This document shows positions 1 to 64,000 of a DNA stretch of 64,000 bases, in pieces; within the stretch, counting starts at the first letter, position 1; every line of letters begins with the position of its first letter. The DNA is from Planctomyces sp. Lineage in GTDB: Bacteria; Planctomycetota; Planctomycetia; Planctomycetales; Planctomycetaceae. The DNA lies in the NCBI GenBank assembly GCA_016795105.1, contig JAEUIH010000033.1:1-64000 (forward strand). The letters are read 5' to 3'. The notes under the pieces are model-generated. The model saw only the letters and a program-made list of their open reading frames with translations. It was not told the origin of the DNA and did not search any database. The translations under genes and the position numbers were made by a program.

Positions 1-328
1 TGCTGCGCCATACTGGCGGTGGGAACACAAAACGAAACGCAGCGCGACGCGGACGGCACACGGAATGTGCCTGCTACCGTAGCAGGCATTCTCCGAATGC
101 CGTCCGCCACCGAACAGCATCGCCCTGCTGCGCCATACTGGCGGTGGGAACACAAAACGAAACGCAGCGCGACGCGGACGGCACATGGAATGTGCCTGCT
201 ACCGTAGCAGGCATTCTCCGAATGCCGTCCGCCACCGAACAGCATCGCCCTGCTGCGCCATACTGGCGGTGGGAACACAAAACGAAACGCAGCGCGACGC
301 GGACGGCACATGGAATGTGCCTGCTACT
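1..328. repeat. 125-bp tandem repeat, at least 2.6 copies, cut by window edge
   Basis: Copies begin at 1, 126 and 251; the third stops at about 328, where the sequence changes to the unique 3' flank of the oxidoreductase gene. Copies are nearly identical; one visible difference is C/T at the equivalent positions 61, 186 and 311. Each complete unit holds an imperfect palindrome of about 50 bp with the core GCCTGCTA-CCG-TAGCAGGC. The apparent open reading frames here are by-products of the repeat. The array may continue to the left of the window. Confidence 0.9.
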
Positions 329-339
329 GTTCAAACAAC

Positions 340-1794
340 TCACACAGAACCGATCGACGGGATTTCAAAGCCCTTGCGATTTGGGTCTTTCAGCAGAACA
401 TTCGCTTCGGCTGCAAAGTCGCCTGTGTGAGATTCTGTTTCCGGATCAAAGGTCAGCCATGGACCAACAACGTACTCGGCGCCATCTTCCGGAATTCCAA
501 CTCCGTTTTGCATGATGTCATGCAGTTTAGCGAAGTGTTCTGATGCGTCTTTGTTATCGCCGAACTGTCCGGCCTTCTTGTTGAATGGTACTTTCGTACC
601 GAGTCGCCACGAGTTATTCATCAGGTGTCCGAGCACACAGCCATAGTGTGCATCATAAACATTGCCGTTGGCCAGTTCCGGCTTGCCTTCGCGGCAGGCC
701 AGCACAAATGCGCCCCAGTTTCCTCCTGGGGTTACCTTTCCTCCCGGAGTCTCGATTTTTTCTCCCTGCGAACTTCCAGCCGGATAGTAGAGATTGCGAA
801 CGATACGGCCGCCATCTTCGAAATAGTATTCGTTTTCAACCTGAGTCTCGTAACCTTCGTACCCGACATTGCGTACGTTAAAGAACACCTGCTGCCCGTT
901 GGCGTATTCGGCAATCCCCATCATTGTATTTGGTGTTTCGCCCTGATCATTCCATTTGAAGCGACCACCGATTGCCATGGCTCGAACAGGGTGTGTCAGT
1001 TCTTTATCCAATGCCCAGCGAGCGATATCCAGCTGATGGGTGCCCTGATTATTCAGGTCGCCGTTGCCAGTCTTCCAGAACCAGTGCCAGTTGTAATGAA
1101 CATAATTTCCGTGAAATTCGCTGATGTCAGCCGGCCCTCGCCACAAATTCCAGTCCAGGTTTGCTGGAGGATCTGAGACCGGTTTGAAGCCGATGCTGCC
1201 TCGCTGTTTGCAGCAATAGCCGTAAGAGATCTTTAGTTTCCCGAATTTCCCTGCCTGAATGGCTTCGTGAAGCCCGGCGATTTCCGGGTTGCTTCGGTTT
1301 TGAGTTCCGTGCTGGATGACAACCCCATACTTCTTTTGAGCTTCGACGCAGATACGTCCTTCTGCGACGTCGTGACTCATTGGCTTCTCAACATAGACAT
1401 GCTTCCCGGCCTGAGCCGCCCAGATCGTAATGAGGGAATGCCAATGGTTGGGAGTAGCGACTGAAACAGCGTCAAGCGTTCCATCTTCCAGTGCTCTTCG
1501 GATATCGGACGTACCCTGAGCCGCAAATTTGTCACCCAGCCGATCCTGCAACCCTTTCATTGCTGAGGAGAGGACTCTGTCATCAGGATCGACGAGCCAT
1601 GCGATTTCGACATTTGGTTGCTCAAGCCAGCCACTGATATGGCTCTGACCTCGGCCATTCAGCCCGGCAACCGCAACACGAAGGCGGTCGTTTGCCCCCA
1701 CAATCTGCCCGGATGCCCGAGTTCCCAGCAACAGCATTGACGCACTGGCCGAAGCCGACTTGCCCAGAAAACTTCGTCGTGAAAATTGTGACAT
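340..1794 (-). CDS. Gfo/Idh/MocA family oxidoreductase, Tat-exported
   Basis: A 484-residue NAD(P)-dependent sugar or cyclitol oxidoreductase of the Gfo/Idh/MocA family. The N-terminus has a twin-arginine signal (RRSFLG at residues 6-11, then an Ala/Ser/Leu-rich stretch), so it is probably exported folded with its cofactor. The Rossmann glycine motif is AGLNGRG at residues 43-49, the family EKP motif lies near residue 135, and the substrate-side segment GDLNNQGTHQLDIARW carries the usual His and Asp. Planctomycetes have many such exported paralogues and the substrate cannot be read from sequence. It is the last gene of a minus-strand group with DUF1501, PPC and DUF1549/DUF1553 proteins, with 81 bases between it and the DUF1501 gene, so it may have its own promoter. 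Confidence 0.93.
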   Translation of the reverse strand: MSQFSRRSFLGKSASASASMLLLGTRASGQIVGANDRLRVAVAGLNGRGQSHISGWLEQPNVEIAWLVDPDDRVLSSAMKGLQDRLGDKFAAQGTSDIRRALEDGTLDAVSVATPNHWHSLITIWAAQAGKHVYVEKPMSHDVAEGRICVEAQKKYGVVIQHGTQNRSNPEIAGLHEAIQAGKFGKLKISYGYCCKQRGSIGFKPVSDPPANLDWNLWRGPADISEFHGNYVHYNWHWFWKTGNGDLNNQGTHQLDIARWALDKELTHPVRAMAIGGRFKWNDQGETPNTMMGIAEYANGQQVFFNVRNVGYEGYETQVENEYYFEDGGRIVRNLYYPAGSSQGEKIETPGGKVTPGGNWGAFVLACREGKPELANGNVYDAHYGCVLGHLMNNSWRLGTKVPFNKKAGQFGDNKDASEHFAKLHDIMQNGVGIPEDGAEYVVGPWLTFDPETESHTGDFAAEANVLLKDPNRKGFEIPSIGSV

Positions 1795-1875
1795 AGCGGG
1801 CTCCCCTGTTTCAGTATTTAAGCAGCAAACACGCTCTCACTCGAACAGCGTACGTTCGATCAGCATGCGAAACGA

Positions 1876-3309
1876 TCAACCCATCAGTTCCGGAATGGGT
1901 CGACCCCGGTCAACAATCGGAGTTGGACGACCATTAAAGTCGCGAATCAGAGTGTTGTGAGAATCAATTCCCATATGGTGATAAATCGTGGCAAGGAAGT
2001 CTCCCGGACCGCAGATCCGTTCGATGGCGTCTTCACCACGTTTGTCGGTAGCTCCAATACAGCGCCCCGTCTGAATTCCTCCACCGGCCCAGATATTCGA
2101 AAACGCTCTTGGCCAATGATCTCGCCCGGGCTGCTGCGTACCTGCCGGAGCACTCGCATTGCCTTCGCCGGTGCTGGCGGCATAGTTGATTTTCGGAGTC
2201 CGTCCGAATTCGCCGGTAACCACCACAAGGACTCGCTCATCAAGTCCGCGCTGGTAGATATCTTCGATCAGCGCTGACACAGCCTGATCGTATGCGGCTG
2301 CTCGAAACCGCATTGCATCAAAGACGTGATGATTAACAGCATGATCGTCCCAGTTCTGAACCCGCCCGCAGAGTGGGCCGTTGAGACTTGTGGTCAAAAC
2401 CTCGACACCAGCTTCAATCAGACGTCGAGCCATCAGCAGTTGCTGGCCCCAGGTATTCCGACCGTATCGATCTCGAGTTCGATCATCTTCCTTTGTCAGA
2501 TCGAAAGCGTCCTTTGTCTTGGGGTTTGTCAGCAGAGTCATTGCCTGAGTTTCGAACTGATCCAGCGCTTCCAGTTCTCCAGCTTTGTCAAACGCCCGCT
2601 CCAGGGTGTCGAGATTCTGCCGAAGCGATGTTTTGCGGTTCAGTCGACGGACTTCTGCCGTATCAGAGATACCAATGTTCGGTACCGAGAAGTTTGGCGT
2701 ATTGGGATCTCCGTTGACCGTAAACGGAGAATACGCATCACCCAGATATGCCGGACCGTTGTACTCCAGCGGAGGATTGATACCAACATAACCTGGCAAC
2801 GGCGACGTCCTGACGCCATCAAGCGATCTCAGGTAATTTGTGATCGACATCCAGTCGGGATACTTCGGTTTTGGTTTATCGCGTGTATCCGGATCGCCTG
2901 ACAGCAGTTGCATCGAGCCCGCAGGATGTCCACCAGCGGACTGCTGCATTGATCTCAGGATGGTGAACTTGTCGGCAATCTGTGCCTGCATTGGCAACAA
3001 TTCAGTGAACTCGACCCCGGGGATCTTCGTTCCAATCGTACTGAACGGGCCGCGATAGTCGCTGCTTGCATTCGGTTTGGGGTCATATGTGTCGATATGA
3101 GAACAGCCGCCTGGTTTCCAGACCATGATGACGGCATTCTTCTGCTTGCCGGGCGCTGGACTGTCCGCCCGCAGCTTCAACAGGCCCGGAAGACTGAGAC
3201 TTGCAAAGCCAGCCAGCCCCATTCGAATGAATGCACGACGACCGAGTTGATCATTTTGCCATGGTCCCGGACAACGCATTACAGAAGTCGCATGAAAGGA
3301 ATCGTTCAT
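1876..3309 (-). CDS. DUF1501 family exported protein
   Basis: A 477-residue DUF1501 protein, an alkaline-phosphatase/sulfatase-fold family abundant in planctomycetes whose reaction is unknown. A Tat-like signal is present (RRAFIR from residue 24, followed by a hydrophobic Gly/Leu/Ser segment). Family landmarks include MVWKPGGCSHIDTYDPKP, HPAGSMQLLSGDPDT, DDHAVNHHVFDAM and the C-terminal VVVTGEFGRTPKIN and GRDHWPRAFSNIWAGGG. Its start overlaps the stop of the upstream PPC-protein gene by four bases (ATGA), which implies translational coupling. DUF1501 genes are typically paired with DUF1549/DUF1553 genes, as here; they are thought to act together in the periplasm or paryphoplasm on polymers, but that role is inference. 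Confidence 0.93.
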   Translation of the reverse strand: MNDSFHATSVMRCPGPWQNDQLGRRAFIRMGLAGFASLSLPGLLKLRADSPAPGKQKNAVIMVWKPGGCSHIDTYDPKPNASSDYRGPFSTIGTKIPGVEFTELLPMQAQIADKFTILRSMQQSAGGHPAGSMQLLSGDPDTRDKPKPKYPDWMSITNYLRSLDGVRTSPLPGYVGINPPLEYNGPAYLGDAYSPFTVNGDPNTPNFSVPNIGISDTAEVRRLNRKTSLRQNLDTLERAFDKAGELEALDQFETQAMTLLTNPKTKDAFDLTKEDDRTRDRYGRNTWGQQLLMARRLIEAGVEVLTTSLNGPLCGRVQNWDDHAVNHHVFDAMRFRAAAYDQAVSALIEDIYQRGLDERVLVVVTGEFGRTPKINYAASTGEGNASAPAGTQQPGRDHWPRAFSNIWAGGGIQTGRCIGATDKRGEDAIERICGPGDFLATIYHHMGIDSHNTLIRDFNGRPTPIVDRGRPIPELMG

Positions 3310-5342
3310 TTTGCCTCCGTCGGCATCACACGAATGGAAACTGGTTCTGTGACGACAATGTCAACAATATCTCGAGGATTGTCTTCCGGTTTATCTCGGT
3401 ATTTTGCGACCGCGCTGCCATAGAAGGCAATCACGTAGTCGCCCGGCCCTGTTTTCAGGGCTCCCAGATCAATCACTGCTTCTGAAGCATCCGCCGTGAG
3501 AGACACATCAAACGGCGGCAGATGTTCAAAACCATACCCAAACGCTTTGAGCTGCATCGAGGCACCTGAGAACTCGCTGTTTCTGGTATGGATCAGAGGA
3601 ATGGTGAGTTTCTCGCCAGCCCTGACCTCCCAAACCTTCTTTTCATTAGCTGCAATACTAATTGGCGCGGGATCTGTACCAGTCACGGAGACCGGGACAT
3701 CCGCAACAAGTCGCGGAACGGGAATTTCGCTCCATGCATCCGGAACAGGCCAGACCATTGCGGCCATGTGACACGGCCGCTGAACTTCCTGGCCATTTAT
3801 CAGTGCGGTCGCAGTGAAGCCAGCGTTGCGGTAACCCTGAGGTGCATGCTGATCTGCGGTAATGACCATAATCCCGCGGTTCTGGCCCGCAGGAATCTTG
3901 AGCCCGGTTGCTGTCACGCCATCCGGCAACTGATCCATACGGAGCTCAATATCACCGTTGAATCCATCGCGGCGAACTGCCACAACCTCCAGTGCCATGC
4001 TCGCACCACTTCTGAGAGCAATCGGCTTCGACAGCGCGTTCCGGTCACCGTTTCGCAATTCCATATGAAGTCCCCATGCGACGACCGCAAAATCAGGGGC
4101 CGCCTGACGCACGACCAGACGATAAATGTTTGATGGGTCATTTCGAGTTCCTCCGAAGAGGTCCGTGACCTGCAGGCGATATTGACCATCTTCCGGAATC
4201 TCAATCTTACCCATCACATCGGGAGACCCGGCATCGTAGGGCGGCCCGTCGTAGGCATAGCCATTGCTTGAAGGCTTCATCGGGCTGGGAATATCAGAAA
4301 ACTCGGCCAAGTCGACCAGCTTCTGTTCTGCCCCTTCACCAACGACACGCTGAACCAGAACTGCCGGATCCGTCGGGCGACCAAGTCGTTCGGAACCAAT
4401 CTCTATCCACCATACATCGCCCTTCTTTCCGGTGAACTCAAAGATGTCCACATCTGCCGCCGGAAAGAAACTGCCACTGAGATCACATGGCAGATCAATC
4501 TTCTGGACCATCGCCGAGGTGTTGTTGGGTTCCTGCTCTGCCAGAACCGCCTGTTCCGGAATGCCGGCCGGAGGCCAGGATGCTGAGCTGACAGAACGAG
4601 TGGATGCAAACTTTGGAAGCGGCACTTCCGCAGCCAACTCCTGGACAGTGAGTCGATAGAAGTATTCAGGTCCGCCTTTGTATGTCAGCTCATGAACCTT
4701 GATAATATATCGACCATCTTCCGGAGCAGTAAAATCCAGTGTCTTTCCCTGTCGATCAACCAGAAGATCTCGGCCAACACTGTCCGCAACGATCAGAACA
4801 GCATCGAGCTTTGAGTCAACACGTTTTGCAGCACAGTCGATGAGATATCGCTGCGACTTTTTTCCTTCGAACACAAAGTGATCGATTGACTTCACCGACA
4901 TTGCCGCATTGCAGACGGTGTTCACAGGAATTTCCATTGCAGTTGCCGGGGTCGTATTGGGCCCCTTCTGCAGGATTTCAGGAAGCGCTCCCGCTGAGAA
5001 CACTCGGGATGATGATATCCCCAGCGGCGTCATCATCCTCGCTTCGTAAATTCCCGCCGGGCATTCGGCTGCGATAGAGACCACATAGCGATTCTTTTCC
5101 GGCTTCCCTTCAGCATCCAGTTTAGGGGCGGCCTTGATCATTTCCGTTGAGAAGATCAGTTCACCTGCGTCACCAATGTTTTCACCAGTGACCGTGATCT
5201 CAACCTGACTTCCGATCGCCCCACCCATTGGCCAGGTCGTCAATAACCTCGGCGCCGGCAAACCGACCGACTGCGCAGAAGCTGTCGACCAATGACTGCT
5301 CAGCAGTATGAATGCAGAAAGACCAAGTAAGAACCGACTCAT
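3306..5342 (-). CDS. Exported protein with PPC-like beta-sandwich domains
   Basis: A 678-residue secreted protein with a Sec signal peptide (hydrophobic core FLLGLSAFILL, probable cleavage after TASA). Two segments resemble bacterial pre-peptidase C-terminal (PPC) domains: one around residues 145-230 (IDHFVFEGKKSQRYLIDCAAKR ... DGRYIIKVHELTYKGGPEYFYRL is split here only for description) and one around 265-390, with PNNTSAMVQKIDLPCDLSG, DVDIFEFTGKKGDVWWIEI and DGQYRLQVTDLFGG. No catalytic motif is visible. It lies between the DUF1549/DUF1553 gene (12 bases upstream) and the DUF1501 gene (four-base overlap), so all three are very likely one transcript. It is probably a binding or structural partner of that module. 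The family call is good; the function is unknown. Confidence 0.85.
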   Translation of the reverse strand: MSRFLLGLSAFILLSSHWSTASAQSVGLPAPRLLTTWPMGGAIGSQVEITVTGENIGDAGELIFSTEMIKAAPKLDAEGKPEKNRYVVSIAAECPAGIYEARMMTPLGISSSRVFSAGALPEILQKGPNTTPATAMEIPVNTVCNAAMSVKSIDHFVFEGKKSQRYLIDCAAKRVDSKLDAVLIVADSVGRDLLVDRQGKTLDFTAPEDGRYIIKVHELTYKGGPEYFYRLTVQELAAEVPLPKFASTRSVSSASWPPAGIPEQAVLAEQEPNNTSAMVQKIDLPCDLSGSFFPAADVDIFEFTGKKGDVWWIEIGSERLGRPTDPAVLVQRVVGEGAEQKLVDLAEFSDIPSPMKPSSNGYAYDGPPYDAGSPDVMGKIEIPEDGQYRLQVTDLFGGTRNDPSNIYRLVVRQAAPDFAVVAWGLHMELRNGDRNALSKPIALRSGASMALEVVAVRRDGFNGDIELRMDQLPDGVTATGLKIPAGQNRGIMVITADQHAPQGYRNAGFTATALINGQEVQRPCHMAAMVWPVPDAWSEIPVPRLVADVPVSVTGTDPAPISIAANEKKVWEVRAGEKLTIPLIHTRNSEFSGASMQLKAFGYGFEHLPPFDVSLTADASEAVIDLGALKTGPGDYVIAFYGSAVAKYRDKPEDNPRDIVDIVVTEPVSIRVMPTEAK

Positions 5343-5354
5343 GAGTGCCTCAGC

Positions 5355-7637
5355 TTAATGGTTGAAGAGAAACTCTTTCGTATTGACCAGCGCCCAAATC
5401 AAGTCCTGGAAGTTTTCCCGAAGTGATTGCTGCGGATCGACGGGATTTCCATCGGCATTCAGCACGGGTTCCGAAAGATAACTGACTGCGGTCTGAAGTT
5501 CCGACTCTGAGGGCTGTCGAGAAAACGTGATGAGGTACAGATCACGAACCCGATCTTCAATTGGCAACTCCGACTTCGCGTACTGTTCTGCTCGTCCATT
5601 CGCGACCGCCAGCTTTGCTTTGACATCACCGGCATTCATCAGATGGAGGCTCTGAGCAAGACTGGATGACTGAGTTCGTTCACATTCACAGACGCTTTCA
5701 TTCTGAGGCCGTCCGAAGACTCTGAGAAATGGTGATGCATTGTTATAGCTGTTGTCCGGCAGTGCGATTGCTCGGGTTCCCTGCGGGAGGTTGGCAAAGT
5801 CTGTAGATGCACCAGTGACAGAGTCTATCGAATCGAGCAGCACCTCAGCCTGCATTCGCCGTGGATAGAACCGGGAATAATTTTGTCGATCAACAAGGTT
5901 GTGTTCGTTAGGAACGGAACTCAGCTGGTACGCCTTCGAGCGGGTGATTTCGCGTACGAGATTCTTCATATCAAATCCACCTGATATGAAGTGCGATTCA
6001 AGTGCTGCAAGTAACTCCGGATTGGATGGAGGATTCGAATCCCGAATGTCGTCTTCAGGCTCGATCAGCCCGCGTTGAAAAAAATGCTTCCAGTATCGAT
6101 TCACAAACGCCCTGGCAAAAAATGGATTCGACTTTGAACCCATCCAGTCAGCCAGCTTCAGTCGAGGATCTTCATCGGGAGCAATTTCAGGAATCACGTC
6201 ACCGAGCGCAGCTGGGCGAAGCGCGACACCGGTCTTGATATTAGTGGCTGTTGCAACTCCTCGCTTATGAAAGATCATGTCTTCGCCGCGAGTTGACGTT
6301 GGCTTGCGGCCAACCTGACTGAAGAATGCAGACAGACTGTAGTAGTCATCCTGACTCCAGCGTTCAAACGGATGGTGGTGGCACTGAGCACACTGCATGC
6401 GAACTCCGAGGAACAACTGAGCAACATCTTCCAGTTGCTGCTTTGGCTCTTTCACCCGCTTGTACCACGCTACCGGCGGATTCGCGATGACTGTCCCGGT
6501 TGCTGCCAAAAGTTCGCGGACCATCAGGTCGTACGGCTTGTTGGAAAGCAGACTGTCTCGGACCCACGCGTGAAAGGCAAAATTGGAAGTGATATCACTC
6601 GCATCGTCGCGGCGATTCTTCAGCAGTGCCGTCCACTTGTTCGCGAAGTAGTCTGCATAGTCCGGGGTTTTGAGCAGAGTATCGATCAGCTGTTCGCGTT
6701 TATCCGGAGCAGTACTGGCCAGGAAATTACGAGTTTCCTCAGGGGCTGGCAAACGACCTGCTATGTCCAGCGACACCCGGCGGATAAACACTGAGTCATC
6801 GCAGACCGGGGAGTTCGGAATACCAAGCTCCTTAAGGTTTCGAAAGACCAGCTCGTCGATGAAGTTTGCTGGCTCCGGAAGCTGTTTCACCGCAGCACCC
6901 AGCGGAATGGATGCATTGAACACTGTGATACGCCCCTGGAAGCGAACCATAATGGCGACTTTGCCAGGAATGTCGGATGTCTTAACCAGCCCTACATCGG
7001 TCACTTCCGCCATCGCCTTATCGTTGGATTCGAACAATGCCAGATGAGTCACATCTTTCTTTGTTCCATCGGCATAGTGAGCGATCGCAGTCAGTTTCTG
7101 CTCTGCTCCCTTCAGAACGGTGCCACTCCCCGGCTGAACTTCCAGCGATGCGAGTGCAGGAGCCGTTGCCAGATCGGACGGTGTTCCCTGACGAATCCAG
7201 TTGAGCAGCGTTTGGTATCCCGCAGAGTCGACAGCCAGTCGTCGACCACCGCCATGAGGCATCTGGCCAGTTGCCTTCATGAGCAACAGGCTGCGCTCGG
7301 GAACGCCGGGGAAAAGTCTTCGCCCTCGTCCTTCCTTGACCAGGTGTTCGTAGTCTTCCTGAGGCTCGAAGCCAAGCAATGAGAGCTGAAACCCATTTTG
7401 ACCATTACCGGCTTTAGCGTGGCACACTCCGGCATTGCATCCGGATTTGGTGAGCACCGGCACAACATCATTCACGAAGCTGATCCGCTCGCCCGTAGAG
7501 CTTGCCTGCTCGGCAGCTTCCGCGCCCATCGCCACCGGGGCGGTCGTTGTCGGGGCAGTCTGGTCGGCGGAATCATCCGCTCTGGCTGTGGAGACCGCCA
7601 GGAACGAGACCAGCATGATCCATCGAAATCTAAACAT
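5355..7637 (-). CDS. DUF1549/DUF1553 protein with cytochrome c-like and Ig-like segments
   Basis: A 760-residue exported protein with a Sec signal peptide (hydrophobic IMLVSFLAVS, cleavage near ARA-DD). A variant heme-binding CX4CH motif (Cys67, Cys72, His73) comes first, followed by a segment typical of planctomycete cytochromes (GQMPHGGGRRL). A bacterial Ig-like (BIG2) stretch follows around residues 170-245 (LTAIAHYADGTKKDVTHLA). The DUF1549 domain includes a second motif, CAQCHHHPFE (Cys416, Cys419, His420). DUF1553 fills the C-terminal third (ADWMGSKSNPFFARAFVNR, YYPRRM-like segments). It is the first gene of the minus-strand module with the PPC and DUF1501 genes. Family proteins are thought to be periplasmic multi-heme oxidoreductases for complex carbon, but none of the activities is proven. 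Confidence 0.92.
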   Translation of the reverse strand: MFRFRWIMLVSFLAVSTARADDSADQTAPTTTAPVAMGAEAAEQASSTGERISFVNDVVPVLTKSGCNAGVCHAKAGNGQNGFQLSLLGFEPQEDYEHLVKEGRGRRLFPGVPERSLLLMKATGQMPHGGGRRLAVDSAGYQTLLNWIRQGTPSDLATAPALASLEVQPGSGTVLKGAEQKLTAIAHYADGTKKDVTHLALFESNDKAMAEVTDVGLVKTSDIPGKVAIMVRFQGRITVFNASIPLGAAVKQLPEPANFIDELVFRNLKELGIPNSPVCDDSVFIRRVSLDIAGRLPAPEETRNFLASTAPDKREQLIDTLLKTPDYADYFANKWTALLKNRRDDASDITSNFAFHAWVRDSLLSNKPYDLMVRELLAATGTVIANPPVAWYKRVKEPKQQLEDVAQLFLGVRMQCAQCHHHPFERWSQDDYYSLSAFFSQVGRKPTSTRGEDMIFHKRGVATATNIKTGVALRPAALGDVIPEIAPDEDPRLKLADWMGSKSNPFFARAFVNRYWKHFFQRGLIEPEDDIRDSNPPSNPELLAALESHFISGGFDMKNLVREITRSKAYQLSSVPNEHNLVDRQNYSRFYPRRMQAEVLLDSIDSVTGASTDFANLPQGTRAIALPDNSYNNASPFLRVFGRPQNESVCECERTQSSSLAQSLHLMNAGDVKAKLAVANGRAEQYAKSELPIEDRVRDLYLITFSRQPSESELQTAVSYLSEPVLNADGNPVDPQQSLRENFQDLIWALVNTKEFLFNH

Positions 7638-8194
7638 AGGGTCACCGCAGTTGTCAGGCAGGAGGCTTGGTGACGGGGAGGAGTCATTTCACAGGAGGGA
7701 TTTTGCCGCGAACAGCGTTCTAAATTGTAAATCGAATCCAGATGGCTCGTCCACCGTCATTTTCTGATCCGAGCAGATTCCGCGAACAGAATTCAAATCC
7801 GGTCCTGACGATTCCCATACCTGTACGGCCCAATTTCATGTGACTCGACGGGCCAGTGTCTCAAGGGCCAGTGTCTCGACGGGCCAGTGTCTCAAGGGCC
7901 CAGTGTCTCAACAGGCCGTGACAGCACTCGGAGATTTCCTGAACGCCATCGCTCTGAACTTCTTTATTGTTCGGGACTTCTTTATTGTTCACGACTTTCA
8001 CTGCCCAGAACTTCTTCTGTCCGAATCTTCGCATGACGGGCAATCACGTCTGAACGTCATCCAATCGGAAGATGAGGAGTGGATTTCTCTGCCGTATCAA
8101 TGATACACAAAGCGCTGCTGGACAAGTTCACAGAAGACAAGATCCTGCAGCTTCTGAATCTTCTGACACCGCCTTCACGACCTGAAAGCAATCC
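7638..8194. other. Intergenic region with short tandem repeats
   Basis: 557 bases between divergent genes. At 7844-7906 there are four 15-16-bp copies of the pattern CTC(G/A)A(C)GGGCCAGTGT in alternating variants. At 7960-7995 an 18-bp sequence (TTCTTTATTGTTC plus GGGAC or ACGAC) occurs twice in direct tandem. An apparent 87-codon frame over the repeats looks spurious. A 32-codon frame at 8100-8198 ends in an ATGA overlap with the amidohydrolase start. No convincing promoter was identified for either flanking gene. Confidence 0.7.
7844..7906. repeat. Four-copy short tandem repeat (15-16 bp)
   Basis: Units run 7844-7859, 7860-7874, 7875-7890 and 7891-7906, alternating CTCGACGGGCCAGTGT and CTCAAGGGCCAGTGT; the fourth has an extra C. 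A partial fifth (CTCAACAGGCC) follows. The alternation suggests duplication of a two-unit block. It lies upstream of the amidohydrolase gene. No function is evident. Confidence 0.85.
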
Positions 8195-8198
8195 ATGA
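8100..8198 (+). CDS. Possible 32-residue ORF coupled to the amidohydrolase gene
   Basis: An ATG at 8100 opens 32 codons that end TGA at 8196-8198, overlapping the ATG of the amidohydrolase gene (8195) as ATGA. The predicted peptide is Leu/Lys-rich (MIHKALLDKFTEDKILQLLN). It may be a leader peptide, the tail of a decayed gene, or chance. The four-base overlap is the only real argument for translation. Not recognised as any family. Confidence 0.3.
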   Translation: MIHKALLDKFTEDKILQLLNLLTPPSRPESNP

Positions 8199-9049
8199 TT
8201 ATTGATTCACATCAGCACTTCTGGAAGCTGGATCTCCCATTCGATTATGCGTGGCTGAGAGAACCTCAGCATGCTCCAATCTGTCGCGACTATCTTCCCG
8301 AAACACTCCAACCACATCTCAGTAATGCGGGTGTTGACCAAACCATTTTTGTTCAGACGCAACACAACCTGGAAGAGTCCCGCTGGGTCCTTGAAATGGC
8401 AAGATCAACCCCTTTTATCGCAGGGGTCGTTGGCTGGGTTGATCTGGCATCAGACGCCTGTGAGGATCAGTTGATGGAACTGAAGTCTGATCCGTTGTTC
8501 GTTGGAGTTCGGCACGTTACACAGGGAGAGCCTGACGAAAACTTTATTGTCAGCCCAGAAGTTGTCAGAGGCCTGAAGGTTCTGCAAAAGCATCAGGTGC
8601 CGTTTGATCTGCTGTTTTACGTCCAGCACCTGCGTCATGCGCCAACCCTTGCCGAGATGCTGCCTGATCTGCCCATGGTTATCGATCATTTGTCGAAGCC
8701 AAAGATCCGGGAACACCAGATCGATTCCTGGAAACGTGATCTCCAGGCTGCTGCAAAGTACCCCAATCTATACTGCAAACTGAGTGGGATGGTCACCGAG
8801 GCAGACTGGACACAGTGGACCGTTCAGGATCTGCAACCCTATGTTGAAGTTGCAATCGAAGCATTCGGTCCTGAGCGATGTATGTTTGGCTCGGACTGGC
8901 CTGTCTGTGAACTTGCCGGCACCTATCACGAAGTGTTGAATGCCCTCAAGACTCTCATTGCCAATCTCACACCCGGTGAGCAGGCAGAGATACTCCATCA
9001 GACGGCCACTCGATTCTACAAGCTGAAGCAGTCCGATCTCCGGAGCTGA
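8195..9049 (+). CDS. Amidohydrolase 2 family protein (sugar-lactonase type, COG3618-like)
   Basis: A 284-residue TIM-barrel metal-dependent hydrolase of the amidohydrolase-2 family, like L-fuconolactonase, L-rhamnonolactonase and 2-pyrone-4,6-dicarboxylate lactonase. The N-terminal metal site DSHQHFW has His6 and His8. Other landmarks are VGVRHVTQGEPDENF, MVIDHLSKPKI and the C-terminal MFGSDWPVCEL, whose Asp is the usual catalytic/metal residue. It has no signal peptide, so it is cytoplasmic. It probably opens a sugar lactone in non-phosphorylated deoxyhexose catabolism. Its 3' end faces the clpP gene across 16 bases. Substrate is uncertain because no pathway genes lie next to it. Confidence 0.88.
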   Translation: MIIDSHQHFWKLDLPFDYAWLREPQHAPICRDYLPETLQPHLSNAGVDQTIFVQTQHNLEESRWVLEMARSTPFIAGVVGWVDLASDACEDQLMELKSDPLFVGVRHVTQGEPDENFIVSPEVVRGLKVLQKHQVPFDLLFYVQHLRHAPTLAEMLPDLPMVIDHLSKPKIREHQIDSWKRDLQAAAKYPNLYCKLSGMVTEADWTQWTVQDLQPYVEVAIEAFGPERCMFGSDWPVCELAGTYHEVLNALKTLIANLTPGEQAEILHQTATRFYKLKQSDLRS

Positions 9050-9065
9050 AACGTTCTTTGCTGAA

Positions 9066-9653
9066 TCAGCCGAGTTTCTGAAGCACGTTATCGATGAGGT
9101 TATAGTGCTTTGCTTCTTCCGCAGACATGAAGTTGTCTCGATCGGTATCTTCTTCGATCTTCGTCAGCGTCTGGCCGGTGTGCTTCAGCAGGATTTCGTT
9201 CATTTTGCGTTTGATACGCAGAACTTCCTTTGCGTGGATTTCGAGTTCTGTGGCGGTACCTTCCATACCCGCGAGAGGCTGGTGAATCATGATACGCGCA
9301 TTTGGCAGAGCGTTGCGTTTTCCAGGAGTCCCTGCTGTCAGGAGGATAGCCCCCATGCTGGCTGCCTGACCGATGCAGTAGGTGGCCACATCGCAACTGA
9401 TATACTGCATAGTGTCATAGATGGCCATACCGGCAGTGATAGACCCACCTGGTGAATTGATATAGAAGTGAATATCTGCTTTTGGGTCGTCAAACTGAAG
9501 GAACAGTAGCTGTGCGACGATGCTGTTGGCGACATCATCATTGACACCGCTGCCGAGGATCACGATGCGATCCTTGAGGAGGCGGCTATAGATGTCCATG
9601 GCACGCTCATCGCGGCCATTTTTCTCAACAACATAAGGAACAAGAACTGTCAT
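9066..9653 (-). CDS. clpP: ATP-dependent Clp protease proteolytic subunit (second copy)
   Basis: A 195-residue ClpP serine peptidase. The catalytic Ser99 sits in GQAASMG, His124 in MIHQP, and the third triad residue is an Asp in EEDTDRDNF. ClpP forms a double heptameric barrel that degrades proteins fed to it by Clp ATPases. The length is normal for the family. It is the last gene of tig-clpP-clpP and starts 69 bases after the stop of the other clpP. The two ClpPs differ clearly in sequence, so they may form a mixed barrel, as in some other bacteria with two copies; that is inference. No clpX follows in this window. Confidence 0.96.
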
Positions 9654-9722
9654 CGCTGGAATCCGTCAGTTGAAAACAGCCGGTGGAAATTAAAACCCAG
9701 GGCCTGCTGGAAGCGGAAGGCC

Positions 9723-10334
9723 CTACTTCTTCTTTTCTTTTGCCGGACGTTCGAGAACTTCATCGACGAGCCCATATGTTTTTGCTTCCTGGGACGTCAG
9801 ATAATGGTCTCGTTGAGTATCCTTTGCGATCCGCTCAACGGGCTGACCGGTGTGTTGGGCGAGCATCGTGTTGAGCAGTTCTCGGGTGGCGATGATGTCT
9901 TTCGCCTGAATTTCGATATCAGAAACCTGGCCACCGACCTGCCCATAAGGCTGGTGGATCATCATCTTTGAATGTTTCAGAGCGAACCGCTTCCCGGCGG
10001 TACCACCGGCGACAAGGATTGCGCCGCCACTGGCTGCAAGTCCAACGCAGTAAGTTGCAACATCACATTCGATGAACTGCATGATGTCATAAATTGCAAG
10101 CGTCGCTGTCACCGATCCGCCGGGCGAGTTGATATAAAAATGGATATCCTGATGTCGATTTTCCGACTGCAGGAACAGCATCTTCATAACGATCAGATTT
10201 GCACTTCCGTCGTGGATTGGACCATCGAGGAACACAATTCTGTTGTCCAGCAGCAGGTCACCGACGGTCATCTGTCTCTGAGCGGAATACTCACGAGCAG
10301 CCATCGGCATGTAATCAGTGCGAGGATCCTTCAT
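9723..10334 (-). CDS. clpP: ATP-dependent Clp protease proteolytic subunit (first copy)
   Basis: A ClpP peptidase of 203 residues with the chosen start. The catalytic serine is in GLAASGG, the histidine in MMIHQPYG and the acidic residue in the AKDTQRDHY segment. The frame stays open upstream to an ATG at 10382, but the internal ATG at 10334 has a good ribosome-binding site (AGGAAAGAG just upstream), gives a normal length, and leaves 71 bases after the tig stop; the upstream ATG has no good site. The GGGTAG-type variation AASGG in place of the usual AASMG is an acceptable variant. It is co-transcribed with tig and the second clpP. The C-terminus ends in a Lys-rich tail (AKEKKK). Confidence 0.95.
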   Translation of the reverse strand: MKDPRTDYMPMAAREYSAQRQMTVGDLLLDNRIVFLDGPIHDGSANLIVMKMLFLQSENRHQDIHFYINSPGGSVTATLAIYDIMQFIECDVATYCVGLAASGGAILVAGGTAGKRFALKHSKMMIHQPYGQVGGQVSDIEIQAKDIIATRELLNTMLAQHTGQPVERIAKDTQRDHYLTSQEAKTYGLVDEVLERPAKEKKK

Positions 10335-10405
10335 TCGCTCTTTCCTGTGTACTCGTCGGACATTCGTGATTCCGGAGACCATCGACAGATGAGGTCGCCT
10401 GCGGA

Positions 10406-11866
10406 TCAGGCCGTCTGATCACTGGCTTCCGCTGAATCATCAATCAGGCTGGCACTCATGTTTCCGCAGATTGCGTAGCGGATTGAAGCAACTTCATTTC
10501 GAACCATTGCATCCCGCGGAACATCGTCAAATGTTGCCTTACTCAGAATAAAGTCAACCGCTTTTCTTTCACGAAGCTGAGCTTCGAGGTTCTCGATCAT
10601 GCCATTCTTTGCCATTCGGGCACGAATCTTGCGGACAGGCTCACCACTCTGGAAGGACATCATCGTCAGCTCACGCTCGATATCAGCGGGCTCGCATTCA
10701 ATGTTTTCCTGAGTAGCGACTCGATCAAGGACGAAGTGTTCCTTGAGTGCCTGGCGAGTATTATCAATGGCATTTCGGCGAATGTCGTTTTCGCGGGCAA
10801 CGATCTGCTCGCGAGTGAACCCGGCCTGAGCCATTTCGAGAATTTCACGTCGAAGCGCATTTTCAGTTTGCTGACGAACGATCGATTCCGGGAGGTCCCA
10901 GTTGGCGGATTCACCAATTTGTTCAAGGACCTGTTCACGGACAGCCTGACGCTGCTGGAATTCGATCTGTCGTTCGAGAGAATCACGGAGAGCTTTATTC
11001 AGTTCATCAAGCGACTCGACTGCCATTCGCTCGAGAAACGCACCATCCGCATCCGGAGGTGTCGTCTTCTGAACTTCTTTAACATCGAACTGAATTCGGA
11101 CTTCTTCGCCACGCATTTCAACAACAGGGGACTGCAGAGAAATTTTGGCTGTGATTGTTCGAGTTTCACCGGCGGAAACTCCGGCAAGCATATCGCTGAA
11201 TCCGGTCACTTCCGCATCCGGGAAGTTCAACGTCGGCAGCAACTGAACACTGGCTTCTTCGACTTCACGAATCACCTTGTCGCCGTGTAGGAACGTCAGG
11301 CTGCAGGTGACGAAATCACCAGCCGAGGCTGGTCCTTCAATGGTTGCTTTTGTCGCATACGCAGACAGAAACTGTTCGCGATAAACGTCGAGTTCAGCGT
11401 CTGACAATTCGCCGGTTGGTCGGCGGATTCGAAACTTCGAAAAGTCAGGCAGTTCAAATTCAGGACGAACTTCGACTTCAAATTCGTAGGTGAAATCCCC
11501 GGCATCGGGAATAACGAGGCTTTCAACGTCCAGCTTTGGCTCGCTGATGGGGTCGATGTTGTTCTCTTCGGAAAGCTGCTCCAGGCTGGTCAGAAGCACC
11601 TTCTGGCGAACCTGCCCGGTGATTTCATCCTTAAAGCGCTTTACGAGCAGCGAACGTGGCACTTTCCCGACTCGAAAACCAGGAACCTGAGCCTTCACGC
11701 CGAGGTCTTCCACGCAGCTATCGCGAATGTCTGAGATACTGGCTTCGGGGATTGTGACAACCACATGCTTGCGGCAGGGCCCGACGCTTCGAATGTCCAC
11801 TTTCAGGTCCATTCGCGGCTTGCTGTCAGCCTCGGATTCTACAAGCTGATTCGCTTCAGAACTCAT
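10406..11866 (-). CDS. tig: Trigger factor, ribosome-associated chaperone / peptidyl-prolyl isomerase
   Basis: A 486-residue trigger factor, which binds the ribosome exit tunnel and shields nascent chains. The N-terminal ribosome-binding domain carries the family segment VPGFRVGKVPRSLL; a central FKBP-like region with GDFVTCSL follows, and then a long helical C-terminal domain (roughly residues 270-470). It is slightly longer than E. coli trigger factor because of N-terminal (about 15 residues) and C-terminal extensions. A good ribosome-binding site (AGAGGA) precedes the ATG at 11866. It heads the tig-clpP-clpP operon, a conserved arrangement linking folding and proteolysis of new proteins. 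Confidence 0.95.
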   Translation of the reverse strand: MSSEANQLVESEADSKPRMDLKVDIRSVGPCRKHVVVTIPEASISDIRDSCVEDLGVKAQVPGFRVGKVPRSLLVKRFKDEITGQVRQKVLLTSLEQLSEENNIDPISEPKLDVESLVIPDAGDFTYEFEVEVRPEFELPDFSKFRIRRPTGELSDAELDVYREQFLSAYATKATIEGPASAGDFVTCSLTFLHGDKVIREVEEASVQLLPTLNFPDAEVTGFSDMLAGVSAGETRTITAKISLQSPVVEMRGEEVRIQFDVKEVQKTTPPDADGAFLERMAVESLDELNKALRDSLERQIEFQQRQAVREQVLEQIGESANWDLPESIVRQQTENALRREILEMAQAGFTREQIVARENDIRRNAIDNTRQALKEHFVLDRVATQENIECEPADIERELTMMSFQSGEPVRKIRARMAKNGMIENLEAQLRERKAVDFILSKATFDDVPRDAMVRNEVASIRYAICGNMSASLIDDSAEASDQTA

Positions 11867-12021
11867 TTGGGATCCTCTTCACTCTTCTGCAACATTTGGC
11901 TTTACGCCAGTCGCTTCACCCCGATCTCTTTCAACCCACTGCTGGCCTGACTCTATATATATGGGCGAATATAGACGGACCAGATTTGAGTGGGCGGAGT
12001 GTCGACATCCGGACCGACGGG

Positions 12022-12036
12022 AAGCAATAAAAAAAG
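12022..12036 (-). terminator. T-run after tRNA-Gly
   Basis: Read on the minus strand, the bases just after the tRNA are CTCTTTTTTTATTGC. A run of seven T directly after the acceptor stem could end transcription. There is no separate hairpin besides the tRNA itself. Confidence 0.4.
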
Positions 12037-12109
12037 AGCGGGTGAAGGGACTCGAACCCTCGACAACCACGTTGGCAACGTGGTGCTCTACCAACTGAGC
12101 TACACCCGC
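12037..12109 (-). tRNA. tRNA-Gly (anticodon GCC)
   Basis: A complete 73-nt cloverleaf on the minus strand. The 7-bp acceptor is GCGGGTG/CACCCGC, the D arm GCTC...GAGC, the anticodon stem CCACG/CGTGG with loop TTGCCAA (anticodon GCC), a 5-nt variable loop, the T arm GAGGG-TTCGAGT-CCCTT, and discriminator T (U73), as expected for glycine. The CCA end is not encoded. It lies between tig and the large redox gene. Confidence 0.97.
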
Positions 12110-12120
12110 ACTGGTAATGC

Positions 12121-12144
12121 AATTTGCTGAAAAACCAGCAAATT
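12121..12144. repeat. Perfect 9-bp inverted repeat next to tRNA-Gly
   Basis: AATTTGCTG and CAGCAAATT flank the 6-base loop AAAAAC. It lies 11 bases upstream of the tRNA in the tRNA's direction of transcription. It has no T-run, so it is not a typical terminator; it may be a protein-binding dyad or part of the tRNA promoter region. Confidence 0.6.
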
Positions 12145-12341
12145 ACCGACAAATTGTCTGACAAGCCTCCCTGCGGAAAACTCATCGAGCCGCGGATTAT
12201 CCAGGTTTCTGCGTTTGCGTCAACTGAACATATCCCCATTTCATTCCGTTTCCGGTTGAATTTGGGGACGATTGCACGTTGAGGCGGTTGTCACCACAAT
12301 GGGGGCGTTCACCATCCATAACGGCTTCTGAGGCCCCGCCT

Positions 12342-15300
12342 ATGTTCCGTCCCGCCCTTGCATTCCAAGTAATCTTTTGGATTTCCGTATTTTCGGCATC
12401 TGACGGGGTGGCTCAAGAGTCCCGTCTCAAATTCCGTCCAAATGACCGAATCGCAATTGTGGGAAACACGCTGGCGGATCGGATGCAACACTCCGGCTGG
12501 CTGGAGACCAAACTCCAGCTACGCTTTCCCCAAAACTCCCTGTCCATTCGAAATCTTGGCTTCAGTGGCGATACGATCACTGATCGGCCGCGTTCAGAAA
12601 ACTTTGGTGATCCGGATCAGTGGCTGCAGCGTGTCGAAGCGGACGTTGTGTTCGTTTTCTTTGGTTACAACGAATCCTTCCAGGGAGAGGCGGGGCTTCC
12701 TGCATTCCGAGAGCAACTCACGGCTTATGTGCAGCACCTGCAATCCGCAAAATTCAACGGAGAGTCGGCTCCGCAGATCGTGTTAATGACACCAATCTGC
12801 CACGAGAATACTGGTAGTCGGCATCTCCCTGACGGAGCGGAGAACAACTCGAGGCTTGAACTGTATTCGCGGGCCATGCAGGAAGTTGCTGACACGACAC
12901 ATGTTGTCTGTGTGGATCTTTTTCAGTCGACTCGCAAGGCATTTGCGGAATCGCCCGGCGCTCAGACCATCAACGGCATTCACCCAACGGATGAAGGGTA
13001 CCGAATCATTGCTGAAATCATCGACACGTCTTTGTTTGGGAACAATCGTTCCGCAACAACGACAGATCCCGCAATGCTTGAATCCATTCGCGCAGTCGTC
13101 TGTGAGAAGAATCACCTCTGGTTTAATGTTTACCGGGCAACGGACGGGTATAGCGTTTTTGGAGGGCGTTCCGGACTGCGGTTTGTTGATGGACAAACAA
13201 ATTTCGAAGTCATGCAGCGAGAACTTGAAATCCTTGATGCGATGGTTCGCAACAAGGATCTCCAAATTCACGCGATCGCTGCTCAGAAGACATCCCCTCC
13301 GGAAATCCTGCCGCTTCCCGAGCCATTAGAAGTTAAGACCAACAAGCCTGGAGAGCTCGAAGGTGGTACTCATCGCTTTCTCGGAGGTGAAGAAGCCATC
13401 CGCGAAATGACGGTTCATTCCGGCATGCAGATCGGATTGTTTGCTTCGGAAGAACAATTCCCGGAGCTTGCAAATCCCGTGCAGAGTGCTGTCGATTCGG
13501 ATGGGCGATTGTGGGTTGCCGCATGGCCCACTTATCCGCACTGGAATCCTCTGGGAGAGATGAACGACAAGCTGCTGATTCTTCCTGATGACAATGGTGA
13601 CGGCAGAGCCGATCGCTGCATTGTATTTGCGGACAAGCTCCATAACCCAACGGGGTTTGAATTCTGGAACGGAGGCGTGCTGGTCGCAATGGCGCCGGAC
13701 ATCTTCTTCCTTAAAGATACCGATGGGGATGATGTGTGCGATCATCGAGAACGAGTCTTTCATGGCCTCGACTCTGCAGATACTCATCACACCGCCAACG
13801 CCATGGTAATGGGACCGAACGGTCGCTTCTATTTCTCCCGAGGGATCTTCCACGCTGAAAACTTCGAGCGTCCATGGGCGTCAACGTACAGGGCTGGCAC
13901 TGGCGGGACGGGCGTTTATGAGTACGACCCGCTCAGATCCGATATTCGGTTTCAGTTTCCAATCGGCCCAAACCCCCACGGCGACGTGTTTGACCAGTGG
14001 GGGAATCAGTTCGCGACAGACGGAACTGGTGGAACGGGTAACTACATCGGATTTCCCGGACGGGGAGCTCCGAAGCAGCTCTACAACAAACGTGTACGTC
14101 CTGTTCCTGCAATCAGCATTCTGGACAGCCCTCACTTCCCTGAAACAAACCGCGGCAATCTGCTCATTGCGAATGTGATCGGGTTTCAGGGAGTGACTCA
14201 ATATCGATTCAGCTACGACGGTGCAGATATTACGGCCAACGAAGTTGAACCAATCGTCTATTCGACCGATCCTAATTTCCGTCCGAGTGACATGGAGATA
14301 GGCGGTGATGGGGCTCTCTATATTCTGGACTGGCAGAATCCAATCATCGGCCATATGCAACACAATCTGCGAGACCCGAGCCGTGACCATCAGCATGGTC
14401 GTGTGTATCGAGTAACTGCTGAAGGGCGCGAAACGCTCACGCCGGTTCGCATGAAGGGAAAGCCTGTTGCTGAAGTTGTTCAGCATCTTGGGTCACCCAC
14501 CCTTTCGGAACGGTATCGAGCACGTCTGGAGCTGACAGGACGACCAACGGATAAAGTGCTGGCGGCTGTTGCGGAGTGGATTCGTCAGTTTGATTCATCG
14601 AAGAGTGAAGATGCAAGATCGCTGGTTGAAGCTCTGTGGGTGCATCAGCAGCATCGTGTTCCAAACACAGCGCTGTTGACATCATTACTATCAAGTCCCG
14701 AAGGCAATGCTCGGGCGGCTGCAATTCGAGTTCTCAGGGAATGGGCTGATCATGAATCGGCGACCGCGGAAACTCGACTTCCTGCCACCCCAGAGCAGGT
14801 CGCAGAAACGGATGCCCAGCTGATTCGACTCGCCGCCGACCCCGATGCGAAAGTTCGTGGCGAGGCCGTCGTGGCAGCCGCGATTCTCAAAACTCCGGCT
14901 GCCGCTGAAGTCATCTTTACGGCAATGCAGTTTCCCACCGATGTGCAACTCGATTTCAATCTCGCGGAAGCGAGGCAGTCTGTGGACCTGAATGGCTATA
15001 TTCGGGAGCAATTAGCCGGCGGGCGGAAGCTGAGTATCGCGGCGGAGGCATTCGCTTTGTCGAATTCGAGCGTCGATGATTTGCTGAAGATGGACAAAAC
15101 AGAAGGCGTCTATCGCGCGATTCTGACTCGGGAGAATGTCCCCGTTGAAACGCTGCAGCTGGCGCTGAAGGGCCTGGCCGATTTTCGAAAAGAAAACTCG
15201 GTCGAATTACTGTTTGAACTCATCGATGATCTCAATGAAAAGGCAAATGTCGGCAGTCTGACCAGCCTGAGTCGACTCCTGAGCAGTCAGTCAGCAGCCG

Positions 15301-17318
15301 ATTTATCCAAAGTTCGAACTCGCATCGCTAAACTCGCGCTGGAAGGCAAGTCTGCCGAAGCAAGAAGAGTTGCATTTGCATCATGGATCACCGCCGACGG
15401 AAATGGAGCGGCGGCTATAGAAGCATGCCGGTCGAACAATGAGCAGTTGCGTGAACTGCTGAATTCCGTATCTCTGGTGGGAACGCCGGCCGCCAGGTCA
15501 GCACTCTACGCGGACATCAAGCCTCTGGTGCGGAGTCTGCCGGGTGTTGCGGGGACGGGGCTGTTGACCGAGCCGGGGATTCGGGTGGAATATTATCACC
15601 CCTCGGCCGACAATGTCGCCAATGAAACACTCGATCGAATGACGGCAAAGGATTCCGGTATCGTACCTGCAATCACGATGGAAGTTCCTCAGCTGAAGGA
15701 GCGAGATCAGTTTGCGTTGCGATTCCGTGGTTCACTTCGAATTGATAAGCCCGGAACATATACATTCTATCTGGCCTCGGATGATGGTTCGCGTATGTAT
15801 CTGGATGGCCAACTGCTGATCAATCATGACGGGCTGCATGGAATGGATGAAAAGTCCGGCCGTATCGATCTGACTGAAGGTCTGCATGAGTTCACGGTGA
15901 CATATTTTGACAATGGCGGAGGTGATGGTCTGCAGGTCAACTGGTCCGGACCTGGATTTGGCCGAAGAGCAATCCCGGCAACCGCGCTGGTTCTGGCTTC
16001 ACCCGAAACGCTTCAGGATGTTGCGATCAGAGCACTATCGGAGATACCAGGCCATGATCACGACAAAGCCGACGATCTGATGACGTTGATTTCTGAAGGA
16101 CGCAGCGTCATCGCCGCGGCCCGTGGACTTGTCGCAATCCCCTCAGACCAGTGGCCCGCAGATCAGCTCTCAACAGTAGCGGCCGCCGTCGTCAAACAAA
16201 CTGCAGATATTGAACCGCGACGTCGAAATGCAGACGATGTGGCTCCTTTGTTCCAGGTTGCAAAATCTCTGTCCGGACGTCTTTCGAAGTCCGATGCAGC
16301 GGAATTTGAGCGACAACTGCGATCAATTATTGTACCGCTCATCGAGATTGGAACTGTTCGCGAACGTATGATCTATGATCGCGAAACCATCGCCGTACAG
16401 GCGGGACAGCCAGTCGAGTTCCGGCTGAAGAATACAGACAATATGCCACACAACTTTGCGGTCGTTATGCCCGGAAGTCTGGCGGAGGTTGGAGAGCTGG
16501 CAGAAGCAACCGGCCGTGAACAGGATGCAGTGAGCAGAGGATTCATCCCCAAAACCGACAGGATTCTGGTTGCCAGCGGACTGCTCCAGCCCGAACAGAC
16601 GCAGTCGGTCTTTTTTGAAGTACCCACTGAACCAGGTATCTATCCGTATGTGTGCACCTATCCTGGGCATTGGCGGAGGATGTATGGGGCGCTTTACGTG
16701 GTGAGTGATCTTCAGCAGTATCAAGCGGACTCCGCCGCATGGCTGGCTTCACATCCGATGCCTATGAAGGATGAGCTTTTGAAGTATTTGAATCGCAATA
16801 CAGAGTGGGTTGTAGATGATTTGAAAGGGGACGTCATGCACCTTTCTCATCGCTCAAACAGCTATGTTGTTGGCCAGCAGCTGTTCAGGGATGCGAATTG
16901 CGCTGGATGTCACAAACTTGGGAAGGTGGGACAGAATATTGGTCCGGACCTCGCGAAACTTCCGACGGACTATTCTGTGGTCGATGTGCTTGATCACATT
17001 TTGAATCCATCAAAGAAGATCGACAAGAAATATCAGTCGTCTCTGTTTGTGCTGAATTCCGGAAAGACAATCAATGGGTTGATCGTGGAAGAAACCGGAA
17101 CGGATGTGAAAGTGATCGACAACCCTGCAGCGCCTGAGAAGACCGTGACCATCAGCAAAGCTGACGTGGAAGAACGTCAGGTCAGTGACGTCAGCATCAT
17201 GCCCAAAGGTGTACTCAATAAATTAACGCGAGAAGAGATCTTTGACCTGCTGGCTTATGTGATTGCCGGCGGTGATCCAAAACATAAGATGTTTGAACAA
17301 CACGATCACAAGCACTAA
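12342..17318 (+). CDS. Giant exported redox protein: SGNH-like, membrane-bound-dehydrogenase propeller, HEAT, PA14, cupredoxin, cytochrome c
   Basis: 1658 residues from the ATG at 12342, chosen over 12279 because a clean signal peptide begins here (ALAFQVIFWISVFSA, cleavage near GVAQ). Domains in order: SGNH hydrolase-like (about 30-240), PVC-type membrane-bound dehydrogenase beta-propeller (about 350-700; HWNPLGEMNDKLLILPDDNG region), HEAT-like helices (about 720-1060), PA14 (about 1080-1220; LYLASDDGSRMYLDGQ-like), cupredoxin (about 1340-1455; PHNF His, then VCTYPGHWRRM supplying Cys, His and Met), and cytochrome c with CAGCH at 1520-1524. The segment FRDANCAGCHKLGKVGQNIG is typical of the planctomycete heme domain. 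Known family members are periplasmic and probably oxidise sugars; electrons could pass from propeller to copper to heme. The SGNH active-site residues look altered (see findings). It is followed 23 bases later by the zinc-ribbon hydrolase gene. Confidence 0.9.
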   Translation: MFRPALAFQVIFWISVFSASDGVAQESRLKFRPNDRIAIVGNTLADRMQHSGWLETKLQLRFPQNSLSIRNLGFSGDTITDRPRSENFGDPDQWLQRVEADVVFVFFGYNESFQGEAGLPAFREQLTAYVQHLQSAKFNGESAPQIVLMTPICHENTGSRHLPDGAENNSRLELYSRAMQEVADTTHVVCVDLFQSTRKAFAESPGAQTINGIHPTDEGYRIIAEIIDTSLFGNNRSATTTDPAMLESIRAVVCEKNHLWFNVYRATDGYSVFGGRSGLRFVDGQTNFEVMQRELEILDAMVRNKDLQIHAIAAQKTSPPEILPLPEPLEVKTNKPGELEGGTHRFLGGEEAIREMTVHSGMQIGLFASEEQFPELANPVQSAVDSDGRLWVAAWPTYPHWNPLGEMNDKLLILPDDNGDGRADRCIVFADKLHNPTGFEFWNGGVLVAMAPDIFFLKDTDGDDVCDHRERVFHGLDSADTHHTANAMVMGPNGRFYFSRGIFHAENFERPWASTYRAGTGGTGVYEYDPLRSDIRFQFPIGPNPHGDVFDQWGNQFATDGTGGTGNYIGFPGRGAPKQLYNKRVRPVPAISILDSPHFPETNRGNLLIANVIGFQGVTQYRFSYDGADITANEVEPIVYSTDPNFRPSDMEIGGDGALYILDWQNPIIGHMQHNLRDPSRDHQHGRVYRVTAEGRETLTPVRMKGKPVAEVVQHLGSPTLSERYRARLELTGRPTDKVLAAVAEWIRQFDSSKSEDARSLVEALWVHQQHRVPNTALLTSLLSSPEGNARAAAIRVLREWADHESATAETRLPATPEQVAETDAQLIRLAADPDAKVRGEAVVAAAILKTPAAAEVIFTAMQFPTDVQLDFNLAEARQSVDLNGYIREQLAGGRKLSIAAEAFALSNSSVDDLLKMDKTEGVYRAILTRENVPVETLQLALKGLADFRKENSVELLFELIDDLNEKANVGSLTSLSRLLSSQSAADLSKVRTRIAKLALEGKSAEARRVAFASWITADGNGAAAIEACRSNNEQLRELLNSVSLVGTPAARSALYADIKPLVRSLPGVAGTGLLTEPGIRVEYYHPSADNVANETLDRMTAKDSGIVPAITMEVPQLKERDQFALRFRGSLRIDKPGTYTFYLASDDGSRMYLDGQLLINHDGLHGMDEKSGRIDLTEGLHEFTVTYFDNGGGDGLQVNWSGPGFGRRAIPATALVLASPETLQDVAIRALSEIPGHDHDKADDLMTLISEGRSVIAAARGLVAIPSDQWPADQLSTVAAAVVKQTADIEPRRRNADDVAPLFQVAKSLSGRLSKSDAAEFERQLRSIIVPLIEIGTVRERMIYDRETIAVQAGQPVEFRLKNTDNMPHNFAVVMPGSLAEVGELAEATGREQDAVSRGFIPKTDRILVASGLLQPEQTQSVFFEVPTEPGIYPYVCTYPGHWRRMYGALYVVSDLQQYQADSAAWLASHPMPMKDELLKYLNRNTEWVVDDLKGDVMHLSHRSNSYVVGQQLFRDANCAGCHKLGKVGQNIGPDLAKLPTDYSVVDVLDHILNPSKKIDKKYQSSLFVLNSGKTINGLIVEETGTDVKVIDNPAAPEKTVTISKADVEERQVSDVSIMPKGVLNKLTREEIFDLLAYVIAGGDPKHKMFEQHDHKH

Positions 17319-17341
17319 GACAGGGCAACAGGCACTGAGCC

Positions 17342-18757
17342 ATGACAATTTTTGTTCGGTGTAACTGTGGGCGCGGTCTGAATCTTGCGGATGATCTGCG
17401 GGGGAAACGAATCAAGTGCCCTGAATGCAGTGCGATTCTGACGGTCAAAGACGAAGGGACGACAGGAGGCAGTTCAGCGCCCGGAGCCGGCTCAAAGTCG
17501 ACACCGAATCCTTCCGCGACTGCTGGATCCACAAGCACAACTGAACGCGCAGCATCTCCAAAGCCACCAGCCATTCCAACTGCTCCGAAATCACCACCGA
17601 AACCGAGGACATCGCGTCCGGAACCGAAAGCTGCGGCTCGCAAGTCATCGACTCGTGCTTCGGATAACCTCGACTGGATAGAACCCGAGCCGGAAGACTA
17701 TGACGATCCATTCGCGCCTGCGATGGCACCACAGCGAAGTACAGCTCGCAGTCGTCCTCGAACGAAATCCAGTGTGCCATGGCTGCCGATCTTCGGCGGA
17801 CTTGGTGGCATTGCGTTCGTGGCCGTAATTGTTGTGCTTGCCATCAAGTTCCTCGGAGGCGGAGCGACACCCGAGTCAGCATTTGGCCCGGCGACAGCGA
17901 TCGGACTTCCCGGGGCGTCTACACCCCCAATACCGTCAAAACCCGCACTGAATCAGCAGGTGGGAAATGGAGTGATGACGGGGTTGACGTCATTTCAGTC
18001 ACCGGGTTCGCCTGGAGGATCGACTCAGCTGCAGGTCTACATGCCTCCGGGTAATCACGCTCAGAGGAGTCTTGGCTGTATTCTCGTCGCTCCGGCCGGC
18101 ACAAATCTGCTGATGGGGAACATGATTGATGACAGCAGCTACCACGACGAAACGCTGCCGTACGCGGAAGCCGGTTTTTTGACAATCAAGTATTCGATTG
18201 ATGGTGGCATTGCCGATGTGGATAACGCGAATGACGCTCAGATGGTTGATGCCTATCGCCAGTTTCGCGATGCTCGATATGGCGTTACCAACACATCTCG
18301 AGCGATTGATTTTGCACTGAGTTACGCTGAAGTGGATCCGAACCGAATCTACGTTGCCGGTCACAGCTCCGCTGGTACACTCGCATTGCTTGCAGCAGAA
18401 CACGATCCGCGAGTGAAGGGCTGCATTGCCTACGCACCATGTGCGGATGTTGAATCCTTCCATGCAGATCTGCATTCGGACTTCTTTGTTCGGCAAGTCT
18501 TCCGGGATATCAAATTTGTGTCGAAGGATTCATCACCCACAACGTATCAGTCTCGGCTCAACTGTCCGGTGTTTCTGTTTCAGGCTGCCGACGATTCCGT
18601 GGTCAGCGTGACAGAGACTCGACAATTTGCCGAGCAGGTCCGCGCCCACAACCCGCAGGTGGAATATGCTGAAGTCCCGAGTGGCGAACATTATGATTCA
18701 ATGATCCAGCAAGGCATCCCGCGTGCAGTGCTCTGGCTGATGAAACTGACGCGATAA
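17342..18757 (+). CDS. Zinc-ribbon / TM / alpha-beta hydrolase fusion protein
   Basis: 471 residues in three parts. The N-terminal 40 residues form a zinc ribbon (VRCNCGRGLN ... IKCPECSAIL). A Pro/Ser/Thr/Ala-rich low-complexity linker runs to about residue 140, and one membrane helix follows (IFGGLGGIAFVAVIVVLAIKFL). The C-terminal domain is a dienelactone-hydrolase/prolyl-oligopeptidase-type hydrolase with Ser342 in GHSSAG, Asp417 or Asp418 in QAADDSVV and His450 in SGEHYDSM, a complete triad. The likely topology is a cytoplasmic zinc ribbon with an exported hydrolase, but orientation is not certain. It follows the giant redox gene by 23 bases and may share its transcript. The substrate is unknown. 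Confidence 0.85.
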   Translation: MTIFVRCNCGRGLNLADDLRGKRIKCPECSAILTVKDEGTTGGSSAPGAGSKSTPNPSATAGSTSTTERAASPKPPAIPTAPKSPPKPRTSRPEPKAAARKSSTRASDNLDWIEPEPEDYDDPFAPAMAPQRSTARSRPRTKSSVPWLPIFGGLGGIAFVAVIVVLAIKFLGGGATPESAFGPATAIGLPGASTPPIPSKPALNQQVGNGVMTGLTSFQSPGSPGGSTQLQVYMPPGNHAQRSLGCILVAPAGTNLLMGNMIDDSSYHDETLPYAEAGFLTIKYSIDGGIADVDNANDAQMVDAYRQFRDARYGVTNTSRAIDFALSYAEVDPNRIYVAGHSSAGTLALLAAEHDPRVKGCIAYAPCADVESFHADLHSDFFVRQVFRDIKFVSKDSSPTTYQSRLNCPVFLFQAADDSVVSVTETRQFAEQVRAHNPQVEYAEVPSGEHYDSMIQQGIPRAVLWLMKLTR

Positions 18758-19390
18758 CACCCAGAAGAAGATTCCGCAGATTCTGGAATTACCCTGCAGG
18801 TCGTGAACCTGCTTTTTCAATTCTGATAGTGTGAACACTTCGCAAGCTCGGCAGGAATATCTCCCAGCGCATCGCGGCATTCTGCTGTGACGACCTTATG
18901 TGGCAGGAGAATGTTCTTCCCGAACCGATATCTTTTTGCCCGGACATGTTTTTGCCCTCATCGCGCGAGCCCCCACCTCTATCGGTGTTTTTCACCTGAC
19001 CCCTGAAGTAAAGAGATGATTCTGTCGACGTTCAATTTTCAGAGGCTGCATCGCAGTTGCTGGATCTAAGACGATCGTTGTTCCGCTTTCGTTTCTCGCA
19101 CAATCCGGGCCAGTACGGCTGCTCTGACGCCTGCGGCTAGCCGTTAAACTGGGCAAACGGCTCGGAGTCGGTCAATTCTTTGAAAACGGGTGTTTTCAAC
19201 TTTATTTTGGAAGAAAACTCTGCAGACATCGGCCCGGAGACTCGTTGAAAGCCGCAAATTTCGCAGTCGGCGGGGGTTAGGGTCATGTTTTGGGGGCAGG
19301 AAACCGCGTTTCCTCTTGCCTCAATACCGATTTCTTTGACACACTGTGGGAAAAGAAGTTCTGTTCAGACCTTTTAAGGGTGTTGATCGT
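18758..19390. other. Intergenic region, 633 bases
   Basis: No convincing gene on either strand. It contains a terminator-like hairpin at 19180-19209 and a TTGACA at 19336-19341 with no clear -10 partner. Short Pro/Leu frames here lack family features. The coding frame of the downstream exported protein extends back to 19346, but its signal peptide begins at the ATG at 19391. Confidence 0.5.
19180..19209 (+). terminator. Possible rho-independent terminator
   Basis: An 8-bp stem TTGAAAAC/GTTTTCAA with a GGGT loop, followed by CTTTATTTT. The stem is AT-rich and therefore weak. It would end the transcript of the redox/hydrolase pair before the next gene group. Confidence 0.4.
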
Positions 19391-20203
19391 ATGCGCGGGT
19401 TGAATTGTTCGGCGATGGGCTTGATTGCCGCTGCGTGTCTCTGGCTGAATGCCTCTTCGGCGATTGCTCAGGGGCTGCTTTTCAATCTTCCGGAGGACGG
19501 AACTGCCGTCGAGTACGAAGGAACTCTGCGGTATTTAACCGGTGATCAGGATCCCCAGCCACTGGAGTGGACCTCGGAACTGAGCATTAAGTCGGTCGGA
19601 CAGGAGCAGGCTGAGTATCAGGGTGTGATGCAGGCGTGCCGCTGGATTGAAATCAAAGTTGTAACCGGCAAATCAGAGGCAGCAGGAATCGACCCTGGGC
19701 CGGTTGGTGCCAGACTCTACAAGATACTGGTCCCTGAAAGCCGCATTATGGCGACAGCCACCGACACAGACACAATTCCAAATCACATGATCCCGATTGT
19801 GAAGGGATATCGCCGACTGGGTGAAGAGGCCGTTCGTGAAATCAAGTCCCCGGCACTGCGAATTTATCCCACGATTACATTGCTCACAAATTATGATCAG
19901 CCGGAACTTGTGGCATCCGGCCAGGTTCCTGAAGTTCTCGATACAGCTCTCTCACTGACGGCCGACCACATGAAAGGCAAACTGGTCATGGAGTCGCCTG
20001 AAAGTCGCTCCACCAATGAGGCCAACTACTGGGTTTCGTCTGAGGTCCCATTTGGGCTGGCTCGATGGCAGGTCACCGTTGTTCGCGAAGAGAAAGAGCC
20101 AACCTCACCACGGGCCGAGTTTCGTCAGGTGAGTATTGAAACTGTGGATATGAAACTGCGCAAGATTCGCCAAAACGCCGAAAGCGAACTCTCCACCCCA
20201 TAA
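19391..20203 (+). CDS. Exported protein of unknown function
   Basis: 270 residues from the ATG at 19391, which directly begins a Sec signal peptide (MGLIAAACLWLNASSAIAQ, cleavage after AIA). The frame is open from 19346, but the extra 15 residues would bury the signal. The mature part is a soluble beta-rich-looking domain (GTAVEYEGTLRYLTGDQDP, WIEIKVVTGKSEAAGIDPG) with a Lys/Arg-rich end. No family was recognised. It begins the plus-strand run toward the OleC-like gene but is 84 bases from the next gene, so co-transcription is uncertain. Confidence 0.75.
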   Translation: MRGLNCSAMGLIAAACLWLNASSAIAQGLLFNLPEDGTAVEYEGTLRYLTGDQDPQPLEWTSELSIKSVGQEQAEYQGVMQACRWIEIKVVTGKSEAAGIDPGPVGARLYKILVPESRIMATATDTDTIPNHMIPIVKGYRRLGEEAVREIKSPALRIYPTITLLTNYDQPELVASGQVPEVLDTALSLTADHMKGKLVMESPESRSTNEANYWVSSEVPFGLARWQVTVVREEKEPTSPRAEFRQVSIETVDMKLRKIRQNAESELSTP

Positions 20204-20287
20204 TCAGCGTAGCCTGGGCATCTCTGTCCGAGCAGGCCAGTGCCAGGAGGCAGGGTTCGGCATCACGGCGGGGCGTGATGAGTACAC

Positions 20288-21502
20288 ATGAGACTGGGAG
20301 GTGGAGCAATTCCGACAAGCAATCGCTTTAACCACCAGAACTATCCAACGACTCCTGCCGTACCACCTGTCTTTCAGAAGCTGACTGCGATCCCGGGTCA
20401 GTCTGAACAATGTCCGGAACTGCATGCATCGCTTGGAATACGGCGAGTGTATGTTGTTCACGGAACATTTCTTGGGAATGACCCTCTGGGTCTGTCGGAA
20501 GTGTTACGGGAGATCGGCCGCAGCATTCCGCTGGCGGCGTCGGCTGCGAATTCCATCGCCACGGCGATTGAGGAACGGACTCGTGCAATTGCCGGATCGC
20601 TTCCCTCTGAACTCGGAAATTATTCGGCCGATTTTCGTGACCTGTTTCAATCGTTAACAGGTCCGGACCCGGTTGTGGAACTCATGACATGGTCAAGCCA
20701 GAATCACCATGTGGCTCGAGCTGATTTGGCAGTTCGACTTGCGGCTGAGCTGCTGAGACGGAACTTTGACAATGAAGAACGAGTTCTCTTATGGGGTCAT
20801 TCGCATGCGGGCAATGCTTTTGCGTTGCTGACCAATCTGCTCGCAAACCAGAAGGACGCGGTGGCCAGATTCTTTGATGCATCGCGGGGGCAGATGGATG
20901 CTCATTGGCTTGAAGTTCGCAACCTGCTTGCCGCTTCTCCGACTCCACATCCGATTGCAAAAAACATCTTGATTGCGGCTTTTGGAACACCCGTTCGATA
21001 TGGCTGGGATCTCTCGGGTTGTCGCGAACTCGTACACGTTCTGCACCACCGCGAATATCCGCCTGACGCACCAACATTAACTCAGCCACTCTACCCCCCA
21101 CACAAGTTTCTGGATGTGCTGAATGCTCGTTATGGGGACTGGGTGCAGGCATTTGCGATCGCAGGCACAGATGTCTCGACTCCGGTTGTGTCAGGCACCA
21201 ACGAGGCACTGGATCAACTCCTCACTGAAGGACTGGTGTCTCCGGAACTGACGGTTGAACTTAAGTTCATCGGATCGAACCGAATTCAGAAACTTTGTGG
21301 ATGGTGGAAAACCGGCACGCGCTGCCATCAGGACGGAATTAATGTTCTGGTTGAGTATGAGCCCAGCGGGAGATTGACTGCTCTCGGGAAGCCGATAGAA
21401 CTCAGTCTGCTTGGGCATGGTGTCGCTACCAGTCTGCACTGGTTGCCGGCACACCTTAAGCTTGTGACTGACCAGTTCCTGAAGACTATAACCAGAATCT
21501 GA
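20288..21502 (+). CDS. Alpha/beta-hydrolase-fold protein with GHSHAG motif
   Basis: 404 residues without a signal peptide. The early strand-turn segment YVVHGTFLGND resembles an oxyanion-hole region and the nucleophile elbow is GHSHAG with Ser172 (VLLWGHSHAGNAFALL). A C-terminal histidine is available in SLLGHGVATSLHW. The overall similarity is to lipase-like hydrolases, but the rest of the sequence is unfamiliar. It is followed five bases later by a membrane protein gene, so the two are probably translated from one message. The substrate is unknown. Confidence 0.75.
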   Translation: MRLGGGAIPTSNRFNHQNYPTTPAVPPVFQKLTAIPGQSEQCPELHASLGIRRVYVVHGTFLGNDPLGLSEVLREIGRSIPLAASAANSIATAIEERTRAIAGSLPSELGNYSADFRDLFQSLTGPDPVVELMTWSSQNHHVARADLAVRLAAELLRRNFDNEERVLLWGHSHAGNAFALLTNLLANQKDAVARFFDASRGQMDAHWLEVRNLLAASPTPHPIAKNILIAAFGTPVRYGWDLSGCRELVHVLHHREYPPDAPTLTQPLYPPHKFLDVLNARYGDWVQAFAIAGTDVSTPVVSGTNEALDQLLTEGLVSPELTVELKFIGSNRIQKLCGWWKTGTRCHQDGINVLVEYEPSGRLTALGKPIELSLLGHGVATSLHWLPAHLKLVTDQFLKTITRI

Positions 21503-21507
21503 GCTCT

Positions 21508-22224
21508 ATGAAGAAAGAGGACTTTTATCGCTGGTTCGAGGGACGCAAGGGAACTCAGCAGAGAATTCTGTACGGCGCATTGATTACCCTGACTCTGATG
21601 GGGCTCATCGCCTGCTTTTTCGAATGGCTGATCTTCTTTGTCATCCTTAAAATAGGTTTCATCAAGTCATCAGCCATTCTGGCAGCATTCGTTGGGATGC
21701 TGATTTCCGGGGGCGTATTGCTTGGTTCCTGGTTACGTCTGCCAGTACACCTCGGCGATACAAAACATGAAGTTGACGTTGACGGTCGCGTAATCGAAAT
21801 TGCGGTTGCTCCAACGATGACGGCCGTCTGGACATATGCCTTTGGCACGATCGACTCCGACCGCAATTTTGCAGAGAGGTTGATTGCGTGGCTGTGCCTT
21901 CCCCAGCGACTGTTGTGTGCAGCGTGGTATGTCTGGAAAAGAGTTGGGCAGGTGAATTCAATTCACCTTGAAGCGTGTGCCGACATCGTGCGGATGTTGT
22001 TTCGCAAGGCAGAACGAGTCGAAGTCGAAACGATTATCGAAAAGAAGCCATCTCTGAATATCGTCAGAACTTTGCGGGATGTTTCGCTCTTCGACGGAGT
22101 CATCTTTCTCACCCGTAAAGGTGTCGCTTTAAGTCTCACCGGACGACTGCTGGATGACCTGACCGAATGGAAGGCTCAGCAGACCTCCGCGGAGTTCAGC
22201 GGAGACCAGCAGGGTTTTGATTAA
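21508..22224 (+). CDS. Membrane protein of unknown function
   Basis: 238 residues with two adjacent N-terminal membrane helices (ALITLTLMGLIACFFEWLIF and SAILAAFVGMLISGGVLLGS) and a cytoplasmic-looking remainder with possible further hydrophobic patches. No domain was recognised. The start lies five bases after the GHSHAG hydrolase stop; the GNAT gene begins 27 bases after its own stop. The close spacing suggests it works with the hydrolase. Confidence 0.75.
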   Translation: MKKEDFYRWFEGRKGTQQRILYGALITLTLMGLIACFFEWLIFFVILKIGFIKSSAILAAFVGMLISGGVLLGSWLRLPVHLGDTKHEVDVDGRVIEIAVAPTMTAVWTYAFGTIDSDRNFAERLIAWLCLPQRLLCAAWYVWKRVGQVNSIHLEACADIVRMLFRKAERVEVETIIEKKPSLNIVRTLRDVSLFDGVIFLTRKGVALSLTGRLLDDLTEWKAQQTSAEFSGDQQGFD

Positions 22225-22251
22225 TCCATTTTCAGTCAATGATTTCTGATC

Positions 22252-23244
22252 GTGTTGCGGCTGCTTCAACCAACGGATGACTGGACGCGTTACGAAACAG
22301 GCACGTTGCCTTTTCCGAAGCTGTCCGACTACCTGAGAGACGAGGCTCAGGCACATGCGATCTGGCTGAACTCGGACGGTGTTGCGACGGCCCGCTGTTC
22401 ACTGTGGTGGGATCAGACACCCCGATACCAGGATTCACGCGTTGGAACCATTGGCCACTACTCCGCCAGTTCTCTCGAGACAGGAAGACGGCTGATCGAG
22501 GCATCTGAGCAAGTGCTTTCCGATCATGGATGTGGCTATGTGATTGGCCCAATGGACGGAAATACCTGGCGAAAATATCGATTTGTGATTCGAGATACCT
22601 GTGGATTTCCCCAGTTCTTTCTTGAGCCCGCGCATCCAGTCGACTGGCCTGATCATTTTCACAGCGCCGGCTATTCTGTTCTTGCAGAATACTACTCGGC
22701 CGTGTGTGAAGACCTCTCGATTCGAGACCCGCGAACGGAACGACTTCAGCAACAGTTCAAAGACGCTGGCATGAATTTTCGTTGGTTTCAGCGAGATGCC
22801 CAGGAAGACGATCTTAGGGCGATTCATCAGGTGTCTTTGGCTGCGTTTCGATCTGCATTCCTGTTTGTGCCGATCAGTTTTGAAGAATTTCAGACGCAGT
22901 TTCGCCCGCTTCTGGAACGAGTTCCGACAGACTGGATTCTGATAGCAGAACAAAACAGCCGTGTCGTTGGATTTGTCTTTGGTGTGCCGGACGCCATGGA
23001 GGCGGCGCGGGGCCATAAATCTGATACAGTGATTCTGAAATCAATTGGCTTGTATCCAGAACGAGACCTTGCCGGGCTGGGGATTCTGATGGTTCAGCAC
23101 TTTCACGATGTCGTACGGGAGCGGGGATTTCACAGAGTGATCCACGCGATGGTGCATTCAGAAAATGCTGCCGCGAACAATATTTCCTCACGCTATACGC
23201 ATCCTTTCCGGACCTATGGCTTGTTTGGGCGCAAGTTGTCGTGA
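22252..23244 (+). CDS. GNAT family N-acetyltransferase
   Basis: 330 residues starting at a GTG. The C-terminal half (from about residue 160) has GNAT features: WILIAEQNSRVVGFVFG (strands 3-4), the acetyl-CoA loop region LYPERDLAGLGILMVQHF and HRVIHAMVHSENAAANNISS. The N-terminal half is a second, less conserved GNAT-like lobe. It transfers an acyl group from acyl-CoA to an amine, substrate unknown. It overlaps the start of the adenylate-forming enzyme by four bases (GTGA), a clear sign of coupling. The context makes an N-acylation step in the neighbouring pathway possible, which is inference. Confidence 0.85.
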   Translation: MLRLLQPTDDWTRYETGTLPFPKLSDYLRDEAQAHAIWLNSDGVATARCSLWWDQTPRYQDSRVGTIGHYSASSLETGRRLIEASEQVLSDHGCGYVIGPMDGNTWRKYRFVIRDTCGFPQFFLEPAHPVDWPDHFHSAGYSVLAEYYSAVCEDLSIRDPRTERLQQQFKDAGMNFRWFQRDAQEDDLRAIHQVSLAAFRSAFLFVPISFEEFQTQFRPLLERVPTDWILIAEQNSRVVGFVFGVPDAMEAARGHKSDTVILKSIGLYPERDLAGLGILMVQHFHDVVRERGFHRVIHAMVHSENAAANNISSRYTHPFRTYGLFGRKLS

Positions 23245-24857
23245 GCAATATCAGTGAACTTCTCGACCTCGTGGCTAACGAGATTCCTAAGTCCCCTGCA
23301 ATCACATCAAGGCGTCGTGGACTGGATGAAACACTCAGCTTCCGAAGACTTCAGGAGTGCGTCTGCTGCGAAGCTCTCCGGCTCAGAAAACTGGGGCTTC
23401 GGCCCGGAAACCGGATCCTGGTGATGTGCTCTCCCGGGATGAGACTCTATATCTCAGTGCTCGCGATTTTTCGGATTGGAGCCACGGCCGTCTTTGTTGA
23501 TCCCGGTGCAGGGCTGAAACGTTTGAATGAATGCTGTCGAGCCGCGGAGCTGACAGCAGTTCTGGCGACACCTGCTGCATGGATGCTGAGGCCGCTGGTC
23601 CCGGAGTTGAGATGGAAGCCTCGCTGGATCCGAGTTTGCAGGCGGTTCGATCGTATTGCCGACAGAGTTTCTGCCGAAGTCGTTGGAAGCGACCATTCGG
23701 CTCTGCTGACCTTCACAAGCGGCAGCACCGGAGAACCAAGAGGTGTGATTCGTTCTCACGGATTCCTGGCAATCCAGCAGGCTGCCATTGCTCGGGAATG
23801 TGAACTGCACGCTGGTGAATCGCAGTTGTTGACGATGCCCATGTTTGTTCTGTCGAATCTGGCAGCCGGGTTGCACAGTATCGTTGGCGACGTCCGCCTC
23901 AGGAAGCCACGAAATGACTCTCCGCAAAGACTGATCTCGCAGATTGAAGCCTCTCACCCATCCCGATTGCTTGTGTCTCCATCACTCCTCGACGAACTTG
24001 CCAGATACGCAATTCGGGAATCAAGGGTTCTGGCGTCAGTCCGCCGCATTACAACTGGAGGAGCTCCGGTTTTTCCTCGAACCATATTGGCCGCAAAACT
24101 TGCCATGCCAAATGCTCGAGTTGATGTTGTCTATGGTTCGACCGAAGCGGAACCCATTTCAGTGTTGAGCTGGAGTGCTGGCCAGACATGTGACTATCTG
24201 CAGACACGTGAGGGGTTTGGGCTGCCAGCCGGCAAGTTATGTGAAGATATCAGCGTGCGACTGCTGTCGACACACTGGAATCGGACTCCGGATTCCGAAG
24301 CATCTCATGATATCGGACCTCAGGTTGTTTCAGTAGAAGCATTAGATTCGCACACTCTGTCATTTCCTTGTACCGGTGAAATTGTGGTGAGTGGAGAACG
24401 AGTCTTAAAGGGGTATCTAAACTCCGCTGGAGATCGCGAATCAAAGATTCGAGTGGGGGAACGCATATGGCATCGAACGGGAGATGTTGGACGATTCGAT
24501 GAACATGGACGCCTGTGGTTGCTCGGGCGACTGGCAGGTCGAGTCTGTGACCGTCGCGGCTCGCTGGAAGCGTTTCGAGTGGAGGCAGCCGCAATGGAGC
24601 ACGCGAATGTCCGTCGTTGTGCACTCACCGCAATCGCCGGGCGACGTGTTCTGATCGTTGAGGCAGCCGGAAGAGAACCCAACTCCAGGTCCGAATGGAA
24701 GTCCAACCTCATGAAGCAGCTCGCATGGGCTGAACTTGATGAAGTGAAAGAGGTTCGACGAATACCGCTGGATCGACGACATCACGCAAAGGTCGACTAC
24801 CCTGCACTTCGGGCGCTTGTTGGTGCTGACCCTGAAGGAAAAGATCGGATGACCTGA
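23241..24857 (+). CDS. AMP-dependent synthetase/ligase, OleC (beta-lactone synthetase)-like
   Basis: 538-residue adenylate-forming enzyme. The ATP-binding motif is LTFTSGSTGEPRGVIRSHG, followed by VYGSTEAEP and the hinge-region HRTGDVGRFDEHGRLWLLGR. Several segments match the OleC subgroup rather than classic acyl-CoA ligases: RIGATAVFVDPGAG, GRLAGRVCDRRGSLEAFRVE and the end RIPLDRRHHAKVDYPALR. OleC enzymes activate beta-hydroxy acids and form beta-lactones on the way to long-chain olefins; however oleA, oleB and oleD are absent here, so the product may differ. The start overlaps the GNAT gene by four bases. The 3' end overlaps the convergent dikinase gene by 61 bases. Confidence 0.88.
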   Translation: MSNISELLDLVANEIPKSPAITSRRRGLDETLSFRRLQECVCCEALRLRKLGLRPGNRILVMCSPGMRLYISVLAIFRIGATAVFVDPGAGLKRLNECCRAAELTAVLATPAAWMLRPLVPELRWKPRWIRVCRRFDRIADRVSAEVVGSDHSALLTFTSGSTGEPRGVIRSHGFLAIQQAAIARECELHAGESQLLTMPMFVLSNLAAGLHSIVGDVRLRKPRNDSPQRLISQIEASHPSRLLVSPSLLDELARYAIRESRVLASVRRITTGGAPVFPRTILAAKLAMPNARVDVVYGSTEAEPISVLSWSAGQTCDYLQTREGFGLPAGKLCEDISVRLLSTHWNRTPDSEASHDIGPQVVSVEALDSHTLSFPCTGEIVVSGERVLKGYLNSAGDRESKIRVGERIWHRTGDVGRFDEHGRLWLLGRLAGRVCDRRGSLEAFRVEAAAMEHANVRRCALTAIAGRRVLIVEAAGREPNSRSEWKSNLMKQLAWAELDEVKEVRRIPLDRRHHAKVDYPALRALVGADPEGKDRMT

Positions 24858-27343
24858 ACTGTGCCACTGGAGCCGTTCATTTCAATCAGATCACCATCAC
24901 TGATGCGATCCATCAGTCCTTTAATTCCTACAATCGTAGGGATACTCATTTCACGAGCCAGCGTCGCAGAATGCGACAAGACACTGCCGCGCTGAACCAG
25001 CACACCGGCAGCACCGGGAAATAACATCACCCAGCCCGGGTCCGTTCGCTCTGCAACGAGGATTCGCCCCGGTTCCGGTTGAACGGTCGCGGGTGATGTC
25101 ACTCGCATCGCAATTCCCCGCACAATTCCCGGGTAACAACCAAGCCCATGCAGCTGTGACTCGGCGGCAGACGTCACACCCGAGAAGGAAAGATTGTCAT
25201 TCAGCAGGACTGCTCCTCTGGTTTCGAATCGTTCCGGAGGAGGCGCGAGTTTTCGAAATTCATCGAAGGCCTGCTTTCTAACCAACGCAAGCTGATTCAG
25301 ACTGGCACAGGTTGCACCTCCTTCGACGAAGTTCAGAATTTCGTTGATCTCCAGGTAGAATACGTCGTCTGCAGATTCGAGATGTCCTGCCTGAACAAGC
25401 TGCTCGCCCATCCCAACAACAATTCGACGTACGCGCCCGAAGACCCGAGTTCGCTGAAATCGAAGATTCTCGCGGAGCACCAGATGATATCGTGCCCCGC
25501 GAATCAGTCGTTTCAGGATCAGAGATCTGACTGGGTGTCCCTTGACTGCATCAAACACACTGGAACTGTCTGTCGGAACCTCCGATGCCGATCGAGCGAC
25601 TGTTTCGCCGGGTTCTGACTGTCGCTGTGCCGACCTGCCGATGGCTCGCCACAGAACTCCTGGTGTTTCGTGCAGAGTAACGGTTTCCAGTTTGAGTTCT
25701 TCCATGCAGCGATCACCGAAATCACTCAGATAACGATTCAGCTCAGAATTCAGGGTTGCATTGTGTTGAAGATATTCAGCGACGGTGTTTGGATCGGCTT
25801 CGCAAAGAATGCGAATGCCATGCGGATCTCCGGAAAGCAAACGTCCCATTTCCTCGATTCGTCGCGCGGGCTCAATGCTCAGCATTCCGGATGTCCCCCC
25901 CAATAGTGGACCGATCTTTGACCAGCCATCCGGACCGACCCAGCGGTCAACGACCTTCCGCAGCACTCCGAAACAAACCATTGTGAAGAAGTCGTTGACG
26001 AGTGGTGCGTCCCAGCGATTCAACAGTGCCTTTTCAAGTCGACGATATTCGGCTGTCAGCTGATCGAGTCCCATTTCATCGAGCTGGTCCGTCGTCTGAT
26101 TCAGGGAGGCGTCGATGCGAGCGTCAAATCGTCGAGACATGGTGTCGAGTTTGCGATAACTGAGTGCAAGTCGGAGAAAGCTGTGCACAAATTGAATTCG
26201 ATCACTGAGACGCCCGGTCCATCCCACTTTTTCGATACCCTGAAGAACGTCATCGGGCATGGACTCCCGGACCCCCATCATCTGTTCCATGAATTTCCGG
26301 TTTGACGCATAACCAGGCAACAATGCGATGAGCCGATACCAGCTGAACAGGTTGTAGTAGACTCTCCCTCGAAACATTCCCAGCATCTGTGCGAACAGAT
26401 CATTGTTGGCGCTCAGACGTTCCTTTGGGACACGCATCATGTGACAGAAGGCTCGATAGACGCCTTCGTAAACGGAACGCGCAAACGAAAACGTCAATGG
26501 AGTTGTCATTCCACCGAAGCTCTCTGAGATATTGGCATTGTCCCAAACGCGGCGAATTCCGTTGCGATGATTGGTGTCGGTGCCTTTGTGCCTGGAATCG
26601 TGTATCGAAGCAGATGGTTTTGTCAGCGTGGTGATTGGGCGTGACTGCAATACCCAGAGAACATCACTTTCAATGGCCCATTCAACATCCTGTGGGCATC
26701 CGAGCAGAGTCTCAGCATTGGCAGTTAATCGAACGATTTCGTGGATTTGTTTTAAGGTCAGAAGCGGAGATTCAGTGGATTCAGCTGACACTCGCACAGA
26801 ACCCTCGCGGTCGACGTACCATGTCTGACCGTCTTCAGCTCCATCGACCAGCGCATGACCGAGACCACCGATGGCAGAAATGACCATGACCGAACCGTCT
26901 CCAGTTATGGGGTCAACACTGAAGGCGACTCCGCTGACTGTTGGGGTCAACATGCGCTGGACAACCACGGCGCAGTCCTGTGTTGGGCCGTTCAGTCCTC
27001 TGAATGATCTGTATTTTTGAACCGGCTCGCTGTGGGCGGAGGCTCGAACCGATCGAACGCTCCTTTCTAGGTTCTGCGAATTGACGTTGAGGCAGGTCGT
27101 GAGAAGGCCGGCAAATGAAGACATCGAACTGTCTTCTTCGATTGATGAAGAGCGTACTGCAAATTGCTGGCCCTGAGTCCACTGTTGTTGATCTAAAACG
27201 GACTTGCACGCTAAAGCGACGTCTGCGTCAGGTAGAATCACGGCAAACGGAGGAACGGGAAATCCGGCCGACAGCAATTTCTGCAGCGATGCCGCCTTGC
27301 CTCCGCACGTCGGCCCGATCTTTGATTCCTGTACGTTTGACAC
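24797..27343 (-). CDS. PEP-synthase/rifampin-phosphotransferase-like dikinase (copy 2)
   Basis: 848 residues with the three-part plan of phosphoenolpyruvate synthase-like dikinases. The N-terminal ATP-grasp domain has FAVRSSSIEEDSSMSSFAG, VSGVAFSVDPITGDG and QDVEWAIESDVLWVLQSRP. A large central domain (about 260-730) is unlike PEP synthase and should define the substrate. The C-terminal swivelling domain has the phosphohistidine His791 in SVLSHSATLAREMSIPTIVG. The PEP-synthase pyruvate-binding barrel is not recognisable, so it more probably phosphorylates a small molecule, as rifampin phosphotransferase does. It is the last gene of the eight-gene minus operon, 18 bases after the UbiA gene, and its end overlaps the convergent OleC-like gene. 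It is a paralogue of the gene at 32630-34822. Confidence 0.88.
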   Translation of the reverse strand: MSNVQESKIGPTCGGKAASLQKLLSAGFPVPPFAVILPDADVALACKSVLDQQQWTQGQQFAVRSSSIEEDSSMSSFAGLLTTCLNVNSQNLERSVRSVRASAHSEPVQKYRSFRGLNGPTQDCAVVVQRMLTPTVSGVAFSVDPITGDGSVMVISAIGGLGHALVDGAEDGQTWYVDREGSVRVSAESTESPLLTLKQIHEIVRLTANAETLLGCPQDVEWAIESDVLWVLQSRPITTLTKPSASIHDSRHKGTDTNHRNGIRRVWDNANISESFGGMTTPLTFSFARSVYEGVYRAFCHMMRVPKERLSANNDLFAQMLGMFRGRVYYNLFSWYRLIALLPGYASNRKFMEQMMGVRESMPDDVLQGIEKVGWTGRLSDRIQFVHSFLRLALSYRKLDTMSRRFDARIDASLNQTTDQLDEMGLDQLTAEYRRLEKALLNRWDAPLVNDFFTMVCFGVLRKVVDRWVGPDGWSKIGPLLGGTSGMLSIEPARRIEEMGRLLSGDPHGIRILCEADPNTVAEYLQHNATLNSELNRYLSDFGDRCMEELKLETVTLHETPGVLWRAIGRSAQRQSEPGETVARSASEVPTDSSSVFDAVKGHPVRSLILKRLIRGARYHLVLRENLRFQRTRVFGRVRRIVVGMGEQLVQAGHLESADDVFYLEINEILNFVEGGATCASLNQLALVRKQAFDEFRKLAPPPERFETRGAVLLNDNLSFSGVTSAAESQLHGLGCYPGIVRGIAMRVTSPATVQPEPGRILVAERTDPGWVMLFPGAAGVLVQRGSVLSHSATLAREMSIPTIVGIKGLMDRISDGDLIEMNGSSGTVQVIRSFPSGSAPTSARSAG

Positions 27344-27361
27344 CAGTCAATTGCTCCTTAT

Positions 27362-28345
27362 TCAGTTGCCGGTCCGGACAAACCACGGCAGAACTCTGAA
27401 CCAGGGAAGAATCCCCAGACCAAGGTACAGGCTGAGTGTCCAGAGAAACGTTGTGAGCTCAAGGCTTCTGCCCGCGAGTCTCGTCTTCCGTAACAGAAAC
27501 TGCCGTCCCAAAACTGCTGCGGCGATGAGCAGCAGAACATAAATCAGACCCAGCAGCGGCAGTGCTTTCAGGTAACCGGCGGTAAAAAGTCCGCAGATCA
27601 TCGACAACAACAACTGGCTCCACCAAACCACAACAGCTCGAGTCTGTCCCCACAACCCGGAGTACGTTTGAACTCCGATCTCTTCCTGTTCCGGATGTCG
27701 AATCTTTCTTCCAATTTCGAGGCTCATGCCGTTGAAGAAACTTGCCGCGAGAAACCACATTAGTGCCGGATGAAATCCACTTTCATGAAGGAACCAGTCT
27801 GTTCCGGTTGCATAGAGGTCGACGAGGGGCATGATCAGCATATGGCTGATCAGATATAGAATCGGCCGCTGCTTCAAATATTCGCGGACAAAGAACTCAC
27901 GACTCATCAGGCCCAGATAAATCCACACAAGTCCGAGCAGGATCACGAGACGAGGCGACAACCAGAGTGCGAGAATCAGCTGAATGACGGCTGCCACAAC
28001 AAACATCCAGCCAAGTCCTCTCAGTGTCACGAGTCCCCGTGGGACAGCTCGATACGGACGGTACTTCGAATCTTCTTCAAAGTCCTTAAACTCGTCGGCC
28101 ACTCGCAGTTGAAAGAAGATCAATGTACATGTCACGAATGCCACTACGAACGAGAGGAAAGGAAAGACCAGGGCCCCTCGAATTCGTACAGAGATCGCGA
28201 CTGCACAAAACGTGAATGCCGCGATGAGAGGACCATGAGCCGCCAGCGGAAAGCGTTCCTTCTGATAGGTCCACCAGCGAGTCCAGGGGCGCAGAGGTCC
28301 GGAGTGATCAACAGTGGTCGAATTCGAATGCAAATCGCGACTCAA
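27362..28345 (-). CDS. UbiA family prenyltransferase-like membrane protein
   Basis: 327 residues with about eight or nine membrane helices. The first acidic motif of the UbiA superfamily is present as LRVADEFKDFEED (loop after helix 2) followed by YRPYRAVPRGL. The second acidic motif is replaced by the SLEIGRKIRHPEQEE sequence seen in a UbiA subfamily. UbiA enzymes move prenyl groups from prenyl diphosphates onto acceptors in the membrane; the donor and acceptor here are unknown. Its start overlaps the P450 stop by four bases (ATGA), so the two are translationally coupled. In this cluster it could make or attach an isoprenoid part. Confidence 0.86.
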   Translation of the reverse strand: MSRDLHSNSTTVDHSGPLRPWTRWWTYQKERFPLAAHGPLIAAFTFCAVAISVRIRGALVFPFLSFVVAFVTCTLIFFQLRVADEFKDFEEDSKYRPYRAVPRGLVTLRGLGWMFVVAAVIQLILALWLSPRLVILLGLVWIYLGLMSREFFVREYLKQRPILYLISHMLIMPLVDLYATGTDWFLHESGFHPALMWFLAASFFNGMSLEIGRKIRHPEQEEIGVQTYSGLWGQTRAVVVWWSQLLLSMICGLFTAGYLKALPLLGLIYVLLLIAAAVLGRQFLLRKTRLAGRSLELTTFLWTLSLYLGLGILPWFRVLPWFVRTGN

Positions 28346-29733
28346 AGAGCTGCCTCCAGCCGGCCCGATGCGGGGCTTCGAAATGATTCAACCGTCATCT
28401 TCAGGCCGTTTTTGCAGCGCAGCGTAATTCCCGGATTCATTTGCACAGAGTGCCCCGGAATAGTGCGAAGTCGAAATCTTCCGGAGATCATCGTGGCAAT
28501 GACGAGGGCCTCCAGACGTGCAAGATTTCTGCCGACACAGAAACGATCACCGCCGCCAAACGGAATGTAAGCGCCCGAATGCATCGTGCTGACCTTGTCA
28601 GGATCAAACCGCGAAGGATCAAACTGATCGGGATTGATCCAGAACTGAGGATGCCTGTGCGTGACGTAGGGACTGATAATTGCCAGTGAATCCTTTGGAA
28701 TTTCGTAACCACCGATTTCGTCCGAGTGCACAACCCGACGAAAAATCGCCCAGATCGGTGTATACAACCTCATCGTTTCCTGCAGTACGAGATTTGTCCA
28801 GGTCAGTGACTTCAGGCTGTCTTTCGTGATGCTGGATGAGTTTCCGGTCGCACAGGCTTCCTTATGCATTTTCTCTGCAGCGTCAGGGTGCTGATCCAGC
28901 AGGTGCCAGAGCCATGTGAGAGAGTTGGCCGTCGTTTCGTGACCAGCGAGCAGTAACGTAATCGCCTGACTCTTCACGGTATCTTGATTTCCATCGGCTG
29001 CCGTTCCGTCCATCATGTCACTCAAAAGATCATGATACTTTCCAATTTGTCTGTGTTCGCGAATGATTTCATCGACCTTGCGATGAATGGTTCGGATGGC
29101 ACGTCTCAGTCGCAGATTCGCGGGCGTCGGAATTGCGGCTGGCAGGCTGAAAGGGTGTTCAATTCTACGATACGCATCCATCATTGCGACTGTAACTGCT
29201 TCCTCAATTTCACCGAGTTCTTCGCCCGTTTCGGTGCTGAAGAGAGCCTGTTCAATGATTCCATAAGTCAATCGCATCATTTCTGATGCGATATCGATTG
29301 ACTGACCCGTGTCGCAGATGGCTTCCCACCGGTCCAGCATTCGCTGAGTTCTTTCGACGATCATCCCCAGATAACTATCGACACGAGCTTGTGTGAACCC
29401 CGCCTGAACTGCGATTCGCTGAGCGCGCCATTCCTGGCCGTTGCTGACCAGAAGCCCATTGCCGGTAACGCTGCGAATTCGGGCTGAAGCGAATGTCTGC
29501 TTGTCGTAAGAGGCTGTCTTCTGAAAGACGTGCAGAATATCATCCGGATGGCAAATCAGATGGACGGTCCATGGCCCGATTCGATATCGAACAACATCGC
29601 CGTAATCGTGCATTCCCCGGAGCATCAGTTCCAGAACATCACGCCGCATTTCGGGAAGATTGCCGATCAAAGGCCAGCCTCTCGGCCCCGGAGCACGATG
29701 TTTGTGTGGAGCAGCATGGGACTTCATGCACAA
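28342..29733 (-). CDS. Cytochrome P450
   Basis: 463-residue P450 monooxygenase with all signature elements: I-helix AGHETTANSLTW, K-helix ETMRLYTPIW (ExxR), and the heme loop FGGGDRFCVGRNLARLEA with Cys399 as axial ligand. The N-terminus PGPRGWPLIGNLPEM is proline-rich and has no clear membrane anchor, as in bacterial P450s. It oxidises an unactivated carbon using O2 and an electron-transfer partner that is not encoded nearby. It overlaps the sulfotransferase gene by 10 bases upstream and the UbiA gene by four downstream. A hydroxyl it installs could be the acceptor for sulfation. Confidence 0.95.
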   Translation of the reverse strand: MCMKSHAAPHKHRAPGPRGWPLIGNLPEMRRDVLELMLRGMHDYGDVVRYRIGPWTVHLICHPDDILHVFQKTASYDKQTFASARIRSVTGNGLLVSNGQEWRAQRIAVQAGFTQARVDSYLGMIVERTQRMLDRWEAICDTGQSIDIASEMMRLTYGIIEQALFSTETGEELGEIEEAVTVAMMDAYRRIEHPFSLPAAIPTPANLRLRRAIRTIHRKVDEIIREHRQIGKYHDLLSDMMDGTAADGNQDTVKSQAITLLLAGHETTANSLTWLWHLLDQHPDAAEKMHKEACATGNSSSITKDSLKSLTWTNLVLQETMRLYTPIWAIFRRVVHSDEIGGYEIPKDSLAIISPYVTHRHPQFWINPDQFDPSRFDPDKVSTMHSGAYIPFGGGDRFCVGRNLARLEALVIATMISGRFRLRTIPGHSVQMNPGITLRCKNGLKMTVESFRSPASGRLEAAL

Positions 29734-30851
29734 TACTCCGTCGAATAACCGAATTCATCGAAGAACGGCTTCCAGTGTTCGTTCACGTGTAGTATCTCGT
29801 GCTGAGTCAGAGGACGATGCTGATTCTTTCGATAGCCGGAGAGTGTTGAGAGATAGTCGCGAACGGCGGGTGCCACGACGGAGAAATCGCCAATCTCGAG
29901 TGAGTCGTAAAGGTGTTCCATCGAGTCGAGAGGTTTCTCGCTCAGGTCATCGAATGAGAGTTCAACGAGTCGACCGGAGGGGATGAGTGACCGTTGTTCA
30001 AGATAGGCGTCGTACAGGATTCGGTACCTTCGCAAAATCGCCGCGTCGAACTGTGATGCGTCGATCTTCTGCAGATTGGCAAACCACGCAGCTGTCTGAA
30101 AATAGTGTCGTGACGACTGAAACACGGTAAACGGGTTTCGATGAATGTGTATGAATCGTGCATCGGGAAAGAGTTCCAGCAGGAGCTTGATTCTTCCGGT
30201 ATGTGCCGGAGACTTAAATACAATTCGCCGCTGATCTCGCAGACTGAGTTTTGCAGTAAAAGTCCGAAACGCAGACTTCCAGCGACTGACGACGGACTCC
30301 TCGACACCCCCGAACGTGATGAAGCGTTCGTATTCGACCGTTCGTTTTGGAAACGACAATCCGATGTACGGACTTAGTCCGCACAGCAGCGAGAGCGCCA
30401 GTTCATCTTCCTGAGGAGCATCAAAGCTCATCGCCATTTCATCCATCGGACGTCGAGAGGGAAGAAATGGACGAAAGACGGTTGGCAGGATCCACTCTGT
30501 TGAGAGGAACGATGACGGGTTAACAGCCTGAAACGTGTTTGGAGCCGTCAGTTGTCCGTCAAGGGACAACAAATTGTGAAGATGAGTCGTTCCACTTCTC
30601 CAGTGGCCCAGTACAAACACCGGATCCGATCGTACGGACACATCCCTGAGTGATCCACCATAGCGCAGTCGTTCACAGGCCGAACACGCAGAATTGAAAA
30701 GACTCATCAGGCTGATGAACGCTGCGCGATGCAGATAGCAAGAGTCAACATCGAAGCCGTTCTCACGCAGGAGTCTGCACCAGAGGCCAAAGGTGAGTCC
30801 TGAGAGCGGATTGTGTTCAAGAGACCATCGATGAGGAATTTCGGTGGTCAT
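29724..30851 (-). CDS. Sulfotransferase family protein
   Basis: 375 residues. The PAPS-binding 5'-phosphosulfate loop is GHWRSGTTH at residues 82-90, and the 3'-phosphate region is FIHIHRNPFTVFQSSRHYF. Enzymes of this family move a sulfuryl group from PAPS to an alcohol or amine. Length and motif order are normal. It shares 10 bases with the P450 gene downstream and starts 21 bases after the SnoaL-like gene. The acceptor is unknown; the neighbourhood suggests a hydroxylated lipid-like substrate, which is inference. Confidence 0.9.
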   Translation of the reverse strand: MTTEIPHRWSLEHNPLSGLTFGLWCRLLRENGFDVDSCYLHRAAFISLMSLFNSACSACERLRYGGSLRDVSVRSDPVFVLGHWRSGTTHLHNLLSLDGQLTAPNTFQAVNPSSFLSTEWILPTVFRPFLPSRRPMDEMAMSFDAPQEDELALSLLCGLSPYIGLSFPKRTVEYERFITFGGVEESVVSRWKSAFRTFTAKLSLRDQRRIVFKSPAHTGRIKLLLELFPDARFIHIHRNPFTVFQSSRHYFQTAAWFANLQKIDASQFDAAILRRYRILYDAYLEQRSLIPSGRLVELSFDDLSEKPLDSMEHLYDSLEIGDFSVVAPAVRDYLSTLSGYRKNQHRPLTQHEILHVNEHWKPFFDEFGYSTEYCA

Positions 30852-30872
30852 GAGGAAAAGCTCCCTGTTCGT

Positions 30873-31511
30873 TCAGGATGCATTGGCAGCAGGCTTGCGA
30901 CCTGAGCGGCGGCCCAACAGAAAACCAACAATAAGACCAACCGCGGCAGCTGCGATTCCGGCAATTAACGCTCCGCTTTTCGCTGCGGAGAGGAGTGGGT
31001 TGTCGGCCAGATTTCCTGAAACGTGATAACCAACAAGTTTCCACTGGTCGTTATCCTTCAGCAGAGTTGCGGTCCAGGTGTTTGGCAATTCGAACTTCAA
31101 TCCATAAATTTCATATCGGGCCACTGAGGTACCGTGTGCGAAACCAAATCGCCCGTCGAAGATTCGCGTAGGAGCCAGCGGAGTCGGCTCCTGAGTATAG
31201 CCAACGAATCCCCGTTCTTCGTTTGTTCCCATCGATTCAAAAAACTGTTTGAGTCCATCCGGATGACTGACAATTCGATTGTCCTGCCAAACGGTCACGA
31301 TTTCCGGATGTACGAGTGACAACTGAGTGTCGACGTCATTCTCGATTACGGCGGCTACCAACTTCTTTCTGAACTCGGTGAGTGCCTCATGATCAGCCGA
31401 TACCTGATCCGCTGCTGACTGATCAGACGCCGCCTGCTCCTGAGCCTGAAGAGTGATTGAGCACAAGGTGAAGACGGCTGCACCAAAAACATGATGTACG
31501 AACTTCTGCAT
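30873..31511 (-). CDS. Membrane-anchored SnoaL/NTF2-like protein
   Basis: 212 residues: a Sec signal peptide (VFGAAVFTLCSITLQAQ), an NTF2/SnoaL-like domain (about 35-165; FRKKLVAAVIENDVDTQLSL, GTSVARYEIYGLKFEL, WKLVGYHVSG) and a C-terminal membrane helix (GALIAGIAAAAVGLIVGFLL) followed by an Arg/Lys-rich tail GRRSGRKP. NTF2-like domains often bind or isomerise small hydrophobic molecules. The tethered exported form is unusual for a biosynthetic cluster protein. It lies 16 bases after the BtaA-like gene and 21 before the sulfotransferase. Function unknown. Confidence 0.82.
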   Translation of the reverse strand: MQKFVHHVFGAAVFTLCSITLQAQEQAASDQSAADQVSADHEALTEFRKKLVAAVIENDVDTQLSLVHPEIVTVWQDNRIVSHPDGLKQFFESMGTNEERGFVGYTQEPTPLAPTRIFDGRFGFAHGTSVARYEIYGLKFELPNTWTATLLKDNDQWKLVGYHVSGNLADNPLLSAAKSGALIAGIAAAAVGLIVGFLLGRRSGRKPAANAS

Positions 31512-31527
31512 AGCGAAACCTTACCTT

Positions 31528-32637
31528 TCAGGAAACCAGTTCGTCGATAACAAAGTCACAGTAAAAGAAGGCCTGATCGATGGCGTGGAGCCTTGTCGCG
31601 TCGGCCTGCAGGGGCCTGACCTGATTCACAAAGTCGGCTGCACATCGCCGCGGAACCAGCGTATTCCAGTAGACACAGCGGGCATTGGGCTGCCCAGCAG
31701 AGATCAGAGTACCGTAGACGTCCCGAGAAGTCTCCGGATCAAGATACTCAAAGATGTCTGACAGGTTGAAGCCATTGAATCCATGGTCGCGAAAATTCAG
31801 TGCGGCCTCATCAATCGAGCCATGGAAGATGGTTAGCCGATCGATACCGTCGCGAATCGCTTCGAAGTTCTCCGGGCGGAGATACCTTGGGAGGTTGTCT
31901 CCAAAGTTTCCTGTCAGGATATACGTTAGATATGGATTGCTGTGTGTGGGGACTTCGCGAAGTCCGTGTCGAACTCGTGACAGAAGTCGACTTCCAACGC
32001 TGCCTTCCACATATCGCATGAATTCAGGGTCCCTCCCGACATGGCCAAGCATCAGTCTTCCGAAGAAAATCCTGAAGATGAACTGCCATCGCCAGTTGTT
32101 CCAGGTACGGTCGTAGAACTCCCGCTGTTGTTCAGGCGACTTCTTCAAAAGCAGCTGTTCCACGATCTTTCGGCGATGAATCATTGGAAGAACTCGTCGT
32201 CGGAACAGCCGAAAGTAGCTTTCAAAGCGTCCGCAGTGAATAACGCCACTCTGAATGTTCTGTGGATTTAAACTCCAGTGCTGCCGTGAAGGTTCAGAAA
32301 GATCGTATTCAATTCGCGCGTACAATCGTCCGCGATCTGGACACGTTCGAACACCCAGCAGTTCAAGTAGTTCCGAGTAAGTCAGTCGACGAAATCCGGC
32401 TGCTCGCAGTTCAAGGCACGCAAGTTGAGTCGCATTCAGATCCGCGGCAACAACGGATGCTCCTTCGCCGAGCAGTGCCAGCGAGTTATCTCCGGCGGAG
32501 GAGATTGAGAGAATCCGATCGCCAGGTCGAGGTTGCATCGCGGCGCAAAGCACGTCAGCATCTTCCCAGCAGTTCGCATACCGAACGCTGTCGAACTTCG
32601 CTCTCTTTTCAATTGAAGATTGATGCTGGTCAGCCAT
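31528..32637 (-). CDS. DUF3419 / BtaA-like S-adenosylmethionine aminocarboxypropyl transferase
   Basis: 369 residues from the ATG at 32637, chosen because it overlaps the upstream dikinase stop by eight bases; the frame continues to 32700. The SAM-binding segment is RYANCWEDADVL followed by ISSAGDNSLALLGEGASVVA and ADLNATQLACLELRAAGF, the pattern of BtaA/DUF3419. BtaA transfers the 3-amino-3-carboxypropyl group of SAM to diacylglycerol to start betaine-lipid synthesis. No btaB-type methyltransferase is near, so a different acceptor or an unmethylated homoserine ether is possible. The family call is strong; the substrate is inferred only. Confidence 0.87.
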   Translation of the reverse strand: MADQHQSSIEKRAKFDSVRYANCWEDADVLCAAMQPRPGDRILSISSAGDNSLALLGEGASVVAADLNATQLACLELRAAGFRRLTYSELLELLGVRTCPDRGRLYARIEYDLSEPSRQHWSLNPQNIQSGVIHCGRFESYFRLFRRRVLPMIHRRKIVEQLLLKKSPEQQREFYDRTWNNWRWQFIFRIFFGRLMLGHVGRDPEFMRYVEGSVGSRLLSRVRHGLREVPTHSNPYLTYILTGNFGDNLPRYLRPENFEAIRDGIDRLTIFHGSIDEAALNFRDHGFNGFNLSDIFEYLDPETSRDVYGTLISAGQPNARCVYWNTLVPRRCAADFVNQVRPLQADATRLHAIDQAFFYCDFVIDELVS

Positions 32638-34822
32638 GTGCAGATTCGCTGAGATATCCTGGTTCTTGCGACAGAATGCGAACTTCGCCTCGATGGCCAT
32701 CGACTTCGATCAGAGCACCATCCGGGATCCGAACCGCCGCATGCTTGACTCCGAGTACCGTCGGCAGGCCAAATTCCCGACAGATCACCGCAGCATGTGA
32801 CAGAAGTCCTCCCGTTTCCGTGACGACTCCGGCAACACGTTCAAGGGCACACGTCCAGCCGGGGTCAATGAAGGGGCACACGATGATCACGTTGTGATCA
32901 AGGTGAGACACTTCGTCGGCGGTTCTGACGATGCGAGCGACACCTCGGCTCACTCCACGTCCGGCGGCGATTCCTCTGAGTACATTCGCAGTAGGCATCT
33001 CTGTCTCGCTGGTCTGGCTCGTCGGTCCAATTTCATTGGGAGCCGCAAAGTTGCGAAACCGTTCGTATGTGTCTCTGCGAAGTGCGGTCTGAGAACGATC
33101 ATCCTCCTCAATTTCATTCACCGTCATAAAGAAGATGTCGTCTCCGATGTGGCGCTGACCCGCCATCTCAAGCGTACATCGGCGGATCAAATAGTACATC
33201 CGGCTTGAACAATCTCGCATCTCCTCTCTGTAGAATAGAAACGTCCGAAGTCTGTCGAGTTTCCGAATGAAGGATGCACGTTTACTGCGAGGCAAAGCAG
33301 CGAGGTGGCTTTCGCGAGCATTTTCGAAATCGCCGGAACTTCGTCTGCGATCTGCAGGAATATCACTCGTTTCAAACAGTCGTCTGACATAATCCGGTTG
33401 TTCGTCCCAGCGGGGATGAATCACATCGAGGCCGGACGGCTGATGATGTCGAAAATCGTGCAGCAACTGGCGAATCGCTGCTTCCGGGTCACCTCCCAGC
33501 ATGCGAAGTGCGTGGATCCGTTTGAGTGGTTCAAGATGCCGGAGTGGCCCAATGCCAGCGACCAGTGAGACCTCATCCGCATCAGGAAAGGCATCTTTGA
33601 AGTCCAGCTTCGCGAGGGACGCAGCAAAGATCGTTCTGAAGTACAAAACCTCTGTGTCCCAATAGTCTTCCCGCATCAAATGCCGGAACATTTGTGTACC
33701 GACGCGAAACTGCTGTTCGCATGCTCGAATTCGGTTTTCAAATCTCCCATTCAGAAATTCCTGAACCCGCAGGTGCTGTTGTCGAAAGAACTTTCTGAGC
33801 GCCCATGCGGTGGGGATGGCTTTCAGGATGGTCTTCAGATTAACTGGTGTCCTGAGGCCATCGCCGTCATACAGAGGAGTCACGCTGAGATCTTCATCAA
33901 AGCGTCGCTCAACAAATCCCGGAATCCTGGTCAGGCATTGCTTTACGGCCCCAAGATTCCAGTATGGGCGACCAAAGAACATTCGAGCAGGTTCAAATGT
34001 GGCACCTCGACCAAGTAGATGAATCTCCCTCAACAGACCGAGCAGCGATGTTTCCCAGACTCGTTCGTACAAAGACCACATCAGTGGAGAACAAACGGAT
34101 GCTGAAACTCCGCCATCGCGAAAATCCGCGTTTGTCCATGTCCCGCTGTCCGTCTGGTAGTGAATCCTTGTCACAGGGCGAGACTGCAGCAACCAGAGTT
34201 GATCTTCGTCTGCGGCGAATTCAATATCCTGAGGAGCCCCGAAATGACGCTGAACATTTCGGGCCAGCTGCTCAATCTCCGGACGCCATCTCAACAACAA
34301 TGGATGATCCTGATCGAGAGGTTCTGTATGCCCGGAGAGAAGTCGATCCCCTGTACCCTCTGATGCTTCGATCACCACGCGATCATCGCCAGTAAGTGGG
34401 TCAATGGAGAACGCTACACCAGAGACTGATGCGCTGACCATCTTCTGGACGATGACCTGCATGGACTCCGTCGGGGCGTCGATTCGATGTCGCAGGCGAT
34501 AGTCGTGAACCGCCGGGGAATTGATGGATGCGTGACATGCTTCAATCGCACTACAGAGTTCGTCGGCATTGGCAACATTCAGGACACTGCGAAACATCCC
34601 GGCGAAAGAAGTCGTTGCCCCGTCTTCGTTCGGTGCACAGGAACGAACAGCCACCGGAAAGCCAAGTCGTTGGATCGTCTCCGTCAGATTTGCAGGAGAG
34701 ACTTCGAATTCAGGAACCGGGAAACCTGCAAACGCAAGCTCCTGCAATACCCTTGCCTTGGCACCAATCACAGGCCGTTTATCTGGCAGGGGCATATTCT
34801 CGAGTTTAGTTGCCTGTTGCAT
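32630..34822 (-). CDS. PEP-synthase/rifampin-phosphotransferase-like dikinase (copy 1)
   Basis: 730 residues with the same plan as the 848-residue paralogue: ATP-grasp (VAVRSCAPNEDGATTSFAG, VSGVAFSIDPLTGDDRVVIE, PQDIEFAADEDQLWLLQSRP), a divergent central domain (about 230-620) and the C-terminal phosphohistidine domain with His676 in GGLLSHAAVICREFGLPTVL. It is shorter than its paralogue, mainly in the middle. It overlaps the aminotransferase/reductase stop by 17 bases and the BtaA-like start by eight. Two such enzymes in one operon suggest two ATP-driven phosphorylations or activations, or a pair acting on related substrates. The substrate is unknown. Confidence 0.88.
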   Translation of the reverse strand: MQQATKLENMPLPDKRPVIGAKARVLQELAFAGFPVPEFEVSPANLTETIQRLGFPVAVRSCAPNEDGATTSFAGMFRSVLNVANADELCSAIEACHASINSPAVHDYRLRHRIDAPTESMQVIVQKMVSASVSGVAFSIDPLTGDDRVVIEASEGTGDRLLSGHTEPLDQDHPLLLRWRPEIEQLARNVQRHFGAPQDIEFAADEDQLWLLQSRPVTRIHYQTDSGTWTNADFRDGGVSASVCSPLMWSLYERVWETSLLGLLREIHLLGRGATFEPARMFFGRPYWNLGAVKQCLTRIPGFVERRFDEDLSVTPLYDGDGLRTPVNLKTILKAIPTAWALRKFFRQQHLRVQEFLNGRFENRIRACEQQFRVGTQMFRHLMREDYWDTEVLYFRTIFAASLAKLDFKDAFPDADEVSLVAGIGPLRHLEPLKRIHALRMLGGDPEAAIRQLLHDFRHHQPSGLDVIHPRWDEQPDYVRRLFETSDIPADRRRSSGDFENARESHLAALPRSKRASFIRKLDRLRTFLFYREEMRDCSSRMYYLIRRCTLEMAGQRHIGDDIFFMTVNEIEEDDRSQTALRRDTYERFRNFAAPNEIGPTSQTSETEMPTANVLRGIAAGRGVSRGVARIVRTADEVSHLDHNVIIVCPFIDPGWTCALERVAGVVTETGGLLSHAAVICREFGLPTVLGVKHAAVRIPDGALIEVDGHRGEVRILSQEPGYLSESAHG

Positions 34823-37469
34823 TCTGCAGCTCCCGAGCTCGAGTCCCCAGAACGCATTCTTCTTTAAATCGAGTCATTCTGAAGCCGTGTTTCTGACCCA
34901 GTGCTTCCAGGAGATGCACGTGGTCGGGTTGAAGCTTGCCGATGAATCGATGGTCCGTGATATTTTCAAATCCAAGCAGCAAAGCTTCTCCCATGCATCC
35001 GTAGACTTCTCCTGCCTCCAGCGGGAACCCAACAATTCCGAGGTCCTCTCCGGAAGGAAGGCGAGCAATTCCGCCCTGTATAACGGGGTTTGCCGCCAGT
35101 TCATTCAGATTTGACGCCTGTGCCGAAAATACTGTCGGTACAGAAAGGTCACAGAGGACCGCATTAGATGCAAAAAGGCGGCGATCGAACGGACGGTCAA
35201 CGGCATTTGCGGCGGCCAGTACGACCTGTGCATTGCTCAGTTCTTTGAGATCGCGCGCGATCGATGAACGAGGAATCGAGCCTGCCAGCTTTTGAAGCCG
35301 TTCCTCTGAGCCAGGACGATCGCTGCCAACGAGCAAAGTTCGTGCAAACAGAGGTGCGAGTATTCGAGCGGCCGTTTCGCCGATGTTGCCGGCAGCTCCA
35401 ATGACGGCACAGGTCGTCACGGTGGAGTCAATCTGACGATCCAGCATTGATTTTCGAATGGCCTCGAGTGCCAGAGCCAGCGCGTAGGTGTTGCCGGTAC
35501 ACAATCCCATCCCATGGCCGTTTGCCCTCAGTCCGGCTGATGTGACGATCGATGTATACTGCCCCAAAGCGGTAAGACTACAGCCAAGGTGATGCGCCAG
35601 ATCGAGTCCCTTCTGGACGAGTGAGACAGCGGTCTTTGCAGCTCCCTGCTCCATGCAGCGTTTCATCCAGGCGGAAGTGACGGGCAGCAATATTGGATAG
35701 AGCCAAACAGAGTCACCAGTCGCAGATTCGATGCGTACCTCGGAGAGTATGGCTGGATTTGCAAGAGGAGACAGACGGTGCAACAGGAATTCTCTGTCAT
35801 CCGCCGCAACCCGAACAAACGATGGGTCCAGTCGTGCAAGATCGGTGTTGTCGATCATGTGACACAGCCATCCGATATGCCGCTCAGACCTGGAGTGTGG
35901 CATTAACATCGGACGATCACTGAAGATCTGAAATCCACTGCGAATCGTCGCTGGAGCTCTCATTTCAGTTCGACTTTCTTCGCCACCATCAGGACTCACG
36001 ATAAAAGTCGATGAATCAGAGGAATGAGAGGTAAGAACGAGATGAGATGAGAGTTCCGGTGCAGCCGCTTCCCGAATCAATTGACACAGATTTCGAAACG
36101 CCTGCAGAGTCTGCTCAATCGAAGCTTCATCGCTGATTGCAGCAGGCTGAATTCGAATGGTGTTCGGGCAACTGAGCGTAGTTGCAACTCGGATACGATG
36201 ATTTTGAAAAAGGTATCCGGCGGCAAGAATCCCTAAATCCTCCGTTGCCGAAAGCATTCGCAGCAGAAAGCTCGGGGATGATGTCAATGGACGAAGCTCA
36301 ATCGCCAGCATCAGCCCCTCACCCCGAACATCAGCAATGATATCCGGATAGCTGATCAGCAGGGACTCAAGTGCCGTCTTCCATTGTTGCCCCAGCTGGC
36401 AAACGGACTTCAGGAATGAGTCGCTCACCAGATCCAGGACTCGTGATGCAACTCGGCAGGAAAGTTCATCACCACCGAATGTGCTGGTGTGTTTCAGATC
36501 CATTTCATCGCGGTACCGCGATCTGCGAACCGCGAGAGCCGCAATTTTTACAAGACCACCGCCGAGGGCTTTGGAAAAGATGATGTAGTCCGGCTGAACA
36601 CCGAGGCGCTCACACGCGAGAAATGTGCCGGTGCGGCCAAGGCCAGTCTGACATTCATCAGCAATCATGGGAATTCGATACTGACGGCACAGTTCGGCGG
36701 CTCGCAGTGCGAATTCCTTCGTCATCAGATGAACACCACCCTCTCCCTGAACCGGCTCAAAGAGGAATCCGGCCAGCCTCGGTGCGAATGCCAATGGCTG
36801 GTCACATCTCTGTTGAAAAGAGCCGTCAGATGCAGTGGAGCAAAACTCTGAGAACACATGTTCGAGGTGCTGTATGTCATTGAGTCGCACTCGACGAACC
36901 TGCGTCAGATGGACTCCAAGTTCTTCAAACGGTTCACGATGAGTCACATGGCTGGCAAGTCCAATGGTAGCGAGCGACTTACCGTGAAACCCGCCTTCCA
37001 GTGTGATAAACGTGTTTCCTTCGGTCTCCAGCATCGCATGCTTCATTGCCGACTCAACCGCTTCTGCGCCCGTGCTGGAGAAGACAACATGGCATGGTTC
37101 GCCAATTCGCTGTGCCAGCTGTTCTGCAAACATCTCCGATGCGGATCGCAGTGAGCCCTGAGTGTGAATAGGGCCACATTCAGAGAGAAACTGGATCATC
37201 GTGTTCCTGAGTTCCGGATGATTGTGGCCCAATAGCAGAGTGCCATAACCACCGACAAGATCCTGGACCTCGACTTCCTCTCCGGTAGCGCTGATGTAAT
37301 AGAGTTTGTCTGCCAATGCGCGACAATAGGAGACATCAAGACCTGCAGCGTGCAGATATGCCTTGAGTTTTGGGGCCGAAGTGGCAGTCAGGTCCTGCTT
37401 GACATTCAATGGCGACGCCTGCAGTCCATGCTTTGTTCTGACCATATAATTCTGACCATTCCGGGCCAT
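34806..37469 (-). CDS. Class III aminotransferase fused to acyl-ACP-reductase-like domain
   Basis: 887 residues. Residues about 1-455 are a class III PLP aminotransferase: GYGTLLLGHNHPEL, VVFSSTGAEAVESAMKHAM, MIADECQTGLGRTG and Lys300 in IIFSKALGGGL binding PLP. After a linker (about 456-520), the C-terminal domain resembles the cyanobacterial long-chain acyl-ACP reductase AAR: ALGQYTSIVTSAG, CTGNTYALAL, the NAD(P) motif VIGAAGNIGETAARIL (about 690) and Cys825 in VYGCMGEALLLGFEN, equivalent to the AAR catalytic Cys. The end EALGQKHGFRM also fits AAR. A plausible reaction is reduction of an acyl thioester to an aldehyde, then transamination to an amine, as in PigE/TamH-type enzymes. It heads the minus operon. 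Confidence 0.88.
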   Translation of the reverse strand: MARNGQNYMVRTKHGLQASPLNVKQDLTATSAPKLKAYLHAAGLDVSYCRALADKLYYISATGEEVEVQDLVGGYGTLLLGHNHPELRNTMIQFLSECGPIHTQGSLRSASEMFAEQLAQRIGEPCHVVFSSTGAEAVESAMKHAMLETEGNTFITLEGGFHGKSLATIGLASHVTHREPFEELGVHLTQVRRVRLNDIQHLEHVFSEFCSTASDGSFQQRCDQPLAFAPRLAGFLFEPVQGEGGVHLMTKEFALRAAELCRQYRIPMIADECQTGLGRTGTFLACERLGVQPDYIIFSKALGGGLVKIAALAVRRSRYRDEMDLKHTSTFGGDELSCRVASRVLDLVSDSFLKSVCQLGQQWKTALESLLISYPDIIADVRGEGLMLAIELRPLTSSPSFLLRMLSATEDLGILAAGYLFQNHRIRVATTLSCPNTIRIQPAAISDEASIEQTLQAFRNLCQLIREAAAPELSSHLVLTSHSSDSSTFIVSPDGGEESRTEMRAPATIRSGFQIFSDRPMLMPHSRSERHIGWLCHMIDNTDLARLDPSFVRVAADDREFLLHRLSPLANPAILSEVRIESATGDSVWLYPILLPVTSAWMKRCMEQGAAKTAVSLVQKGLDLAHHLGCSLTALGQYTSIVTSAGLRANGHGMGLCTGNTYALALALEAIRKSMLDRQIDSTVTTCAVIGAAGNIGETAARILAPLFARTLLVGSDRPGSEERLQKLAGSIPRSSIARDLKELSNAQVVLAAANAVDRPFDRRLFASNAVLCDLSVPTVFSAQASNLNELAANPVIQGGIARLPSGEDLGIVGFPLEAGEVYGCMGEALLLGFENITDHRFIGKLQPDHVHLLEALGQKHGFRMTRFKEECVLGTRARELQNATGN

Positions 37470-37582
37470 GGCGATCTGAGATCCCTTAATTCCATCGGCC
37501 AGAACTTGTTACTCAACAGGATGTCTGCCATTCACAGGACGTCTGTCCCTCACCACATCAGCCCTTCACCACATCAGCTCCG

Positions 37583-38878
37583 TCACTGAGTGTTTGACTC
37601 AGCATTCTCAAGAAAGACAATTATGGAAGGATTTCCGACAGGCGTGTAGTGACCCGTAAACGACAGTGCTCCGGTCTGCTTGTTGACAGCAAAGACAGCA
37701 ATATTGTCAGCTCTCTGGTTACAGCAATAGAGGAAGCTCCCGGAAGGATCGAAATTGAAGCTGCGAGGATAGTTTCCTCGAGTCCATTCTTCGCCCAGAT
37801 AGCTGAGCGTTCCGTCCGATCCGACTGAAAAGATTCCGATGCTGTCATGAAGTCGATTGCCGGCATACACGAATTGGCCATCCGGGGAAACCATAATCTC
37901 CGAACAGAAATTGCTTCCTCCAAACCCCGGTGGCAGTGTTGAAATCGTCTGCCTCGACGTCAGACGCCCAGCCGCAGCATCATAGTCGAACAGAACAAGG
38001 GTCGATCCCTCTTCCTGAATCGAGTAGAACCACTTTCCGTTCGGGTGAAAGTGGAAGTGTCGAGGCCCGTCACCAGGAGGAAGGCTGACGGTTGGGAACT
38101 GTGCCGGAGTCAGCTTTCCGTTCTGTTCGTCAAATTTCCAGACGTAAATCAAATCCAGCCCAAGGTCGACATGAATCACAAATCGACCGGATGGGTCAGA
38201 TTGGATCATGTGTGCGTGTGTACGATCATGACCACTAAATGCAAAGCTGCCCGGAGGTGCATTGGTGGCACGAGCCGGACCGATCTTTCCGGAATCATTT
38301 TTGACGTCCGAAGGTTCTCCGAGCTGACCGTCAGCAAGAATTGGAACGACAGAGACTGAGCCTCCAAAGTAGTTGGCGACGAGAAGAAATCGCTTTGATG
38401 GATGAATGCTCACATACGTTGGCCCCGCCCCTCCGGAGCGAACCGTGTTGAGCAACTGCAGGCTTCCAGTTGATTTATCAATCGAAAACGCACTGACAGT
38501 ACCTTCCCGCTCGTCGCCAATCCTGTCTGTTTCGTTAGCCGAATAAATATGGGTACCGGCATCATTAATTACGAGGCAGCTTGGGCTCGTTCCCAGTTCA
38601 AACAAACCGGTCGGCTTCATGGCACCGGTAGAACGATCGACTTCGAAGATGTGGATCCCGCGTCCGTTTCCCGGAGGCAGGTCGACTTGTGTTGGAAGTA
38701 CGTCCTTCAGCGGCGAGCTGAATGTTCCTACGTAGGCAAACAGGCGGTCCTCAGCCGGGCCGGACATTGGACTCGAATTGTAGTGGGACGCCTGCAATGT
38801 TCGAACTGTCACAGCTGCAGCAACCATCGAAGCAGATGCTGTAAGGAAGTCTCTTCGAGAACTGTTGAAACTCTGCAT
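37583..38878 (-). CDS. Lactonase family beta-propeller protein, Tat-exported
   Basis: 431 residues with a Tat signal (RRDFLTASASMVAAAVTVRT) and a seven-bladed beta-propeller of the 6-phosphogluconolactonase / 3-carboxymuconate-cyclase (COG2706) family. Repeated blade signatures include SIHPSKRFLLVANYFGGSVS, GPRHFHFHPNGKWFYSIQEE and FNFDPSGSFLYCCNQRADNI. Export makes a role in the pentose phosphate pathway unlikely; such planctomycete proteins probably act on lactones outside the cytoplasm. It stands 113 bases from the operon head upstream on the same strand, so it is not clearly part of that operon. Confidence 0.88.
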   Translation of the reverse strand: MQSFNSSRRDFLTASASMVAAAVTVRTLQASHYNSSPMSGPAEDRLFAYVGTFSSPLKDVLPTQVDLPPGNGRGIHIFEVDRSTGAMKPTGLFELGTSPSCLVINDAGTHIYSANETDRIGDEREGTVSAFSIDKSTGSLQLLNTVRSGGAGPTYVSIHPSKRFLLVANYFGGSVSVVPILADGQLGEPSDVKNDSGKIGPARATNAPPGSFAFSGHDRTHAHMIQSDPSGRFVIHVDLGLDLIYVWKFDEQNGKLTPAQFPTVSLPPGDGPRHFHFHPNGKWFYSIQEEGSTLVLFDYDAAAGRLTSRQTISTLPPGFGGSNFCSEIMVSPDGQFVYAGNRLHDSIGIFSVGSDGTLSYLGEEWTRGNYPRSFNFDPSGSFLYCCNQRADNIAVFAVNKQTGALSFTGHYTPVGNPSIIVFLENAESNTQ

Positions 38879-39083
38879 GGAAGGATTCTGCCTCAGGAAA
38901 TTGAGATTTCAGTCACCGGTCTTCGGCCTCTACTCGCCTACTATAGCCAACTCCCGGGTTTCTGTGAACGAAGTCGAATGGCTGTCTTTGGAGATCAGTA
39001 TCGCGAGTACATGACACGTACAGGCCGATTGATACCGAAGTTCAGGGGTACTTCAAAGCAGCGCTGAGCACAAGGTCGATCTG

Positions 39084-40298
39084 TCAGACTGGTGGCTGCT
39101 TCTCCAGTCCACTTGCGTCGAGGAGCAGTCTGATGAACTGCGAAGCAGAGACTTCCGGCGAGAACATCGCTTCGACGCGAGCATGCGCCGACAACGCAAG
39201 TTCGTTTCTGCGATCGACCGATCGCTTGAGTCCTTCGATCGCTTTGATGATGGCGTCTACGTTGGCAGGCGGAATCAGAACCGCATCAATCTCACTTCGA
39301 AGCATTTCGGATGTCCCGCCGACCGATGTCGCAATGATCGGCAGACCGGCGGCGGCGGCTTCGAGAAGGACTCGCCCGAATGGTTCCTGACGAGCCGTAT
39401 GCACAAGCAGGCTGGAAGACTGCATCCATTCCGTCACATTTCTTTGAAATCCGGCAAGATGAAGATGATGTCGCAATCCGGCATTCTCAAAATGCTGTTC
39501 GATTTCTGCCGCGTACTGAATGCTCTCTTCTTTCGAAGAGTATCTTTCCCCCAGATGGAGCAGGTGTAAATCGGGATGATTGGGGATGAGTCTGATGACA
39601 GCTTTCGCAAGATCCAGCTGTCCCTTACGAAGACAGACTTGCCCGGCGTTCAGAATGACAAACGCGTGGTCCGGAATTCCGACCGACCGCAGAAGCAAAT
39701 GATTCGGCGGGGCAGGTGTCGGAATCCGAATGCCATTATAAACCGTCTGGCACTTATTTGGGTCAGCGCCCTGGCTAACAATTGCGTCCCGAGCTGCATT
39801 GGAGACGGCAATCAAGCAATCGTTGCCGTTCAGAGCCCTGATCGCTGTCGGGGCCAGCTTCAGGATGTCGCGAACGTGCCCTGTAGCGCGAAGGCCGGGG
39901 GAAATGGGACTCTGCTTACCATGATCACACACTGGAGGATCAGTGATTGGCCGATCAAGTGGCGATCGGACGGGATTGGAGAGTTTCATGGAACCCGTAA
40001 CCCGTGCCATCGAAAGGCTGTTTGCATGAATCACGTTCAACTGAAGTTTCCTGCAAAGTGACGCAAGCTCAGTCGCCAACAGGTCAAGGGGCTTTCGGAC
40101 TCCGTCGCTAGTTCGAGGATACCACTGTTCGATGGAGACGACGGATTGAAGTTCATCAAACAGACGTCCAACTTCCGGGCAAATGGCAATCAGCTCGATA
40201 TCCGAGCGGGCAGACAATATCTTCAGCACAGCCAGCATCGAATGTTCGCCACCATTCAGCGATGGATATTCAAAAAGAATTCCGATTCGAGTGGTCAT
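39084..40298 (-). CDS. Glycosyltransferase family 4 protein
   Basis: 404 residues with a GT-B fold. The N-terminal acceptor domain begins GILFEYPSLNGGEHSMLAVL, and the C-terminal donor domain has VILNAGQVCLRKGQLDLAKA and the EX7E motif in EPFGRVLLEAAAAGLPIIAT. GT4 enzymes transfer sugars from nucleotide-sugars with retention. There is no signal or membrane helix. It is a lone gene between the lactonase and the repeat region, and its acceptor is unknown (surface polysaccharide or a small molecule). Confidence 0.9.
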   Translation of the reverse strand: MTTRIGILFEYPSLNGGEHSMLAVLKILSARSDIELIAICPEVGRLFDELQSVVSIEQWYPRTSDGVRKPLDLLATELASLCRKLQLNVIHANSLSMARVTGSMKLSNPVRSPLDRPITDPPVCDHGKQSPISPGLRATGHVRDILKLAPTAIRALNGNDCLIAVSNAARDAIVSQGADPNKCQTVYNGIRIPTPAPPNHLLLRSVGIPDHAFVILNAGQVCLRKGQLDLAKAVIRLIPNHPDLHLLHLGERYSSKEESIQYAAEIEQHFENAGLRHHLHLAGFQRNVTEWMQSSSLLVHTARQEPFGRVLLEAAAAGLPIIATSVGGTSEMLRSEIDAVLIPPANVDAIIKAIEGLKRSVDRRNELALSAHARVEAMFSPEVSASQFIRLLLDASGLEKQPPV

Positions 40299-40402
40299 TT
40301 TGGGATTCGCCTGTGTTTTCAGTTCTTCAGAATGGAATTCCGCATTGTCTGAGCTACTTCATGAAGACTCGGGGCGGGCTTTGCGTTAAATTTGTTGTTT
40401 AA

Positions 40403-40479
40403 AGTAGCAGGCACACTCCGTGTGCCGCAGCTATGAATCTTGTAGTGTGTGGCGGACGGCACACGGAGTGTGCCTGCTA
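40403..40479. repeat. Perfect 24-bp inverted repeat (dispersed palindromic element)
   Basis: The arms 40403-40426 and 40456-40479 are exact reverse complements (GTAGCAGGCACACTCC...GTGCCG) separated by 29 bases. The inner GGCGGACGGCACACGG resembles the 125-bp repeat at the window start, and 63166-63190 carries a related copy. The right arm ends 17 bases before the ATG of the next gene, so its transcript would fold into a hairpin just upstream of the ribosome-binding site. Confidence 0.85.
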
Positions 40480-40496
40480 CAGAGTGAGGAATTGCG

Positions 40497-43463
40497 ATGA
40501 GACGTCGCTGTTTATATCAAAAGACAATCGTTTTTGCTTCGATCGCGATGGCTTTGATCGCGACTGCTTTTGGGGCAGGGAGGTCGGTCACGGCAGACGA
40601 GCCAGTGCAATTTGGTCGAGATATTCTGCCGATCCTGTCAGCGAACTGTTATGCGTGTCATGGCCCGGATGAGCATGATCGAAAAGGCGAACTCAGGCTC
40701 GACATCGAATCCGATGCGCTGGGCGAACACGCTGGTGGTCGACCAGTGGTTCCCGGACAGCCCGATGAAAGCACGATCTTCCAGAGGCTGACAAGTACAG
40801 ACGCTGATGTTGTGATGCCTCCCCCGGATTCAAACAAGACATTAAAACCTGAACAGATCGCTCTGATTCGTCGATGGATCGCAGAGGGAGGCAAATGGGG
40901 GCGTCACTGGTCGTTTGAGCCGGTACAGCGACCAACAATTTCTGCTTCAGCAGTGAATCAAGCTTCGCAACATCCGATCGATGTTTTGGTCACATCCGAT
41001 CTCGCGGCCCGAGATCTCACGCTGCAGCCATCTGCGGAACCACAAATTCGGTTGCGCCGTTTGTCGCTCGATCTGATTGGTCTGCCACCAACACCTGAGA
41101 TGGCCGCTCGCTTTGCAGCGAATCCAACCGATGAAGAATGGGAGCAGATTGCGGATGAGCTTCTCGCGTCGCCCGAATTTGGCGAGCACTGGGCTCGTAT
41201 GTGGCTCGACCTGGCTCGATATGCAGACACCAAAGGCTACGAGAAAGACCTTGGTCGAACGATGTGGCCGTGGCGCGACTGGGTGGTGAGTGCTTTTAAT
41301 CGAGACATGCCACTCAATCAGTTTACGGAGGAGCAACTGGCTGGCGACCTGTTACCTAATCCAACAGAACAGCAATTAATCGCGACTGCATTTCATCGCA
41401 ACACCATGAGTAACGATGAAGGCGGCACAGATGACGAGGAGTTCCGAATTGCTGCGGTCAAAGATCGAGTCGATTCAACGATTCAGGTTTGGATGGGGCT
41501 GACGATGGGATGTGCGAAATGCCATACCCATAAGTACGACCCGATTTCTCAGCAGGAGTACTATCAGGTTTTTGCCATCTTCAATCAGTCTGAAGACGCG
41601 GATCGTTATGACGACGCTCCTGTGATGCAGGTCATCAGTGAGACGCAGATTCAGGAGAAGGCGAAGTTGATTGCGGAAATCGAAGCCGCAGAAGACCGAG
41701 TCACAGCTGCTGAGGCTGCCGGACCTGCAGAAGCCGAGGGCCCGGTTTCGCTTTGGACAGCGTCTGAAGTGACTCAGGCCGAATCAACGGGTGGTGCTGA
41801 GCTGGCAGTTCAACCAGCCGGTGATCTACGAGTAGCCGGGCCATCCGCAGAGAAAGATACATATCTGGTGTCGCTGACTCTGAAACCGGGACTGCATCGA
41901 AGTTTGAGACTGGAGGCGATTCCTGTGAAGTTGCCTGACGGCAGGTTTGGCGTTGGTCGCAGTCCGAGTGATCCGAATTTTGTTATCTCAGAGTTGATTA
42001 TTGAACGCCGGGCAGGAGATCAATGGGAAAAAGTAAACCTGATCAATCCTCGGGCGGATTTCGAACAGAATGGCTGGCCAATCACGGCATCAATTGATGG
42101 AAATGAAGCAACGGGCTGGGCGATTAGTCCCCAACAGTTGCAGCGACATGGAGCCGTGTATGACTTTGCAGACGCACAGCAACTCGACTCACCGACCAAC
42201 TATCGGATCACGATTTCACAGCAATATGGAGGTCGCCTGACACTGAGTCGTTTCCGAATCTCGACCAGTTCACATGAACCGGCCGAGCTAAAGCCGATTT
42301 CGGATTCTCCGTTGGTTGTAGAACAGCGAGAATCACTAAAGGCAGCTCAGCAGAAACTCAAAGCATTCGAGTCTGAAATCGCCAACCTTCCGGTGATGAG
42401 AGAACTGGGCAAAGAGAAACTGCGAGTCACTAAGATCCATCGGCGAGGCAATTTTCTGGACCCAGGTGAAGAGGTTCAGGCCAATATTCTTTCGTCGTTT
42501 GGCAGTGTTCCGGCCGAAGCCTCGATGAATCGGCTGGCTCTTGCTCGCTGGCTTGTTCATCACGACAATCCGCTGACACCGAGAGTCTGGGCAAATCGAA
42601 TCTGGGCGAGATTGTTTGGCGCTGGACTTGTAGAGACTGAAGAAGACTTTGGGGCTCTGGGATCAATGCCCACCCATCCGGAGCTGCTCGACTGGCTCGC
42701 AGCGGAGTATCGCGACGGCGGCTGGTCGCTGAAGAAGCTCCTGAAGCATATTGTGCTGAGCAAAACTTATCAGCAGTCATCAGACGTGACGGCAGAGTTA
42801 TTGAACGCAGATCCCGGAAATCGATGGCTGTCTCGTGGTGCTCGCTTTCGTTTGGGTGCCGAGGTCATTCGCGATCAGGCACTTGCAGTCAGTGGGTTGT
42901 TGTCGCTGAAGAAAGGTGGTCCACCGGTGATGCCACCTCAGCCAGCGGGGTTGTGGCGTTCAACCTATAGCGGAAAAACCTGGATTGATGCGGAGGGAGA
43001 AGATCGAGTTCGCCGTGGCCTGTATACCTACCTGAAGCGAACGACTCCGTATCCTTCAATGACGACATTTGATGGAGGTAGTGGTGAAGTTTGTCAGATT
43101 CGACGGATTCGAACAAACACGCCTCTGCAGGCTTTAGTCACACTGAATGACCCGGTGTTTCTGGAAGCATCAGCTGCTCTGGCGAAACGAATGTCGGAAG
43201 CGGCTGCGACTTCTGAAGAACGAGCTCAGATCGGCCTGAAGCTGGCGCTGATTCGATCACCAATGTCGGGGGAAGGAGACCCACTCGTGCGACTGCAGAA
43301 AGAAGCCGAAGCCGATTTCTCGGCGTCGCCTGAGAACACCGCAGAGTTTCTTCGAATCTCGCGTGCACAGATCCCGGATGGAATGTCCGCACCGGAATTC
43401 GCTGGCTGGGTTGTAGCAGCAAACGCAATCCTGAACCTCGACGAGTTCCTCACCCGGAATTAA
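40497..43463 (+). CDS. DUF1549/DUF1553 protein with planctomycete cytochrome c segment
   Basis: 988 residues. A signal peptide (IVFASIAMALIATAF) precedes the planctomycete cytochrome c domain with CYACH (Cys51, Cys54, His55) and a Met-containing MPPPDSN segment. The DUF1549 domain has a second CAKCH motif (Cys339, Cys342, His343). A concanavalin/discoidin-like insert (about 430-610) is followed by DUF1553 (WANRIWARLFGAGLVETEEDFG, PLQALVTLNDPVFLEASAAL). It is followed 72 bases later by a DUF1501 gene, the usual partner. The role is inferred as extracytoplasmic redox or polymer processing. Confidence 0.93.
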   Translation: MRRRCLYQKTIVFASIAMALIATAFGAGRSVTADEPVQFGRDILPILSANCYACHGPDEHDRKGELRLDIESDALGEHAGGRPVVPGQPDESTIFQRLTSTDADVVMPPPDSNKTLKPEQIALIRRWIAEGGKWGRHWSFEPVQRPTISASAVNQASQHPIDVLVTSDLAARDLTLQPSAEPQIRLRRLSLDLIGLPPTPEMAARFAANPTDEEWEQIADELLASPEFGEHWARMWLDLARYADTKGYEKDLGRTMWPWRDWVVSAFNRDMPLNQFTEEQLAGDLLPNPTEQQLIATAFHRNTMSNDEGGTDDEEFRIAAVKDRVDSTIQVWMGLTMGCAKCHTHKYDPISQQEYYQVFAIFNQSEDADRYDDAPVMQVISETQIQEKAKLIAEIEAAEDRVTAAEAAGPAEAEGPVSLWTASEVTQAESTGGAELAVQPAGDLRVAGPSAEKDTYLVSLTLKPGLHRSLRLEAIPVKLPDGRFGVGRSPSDPNFVISELIIERRAGDQWEKVNLINPRADFEQNGWPITASIDGNEATGWAISPQQLQRHGAVYDFADAQQLDSPTNYRITISQQYGGRLTLSRFRISTSSHEPAELKPISDSPLVVEQRESLKAAQQKLKAFESEIANLPVMRELGKEKLRVTKIHRRGNFLDPGEEVQANILSSFGSVPAEASMNRLALARWLVHHDNPLTPRVWANRIWARLFGAGLVETEEDFGALGSMPTHPELLDWLAAEYRDGGWSLKKLLKHIVLSKTYQQSSDVTAELLNADPGNRWLSRGARFRLGAEVIRDQALAVSGLLSLKKGGPPVMPPQPAGLWRSTYSGKTWIDAEGEDRVRRGLYTYLKRTTPYPSMTTFDGGSGEVCQIRRIRTNTPLQALVTLNDPVFLEASAALAKRMSEAAATSEERAQIGLKLALIRSPMSGEGDPLVRLQKEAEADFSASPENTAEFLRISRAQIPDGMSAPEFAGWVVAANAILNLDEFLTRN

Positions 43464-43535
43464 CGGGCAGTACCGAAATTTGTCGGCAACGCCAGGATTT
43501 GCGGACAGTAACAGAGACAAACAGAAAGAGTACGA

Positions 43536-45074
43536 ATGTCACATCGACTTCTGAACGAAACACGGCGTCACTTCTTCCGCAACAGTGGACTTGGTTTCGG
43601 AGCACTCGCGTTCAGCGCACTCATGCAGCACGATCACGGAGCATTTGCTTGTGGAGCACGGGTCGATTCCGGTGACAAGTCCGTAGTGAATCCACTGGCT
43701 CCCCGAGAACCCATGCTTCCTCAGCGCGCGAAGCGTGTGATCTATCTTCATATGGCGGGTTCACCGTCGCAACTGGAGTTGTTTGAGAACAAGCCGGAAC
43801 TCGCCAAAATCAGCGGCGAAGACTGTCCGAAGTCGTTTCTGGAAGGAAAGCGATTCGCTTTCATCAAAGGCGTTCCCAGGATGCTTGGCGGGCAGTTCTC
43901 GTTTCGTCAGCATGGACAGAGCGGACAATGGATGAGCGAACTCCTGCCGCACCTCTCCGGGATCGCAGACAAGCTGAGCGTGATTCGAACTGTTCAGACA
44001 GATCAGTTTAATCATGCACCATCTCAACTGTTTGTTCATACCGGAACGCCTCGACTGGGAAATCCATCGCTGGGTGCCTGGGTGACATATGGACTTGGAA
44101 GCGTTAACGAAAACCTGCCCGGATTCGTGGTCCTCTTATCCGGCGGAAAGACACCAGATGCTGGAAAATCGCTGTGGGGAGCCGGTTTCCTGCCCAGCGT
44201 ATACCAGGGCGTGCAGTGTCGAACCACCGGCGAACCTGTTCTGTACCTCAGTGATCCGCCTGGAATCTCGCGGACGATGCGACGAAAAATGCTGGATGCA
44301 GTTGCCGAGATGAATACTGCCGAGTTTCAGAGGAGTGGTGATCCGGAAACGGAAACTCGAATTGCTCAATATGAACTTGCATACCGAATGCAGATGTCCG
44401 TTCCGGAAGTGATGGACATTTCCCGTGAACCAAAACACATTCTTGAAATGTATGGTGCTCAGCCAGGATATGTCAGCCCGGCAGAAAGCGCTGAAGATCC
44501 TCGAGTTCTATATAAGGGCGACGATCCGACATTTGCAAACAACTGTCTGCTGGCGCGAAGACTTGTAGAGAACGGTGTGAGATTCGTGCAGCTCTACGAC
44601 TGGGGCTGGGACCACCATGGTTCATCGCCAGGTGAAAGTATTGATGAGACTCTTCCTATTAAGTGTCAGCAAATTGATCGTGCGATCTCGGGCCTGCTTC
44701 TCGATCTTGAACAGCGAGGACTTCTGGACGAAACACTTGTGGTATGGGGAGGAGAGTTTGGAAGGACCCCCATGATGCAGAACAATGTGAGATCGGATCT
44801 GCAGAAGGGATTCATTGGCAGAGACCATCATCCTTACGCGTTTACGATGTGGATGGCTGGGGGCGGAATCAAAAACGGAATGTCTTATGGGCAGACCGAT
44901 GAGTTCGGCTACTACCCCACAGAGAATCCTGTCAGCGTCCGTGACCTGCAGGCCACGATTTTGCATCTGACAGGACTGAATCCCTACAAGTTTAACTACT
45001 CGTGGCAGGGTCTCAATAACCGCCTGATTGGCCCCACCGACGAGGGGAAAGTGCTGCAGGCGCTAATCAGTTGA
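43536..45074 (+). CDS. DUF1501 family exported protein
   Basis: 512 residues with a Tat-like start (RRHFFRNSGLGFGALAFSAL). Family landmarks are VIYLHMAGSPSQLELFENKP, FGSGTSAANS-like loops, YDWGWDHHGSSPGESID, VVWGGEFGRTPMMQNN and GRDHHPYAFTMWMAGGG. It is the partner of the DUF1549/DUF1553 gene just upstream. It differs from the DUF1501 protein at 1876-3309 in length and N-terminus and so is a separate paralogue. Confidence 0.93.
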   Translation: MSHRLLNETRRHFFRNSGLGFGALAFSALMQHDHGAFACGARVDSGDKSVVNPLAPREPMLPQRAKRVIYLHMAGSPSQLELFENKPELAKISGEDCPKSFLEGKRFAFIKGVPRMLGGQFSFRQHGQSGQWMSELLPHLSGIADKLSVIRTVQTDQFNHAPSQLFVHTGTPRLGNPSLGAWVTYGLGSVNENLPGFVVLLSGGKTPDAGKSLWGAGFLPSVYQGVQCRTTGEPVLYLSDPPGISRTMRRKMLDAVAEMNTAEFQRSGDPETETRIAQYELAYRMQMSVPEVMDISREPKHILEMYGAQPGYVSPAESAEDPRVLYKGDDPTFANNCLLARRLVENGVRFVQLYDWGWDHHGSSPGESIDETLPIKCQQIDRAISGLLLDLEQRGLLDETLVVWGGEFGRTPMMQNNVRSDLQKGFIGRDHHPYAFTMWMAGGGIKNGMSYGQTDEFGYYPTENPVSVRDLQATILHLTGLNPYKFNYSWQGLNNRLIGPTDEGKVLQALIS

Positions 45075-45178
45075 CCAAACATCCTTCCGTTCCCATTGTC
45101 GTGGATCGCTCCGCGATCCTCCGCGCCCCGCATCCTATCGCGAAGCGACCACAAACATCCCTCCAGCTCAGCCACACC

Positions 45179-45245
45179 AAACCCAGTTCAACCCTGCCAA
45201 ACCCAGTTCAACCCTGCCAAACCCAGTTCAACCCTGCCAAACCCA
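45179..45245. repeat. 20-bp tandem repeat, 3.35 copies
   Basis: Units AAACCCAGTTCAACCCTGCC run 45179-45198, 45199-45218 and 45219-45238, then a partial AAACCCA. The copies are identical, so the array is recent. It lies in the 172-base gap between convergent genes, immediately before the stop of the 1052-residue protein, and no hairpin is obvious. It could mark slippage or a recent expansion. Confidence 0.9.
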
Positions 45246-45246
45246 T

Positions 45247-48200
45247 CTATTCAACATAAACAAACTCATTCATACTCAGAATCGTCTGGCACAGATCAAT
45301 CACCGCACGATGTTCGGCATCCGCATGCCCGGCCGACTGATAGAGATCAGTTTGCTGCCGGATGAAGTCCATCGATGCAACCGTTTCGTCGTTTGATGGC
45401 AGTCGTCCGAAGGCGAGTTGCCATGCGAGCGAGACCTGTAGTTCAAGGGACTGTTTCGGCGATCCTTTGATGAGTCGATCGGCAAACGCAGACGCCCAGT
45501 CCCGCCCCTGAGGACTGTTCATGAACATCAGCGCCTGCGGCGCGATGGTCGTTACGGGACGCTGCCCAATGCTGACGAGATGTTCAGGCCAGTCGAACAG
45601 CATCATCATTGGGATCAGCTGGCTTCGCTTGATAAAGAAGTAGATGCTTCTGCGAGTCATGTTGGGATCGAGAGTACCGGGGCCGAACTGAGTTCTGTCG
45701 AGCCTTCCGGAAACGGCCAGCATAGAATCACGAATGGCTTCTGCCTCCAGTCGCTTTGGAGTACGACGCCAGAAGAGTACATTTTCACGGTCCTTTTGAG
45801 CTCGATCTTCATCATGCTGACCGCTTTGCATATAGACCTGACTGGTCATGATCAGCCGATGCATCCGCTTGAGATGCCATTCGTTTGCAACCAGATCTGC
45901 TGCCAGCCACTCCAGAAGTTCGGGGTGATCGGGTCTTTCTCCGGAGATCCCGAAATCATTTGGAGAAGCCACAATCCCGCGGCCGAAATGGTGTTGCCAG
46001 AGTCGATTCACGATGACTCGTGCAGCAAGACTGCCTGCTCCGGATTCAGCATCCGTCATCCAGTTTGCCAGCGATGCTCGCCGAAAGCTTGTTCGAGTCC
46101 AGTTCTCCGGAGGAGCCACTTTCCATGTCTCAGAATTTGCGGTGGCTGGCATCAGCACCTGTAAGAAACCGGGAGAGACGACTTCCTGTTTTTGATGAAC
46201 ATCTCCTCGCTTGAGGAGAAACGTTTCAGGATAGAAGTGAGGAAACCCACGATCATCAGCATGGTGACTCATGTGGGGCAGCCCTTCGCTGGTGACCATT
46301 ACCTTCGCCAGCTGCAGTCCTGGACCAGCCTGTTTACGTTGCTGAAGTTCAGACTGGAGTTTCACAAGTGCCGGGTCCTGAGTGGCGAACCAGCCGATCG
46401 CAGTCTTCCAGGCTTCTGACGACTCATCGACATTTGTTCGCAGCGAATCAATGGCATGTGCAACTTTTGCATCAACCCCAACACGCCCCACCTCCGGTTT
46501 TAGATCTGCATGACTCGATACAGAGATACGGAATCGCCCAAGTGTGTGATGAGCATTGGGATGGTTCAATGTCAGGACTATCGTCCAGCGAGCTCCGGAT
46601 TTCAGATCTTCAGGAAGAGTCAGATCAAAGACAGCCGCCTGATCAGTACCAACGCCACCCTGATCCACCGCCCAGCCGCTGACGGGATCGTTGTCGATCG
46701 AAGCGGCAATCGAAAGAGAGCCGCTATCCTGCTGATGAGTGGCCCTCGGATTTCGCAGTTCAATTCTTGTTTCTGTGGAGTTCGATGCCGTTTTTGACTC
46801 TGCGGCTTCGACCGGAACGACGTGAACCTCGATATTTCCCAGAGCGAAGTTTCCATTACCTGCGCGACCCGGGCCACGGGCGGGAAGTGAGTCGTGGGTG
46901 AGAGCTTCGAGGCGAATTGCTCGCGCATCACCACGGTAAGAATCCGCTGCAATCGTAATGACTTCCTTCAGCGGAGGCGCTCCGGTGGACAACACAGAGC
47001 CATCCGGCAGGTTTTCGAATTTTGTCCCAGCATTCGAAGTGACAGACACCAGATGCAACGGTTCCCAGATATCTGATGAATTTGTCGGAGGACTGTCCTT
47101 AAGCCATTGTCGAAAATTTGTTGGAAGCTGAGTAATTTTATATTCGCGGATGGCGCGTTCGCGATCATGAATCTCGTTTAAAAACGCTTGCCGGCGATTC
47201 AGGTTTTCTGCCGGGTCGAGATCAATTTCTGTTTCGGAACGGATCGCAGATCCAAAGTTTGCAGCCAGCCGATAATAGTCGACAGCCGGAACCGGGTCGA
47301 ACTTGTGATCATGACACCGCGCACAGCCGACAGACAGGCCAAGGAAAGACACGCCGGTCGTCATCACCATGTCATCCAGTTCATCGTATCGAGCCGTTTC
47401 AAACTCTGCTTCCGTCAGCTGCGTCGGGAAAGCGGCAGCGCCGAGAAATCCGGTGGCCATCATTGCCATGGGCTGATCGGGAGCCAGTTCATCCCCGGCG
47501 AGTTGCCATTGTACAAACTGGTTATACGGCAGGTCTGAGTTGAAGGCTCGAATGAGAAAATCGCGGTAATGATAGGCATACGGGCGATCGTAATCCTGTT
47601 CGTAACCGTGTGATTCTGCGAATCGAGCAACATCCATCCAGTGACGAGCCCACCGTTCACCGTAGTGCGGTGAGGCCAGCAGTCGATCGATCAGATTCGG
47701 CCAGGCATTCGGGTCCGGATCGTTCACGAACGCATCCACATCCCCAGGCTCCGGCGGCAGCCCGGTTAAATCAAAGTACGCTCGTCGAATCAGAATGCGA
47801 CGGTCTGCTGTGGGATTTGGCGAGAGTCCCTGAGACTGCTGACGCGATCGTATAAATCGATCGATCGGAGTTCGGCACCACGCTTCATCCGTTGGAACGG
47901 GAGGCTCAACAGATATCAGCGGCCGAAATGACCAGAACTGGCGATCATCATCGCTGACCTGCATTCCGAGCTCGCTGGTGTCCGATTTGCCGGCAAGCGG
48001 CATGTCATAGGGCGCCCCAAGATTGATCCACTCACAAACCTTTTGAATCTGTTCGTCAGAAAGCTTCGGGGCTTTGAATGGCATATGTGGGTCAGCAGTA
48101 TGCTGAATCAGCTGCACAAGGTGACTGTCTTCAGCGGACTTTGTCACAAAACCACTGTCCATTAGCGACTCACGCGTCGAAAGATCGAAGTCGGCTTTGG

Positions 48201-48405
48201 TCGACTTTCCTCCATGACAGTCAAGACAATGCTGAGTCAGAATGGACCGCACATCAGACTTGAAGAGTGCCATCCCGCGTTTCGCTTTTTCCACATGATC
48301 CGGATCGACCTGCTGACCGCTGGCTGAAGCGGCGTCGGCAGATATGCAGCAGAGGGCGATCGCGAGTGTGACAAAGAATCTCAAAGGAAGGACGGTCAGA
48401 GACAT
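45247..48405 (-). CDS. DUF1549/DUF1553 protein with planctomycete cytochrome c segment
   Basis: 1052 residues with a signal peptide (LRFFVTLAIALCCISADA) and the planctomycete cytochrome c motif CLDCH (Cys60, Cys63, His64) followed by KAPKLSDEQIQKVCEWINLG. The DUF1549 part has ARCHDHKFDPVPAVDYYRLA, and a beta-rich insert (about 440-650) precedes DUF1553 (VIVNRLWQHHFGRGIVASPN, IAPQALMFMNSPQGRDWASA). Unlike the other two cases, no DUF1501 gene follows on the same strand; the nearest DUF1501 gene converges on it across 172 bases. It is the longest of the three paralogues. Confidence 0.93.
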   Translation of the reverse strand: MSLTVLPLRFFVTLAIALCCISADAASASGQQVDPDHVEKAKRGMALFKSDVRSILTQHCLDCHGGKSTKADFDLSTRESLMDSGFVTKSAEDSHLVQLIQHTADPHMPFKAPKLSDEQIQKVCEWINLGAPYDMPLAGKSDTSELGMQVSDDDRQFWSFRPLISVEPPVPTDEAWCRTPIDRFIRSRQQSQGLSPNPTADRRILIRRAYFDLTGLPPEPGDVDAFVNDPDPNAWPNLIDRLLASPHYGERWARHWMDVARFAESHGYEQDYDRPYAYHYRDFLIRAFNSDLPYNQFVQWQLAGDELAPDQPMAMMATGFLGAAAFPTQLTEAEFETARYDELDDMVMTTGVSFLGLSVGCARCHDHKFDPVPAVDYYRLAANFGSAIRSETEIDLDPAENLNRRQAFLNEIHDRERAIREYKITQLPTNFRQWLKDSPPTNSSDIWEPLHLVSVTSNAGTKFENLPDGSVLSTGAPPLKEVITIAADSYRGDARAIRLEALTHDSLPARGPGRAGNGNFALGNIEVHVVPVEAAESKTASNSTETRIELRNPRATHQQDSGSLSIAASIDNDPVSGWAVDQGGVGTDQAAVFDLTLPEDLKSGARWTIVLTLNHPNAHHTLGRFRISVSSHADLKPEVGRVGVDAKVAHAIDSLRTNVDESSEAWKTAIGWFATQDPALVKLQSELQQRKQAGPGLQLAKVMVTSEGLPHMSHHADDRGFPHFYPETFLLKRGDVHQKQEVVSPGFLQVLMPATANSETWKVAPPENWTRTSFRRASLANWMTDAESGAGSLAARVIVNRLWQHHFGRGIVASPNDFGISGERPDHPELLEWLAADLVANEWHLKRMHRLIMTSQVYMQSGQHDEDRAQKDRENVLFWRRTPKRLEAEAIRDSMLAVSGRLDRTQFGPGTLDPNMTRRSIYFFIKRSQLIPMMMLFDWPEHLVSIGQRPVTTIAPQALMFMNSPQGRDWASAFADRLIKGSPKQSLELQVSLAWQLAFGRLPSNDETVASMDFIRQQTDLYQSAGHADAEHRAVIDLCQTILSMNEFVYVE

Positions 48406-48491
48406 TCAAATGCTCCCGGGGAAGCGGAAGGCGGCGGGTATGTTCAGATGAACATTCATGATGTCAGTTGCCGGATCGCGGTACAAGCGAG

Positions 48492-48519
48492 TTGACACCT
48501 GCGAGCAAGTTCGTATGCT
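48492..48519 (+). promoter_or_regulatory. Sigma-70-type promoter for the XRE gene
   Basis: TTGACA at 48492-48497, a 16-base spacer, and TATGCT at 48514-48519 (four of six matches to TATAAT). It lies upstream of the XRE gene and faces it. Confidence 0.45.
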
Positions 48520-48548
48520 GAAAAGAGCAGTTGACAGACGTCAAGAAG

Positions 48549-48598
48549 TCGAATTAATGATGATTCGAATTGTTCGACTGCGAAGGCGATGACGCCTT
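48549..48598 (+). promoter_or_regulatory. Possible operator dyad and 5' UTR hairpin before the XRE gene
   Basis: GTCGAAT and ATTCGAA-type half-sites occur around 48549-48579, a candidate binding site for the XRE protein itself. A 6-bp hairpin AAGGCG-ATGA-CGCCTT at 48583-48598 sits directly before the ribosome-binding site AGGGAG (48601-48606), so it may influence translation. Both are inferred from sequence only. Confidence 0.3.
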
Positions 48599-48613
48599 TG
48601 AGGGAGCCCATCC

Positions 48614-48949
48614 ATGCTGACAGTTGGAGCACGGATCAGAGAAATCCGGAAGAGCCGGAAGCTGACCCAGAGAGAGCTTGCAGATCTGGTTGGTATGAAT
48701 TTTACATATCTCAGCCGAGTGGAAAACGACCGGCTCGATGATGACCAGACGCCTCGTGAAGAAACCATCCAGCGAATTGCTTCGGCGCTCGATGCAGACG
48801 CCGACGAGCTCTTAATTCTTGCCCGGCGAATTCCGGACAATTACCGGACTCGAATCCTGTCACAGCCGGATGTGTTTCGGCGGATACTTACGTTGAGTGA
48901 CGAGCAGCTTTCATTGTTGGTCGAACGCGCAGAAACTGCGGAAGCTTGA
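48614..48949 (+). CDS. XRE family helix-turn-helix regulator
   Basis: 111-residue DNA-binding protein of the Cro/CI (XRE) family. The HTH covers residues about 7-62: IREIRKSRKLTQRELADLVG (helices 1-2), MNFTYLSRVENDRL (recognition helix region), and ASALDADADELLIL. A short C-terminal helical tail follows. The AGGGAG ribosome-binding site is seven bases before the ATG. It probably regulates itself and perhaps nearby genes; no phage or toxin partner is next to it. Confidence 0.9.
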   Translation: MLTVGARIREIRKSRKLTQRELADLVGMNFTYLSRVENDRLDDDQTPREETIQRIASALDADADELLILARRIPDNYRTRILSQPDVFRRILTLSDEQLSLLVERAETAEA

Positions 48950-49264
48950 CCGGTGTACAGCAGAAAACGAGCAGTCCGCCAGAACCAGATCTGATAATTC
49001 AGCGTCGCGAACGACGATCTGTAAGAAATGTGATTGTCGAACGTCACTGAGATCAGATACTACACGCGCCGAATGCCTGAACCCGGATGTGATCAGGCGT
49101 GTCCGCAGAGCGTAGATAGAGCCAACCGGCTGGTAGGTAGAGCCAACCGGCTGTTTGTCAGCATCGTAATGGGTGTCAGCACGCCCAATGGTGTTGCATC
49201 CAAAAAACGGGCCTATCTCACTCAACGATTCCAAAAGACAATTTTGCTCAGTTAGTTTCGTCCC
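48950..49264. other. Intergenic region with a duplicated 21-bp element
   Basis: 315 bases without a convincing gene. Two 21-bp near-identical copies, GTA(G)(A/G)TAGAGCCAACCGGCTG-like, lie at 49112-49132 and 49133-49153; each contains the small dyad AGCC-AACC-GGCT. No promoter was identified for the MFS gene. Confidence 0.6.
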
Positions 49265-50851
49265 ATGATTATGCAGGTTGCCCCTGTTTCGCGGAGAAAG
49301 CTCCTGCGGCGCAATTTGGCAGCGATGAATGCCGACGGGTTTTCCTTCAGTGTAATGGTGGGGATTGGTGAAACCTACCTTCCAGCCTTTGTGCTGGCCC
49401 GTGGAATGGGAGAACTGGCGGCTGCGTTAATCGCAACAGTTCCAATTCTTTTGGGCGCCATTCTGCAGCTGGCGGCCCCCCTGATTCTTCAGCGAGTTCG
49501 TTCGTACCGCAGGTTTGTGGTCGCAACGGCGGCACTTCAGGCGTGCAGCATGGTCATGCTGGTGCTGATGGCAATGGCTGATCACGTGCCCACCTGGGCG
49601 GTCTTCGTTCCGGCAACTCTTTACTGGGCAGCCGGTTTGGCGACAGGACCGGCGTGGAATACCTGGGTCGAGCAGATCGTACCGCGGCGAATTCGCCCCG
49701 GATTCTTTGCCCGTCGCAGTCGGCTCTGCCATGTTGGAGTGCTGAGCGGACTGATTCTCGGAGGATTGTTGCTGAGATGGTCAACGACAGCCGGCGTCCC
49801 AATTTTGATCTTTGCGGGTTTGTTTGGCGTGGGCGCAATGGGGCGATTCATTTCAGCCGCAATGCTGGCTCGACAGACCGAGATTCGAGACAAGAAAGCG
49901 ATTCGAGGTTCCGCGCGATACTGGCAGGATACTCCCCAAACGGACCTCAGAGAACGATTTGCGGCGGTCTGGGACGGTATTCGACATCCCGGAGCAATCG
50001 GCCGCTTTGTGCTGTTTTTGATGGCCGTTCAAACCGCGGTCTACGTGTCCGGCCCCTACTTCAACCCCTTCATGCTGAAAGCCATGAAAATGCAGTGGGG
50101 TGAATATATGGGACTGCTGTCGCTTGGCTTCATCGGAAAAATGTTGTCTCTTCCCTGGGCAGCCCGCCTCGCAAATCGAGCTGGAGCCGATCGTTTATTG
50201 TGGGTTGGTGCGATCGGGATTGTGCCAGTCAGCGGCCTGTGGATGGTCTCTCAGGAAACATGGTTTCTGGCGTGCGTCCAGATCCTGAGCGGGCTTTGCT
50301 GGGGATGTTATGAACTGGCGATGCTTCTGCAGTTCTTCCGACAGATCCCCAGCGATCGCCGCGTGAGCATTCTGACGCTCTACAACCTCGGGAACTCGGC
50401 CGCGATGGTCATGGGATCGCTCATTGGAGCAGCCGTATTGAATGGCTTTGGCAGAACGTACGAAGCGTATCTGGCGGTCTTCATGGCATCATCGCTGGCG
50501 AGAGCGATGGCTCTCCTGCTGATGCCTGGTGGGCGAGTTGTCATTATCTCAACAAAAACCGCTGTTCAAGGCTGGGTGACTCGACGCGTAACTGTGCCGA
50601 CATCCGGAGCCATTTCCAGTCTTAGGCAACCGCTGCTGAGGATGTCCGAGCCTCTTCCTGCTGAACCAGCCCCGACTGCTCTGGTAGCCACCATCAGCTC
50701 CGTACCGATGGACTCAGCGCCCGGGGAAACTGGTGTTTCGCCTGCTGAAGCCGACGGGCACCAGAATTCTGTGCCTCGAGTGATTCGTCAACGATCCGCA
50801 GCGAGTGAGGTTGTTGCCGTCAGTGCTGGACATCGAATCCAGGGAACCTGA
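49265..50851 (+). CDS. MFS family permease
   Basis: 528-residue major facilitator with about 12 hydrophobic helices (e.g. AALIATVPILLGAILQLAAP, VGVLSGLILGGLLLRW, FVLFLMAVQTAVYVSGPYFN, GNSAAMVMGSLIGAAVLNGF). Charged loops such as VPRRIRPGFFARRSRL carry the typical MFS Arg pattern. A hydrophilic Ser/Pro/Ala-rich C-terminal tail of about 85 residues is longer than usual. The start is ATG ATT ATG, so the second ATG at 49271 is possible. The substrate cannot be predicted. It is 18 bases upstream of the YkgJ-like frame. Confidence 0.88.
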   Translation: MIMQVAPVSRRKLLRRNLAAMNADGFSFSVMVGIGETYLPAFVLARGMGELAAALIATVPILLGAILQLAAPLILQRVRSYRRFVVATAALQACSMVMLVLMAMADHVPTWAVFVPATLYWAAGLATGPAWNTWVEQIVPRRIRPGFFARRSRLCHVGVLSGLILGGLLLRWSTTAGVPILIFAGLFGVGAMGRFISAAMLARQTEIRDKKAIRGSARYWQDTPQTDLRERFAAVWDGIRHPGAIGRFVLFLMAVQTAVYVSGPYFNPFMLKAMKMQWGEYMGLLSLGFIGKMLSLPWAARLANRAGADRLLWVGAIGIVPVSGLWMVSQETWFLACVQILSGLCWGCYELAMLLQFFRQIPSDRRVSILTLYNLGNSAAMVMGSLIGAAVLNGFGRTYEAYLAVFMASSLARAMALLLMPGGRVVIISTKTAVQGWVTRRVTVPTSGAISSLRQPLLRMSEPLPAEPAPTALVATISSVPMDSAPGETGVSPAEADGHQNSVPRVIRQRSAASEVVAVSAGHRIQGT

Positions 50852-50868
50852 AGGCAATAGATCGCGAA

Positions 50869-51489
50869 GTGAACTCTCGCGTCCTGAAAACAGGGGTATG
50901 CAAATTCGGCGGGCTCGGATTGGAAATTGCTTATGCATCCGGGTACCTTGGACTCCCCAAAAGCCAGTTGTCGACAGGATCACAGGCAAAGTCAGAAAGT
51001 AGAATCGTGGCGTCCGAAGAGAATACATCCCCTCGATCAGATCTTGATCCCGCATCTTCATCGGCGTCAGATTCGGTCCCTCAGCCGTGGTACAAAGACG
51101 GACTACAGTTTACGTGCACTCAATGTGGCGACTGCTGCACCGGGCCTCCAGGTGTTGTTTGGGTGACAGACGAAGAAATCCGAGAGATTGCAGAGGCTCT
51201 TGATAAACCAATTGGCGAGATTCGGCTGTTTCATACGCGGATCGTGCGGGGGCGTGTGTCGCTTACGGAATACGAGAACGGAGATTGCACGTTCTTTGAT
51301 CCGATCAAACGGCACTGCCGAGTATACAAGTCACGTCCGATCCAATGCAGGACCTGGCCATTTTGGAATTCGCATCTGGAAAGCGAAAAAGCATGGCAGA
51401 GAATCTGTGATGTTTGCCCCGGATCAGGCACAGGAGCGTTCTTCAGCCTGGAAGAGATTCAAGCCCGAGCCGCCCGAATCGATATGTAA
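50869..51489 (+). CDS. YkgJ family cysteine-cluster protein
   Basis: 206 residues if the GTG at 50869 is used. The conserved part begins around residue 70. An in-frame GTG at 51007 would give a 160-residue protein, nearer to the family length, and the first 46 residues look non-family; the true start is uncertain. The cysteine cluster is FTCTQCGDCCTGPPG, then GDCTFFDPIKRHCRVYKSRP, IQCRTWPFW and ICDVCPGSGTG, as in the YkgJ/DUF1284-like family thought to bind zinc or an iron-sulfur centre. Function is unknown. Confidence 0.85.
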   Translation: MNSRVLKTGVCKFGGLGLEIAYASGYLGLPKSQLSTGSQAKSESRIVASEENTSPRSDLDPASSSASDSVPQPWYKDGLQFTCTQCGDCCTGPPGVVWVTDEEIREIAEALDKPIGEIRLFHTRIVRGRVSLTEYENGDCTFFDPIKRHCRVYKSRPIQCRTWPFWNSHLESEKAWQRICDVCPGSGTGAFFSLEEIQARAARIDM

Positions 51490-51781
51490 TAGCCCAGTCC
51501 GTAGCTTGGGCATTCCTGCCCGAGCCCATCCCTACCCGCCGCAGCCACAAAGTCACCTCAGCATCCCGTCCGAGGGGACAGTGATTCCGAATTTTCGGCT
51601 CGACTTGAGTTTTCTCGATAAAAACATCGAAGATGGGGGAAAAACGGATGTGGCAAACGGACGATAATGGTCAGAGTCGCAGCCTTTTTCTTCGCCACAA
51701 ACTTTTGTTGCTCTGGAGTTTACGTGGCGGGTATACTTTCGGGCCGCGATTGCTCCGACCGTCAACTTAAGGTATGTCTCA

Positions 51782-52753
51782 ATGACGCAACCTCAGATCT
51801 GCAAAAGGCTTGTGGCAATTTGTTCACTTTGCTTCGCCGTTGCGGTAATGGATTCTGCTGTGGCTCAGTTGATCCGAGCCCCTTTGGGGGACGGATTTGA
51901 GCGAAGTAGTTCGGTCGACGTCAGCGTTGATGAGATGCTGGGTATGCGAAAGCCACGAACGGCCGACGAAGCGATCGTGGGTCCCGGATTTCCGGCCCTG
52001 TGGATTTCAGAAATCCAGTACAAGCCTGTTCGGCTCATGAGATTGCCGGTTGTCGATCCCAAGGCAGGAACAACATCGGAAGAGTTGGTTTGGTATATGG
52101 TCTGGCGGATGATTCCGCGAGATTACACGGAATTGGCTGGAGAGGGGCGTCCGGACTTGCTGACAAAGTTGAGCGATCCAAACCAGGATCCGTTGAACGA
52201 CACGGATGCACTGCGAGCAAATTCGATCCAGATTCCTCGATTTGTGCTGCATTTGGAAGATGACGGAGCTACTCAGCAATACCACGATGAAGTGAATCTG
52301 GAGATTCAGAAGGCAGTATTTCAGCGAGAGATGGGCCGCAAAGGTGAGAATTTAAAGCTTCTGAATGCAGTAGAAGCGATTCAGGAAGTCTCTGCCCCGG
52401 TCAGCAACGACAGTGCTCTTGAGCCTAATCCGCTTTCCAAGGCTGTCTATGGAGTGGCGGTTTGGCGAAATATTGATCCTCGGACCGATTTTTTCTCCGT
52501 TCGGATCTCAGGTCTGACCAATGCATATCGAATTCAAAAAGATGCATCCGGCCAGCAGGTTGTTGAAGAAAAGATTGTTGTCCAGAAGTTTGAGCGACCT
52601 GGGGACGAGTTCCTGCAGGAAGAAAGAGAGTTCATGCTGAACGGAAATCCGCGTTGGGAGTATCAGGCTCGACCGGTAACGCTGAATGTGCCGGATTTGG
52701 ACAGAGTACTCCGAAATGCCAAGAGTGAAGCCGTTCCCGTGGGCGAGCAGTGA
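51782..52753 (+). CDS. Exported protein of unknown function
   Basis: 323 residues with a Sec signal peptide (LVAICSLCFAVAVMDSAVAQ, cleavage after AVA). The mature part has segments FPALWISEIQYKPVRLMRLP, ELVWYMVWRMIPRDYTELAG and YGVAVWRNIDPRTDFFSVRI with no recognised domain. It is typical of planctomycete-specific exported proteins. It precedes the rpmA gene by 153 bases. The start is the first ATG after a spaced AAGGT. Confidence 0.8.
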   Translation: MTQPQICKRLVAICSLCFAVAVMDSAVAQLIRAPLGDGFERSSSVDVSVDEMLGMRKPRTADEAIVGPGFPALWISEIQYKPVRLMRLPVVDPKAGTTSEELVWYMVWRMIPRDYTELAGEGRPDLLTKLSDPNQDPLNDTDALRANSIQIPRFVLHLEDDGATQQYHDEVNLEIQKAVFQREMGRKGENLKLLNAVEAIQEVSAPVSNDSALEPNPLSKAVYGVAVWRNIDPRTDFFSVRISGLTNAYRIQKDASGQQVVEEKIVVQKFERPGDEFLQEEREFMLNGNPRWEYQARPVTLNVPDLDRVLRNAKSEAVPVGEQ

Positions 52754-52906
52754 ACGGATGGTCGGTGGAATCACGGTCTGATTCCTGAGGATTCCCGGGG
52801 ATTTGGTGGGTGTGTCTTGCATTTTTTGCACGAGTTGTCACACTTCCCGATCCGAAAATACTTCGACAAAGATATACGATTTACAGGTTGATGGGAGCTT
52901 TCTGTC

Positions 52907-53161
52907 ATGGCTCATAAGAAGGGTCAGGGTTCAAGCCGCAACGGTCGTGATTCCAAGGCACAGCGCCGGGGGATCAAGAAGTTTGGTGGTGAATCCGTCG
53001 TCGCTGGCAACATTCTTGCTCGTCAATGTGGCACCAAATGGCATGCTGGCAAAAACGTCGGCACGGGCAGTGATTACACATTGTTTGCCACCTGCAATGG
53101 CACGGTGCACTTTGATCAGGATGGTCGCCGCATCAATATCGTACCAGTTTCTGCAAACTGA
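52907..53161 (+). CDS. rpmA: 50S ribosomal protein L27
   Basis: 84 residues matching bacterial L27 along its whole length: [59 protein letters not shown] and [15 protein letters not shown]. The N-terminus has no cleaved extension of the Firmicute type. It is essential for the peptidyl-transferase side of the large subunit. The usual partner rplU (L21) is not upstream; an unrelated exported protein is. A strong terminator follows directly. Confidence 0.97.
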
Positions 53162-53193
53162 GACGACAAAACCGCCGCCGATCACAAATACTC

Positions 53194-53225
53194 AAAACGC
53201 TGCGATGCTCCTCGCAGCGTTTTTT
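53194..53225 (+). terminator. Rho-independent terminator after rpmA, bidirectional
   Basis: A 12-base arm AAAACGCTGCGA, a TGCTCC loop and the complementary TCGCAGCGTTTT followed by more T. The A-run on the left makes it usable on the minus strand for recG, whose stop is 35 bases to the right, as well. Confidence 0.9.
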
Positions 53226-53259
53226 GCTGCGCCGGTTTTTGGTGATGGCGTCAAAGTAC

Positions 53260-55362
53260 TCAACCTGTTTGAGGCAGATCCAGCACATGCGCAAAGCGAT
53301 CGAGCACGATTGCCTTGAGCGCACGAAATTCCGGAAGATCGAATTCACCCGACTGGACCATTTCCTGAGCGATCAGACGGGCCTTCTGCAGGATGACAAA
53401 GTCACGGACCGGGTTTGCAACGCGGAGAGGCAAAGAGCCGCTCTGGCGAACGCCCAGCACATCTCCGGGCCCACGAAGCTCTGCGTCTTTCTCTGCAATA
53501 ACAAATCCATCCGAAGACTGCTCAAGAGCTGCCAGCCGGTCGATGGCTTCGGGTGAATCGGCAGTTGAAAGCAGAAAGCAGTATCCCTGGAAACTTCCAC
53601 GGCAAATTCGACCTCGGAGCTGATGTAGCTGAGCAAGTCCGAATCGTTCAGCCTGCTGGATGACCATCACAGTAGCGTTGGGCACATTCACACCGACTTC
53701 GATCACGGTCGTTGAAATCAGAACGTTGATCTCCTCGCAGCGGAACTGATCCATCACTCGATGTCGTTCATCGCGATCCATTCGCCCGTGCAACAAGCCA
53801 AGTCGGAGCCCCGAAAGCTCATGATGAGCCAGCTGCTGGTAAACTGTCTCAACAGCATTCAGATCGTCTTCTGTCTGCCCTTCGACTCGGGGACACACAA
53901 CATATGCCTGACGACCAACACCAATCTGCCTGCGAACAAAGTCCCACATGCGGGCTTGCTGTGCTTCAACTGAGATTCGAGTCGTCACGACCTTCTGGCG
54001 GCCAGGCGGGAGTTCGCGAATTGTAGAGACATCGAGATCACCAAATCGAGTCAGGCACAGGCTGCGCGGGATTGGCGTTGCCGTCATAACGAGCACATGA
54101 GGCTGAGTCTCATAACCCGAGAATCCAGCTCGCTGACGAACACCAAAACGATGCTGTTCATCGATAATCGCCAAAGCAAGTCGATTGAACTTAACTGATT
54201 CCTGAATTAATGCCTGTGTACCGACCAGAAGCTGAGCTTCTCCTGAACTGATTGCATCAACCAACTGCTTCTTTCTTGCAACAGGTAAGCCACCGATGAG
54301 AAGTCCTCGGTTGACACGACTCTCGGACAGAAGCTCATCGATCGTGTCCCAGTGTTGAGTGGCAAGTACTTCGGTGGGCGCCATAAGTACCGTTTGGTAT
54401 CCCGCGGCAACGGCAGCCAGCATCGCATACACTGCGACCGCAGTCTTTCCAGCCCCAACGTCCGCCTGCAGAAGTCGGTGCATGGGCTGAGTTCCGTTGA
54501 GGTCAGACACGATTTCATTGACAGCTGCGTCCTGACCCTGTGTGAGTCGAAAATCAAACAGCCTGCGAATTCTGGCATCCACTTTCTGGCTGACTTTGAT
54601 GGGAAAGGCCTTGAAGGAGCGGTTCCAGACACGCCGACGAAGCGCCATTCCAAGCTGAAACTCAAGCAAATCGTCAAGCAGTACTCGATTGCGAGCTGCT
54701 TCAAAATGCTTCGCGCTGTCCGGACAATGGAGCCACTGCAATGCGGTTGAGAGACGCGGCAGGTCCAGACGTTCCCGAAATGCTTCTGGCAGAGGGTCGG
54801 GAACCAGGTCTGCGAACTGGTCGACGACGGATCGAGTCATTCTCCGCATCTGCTCAATGTTGATGCCTTCTGTCAGCGGATACTTTGGAAAGACTCCTGC
54901 CGCAGCGTCAATGTCATCATCATCGGACAGCGAATACACTTTGGGATTACTGAATTCCCATCGCCCCATTTTTCGCTGAGGTTTTCCGCTGAAGACCACG
55001 TGTTCGTCGTCACGAAAACGCTTGAGCATCCAGGGCTGATTGAACCAGAGCCCCCGCACAAAGTGTCCACGACAATTCAGCAGGATAGCAACCAGCGTCC
55101 GGCCACCGCTGAGTTGCCGACCATCCCGATCGACCACGCGACCATGTACCGATTGCTCCACATCCGGTTGAAGTTGAGGAACTTCGCGGACGTCCGTGAA
55201 GTCATTCACGCCTGTCGGTATGTGAAACAGCAGATCGCGAGCAGTGCGGATTTCGAGATTGCCAAGCAACAGTGCCCGCTGAGGTCCCACGGTAGGGACA
55301 TACTGGACCGGAGTCAGGAGCGGATCGGTGCCTGCATCCGGTATCGAAGGAATGTCTGACAT
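53260..55362 (-). CDS. recG: ATP-dependent DNA helicase RecG
   Basis: 700 residues from the ATG at 55362 (AGG ribosome-binding site about eight bases upstream); the frame also opens from a GTG at 55395, adding 11 residues, which is less likely. The N-terminal wedge/OB region is followed by helicase motif I (LLQADVGAGKTAVAVYAM), motif II (IIDEQHRFGVRQRAGF, a DEQH variant typical of RecG), motif III (VMTATPIPRSL) and C-terminal motifs (STTVIEVGVNVPNATVMVIQ; RGRICRGSFQGYCFLL). RecG regresses stalled replication forks and processes Holliday junctions. Length and motifs are normal. Confidence 0.96.
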   Translation of the reverse strand: MSDIPSIPDAGTDPLLTPVQYVPTVGPQRALLLGNLEIRTARDLLFHIPTGVNDFTDVREVPQLQPDVEQSVHGRVVDRDGRQLSGGRTLVAILLNCRGHFVRGLWFNQPWMLKRFRDDEHVVFSGKPQRKMGRWEFSNPKVYSLSDDDDIDAAAGVFPKYPLTEGINIEQMRRMTRSVVDQFADLVPDPLPEAFRERLDLPRLSTALQWLHCPDSAKHFEAARNRVLLDDLLEFQLGMALRRRVWNRSFKAFPIKVSQKVDARIRRLFDFRLTQGQDAAVNEIVSDLNGTQPMHRLLQADVGAGKTAVAVYAMLAAVAAGYQTVLMAPTEVLATQHWDTIDELLSESRVNRGLLIGGLPVARKKQLVDAISSGEAQLLVGTQALIQESVKFNRLALAIIDEQHRFGVRQRAGFSGYETQPHVLVMTATPIPRSLCLTRFGDLDVSTIRELPPGRQKVVTTRISVEAQQARMWDFVRRQIGVGRQAYVVCPRVEGQTEDDLNAVETVYQQLAHHELSGLRLGLLHGRMDRDERHRVMDQFRCEEINVLISTTVIEVGVNVPNATVMVIQQAERFGLAQLHQLRGRICRGSFQGYCFLLSTADSPEAIDRLAALEQSSDGFVIAEKDAELRGPGDVLGVRQSGSLPLRVANPVRDFVILQKARLIAQEMVQSGEFDLPEFRALKAIVLDRFAHVLDLPQTG

Positions 55363-55492
55363 GTAAGCCTCGGGACTGCGACAGCGCCCAGTCACAGTGT
55401 AGGTCTTCTCGCAAGAATCTCTACCTCACATGACGATGTTTTCCTGGATGTGGGGGCGATTAATGATTCACCCGTAGGTTATTGATCTGCTA

Positions 55493-56086
55493 TCACCGTC
55501 CGGAATTCGATTCGTTGGGCCGGAAAATCCTTCTCAATGAATCAAAAAACGGGGGCTTGAATCCCTTGAGCCAGAAGAGGGTCGAACTGTCATGCTTTTT
55601 AACGGTAATCGGTGGTTGCGAGATCAGCATGAGGATCAGGCTGCCGACCATCGTCACCAGAAAAACGGGGACCACAATTTCAGGAGGAAGTTGAGTATCA
55701 ACCAATACGATCATCAGAACAAATGATCCGACGAGCCCAAGCAGTCCAAAGACGGTTCCCAGGATTTGACGCGTTCTGACTCGGCGAGCAATGAAATAGG
55801 TAACAACGACTTTCTTTCGCAGGACCAGGTAAAGAATCAACAACGGAAGCAAACCGCCAATCAATGCGATGTAGACCGCAGGATGGACGTAATAAATCGA
55901 CTTCCGGCGAATTTCAACCAGGTCCTCCTGGACACCCGTCCGGACACAAACAGGTGGAAGAACGACCTCCGGGCCACACTGGATGTAAGGCAGGTCTACA
56001 TAAAAGCGGGTGGGCTGATGTCCCTGAAATGGGTCATATTGCTGAACGGTCCCAGGCGACACCGAATACGGATTTTCGTTTGCCAT
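55493..56086 (-). CDS. Membrane protein of unknown function
   Basis: 197 residues from the ATG at 56086 (a second ATG at 56092 is possible). The N-terminus is hydrophilic with PPVCVRTGVQEDLVEIRRKS, and three membrane helices follow: VYIALIGGLLPLLILYLVL, LGTVFGLLGLVGSFVLMIVL and IVVPVFLVTMVGSLILMLIS. A basic C-terminal tail ends it. No family was recognised; it resembles planctomycete proteins with a short hydrophilic start before three helices. It is transcribed toward recG on the same strand, 131 bases upstream of the recG start. Confidence 0.75.
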   Translation of the reverse strand: MANENPYSVSPGTVQQYDPFQGHQPTRFYVDLPYIQCGPEVVLPPVCVRTGVQEDLVEIRRKSIYYVHPAVYIALIGGLLPLLILYLVLRKKVVVTYFIARRVRTRQILGTVFGLLGLVGSFVLMIVLVDTQLPPEIVVPVFLVTMVGSLILMLISQPPITVKKHDSSTLFWLKGFKPPFFDSLRRIFRPNESNSGR

Positions 56087-56092
56087 GTTCAC

Positions 56093-57041
56093 CCTTCAAT
56101 CGAGGTCTCACCGTCGGAAAAGCGGATGGATACCAGAAAACCGAGACTCCGCAACGCAACCATATGCTGAATTGAAAACAGATTCCCTGGTGACAAAGCC
56201 TGACCATCAAATGATGACAGTGATTCAGGACACGAAGTCTGCGTATCGCCACTCGCTGCTGGCGAAACAGGATCGACCCCAGCTCGAGAGATGCCGATGA
56301 ATACATGGGCAGACATGGCCGACAAACGGGGCCGACAAACGGGGCCAGACCCGCCCGTCCGGCTGCTTCTCACGATACTGGATATAACACTCTTGTATTG
56401 CGAGCAGAAATCTGGGTCAGCGCACAACTCACGGGGTCTGACCCCGAAACTCCTGGGGCCAGACCCCTGCGGTCCGGCGGCCCAGCCCGCAAATTGAGAC
56501 GAATTGATCCACTATTGCGGCGCGGGGGTCAGACCTCTCTTCTATCAACTGCCGCAACAATATCGGACTTCCGAGTCCTGAATTATGGACGGCGGTTTGG
56601 GCTGGCTTGACTTCCCCAGTTTGATCAATAAAGGCAATGTTTTCTTGGGGTTCGTGGCGACTTTTCTCACTACATCCTACTCCAGATGATTTTTGGAAGC
56701 AGGCTGAAGCGGAGTCTCTCGAGGAGGACTCACGAGGAGAGATCCTTGCATACCGAAATGTCAGCGATCCAATTCAGGACATGCAACTCTGATATCAATA
56801 TGGTGGTCTGACCCCGGAACTCACAGGGTCTGACCCCGATAGAGTGGCCTGCCTCCCCGAGCCCCCCCGAGTCTCCGGCGGCAGATGTGAATCGGGGGTT
56901 CAGGACTCCAAAGTCTCATTTCCATCTCAGAGGGGATGCAAAATGCTGATCGAGCCCTTCAACTGATAATGAAGCCCAGCGCGGGTGCAAAACGTGAATG
57001 AGAAATCGGAACGAATCTCGAAAGTCACTGGCGATTTCAAA
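56093..57041. other. Gene-free region with GGGGTCTGACCCC palindromes
   Basis: About 950 bases with no convincing coding sequence. Tandem CCGACAAACGGGG copies lie at 56319-56331 and 56332-56344. GGGGTCTGACCCC-type palindromes lie at 56434-56446, 56456-56468 (GGGGCCAGACCCC), 56525-56535 (partial), 56805-56815 (partial) and 56826-56837. Such sequences recur in many genomes around mobile or REP-like elements; here no transposase is seen. Short frames over it are not credible genes. Confidence 0.75.
56434..56837. repeat. Scattered GGGGTCTGACCCC palindromic copies
   Basis: Five full or partial copies over about 400 bases: 56434-56446, 56456-56468, 56525-56535, 56805-56815 and 56826-56837. The copies vary at the central base and one arm base. 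They may be remains of a REP-like element or a family of regulatory/hairpin sequences. Function is unknown. Confidence 0.65.
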
Positions 57042-57070
57042 TTGACACTGAGATTCAGTCTCAATAAAGT
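57042..57070 (+). promoter_or_regulatory. Candidate hemP promoter with Fur-like dyad
   Basis: A -35 TTGACA at 57042-57047, a 17-base spacer and a -10 TAAAGT at 57065-57070. Within the spacer, 57049-57063 is TGAGATTCAGTCTCA, an inverted repeat whose reverse strand is TGAGACTGAATCTCA. This agrees with the Fur 7-1-7 pattern at 11 of 15 positions. Position inside the promoter would let a repressor block RNA polymerase. Fur regulation is an inference from HemP family habit and this dyad. Confidence 0.45.
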
Positions 57071-57156
57071 GCCGTGGCAGAAATTTTGAATTCCGTAAGT
57101 GATGCGGTTTACTGACTGCTCAATTTCAGCTGTCTCAATTTGTCGTGCCAGGCCTC

Positions 57157-57363
57157 ATGACGTCATCTCCAAAAGACACCTCCGTACCTTCTGACGCTGA
57201 ATCCGGCAGCAGTACGCCTGAAAGTCGTGTCCCCCTGCCCCTTTCGCCGACCTATGACTTCGAAACACTTGCGGCAGGCGCTCAAGAGGTGCAGATCGAG
57301 CACCGCGGTCAAAAATATCGCCTTCGAATTACTCGAAATGGCGGCCTGATCCTCAACAAATAG
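57157..57363 (+). CDS. hemP: HemP-like small protein
   Basis: 68 residues from the ATG at 57157 (the frame opens at a GTG at 57145). The C-terminal part, [20 protein letters not shown] then [16 protein letters not shown], matches the HemP family core (acidic start, [EV].I.H.GQ.YRLR.T..GKLILNK-like). The N-terminal 30 residues are a variable Ser/Pro-rich tail. HemP/HmuP proteins are small and usually linked to iron- and heme-uptake genes and Fur control. None of those genes is beside this copy in the window. Confidence 0.8.
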
Positions 57364-57506
57364 TCGTCTCGCACTTCGCCTGGCGGAGCTGATTTGCGAG
57401 CTTTGAATTCAGTGCCATGGGATTCATTCGGAATCCTCGAACCCAACGGCCCGAAGGGACCAGCCAAACGCGTAACAACGACGGCATTGGCCGCCGAATT
57501 CCGGCT

Positions 57507-58565
57507 CTATGGCTGAGAGGAAATCTTCAGGTCGTCGACATAAACAGTCGATCCGCGTTCGGAATCATGGTGTGACGAGATTCCGACTTCGAGACTGTTA
57601 TAGATTGCCGAAGGGTATGGGAGTGTGGGGCCTATAGAGTCCAGCACCTGGATTCCGTCCTGCCAGATTTCAATGCGGCCATCAGTTGGTGACAGGTGAT
57701 AGTGAACCTTGACGACGACCCATTGATTGAGCGGAAACTGAACGGACCGATCCTCTGGCTGACGAAACTGAGGTTTGTTCAGAGCTTTGAGTTCTGCTCC
57801 CAGAGTGCCAGGCGGAAACAGTCGAAGGCGAATGCCTGGGTGTTCTGCGACGAATTCAGTTTCGAGATCAACGAGCGTCATAGGCAGCGAGTCTTCCACG
57901 TAGAATGCAGCCTCAAACCAGAAGTCGTCGCCGTTTCGAAAGTACACCAGCGGACACGAGATCGAAGCTTTGCAGGTGATCAGGTCGTCTGGTCTTGCCG
58001 GAGCAGAAAAGCGAACAGAACCTTTACCTCCATGTGCCTGAACCCTGGATGGCTCGACCCGGCAATCTGCGAAATCACGTTCTCCGGCGAGTATCGCTCT
58101 TCTCAGTTCGACATAGTCTGCAACTTCAGGAGTCTCGCCCGACTGCAGCGTCAGTGCTCCCCAGAGCAGCCGTTTTTCGTCCAGGAGCTGTTTAAGCCCA
58201 GTGATGCCTTCATCGAGGTCTTCAAAAGATTCCTGAATCTCGTTTCGCGTCACAAACCGACGACCATCATCCGGCGCTATTCGATATGTGACTTCATTTT
58301 CGGTCACATACGAATTCCGGATTTCATCAGGATCAAAGACCTTGTTCTCAAGTGTCCATGCAGCGGCATCCAGTTCCCGATACAGGTTTCCATCTTTTCC
58401 AAGATGCCAGGTTGTGCCATCGATTGATGTGCTGAATTCAATCTCATCGGCTGGCACAGGTTGTATGGTTGCTGGCTCACCACAACCTGCAAACTGGCAT
58501 AAAACAGCAACATAGACCAGCATCGGAAGAGGAAACAAAATCGCCTTGCTTGAGTCCACTTGCAT
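57507..58565 (-). CDS. Lipoprotein with polysaccharide-lyase-like jelly-roll domain
   Basis: 352 residues from the ATG at 58565; the frame opens at 58610 but the signal is best with this start (AILFPLPMLVYVAVLCQF then lipobox FAGC, Cys acylated). The C-terminal half (about 180-350) resembles a concanavalin-like/heparin-lyase-type (PF14099-like) sandwich: FWFEAAFYVEDSLPMTLVDL, VVVKVHYHLSPTDGRIEIWQ and SSHHDSERGSTVYVDDLKIS. The N-terminal half has no recognised family. It stands alone between hemP and the oxidase gene. Polysaccharide binding or cleavage is possible but not shown; no catalytic residues could be fixed. Confidence 0.75.
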   Translation of the reverse strand: MQVDSSKAILFPLPMLVYVAVLCQFAGCGEPATIQPVPADEIEFSTSIDGTTWHLGKDGNLYRELDAAAWTLENKVFDPDEIRNSYVTENEVTYRIAPDDGRRFVTRNEIQESFEDLDEGITGLKQLLDEKRLLWGALTLQSGETPEVADYVELRRAILAGERDFADCRVEPSRVQAHGGKGSVRFSAPARPDDLITCKASISCPLVYFRNGDDFWFEAAFYVEDSLPMTLVDLETEFVAEHPGIRLRLFPPGTLGAELKALNKPQFRQPEDRSVQFPLNQWVVVKVHYHLSPTDGRIEIWQDGIQVLDSIGPTLPYPSAIYNSLEVGISSHHDSERGSTVYVDDLKISSQP

Positions 58566-58685
58566 GACACTGGCTTTCAAAATCCAGAAAACGGCCCGAT
58601 CCATTGGCAACAGTGTCCATTTGCAACAGAGACGGTGATTCGAAGCAGAAGCTCAATCGTCGGGGTCTGTTTTCTGATTTTTCGA

Positions 58686-59972
58686 TCAGCGTCCAATCCG
58701 AAATGGTTTCACATCCAGATGTGGGCTGCTGCCGGTTACAAGTTCAGCAACAACTTTACCCGTTCCTGTTCCCATCGAAATTCCCAGCATGTTATGACCT
58801 GCGGCGACCCAAACGTTGCTGAATTTTGGAGATCGGTCAATATACGGTTTGCCATCCCATGTCATCGGACGCCAGCCGTACCATTCTTCGTAAACAGGTT
58901 CAGCAGTTGGTTCATGGAGGTACTGTGCCGCGCCAGTTCTCAGGTAATTCAGGCGGCCTCGATTCAGGGTTGTATCGTAACCCGCAAATTCCATAGTACT
59001 GCCAACCCGGTATCCCTGTTCAAATGGAGTGATCGCCACATGGCACTCTTCAAGGATCATCGGGTAACGGGGGCAGCGTTTGGGACGGGCCATTGTGATT
59101 GAATAACCCTTTCCAGGCTGAACAGGAATCCGACACCCCAGCTCAGTATTGAGGAACGGCGTCCACGATCCAGTGCAAACAATGAACTCATTCCCGGAGA
59201 TTGCGTCTGCCGTTGTTTTCACGGCGGTAGCCTTACCGCCATTGTTCTCAAAACCTCGAACTTCTGTTTTTTCCACGATCTGCACGCCCATTTCCGTGAG
59301 AACTCGGCGCAGTTCGCTCATCAGTCGGTCAGGGCGCAGGTGTGCATCGATGTGGTAATGCCATGCCCCGGCCAGACCAGGTTTCAGTGCCGGCTCGAGT
59401 TTGGTAAGTGCGTCACTGCCTTCAACTGGTTCAGCAGGAACATTGAAATTCTCTCGGAGCCACTTGTCGATTTTGCGATAGGCATCGAATTCATGCTGAT
59501 CCCGATACACGAACAACAGGCCATCCGTGGTCCACTCGACCTGCATCTTCTCTTTAGCAATCACATCTCGATAGAGCGCCGCTGACGATTGCAGAAGTGA
59601 ATGGCGAGCACGTCCGGCTTCCAGTGCATCTCGCTCGTTGCAGCGTGAGGCAAACTTCATCATCCAGCTCCAGAACGACAGCGAGAGCTGAGGCTTGATG
59701 CGAAGGGCTCGCTGCGAACTGAGCATCCCTTTGATGCCATTCATAATCTGTCCGGGTCTGCACAGAGGCAGAACATGGCTGGGGCTCACGTAGCCACAGT
59801 TCCCGTGAGAGCAGGCTCCTCCAAACTCCCCTCGGTCAACAATCGTCACTTCTCGTCCGGATTTCTTCAGGTAATACGCTGTGAATGCACCGATGACACC
59901 TCCACCCACGACGATGGTCCTGCCGGTTGATTTAGAGTCTGATCCCGATGATTTGAAGTCTGCTGATGTCAT
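58686..59972 (-). CDS. FAD-dependent D-amino acid dehydrogenase (DadA-like)
   Basis: 428 residues from the ATG at 59972, which overlaps the epimerase stop by four bases (ATGA); the frame opens further at 60038 inside that gene but the overlap start is better. The FAD dinucleotide motif is [20 protein letters not shown]. Other landmarks are [14 protein letters not shown] and [20 protein letters not shown]. The protein fits the DadA/glycine-oxidase family, and beside a racemase-type enzyme a cis-4-hydroxy-D-proline or D-proline oxidase is most likely. The C-terminus [20 protein letters not shown] is typical. Confidence 0.88.
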
Positions 59973-60943
59973 ATTCTTATTCCCGCACGAAACGGGTCGT
60001 CTGAGTCCAGAAGAAGGGTGAGGTCGCCGGTGATCCATGCCGAGCCCGTGATTTCAGGAATCACAACAGGACCGTCCGCATCCGGCGTGTAGCCAGTGGC
60101 TGGTTCATGGGTAAACTGATATCGGCCTTCAAAGACGCTGCCGACAATACTTTCCTGCCGCCAGACACCACCTTCAGGCAGCTTTCCGTCTGCGGCGAGG
60201 CACGCAAGTTTGGCACTGGTTCCGGTGCCGCATGGCGAGCGATCAAAAGCACCGCCAGGACACATTACAAAATTGCGGCTGTCTGCGCTGGAAGAAGAAG
60301 GAGGGCCAAACAGTTCGATGTGATCGATGATTCCGCCATCAGCCCCGGTAATTCCTTCTCTCTCGAGCGCCATGCGAATCTTCAGAGTGACGTCACTCAG
60401 CTCTCGCCAGCGGCTCAGCAACAGCTCTTCGTGATGCTGACTCACGAGGAAGAACCAGTTTCCCCCCCACGCAATATCACCCGTGACAGTTCCATAGTCC
60501 GGTACCGACACGCTGACATTTTTGCGATAACGATACGACGGAACATTGCGTACGGACACTCGATGAGCACCTTCAAGTGTGGCGGTAACAATACCAACAG
60601 GTGTTTCGATTCGATGTGATCCTGGCCTGATTCGCCCGAGCCATGCCAGCGTAACAACAAGACCGATTGTTCCATGTCCGCACATATGGAGGTAACCGGC
60701 ATTGTTAAAAAAGACGATTCCAGCGGCACAAGAGGGATCGACCGGCTGGCAAAGCAGTCCGCCGACCAGCACATCTGATCCTCGCGGCTCGTTAATAACG
60801 GCGGACCGGAGATCATCAAAGTGATCGCGGAACCGTTCGAGCCGTTCTCGCATTGACCCGTTGCCAGCGTCAGGGCCTCCCTCAATGATAATTCGGGTTG
60901 GCTCTCCGCCAGTATGGGAATCAATGACTCGTATTTTTTGCAC
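59969..60943 (-). CDS. Proline racemase / 4-hydroxyproline 2-epimerase family protein
   Basis: 324-residue PLP-independent epimerase. Both catalytic cysteines are present: Cys88 in HMCGHGTIG and Cys238 in RSPCGTGTS, which means a racemase/epimerase rather than a 3-hydroxyproline dehydratase, where the second is replaced. Other family segments are [15 protein letters not shown] and LNGGA-like loops. It probably converts trans-4-hydroxy-L-proline to cis-4-hydroxy-D-proline. The dehydrogenase that would oxidise that product overlaps its end. Together they are the first two steps of hydroxyproline breakdown, with proline racemase as the alternative. Confidence 0.93.
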
Positions 60944-61252
60944 AGTTTCCGCTCAAAATCTTCAGTATTGTCAAAAACAGCCGTTTTTTGTCGTCACCAG
61001 AGCCTGGGACATTGTGTCGGCCGAGTGAAACAGCGTCGAGTCCGGAAGGCTTTGATTTACAGGATTGCTCATTCCTGGAACGAGCGGGAAGAACACGCTA
61101 AAATCGTTCAGTGGTGGACTGTGGCTTCTGGTCACGGCCCCCTGATCGTCTCCGTTGTGGGCTCCACTCGGAATTCGACGGACGGATCAGAAATTTGACA
61201 AAATGACATTAAAACCTCTGCATTATTGAAACTTCAGAAAGCACAACAGGCG
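60944..61252. other. Intergenic region between divergent genes
   Basis: 309 bases without a convincing gene. TTGACA at 61195-61200 lies upstream of serC with no good -10 at 17 bases; CATTAT at 61221-61226 is a weak alternative (20-base spacing). No operator was recognised. Confidence 0.4.
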
Positions 61253-62335
61253 ATGGTTAATCGCATCTTTAACTTCTCTGCTGGTCCGGCAGTCCTGCCC
61301 GAAAGCGTCCTTGAAGAAGCTCGCGAGAACTTACTCTCACTGGGCTCAACAGGTATTGGGATCTGTGAACATTCGCATCGTGGCAAACCGTTCATGGCTG
61401 TTGCCGCTGAAGCCGAATCGCTGTGCCGTCAGCTGGCCGGGATTCCGGACAACTATAAAGTGCTGTTTCTGCAGGGGGGCGCATCGCTTCAGTTTTCGAT
61501 GGTTCCGATGAACTTTCTGACAGCAGATCGGTGTGCGGATTATCTGGTCACTGGTGCCTGGTCTGAAAAGGCGCTTCAGGAAGCGAAGCTGTATGGGAAG
61601 ACTCATGTTGCCTGCACCAGCAAAGACGGCAACTACAATTACATCCCATCGGAAGTGACCTACAGCAGCAATCCGCTGTATGTTCACTTCACATCAAACA
61701 ACACCATCTTCGGAACTCAGTTCAGTGCTGAGCCAAAAGGTGTTCCCGAAGGTTCGTTTCTGGTCTGCGACGCCAGCAGCGATATCTTCTGCCGCCCCAT
61801 CGATATTTCTCGCTATGGCCTGATCTACGCCGGGGCCCAGAAGAATCTCGGCCCGAGTGGTGTGACGCTGGTCATAATTCGTGACGATCTGGTCAAGGCT
61901 GGCGATTCAAAACTCCCAACGATGCTGCAGTACCGGACACATGCCGAGAATGAGTCCATGTACAATACGCCACCGACGTTTGGCATCTATCTGATGATGC
62001 TGGTGTTTCGGTGGATTCGAGATCAGGGTGGACTCAAGGCAACAGAAGCTCGCAACCGAGCTAAGGCAGACGCACTCTATAACTATCTTGATCAGAGTGC
62101 TTTATTTAAGCCGACAGCTCGCAAAGACAGCCGCTCGCTGATGAACGTCACGTTTGTAACGGGCGATGAAGCTCGTGATAACGCATTCATCAAAGCAGCG
62201 GAAGCCGCTGGATTTAGTGGGCTCAAGGGACACCGCAGCGTGGGAGGCATGCGAGCAAGCATTTATAACGCGTTCCCGGCCAGCGGCGTGGATGCGCTCG
62301 TCCAGTTCATGAAAGACTTTGAGGCCAAAGCCTGA
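61253..62335 (+). CDS. serC: Phosphoserine aminotransferase
   Basis: 360 residues from the ATG at 61253; an in-frame TTG at 61226 would add nine residues unlike the family start. The usual opening [20 protein letters not shown] is seen, then [12 protein letters not shown]-type and [18 protein letters not shown] segments. Lys197 in [18 protein letters not shown] binds PLP. The enzyme makes 3-phosphoserine from 3-phosphohydroxypyruvate for serine synthesis. Its stop overlaps the next start by one base (TGATG), so translation of the nucleosidase-like gene is probably coupled. Confidence 0.96.
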
Positions 62336-63156
62336 TGAACTCGCAACCAGATAACTCACAGCCGCAACCGCAGCGACAGTCAGGTACCAGCACCGGCACC
62401 GGAGATCCATCTCAGGATAAACACTCCGCAGATGTGGGTCTGATCTGTGTACATGGCGGCGAAATTCGTCCTTTGCTCAAACGTTTGAACAGAGTTCGAA
62501 AGTACGTGGAGAATGGCTGTGTGTTTCGCGGCGGGTTTCTGGAAGAAACGGTTCGAGTGGCCTGTGTTGAAGCCCGGACCGGGTTTGCTCGTCATCGAAA
62601 CGCCACGCAGACGCTAATCCGTGAACATCATCCAGCCTGGGTGATTTCCGTAGGTTATAGTTCGGGGCTTAGCTCAGACCTGAAAACCGGTGATCTGGTG
62701 ATGGCGACAGAGATCAGTGATACTCATGGGAACATCATTCCTGTGAAGTGTCCGATCCCTGGTTCGCGTCGAGTGCACAAGGGGCGATTTGTTGTTGCGG
62801 ATGAGCATCCAATGACGCCGGAAGCCAAACAAAAGCTTGCGGAATCCAGCGGAGCCATTTGTACGGACACGGTGAGCCTTGCGGCTGCTCAGATTTGTCA
62901 GGAAACAGGCACTCGTTTTCTTGCAATCCGAACGATTCTGGATGAAGCCGGAGAAGGAATTCCTCAGCAGGCCGCCGGTCTGATGTTTGACGCGAACAGC
63001 AGGGCCATTGGGACGGCACTGGCAACGCTGACTCGAGGACTCCGGCAGGCCGGTATTCTGTATGACTGGCGAAAACGGGCAACAGCCTCTTCCGACCACC
63101 TCGATCGCTTCGTGGCCGGGGTCATCCTGAGAATCTCCGACCAACTTCATCGCTGA
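62335..63156 (+). CDS. Phosphorylase-superfamily nucleosidase-like protein
   Basis: 273 residues. The fold is that of purine nucleoside phosphorylase / MTA-SAH nucleosidase: GLICVHGGEIRPLLKRL, VACVEARTGFARHRNATQTL, WVISVGYSSGLSSDLKTGDL and FLAIRTILDEAGEGIPQQAA (acidic residue at the active-site end). The N-terminal 40 residues are a Gln/Ser/Pro-rich tail. It may hydrolyse 5'-methylthioadenosine, S-adenosylhomocysteine or another nucleoside; a hopanoid-linked HpnG-type enzyme is the other possible reading. It is coupled to serC. Substrate uncertain. Confidence 0.8.
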   Translation: MNSQPDNSQPQPQRQSGTSTGTGDPSQDKHSADVGLICVHGGEIRPLLKRLNRVRKYVENGCVFRGGFLEETVRVACVEARTGFARHRNATQTLIREHHPAWVISVGYSSGLSSDLKTGDLVMATEISDTHGNIIPVKCPIPGSRRVHKGRFVVADEHPMTPEAKQKLAESSGAICTDTVSLAAAQICQETGTRFLAIRTILDEAGEGIPQQAAGLMFDANSRAIGTALATLTRGLRQAGILYDWRKRATASSDHLDRFVAGVILRISDQLHR

Positions 63157-63165
63157 CAGCAGCAG

Positions 63166-63190
63166 GCACTCTCCGAGTGCCGTCCGCACC
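63166..63190 (+). repeat. Copy of the dispersed palindromic repeat
   Basis: The sequence GCAGGCACTCTCCGAGTGCC followed by GTCCGC corresponds to one arm of the 40403-40479 element and to the 125-bp repeat at 1-328. It lies 10 bases after the stop of the nucleosidase-like gene. Confidence 0.75.
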
Positions 63191-63353
63191 GAATGACAAA
63201 CCTGAACCAGAGAAACAGACCAACATCGCCCCCCTGTGCGGCTTGCCAATCAACAGGCGACTGTCACAATTTCCGTGATCCCCGACATTTCGGGCAGTGA
63301 AGAATTCACGACTTTAGTTCCCCGATGATCTTCTAGGACAGGCGTTCGTTCGG

Positions 63354-64000
63354 ATGGCACAGCAAACATATCTGGCAGTTGATCTTGGAGCCGAAAGCGG
63401 TCGAGTAATGGCGGGGAACTATGATGGTTCCCGAATTACTCTTGAACAGTTTCATAGATTTCCAAACGGACCCGTTCAGCTGGGCGGAACGCTGAGGTGG
63501 AACCTGGTTGGGCTCTGGTCTGAAATTCAGAACGGCCTTCGTGAAGCGCATTCTCGTGTTGGCAACGCAGCGGTGTCGGTGGGTGTCGATACCTGGGGCG
63601 TGGACTTTGTGCTGATGAACAAGCATGACGAACTGCTTGGCCAGCCGTGGAACTACCGGGACAACCGCACTGAAGGGATGCTGCAGAAAGCGTTTCAGCG
63701 AGTACCTCGAGCGGAGATTTTTGCTCAAACAGGTCTGCAGTTCATGCAGATCAATTCGCTCTATCAGTTGCTGGCCATGTGTCAGCGAGATCCGGAGCTT
63801 GTTTCGCAGGCTGCTCGGCTGCTGCTGATCCCGGACTTCTTTCACTGGTGTCTGTGTGGCAGTCGAGTTGTGGAATTTACCAATGCCACCACAACTCAGA
63901 TGCTGAACGCCACGACTCGCAACTGGGCGACGGACATGCTGCGAAAGTTTGAGATCCCTCTGCAGATGTTCCCCGAAATCGTGAATCCCGGCACATCACT
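63354..64000 (+). CDS. rhaB: Rhamnulokinase, 5' part, cut by window end
   Basis: The first 215 residues of an FGGY-family sugar kinase, reading to the window edge. It starts [20 protein letters not shown], with the phosphate-binding DLGAESGR sequence typical of rhamnulokinase (most FGGY kinases have DxGT). Other landmarks are [22 protein letters not shown] and [14 protein letters not shown], which also match rhamnulokinase. It phosphorylates L-rhamnulose. The 3' part lies outside the window. Confidence 0.93.

Follow-up and report, generated by a model that had tools for sequence, protein, structure and literature searches.

What would a bacterium make with a reductase-aminotransferase fusion, two PEP-synthase-like proteins, a BtaA-like protein, a P450 and a sulfotransferase encoded side by side? 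The question is raised by ten closely packed genes at 22252-37469 in the open reading frame (ORF) list of the window, by which we mean the whole 64,000-nucleotide stretch of Planctomyces sp. DNA analysed here. The genes resemble a biosynthetic route, so far undescribed, leading from a fatty acid to a long-chain amine and on to a decorated lipid-like molecule, and variants with exchangeable parts are found in relatives across several phyla. We assign a probability of roughly 0.6 to the reading that the cluster is dedicated to an amine-containing lipid, or lipid-like metabolite, that is sulfated and hydroxylated. The genes are as follows.

34806..37469, minus strand: TamH-like fusion of a class III aminotransferase and an acyl-ACP-reductase-type thioester reductase, 887 aa (Aminotran_3 1e-64; 6jzq 1.3e-8)
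32630..34822, minus strand: PEPS_A, PEP-synthase-like phosphotransferase, 730 aa (PPDK_N and PEP-utilizers)
31528..32700, start possibly 32637, minus strand: DUF3419 (BtaA-like) putative 3-amino-3-carboxypropyl transferase (PF11899 1.5e-62)
30873..31511, minus strand: DUF4440/SnoaL-like protein (DUF4440 21.4 bits, under the cut-off of 25.2)
29724..30851, minus strand: PAPS-type sulfotransferase (Sulfotransfer_3 1.1e-32; RSGTT at 85)
28342..29733, minus strand: cytochrome P450 (p450 9.9e-79)
27362..28345, minus strand: UbiA-family membrane transferase (UbiA 1.8e-14)
24797..27343, minus strand: PEPS_B, second PEP-synthase-like phosphotransferase, 848 aa (PPDK_N and PEP-utilizers)
23241..24857, plus strand: AMP-binding acyl ligase, OleC/PRK09274-like (AMP-binding 5.7e-40)
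22252..23244, plus strand: GNAT-family acyltransferase, possible tandem GNAT (Acetyltransf_1 3.3e-6)

The ORFs and strands agree with the initial annotation, which had described an eight-gene minus-strand run facing a plus-strand GNAT/OleC-like pair. Pfam cut-offs were passed by Aminotran_3, PPDK_N with PEP-utilizers (twice), DUF3419, Sulfotransfer_3, p450, UbiA, Acetyltransf_1 and AMP-binding. The minus-strand genes are listed above in 5' to 3' order, fusion to PEPS_B, and their successive gaps are -17, -71, 16, 21, -10, -4 and 18 bases; the second value becomes -8 with the later DUF3419 start, the longest ORF beginning at 32700 and the second in-frame start (residue 22) lying at 32637. The GNAT and AMP-ligase genes converge on this run, with a tail-to-tail ORF overlap of 61 bases between AMP-ligase and PEPS_B, and the convergent pair is part of the cluster. 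Three more plus-strand ORFs lie at 19346-22224, with successive gaps of 84, 5 and 27 bases, the last of them before the GNAT gene; they gave no Pfam match and had no BLASTP partner among 20 clustered relative loci. Scans 5' of the fusion returned 2 promoter-like sites against 1.5 expected and 5 terminator-like sites against 1.5 expected, the latter all within the adjacent lactonase gene.

The domain order of the fusion, class III aminotransferase and then acyl-ACP reductase, is that of TamH. The PLP lysine K300 is kept in all 21 aligned homologues and the catalytic cysteine C825, which by hand count corresponds to C294 of the acyl-ACP reductase 6jzq, in 20 of them, the remaining one having a gap. 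In the GxxGxxG motif G691 and G694 are kept in 21/21 and G697 in 16/21. The reductase half gave no Pfam match above cut-off and matched solved acyl-ACP reductases (6jzq, 1.3e-8). Because of the TamH domain order and the kept K300 and C825, the fusion most likely makes a fatty amine out of an acyl thioester, the role of TamH in the tambjamine pathway (PMC9594044). This supports the earlier proposal that an amine is formed from an acyl thioester and refines the reading of the fusion itself, which belongs to a known kind. Its best NCBIfam model was PigE (NF053554, 277.4 bits against a cut-off of 850). PigE-type fusions of reverse domain order in seven other planctomycete genomes (L041-L047) were rejected as the same system, UbiA, PEPS and CarS being found in 0/7 over stretches of 5.8 to 20 kb.

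Both PEPS proteins combine PPDK_N and PEP-utilizers domains with a putative phospho-histidine, as do the PigC/RedH/TamQ condensing enzymes. The histidine is H676 in PEPS_A (kept in 14/15 aligned sequences, one gap) and H791 in PEPS_B (16/17, one gap). PEPS_B scored 246.6 against the PigC cut-off of 1300 and 292.6 against the RedH cut-off of 1350, and PEPS_A reached 178.1 and 176 with the same models. Since both proteins fall far under these cut-offs, amine coupling by PEPS is an analogy, which was counted against the preferred reading. Across genomes PEPS_A accompanies TamH, and PEPS_B adjoins UbiA in relatives.

The UbiA protein scored 54.1 bits against a cut-off of 34.2, and residues R81, D84, K87, D88, D92, E210, R213, K214, R216 and Y228 are kept in 19/19 sequences. 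Its structure model is nearest to UbiA-fold enzymes (4od5, Z 20.6, rmsd 3.2, 266 aligned), with DGGGP synthase among the best fold matches. A UbiA neighbourhood is described in a passage of PMC12419801, and the genes named there differ from those of the window. The GNAT model matched tandem-GNAT and FemX folds, matches that are weak because the model is poor (mean pLDDT 56.4). The AMP-ligase carries ligase motifs including the C-terminal AKVD and is nearest to the PRK09274/OleC group (NF006754, 324.3 bits against a cut-off of 478). With the OleC beta-lactone synthetase models it scored 200.8 and 187.5 against cut-offs of 900 and 850, and the OleC pathway was rejected on these values.

DUF3419 was matched at 212.5 bits against a cut-off of 28.2. 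The DUF4440/SnoaL-like protein has an N-terminal signal, judged by eye, and a C-terminal hydrophobic segment by hydropathy (173-191); its homologues occupy the equivalent place in the relative loci L244 and L245. The P450 has the heme motif FGGGDRFCVG at 392, AGHETT at 263 and ETMR at 319. The Pfam scan of 19 window ORFs showed no bipyrrole (MBC) core gene, BtaB-like methyltransferase, GGGP synthase or carrier protein. The lack of the last three in these ORFs was counted against the preferred reading, and a tambjamine-like bipyrrole product was rejected on the absence of the bipyrrole core genes from them. Profiles of CarS, CDP-alcohol transferase and PSD had no match in 17001-46000 of the window, and relatives have some of these genes.

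The full complement of ten families is found again in two other planctomycete genomes, in G515 on a 17-kb contig (L245) that also holds an MFS transporter gene and in G047 across two contig-end fragments, and a third genome (G002) has a partial set. A search of planctomycetes for the same gene order had been proposed by the initial annotation, and the recurrence of the gene set supports its claim of one biosynthetic cluster; chance neighbours were rejected on the same ground. Its statement that no transporter lies inside the cluster holds for the window and does not extend to relatives, where an MFS gene lies within the clusters of L244 and L245. Where the TamH-type match is full-length (17 loci), a PEPS match occurs in 12 (a weak one in L068), against 0/62 in the other loci. 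The latter, whose match ends before fusion residue 860, are mostly actinobacterial aminotransferases and were rejected as candidates, with neither PEPS nor UbiA in any; they include L075, whose match extends to residue 729. Three of the 17 full-length loci (L054, L055, L058) were left out of the genome-level follow-up, in which 15 TamH genomes had PEPS_A in 14 and UbiA in 12. UbiA was not found in G002, G508 and G517, and TamH stands without PEPS_A in G290 and G511; these exceptions were counted against the preferred reading. Among 22 UbiA-positive genomes TamH occurs in 11, PEPS_A in 12 and both in 10 (Fisher p = 0.0019, in a test that ignores relatedness). Three genomes known under two handles (G191=G514, G301=G516, G184=G513) were counted once. 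The 23 comparison genomes all belong to the window's own family, and 20 are UbiA-negative; G001, G003 and G004 are not among the rows listed.

A system of exchangeable parts emerges in the relatives, in which the UbiA family is paired with PEPS_B, GNAT and head-group genes. The head-group genes are either DUF3419/BtaA-like or CarS-like with CDP-alcohol transferase and PS-decarboxylase; the chain module is either TamH with PEPS_A, as in the window, or an HMG-CoA-reductase homologue with a putative membrane alcohol kinase. In none of the 22 genomes compared did both chain modules occur together in strong form; HMG-CoA reductase was sought in 13 genomes only. Beside the core, relatives carry CarS-like, CDP-alcohol transferase, PS-decarboxylase, MMPL, DAG kinase and LolA-like genes; together with DUF3419 in the window, these genes support the lipid-like product suggested before. 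In a Pfam scan of 60 of 118 unassigned neighbour ORFs no family appeared in more than 2/60, and a profile of protein Y had no match in the PDB.

The window set joins TamH, PEPS_A and tailoring genes with a UbiA-PEPS_B-GNAT-AMP-ligase-DUF3419 core that elsewhere accompanies the HMG-CoA-reductase homologue. In FastTree trees of 9-23 sequences the window UbiA and PEPS_B group with the HMGR-type clade (support 1.00 each), the AMP-ligase groups with two HMGR-type copies (0.84), and DUF3419 and GNAT are weakly placed (0.50-0.88). Judged from these trees, the window is a mosaic in which UbiA and PEPS_B belong to the clade of the other module, with an ancestry unlike the rest. We tentatively suggest, as a possibility short of even odds, a previously undescribed bacterial lipid family in several phyla, built on the UbiA/PEP-synthase-like pair and GNAT. 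Its chain would come from a TamH-like fatty amine and PEPS_A, or from the HMG-CoA-reductase homologue (acting as acyl-CoA-to-alcohol reductase) and the membrane alcohol kinase, and its head from DUF3419 aminocarboxypropyl transfer or from CarS/CDP-alcohol transferase/PS-decarboxylase; the window would be a tailored, sulfated planctomycete version.

Families, kept catalytic residues, a conserved gene set and co-occurrence are observed directly, and the existence of a pathway is well supported; the structure of the product we infer. Each reaction is read by analogy with homologues, and the step order, the PEPS and UbiA substrates and the final structure are our guess. The AMP-ligase would activate a fatty acid, and the fusion would reduce the resulting thioester, giving an aldehyde that it would transaminate to a long-chain amine. 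PEPS_A may then couple the amine to a partner, using ATP through its phospho-histidine, much as PigC-type enzymes couple pyrroles. UbiA and PEPS_B might add another hydrophobic chain, drawn from a diphosphate (prenyl or other), PEPS_B providing phosphorylation. GNAT would acylate, DUF3419 would add a SAM-derived 3-amino-3-carboxypropyl head, and the P450 and sulfotransferase would decorate the product.

A secreted, tambjamine-like alkylamine natural product (a defence metabolite) in place of a membrane lipid, in which a PEPS enzyme would join the fatty amine to a small core, either cyclic or prenylated, before hydroxylation, sulfation and export, seems to us rather unlikely. The tambjamine pathway offers the logic, with the fatty amine made by TamH and a PigC-type coupling (PMC9594044), and the P450, the sulfotransferase, the MFS gene of L244 and L245 and a patchy distribution (G001 and G003, from the same genus, gave no match) fit such a product; yet the cluster has no bipyrrole, NRPS or PKS gene, and related cores carry phospholipid-type head genes, as the window carries DUF3419. 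More doubtful still is a meroterpenoid or terpenoid pathway, with an isoprenoid prenylated or cyclised by UbiA and tailored by the P450 and sulfotransferase, and with the fusion contributing no more than an alkylamine side chain. The modelled UbiA fold would suit it, as would the best NCBIfam models of the P450, which are terpene oxygenases (260.7 against a cut-off of 700), but no prenyl-diphosphate or terpene synthase gene lies in the cluster and the UbiA-PEPS_B-GNAT pairing also occurs where the P450 gave no match. Two or more unrelated operons adjacent by accident, to which the opposite strand of GNAT and AMP-ligase and the differing ancestry of UbiA and PEPS_B might point (both were also counted against the preferred reading), are largely refuted by the synteny of the ten families in G515 and G047 and are very improbable.

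The lipids of planctomycetes and of uncultured phyla are poorly known. A pathway whose chain and head modules can be exchanged would define a new class of lipids. It would also assign some HMG-CoA reductase homologues a probable function other than mevalonate synthesis, and two PEP-synthase-like enzymes roles in building lipids that can be tested. TamH was described for an antibiotic pigment; here its chemistry seems to supply lipid-type pathways across several phyla.

As the initial annotation had held, no described pathway with this gene combination was found in the freely licensed literature, where papers on TamH and PigE were found. The cluster resembles parts of several known systems. OleABCD olefin synthesis shares the PRK09274/OleC-type ligase; the window ligase is far under the OleC cut-offs, and OleA, OleB and OleD do not stand beside it among the scanned ORFs. 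Archaeal-type ether phospholipid synthesis shares the UbiA fold, its DGGGP synthase being among the best fold matches, and in relatives the UbiA family adjoins CarS-like, CDP-alcohol transferase and PS-decarboxylase genes, whereas the window has fatty-acid reductases and PEPS proteins instead. Betaine lipid synthesis shares the BtaA family (1.5e-62), and the remaining window genes are foreign to the BtaA/BtaB pathway. PigE of the prodigiosin pathway has both domains of the fusion in reversed order. The PtTamA/PtTamH tambjamine system of Pseudoalteromonas tunicata differs in its bipyrrole genes, which the window lacks; the window has UbiA, DUF3419, sulfotransferase and GNAT in addition, its PEPS proteins are far under the PigC/RedH cut-offs, and its OleC-like AMP-ligase gave no match to an ACP domain. 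The two clusters nevertheless share the fusion order with its catalytic Lys and Cys and an AMP-ligase, and the PEPS-type proteins of the window have the fold of PigC-type condensing enzymes.

The ten genes at 22252-37469 form part of a real and conserved biosynthetic system whose entry enzyme is of the TamH type. The initial annotation knew of no described pathway with this combination; our searches of an open-licence library found none, and the system is, as far as these searches show, undescribed. All ten ORFs were found, with the strands and spacing it had given, and nine of the ten families pass the Pfam cut-off, whereas the DUF4440/SnoaL-like protein scores under its own. Its claim that no transporter lies inside agrees with a profile scan, in which MFS had no match in the window stretch. 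The GC content of the ten genes is 0.517-0.549, compared to 0.533 for the whole window, which is contig C266 in an assembly of 8.9 Mb. In this assembly the fusion has one full-length match and five more that are limited to the aminotransferase half.

The fusion and other features of the window are as follows.

34806-37469 (-): TamH-like fusion (P0001) of class III aminotransferase and acyl-ACP-reductase-type domain, 887 aa
37583-38878 (-): gene of the lactonase beta-propeller type, with a TAT-signal match; it lies 113 bases upstream of the fusion, possibly on one transcript with it
19346-22224 (+): three ORFs closely preceding the GNAT gene, none with a Pfam match; a lipase-like GHSHAG motif was noted by eye in the second
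12279-17318 (+): ORF of 1679 aa with GDSL lipase, DUF7133, PA14, plastocyanin-type and cytochrome c matches

The fusion was scanned against genome contigs of 84,980 species, and the best 80 of 266 matches gave 79 loci. Among the matches listed, the match reaches at least residue 860 (both domains) in 17 of the 79 loci. BLASTP with 13 window proteins gave, again among the matches listed, matches to a PEP-synthase-like protein (PEPS) in 12 of the 17, counting a weak one in L068 (23% identity), and in none of the 62 loci without a full-length fusion match. Longer stretches of relatives were examined by profile scans. In the MAG Planctomycetales HKST-UBA38 (G515, stretch L245), one strand carries TamH, PEPS_A, DUF4440, sulfotransferase, P450, MFS, GNAT, AMP-ligase, UbiA and PEPS_B, and DUF3419 converges on the remaining genes; in G047 this set is spread over L036 and L244, both fragments at contig ends. 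In the window's genus, G002 has TamH, sulfotransferase and P450 on L037, PEPS_A on fragment L257, and PEPS_B with DUF3419 on L262. The search in other planctomycetes that had been proposed returned the whole set in two genomes and part of it in a third. G001 and G003, of the same genus, gave no fusion match at 1e-30, no PEPS match at 1e-50 and no reductase-profile match at 1e-15. Since the set recurs in relatives, the ten genes are one set with patchy distribution. A sulfatase gene (L244 13128-14642, -) adjoins the sulfotransferase-bearing cluster of G047.

Across genomes, PEPS_A (>540 bits) was present in 14 and UbiA in 12 of 15 TamH genomes, namely the window's own and 14 of the 17 full-length loci. 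The UbiA family occurs in 22 of 392 phylum genomes (window's own not counted), of which 11 have a TamH-type reductase (>200 bits), 12 have PEPS_A and 10 have both. Membrane protein Y is strong (E < 1e-50) in 7 of the 22, and neither PEPS_A nor TamH occurs in any of these seven. As the compared genomes are related, the p-values are indicative only: 0.0019 for TamH with PEPS_A (Fisher), and 0.0007 and 0.0039 for PEPS_A and TamH against strong Y. For remote homologues of Y the exclusion is incomplete, given weak matches (2e-12 to 3e-10) in four other UbiA-positive genomes (G211, G290, G304, G317) and stronger ones in three TamH genomes outside the 22 (G512, 3e-36; G511, 3e-33; G517, 9e-19). Genome searches gave a PEPS match above 300 bits in 18 of the 22; in G254 PEPS was found by the PEPS_B profile, G412 has a contig-edge fragment only (174 bits), and matches are weak in G389 and G452 (182 and 179 bits). 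Among 23 family-mates of the window, 20 of them shown to be UbiA-negative, none has PEPS above 300 bits (184-197 bits in six) or a strong TamH-type reductase; reductase-profile scores of 71 and 98 bits in G028 and G040 stem from reverse-order fusions.

A related operon without the fusion holds GNAT, AMP-ligase, an HMG-CoA-reductase (HMGR) homologue, UbiA, PEPS_B, DUF3419 and protein Y. It is whole in L158, L161 and L163, and a contig end interrupts it in L159 and L165. The expected motifs are present in the HMGR homologues, of which the two scanned score 346 and 355 Pfam bits. HMG-CoA synthase had no match in the five genomes with this operon (86-99% complete), so these homologues may act on something other than HMG-CoA and were probably recruited for another acyl-CoA. 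Protein Y passes no Pfam cut-off, its best match being DUF92 (0.077); reading it by eye, we take it to be related to phytol/dolichol kinases. At other loci, the same core is adjoined by genes for CarS-like, CDP-alcohol transferase, PS-decarboxylase and MMPL proteins; these loci belong to MAGs that bear the labels Gemmatimonadetes, Alteromonadaceae, Halobacteriovorax and Planctomycetota. DAG kinase and LolA-like genes are also core neighbours in relatives. By profile scan, 19 of the 29 stretches with UbiA also carry PEPS_B, and 20 carry GNAT.

The ancestry of the window's genes is mosaic. Its UbiA is 47-52% identical to the HMGR-type copies, compared to 36% and 31% to those of the syntenic relatives G047 and G515, and its PEPS_B 40-42%, compared to 35%. 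The trees place UbiA within the HMGR-type clade and PEPS_B next to it (support 1.00), although the PEPS_B of G002, a congener, clusters with those of G047 and G515. DUF3419 and GNAT have bit scores nearer the syntenic relatives, the AMP-ligase shows little difference (37% vs 36-40%), and for TamH and PEPS_A the nearest genome is G301. The most parsimonious interpretation is a paired exchange of UbiA and PEPS_B. It suggests that they act jointly, in a step common to both module types.

The product is most likely an amine-containing lipid. The AMP-ligase would activate an acid and the fusion would reduce and then transaminate it, predictions grounded in families and residues. PEPS_A may couple the amine, by analogy to PigC-type ligases; both PEPS proteins score far under PigC-type cut-offs. 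In UbiA, a first motif that is acidic and a second that is basic are kept. The folds closest to its model (mean pLDDT 74.7) are those of UbiA homologues, an archaeal DGGGP synthase and a mycobacterial phosphoribosyltransferase, with Z from 20.6 down to 17.9, rmsd from 3.2 up to 4.4 and 263-278 residues aligned; these matches do not fix donor or acceptor. DUF3419, by the function of BtaA, suggests an aminocarboxypropyl head. An ornithine/DAP-type decarboxylase gene near DUF3419 in a Methylomirabilota MAG (L050 10660-12351, +) could decarboxylate such a head. Co-substrate motifs are present in the sulfotransferase and P450.

The first part of the fusion matches Aminotran_3 (1e-64, Pfam), and K300 occupies the PLP-lysine position, kept in 21 of 21 aligned homologues. 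The second part has matches among long-chain acyl-ACP reductases of solved structure (6jzq, 1.3e-8). By hand count, C825 corresponds to C294 in 6jzq; it is kept in 20 of the 21, the remaining one having a gap. At L039 6157-13418 and L040 9545-16518, TamH-order fusions lie beside very long ORFs (1366-1448 aa) that match AMP-ligase and may be their acid-activating partners. Reverse-order (PigE-type) fusions occur in seven planctomycete genomes (L041-L047), with no UbiA or PEPS nearby. According to PMC9594044, PtTamH converts C7-C14 aldehydes to amines and, coupled with PtTamA, fatty acids to amines; the fusion shares the domain order and chemistry reported there. PigE, whose domains run in the reverse order, is likewise reported as a thioester reducer in PMC8341465.
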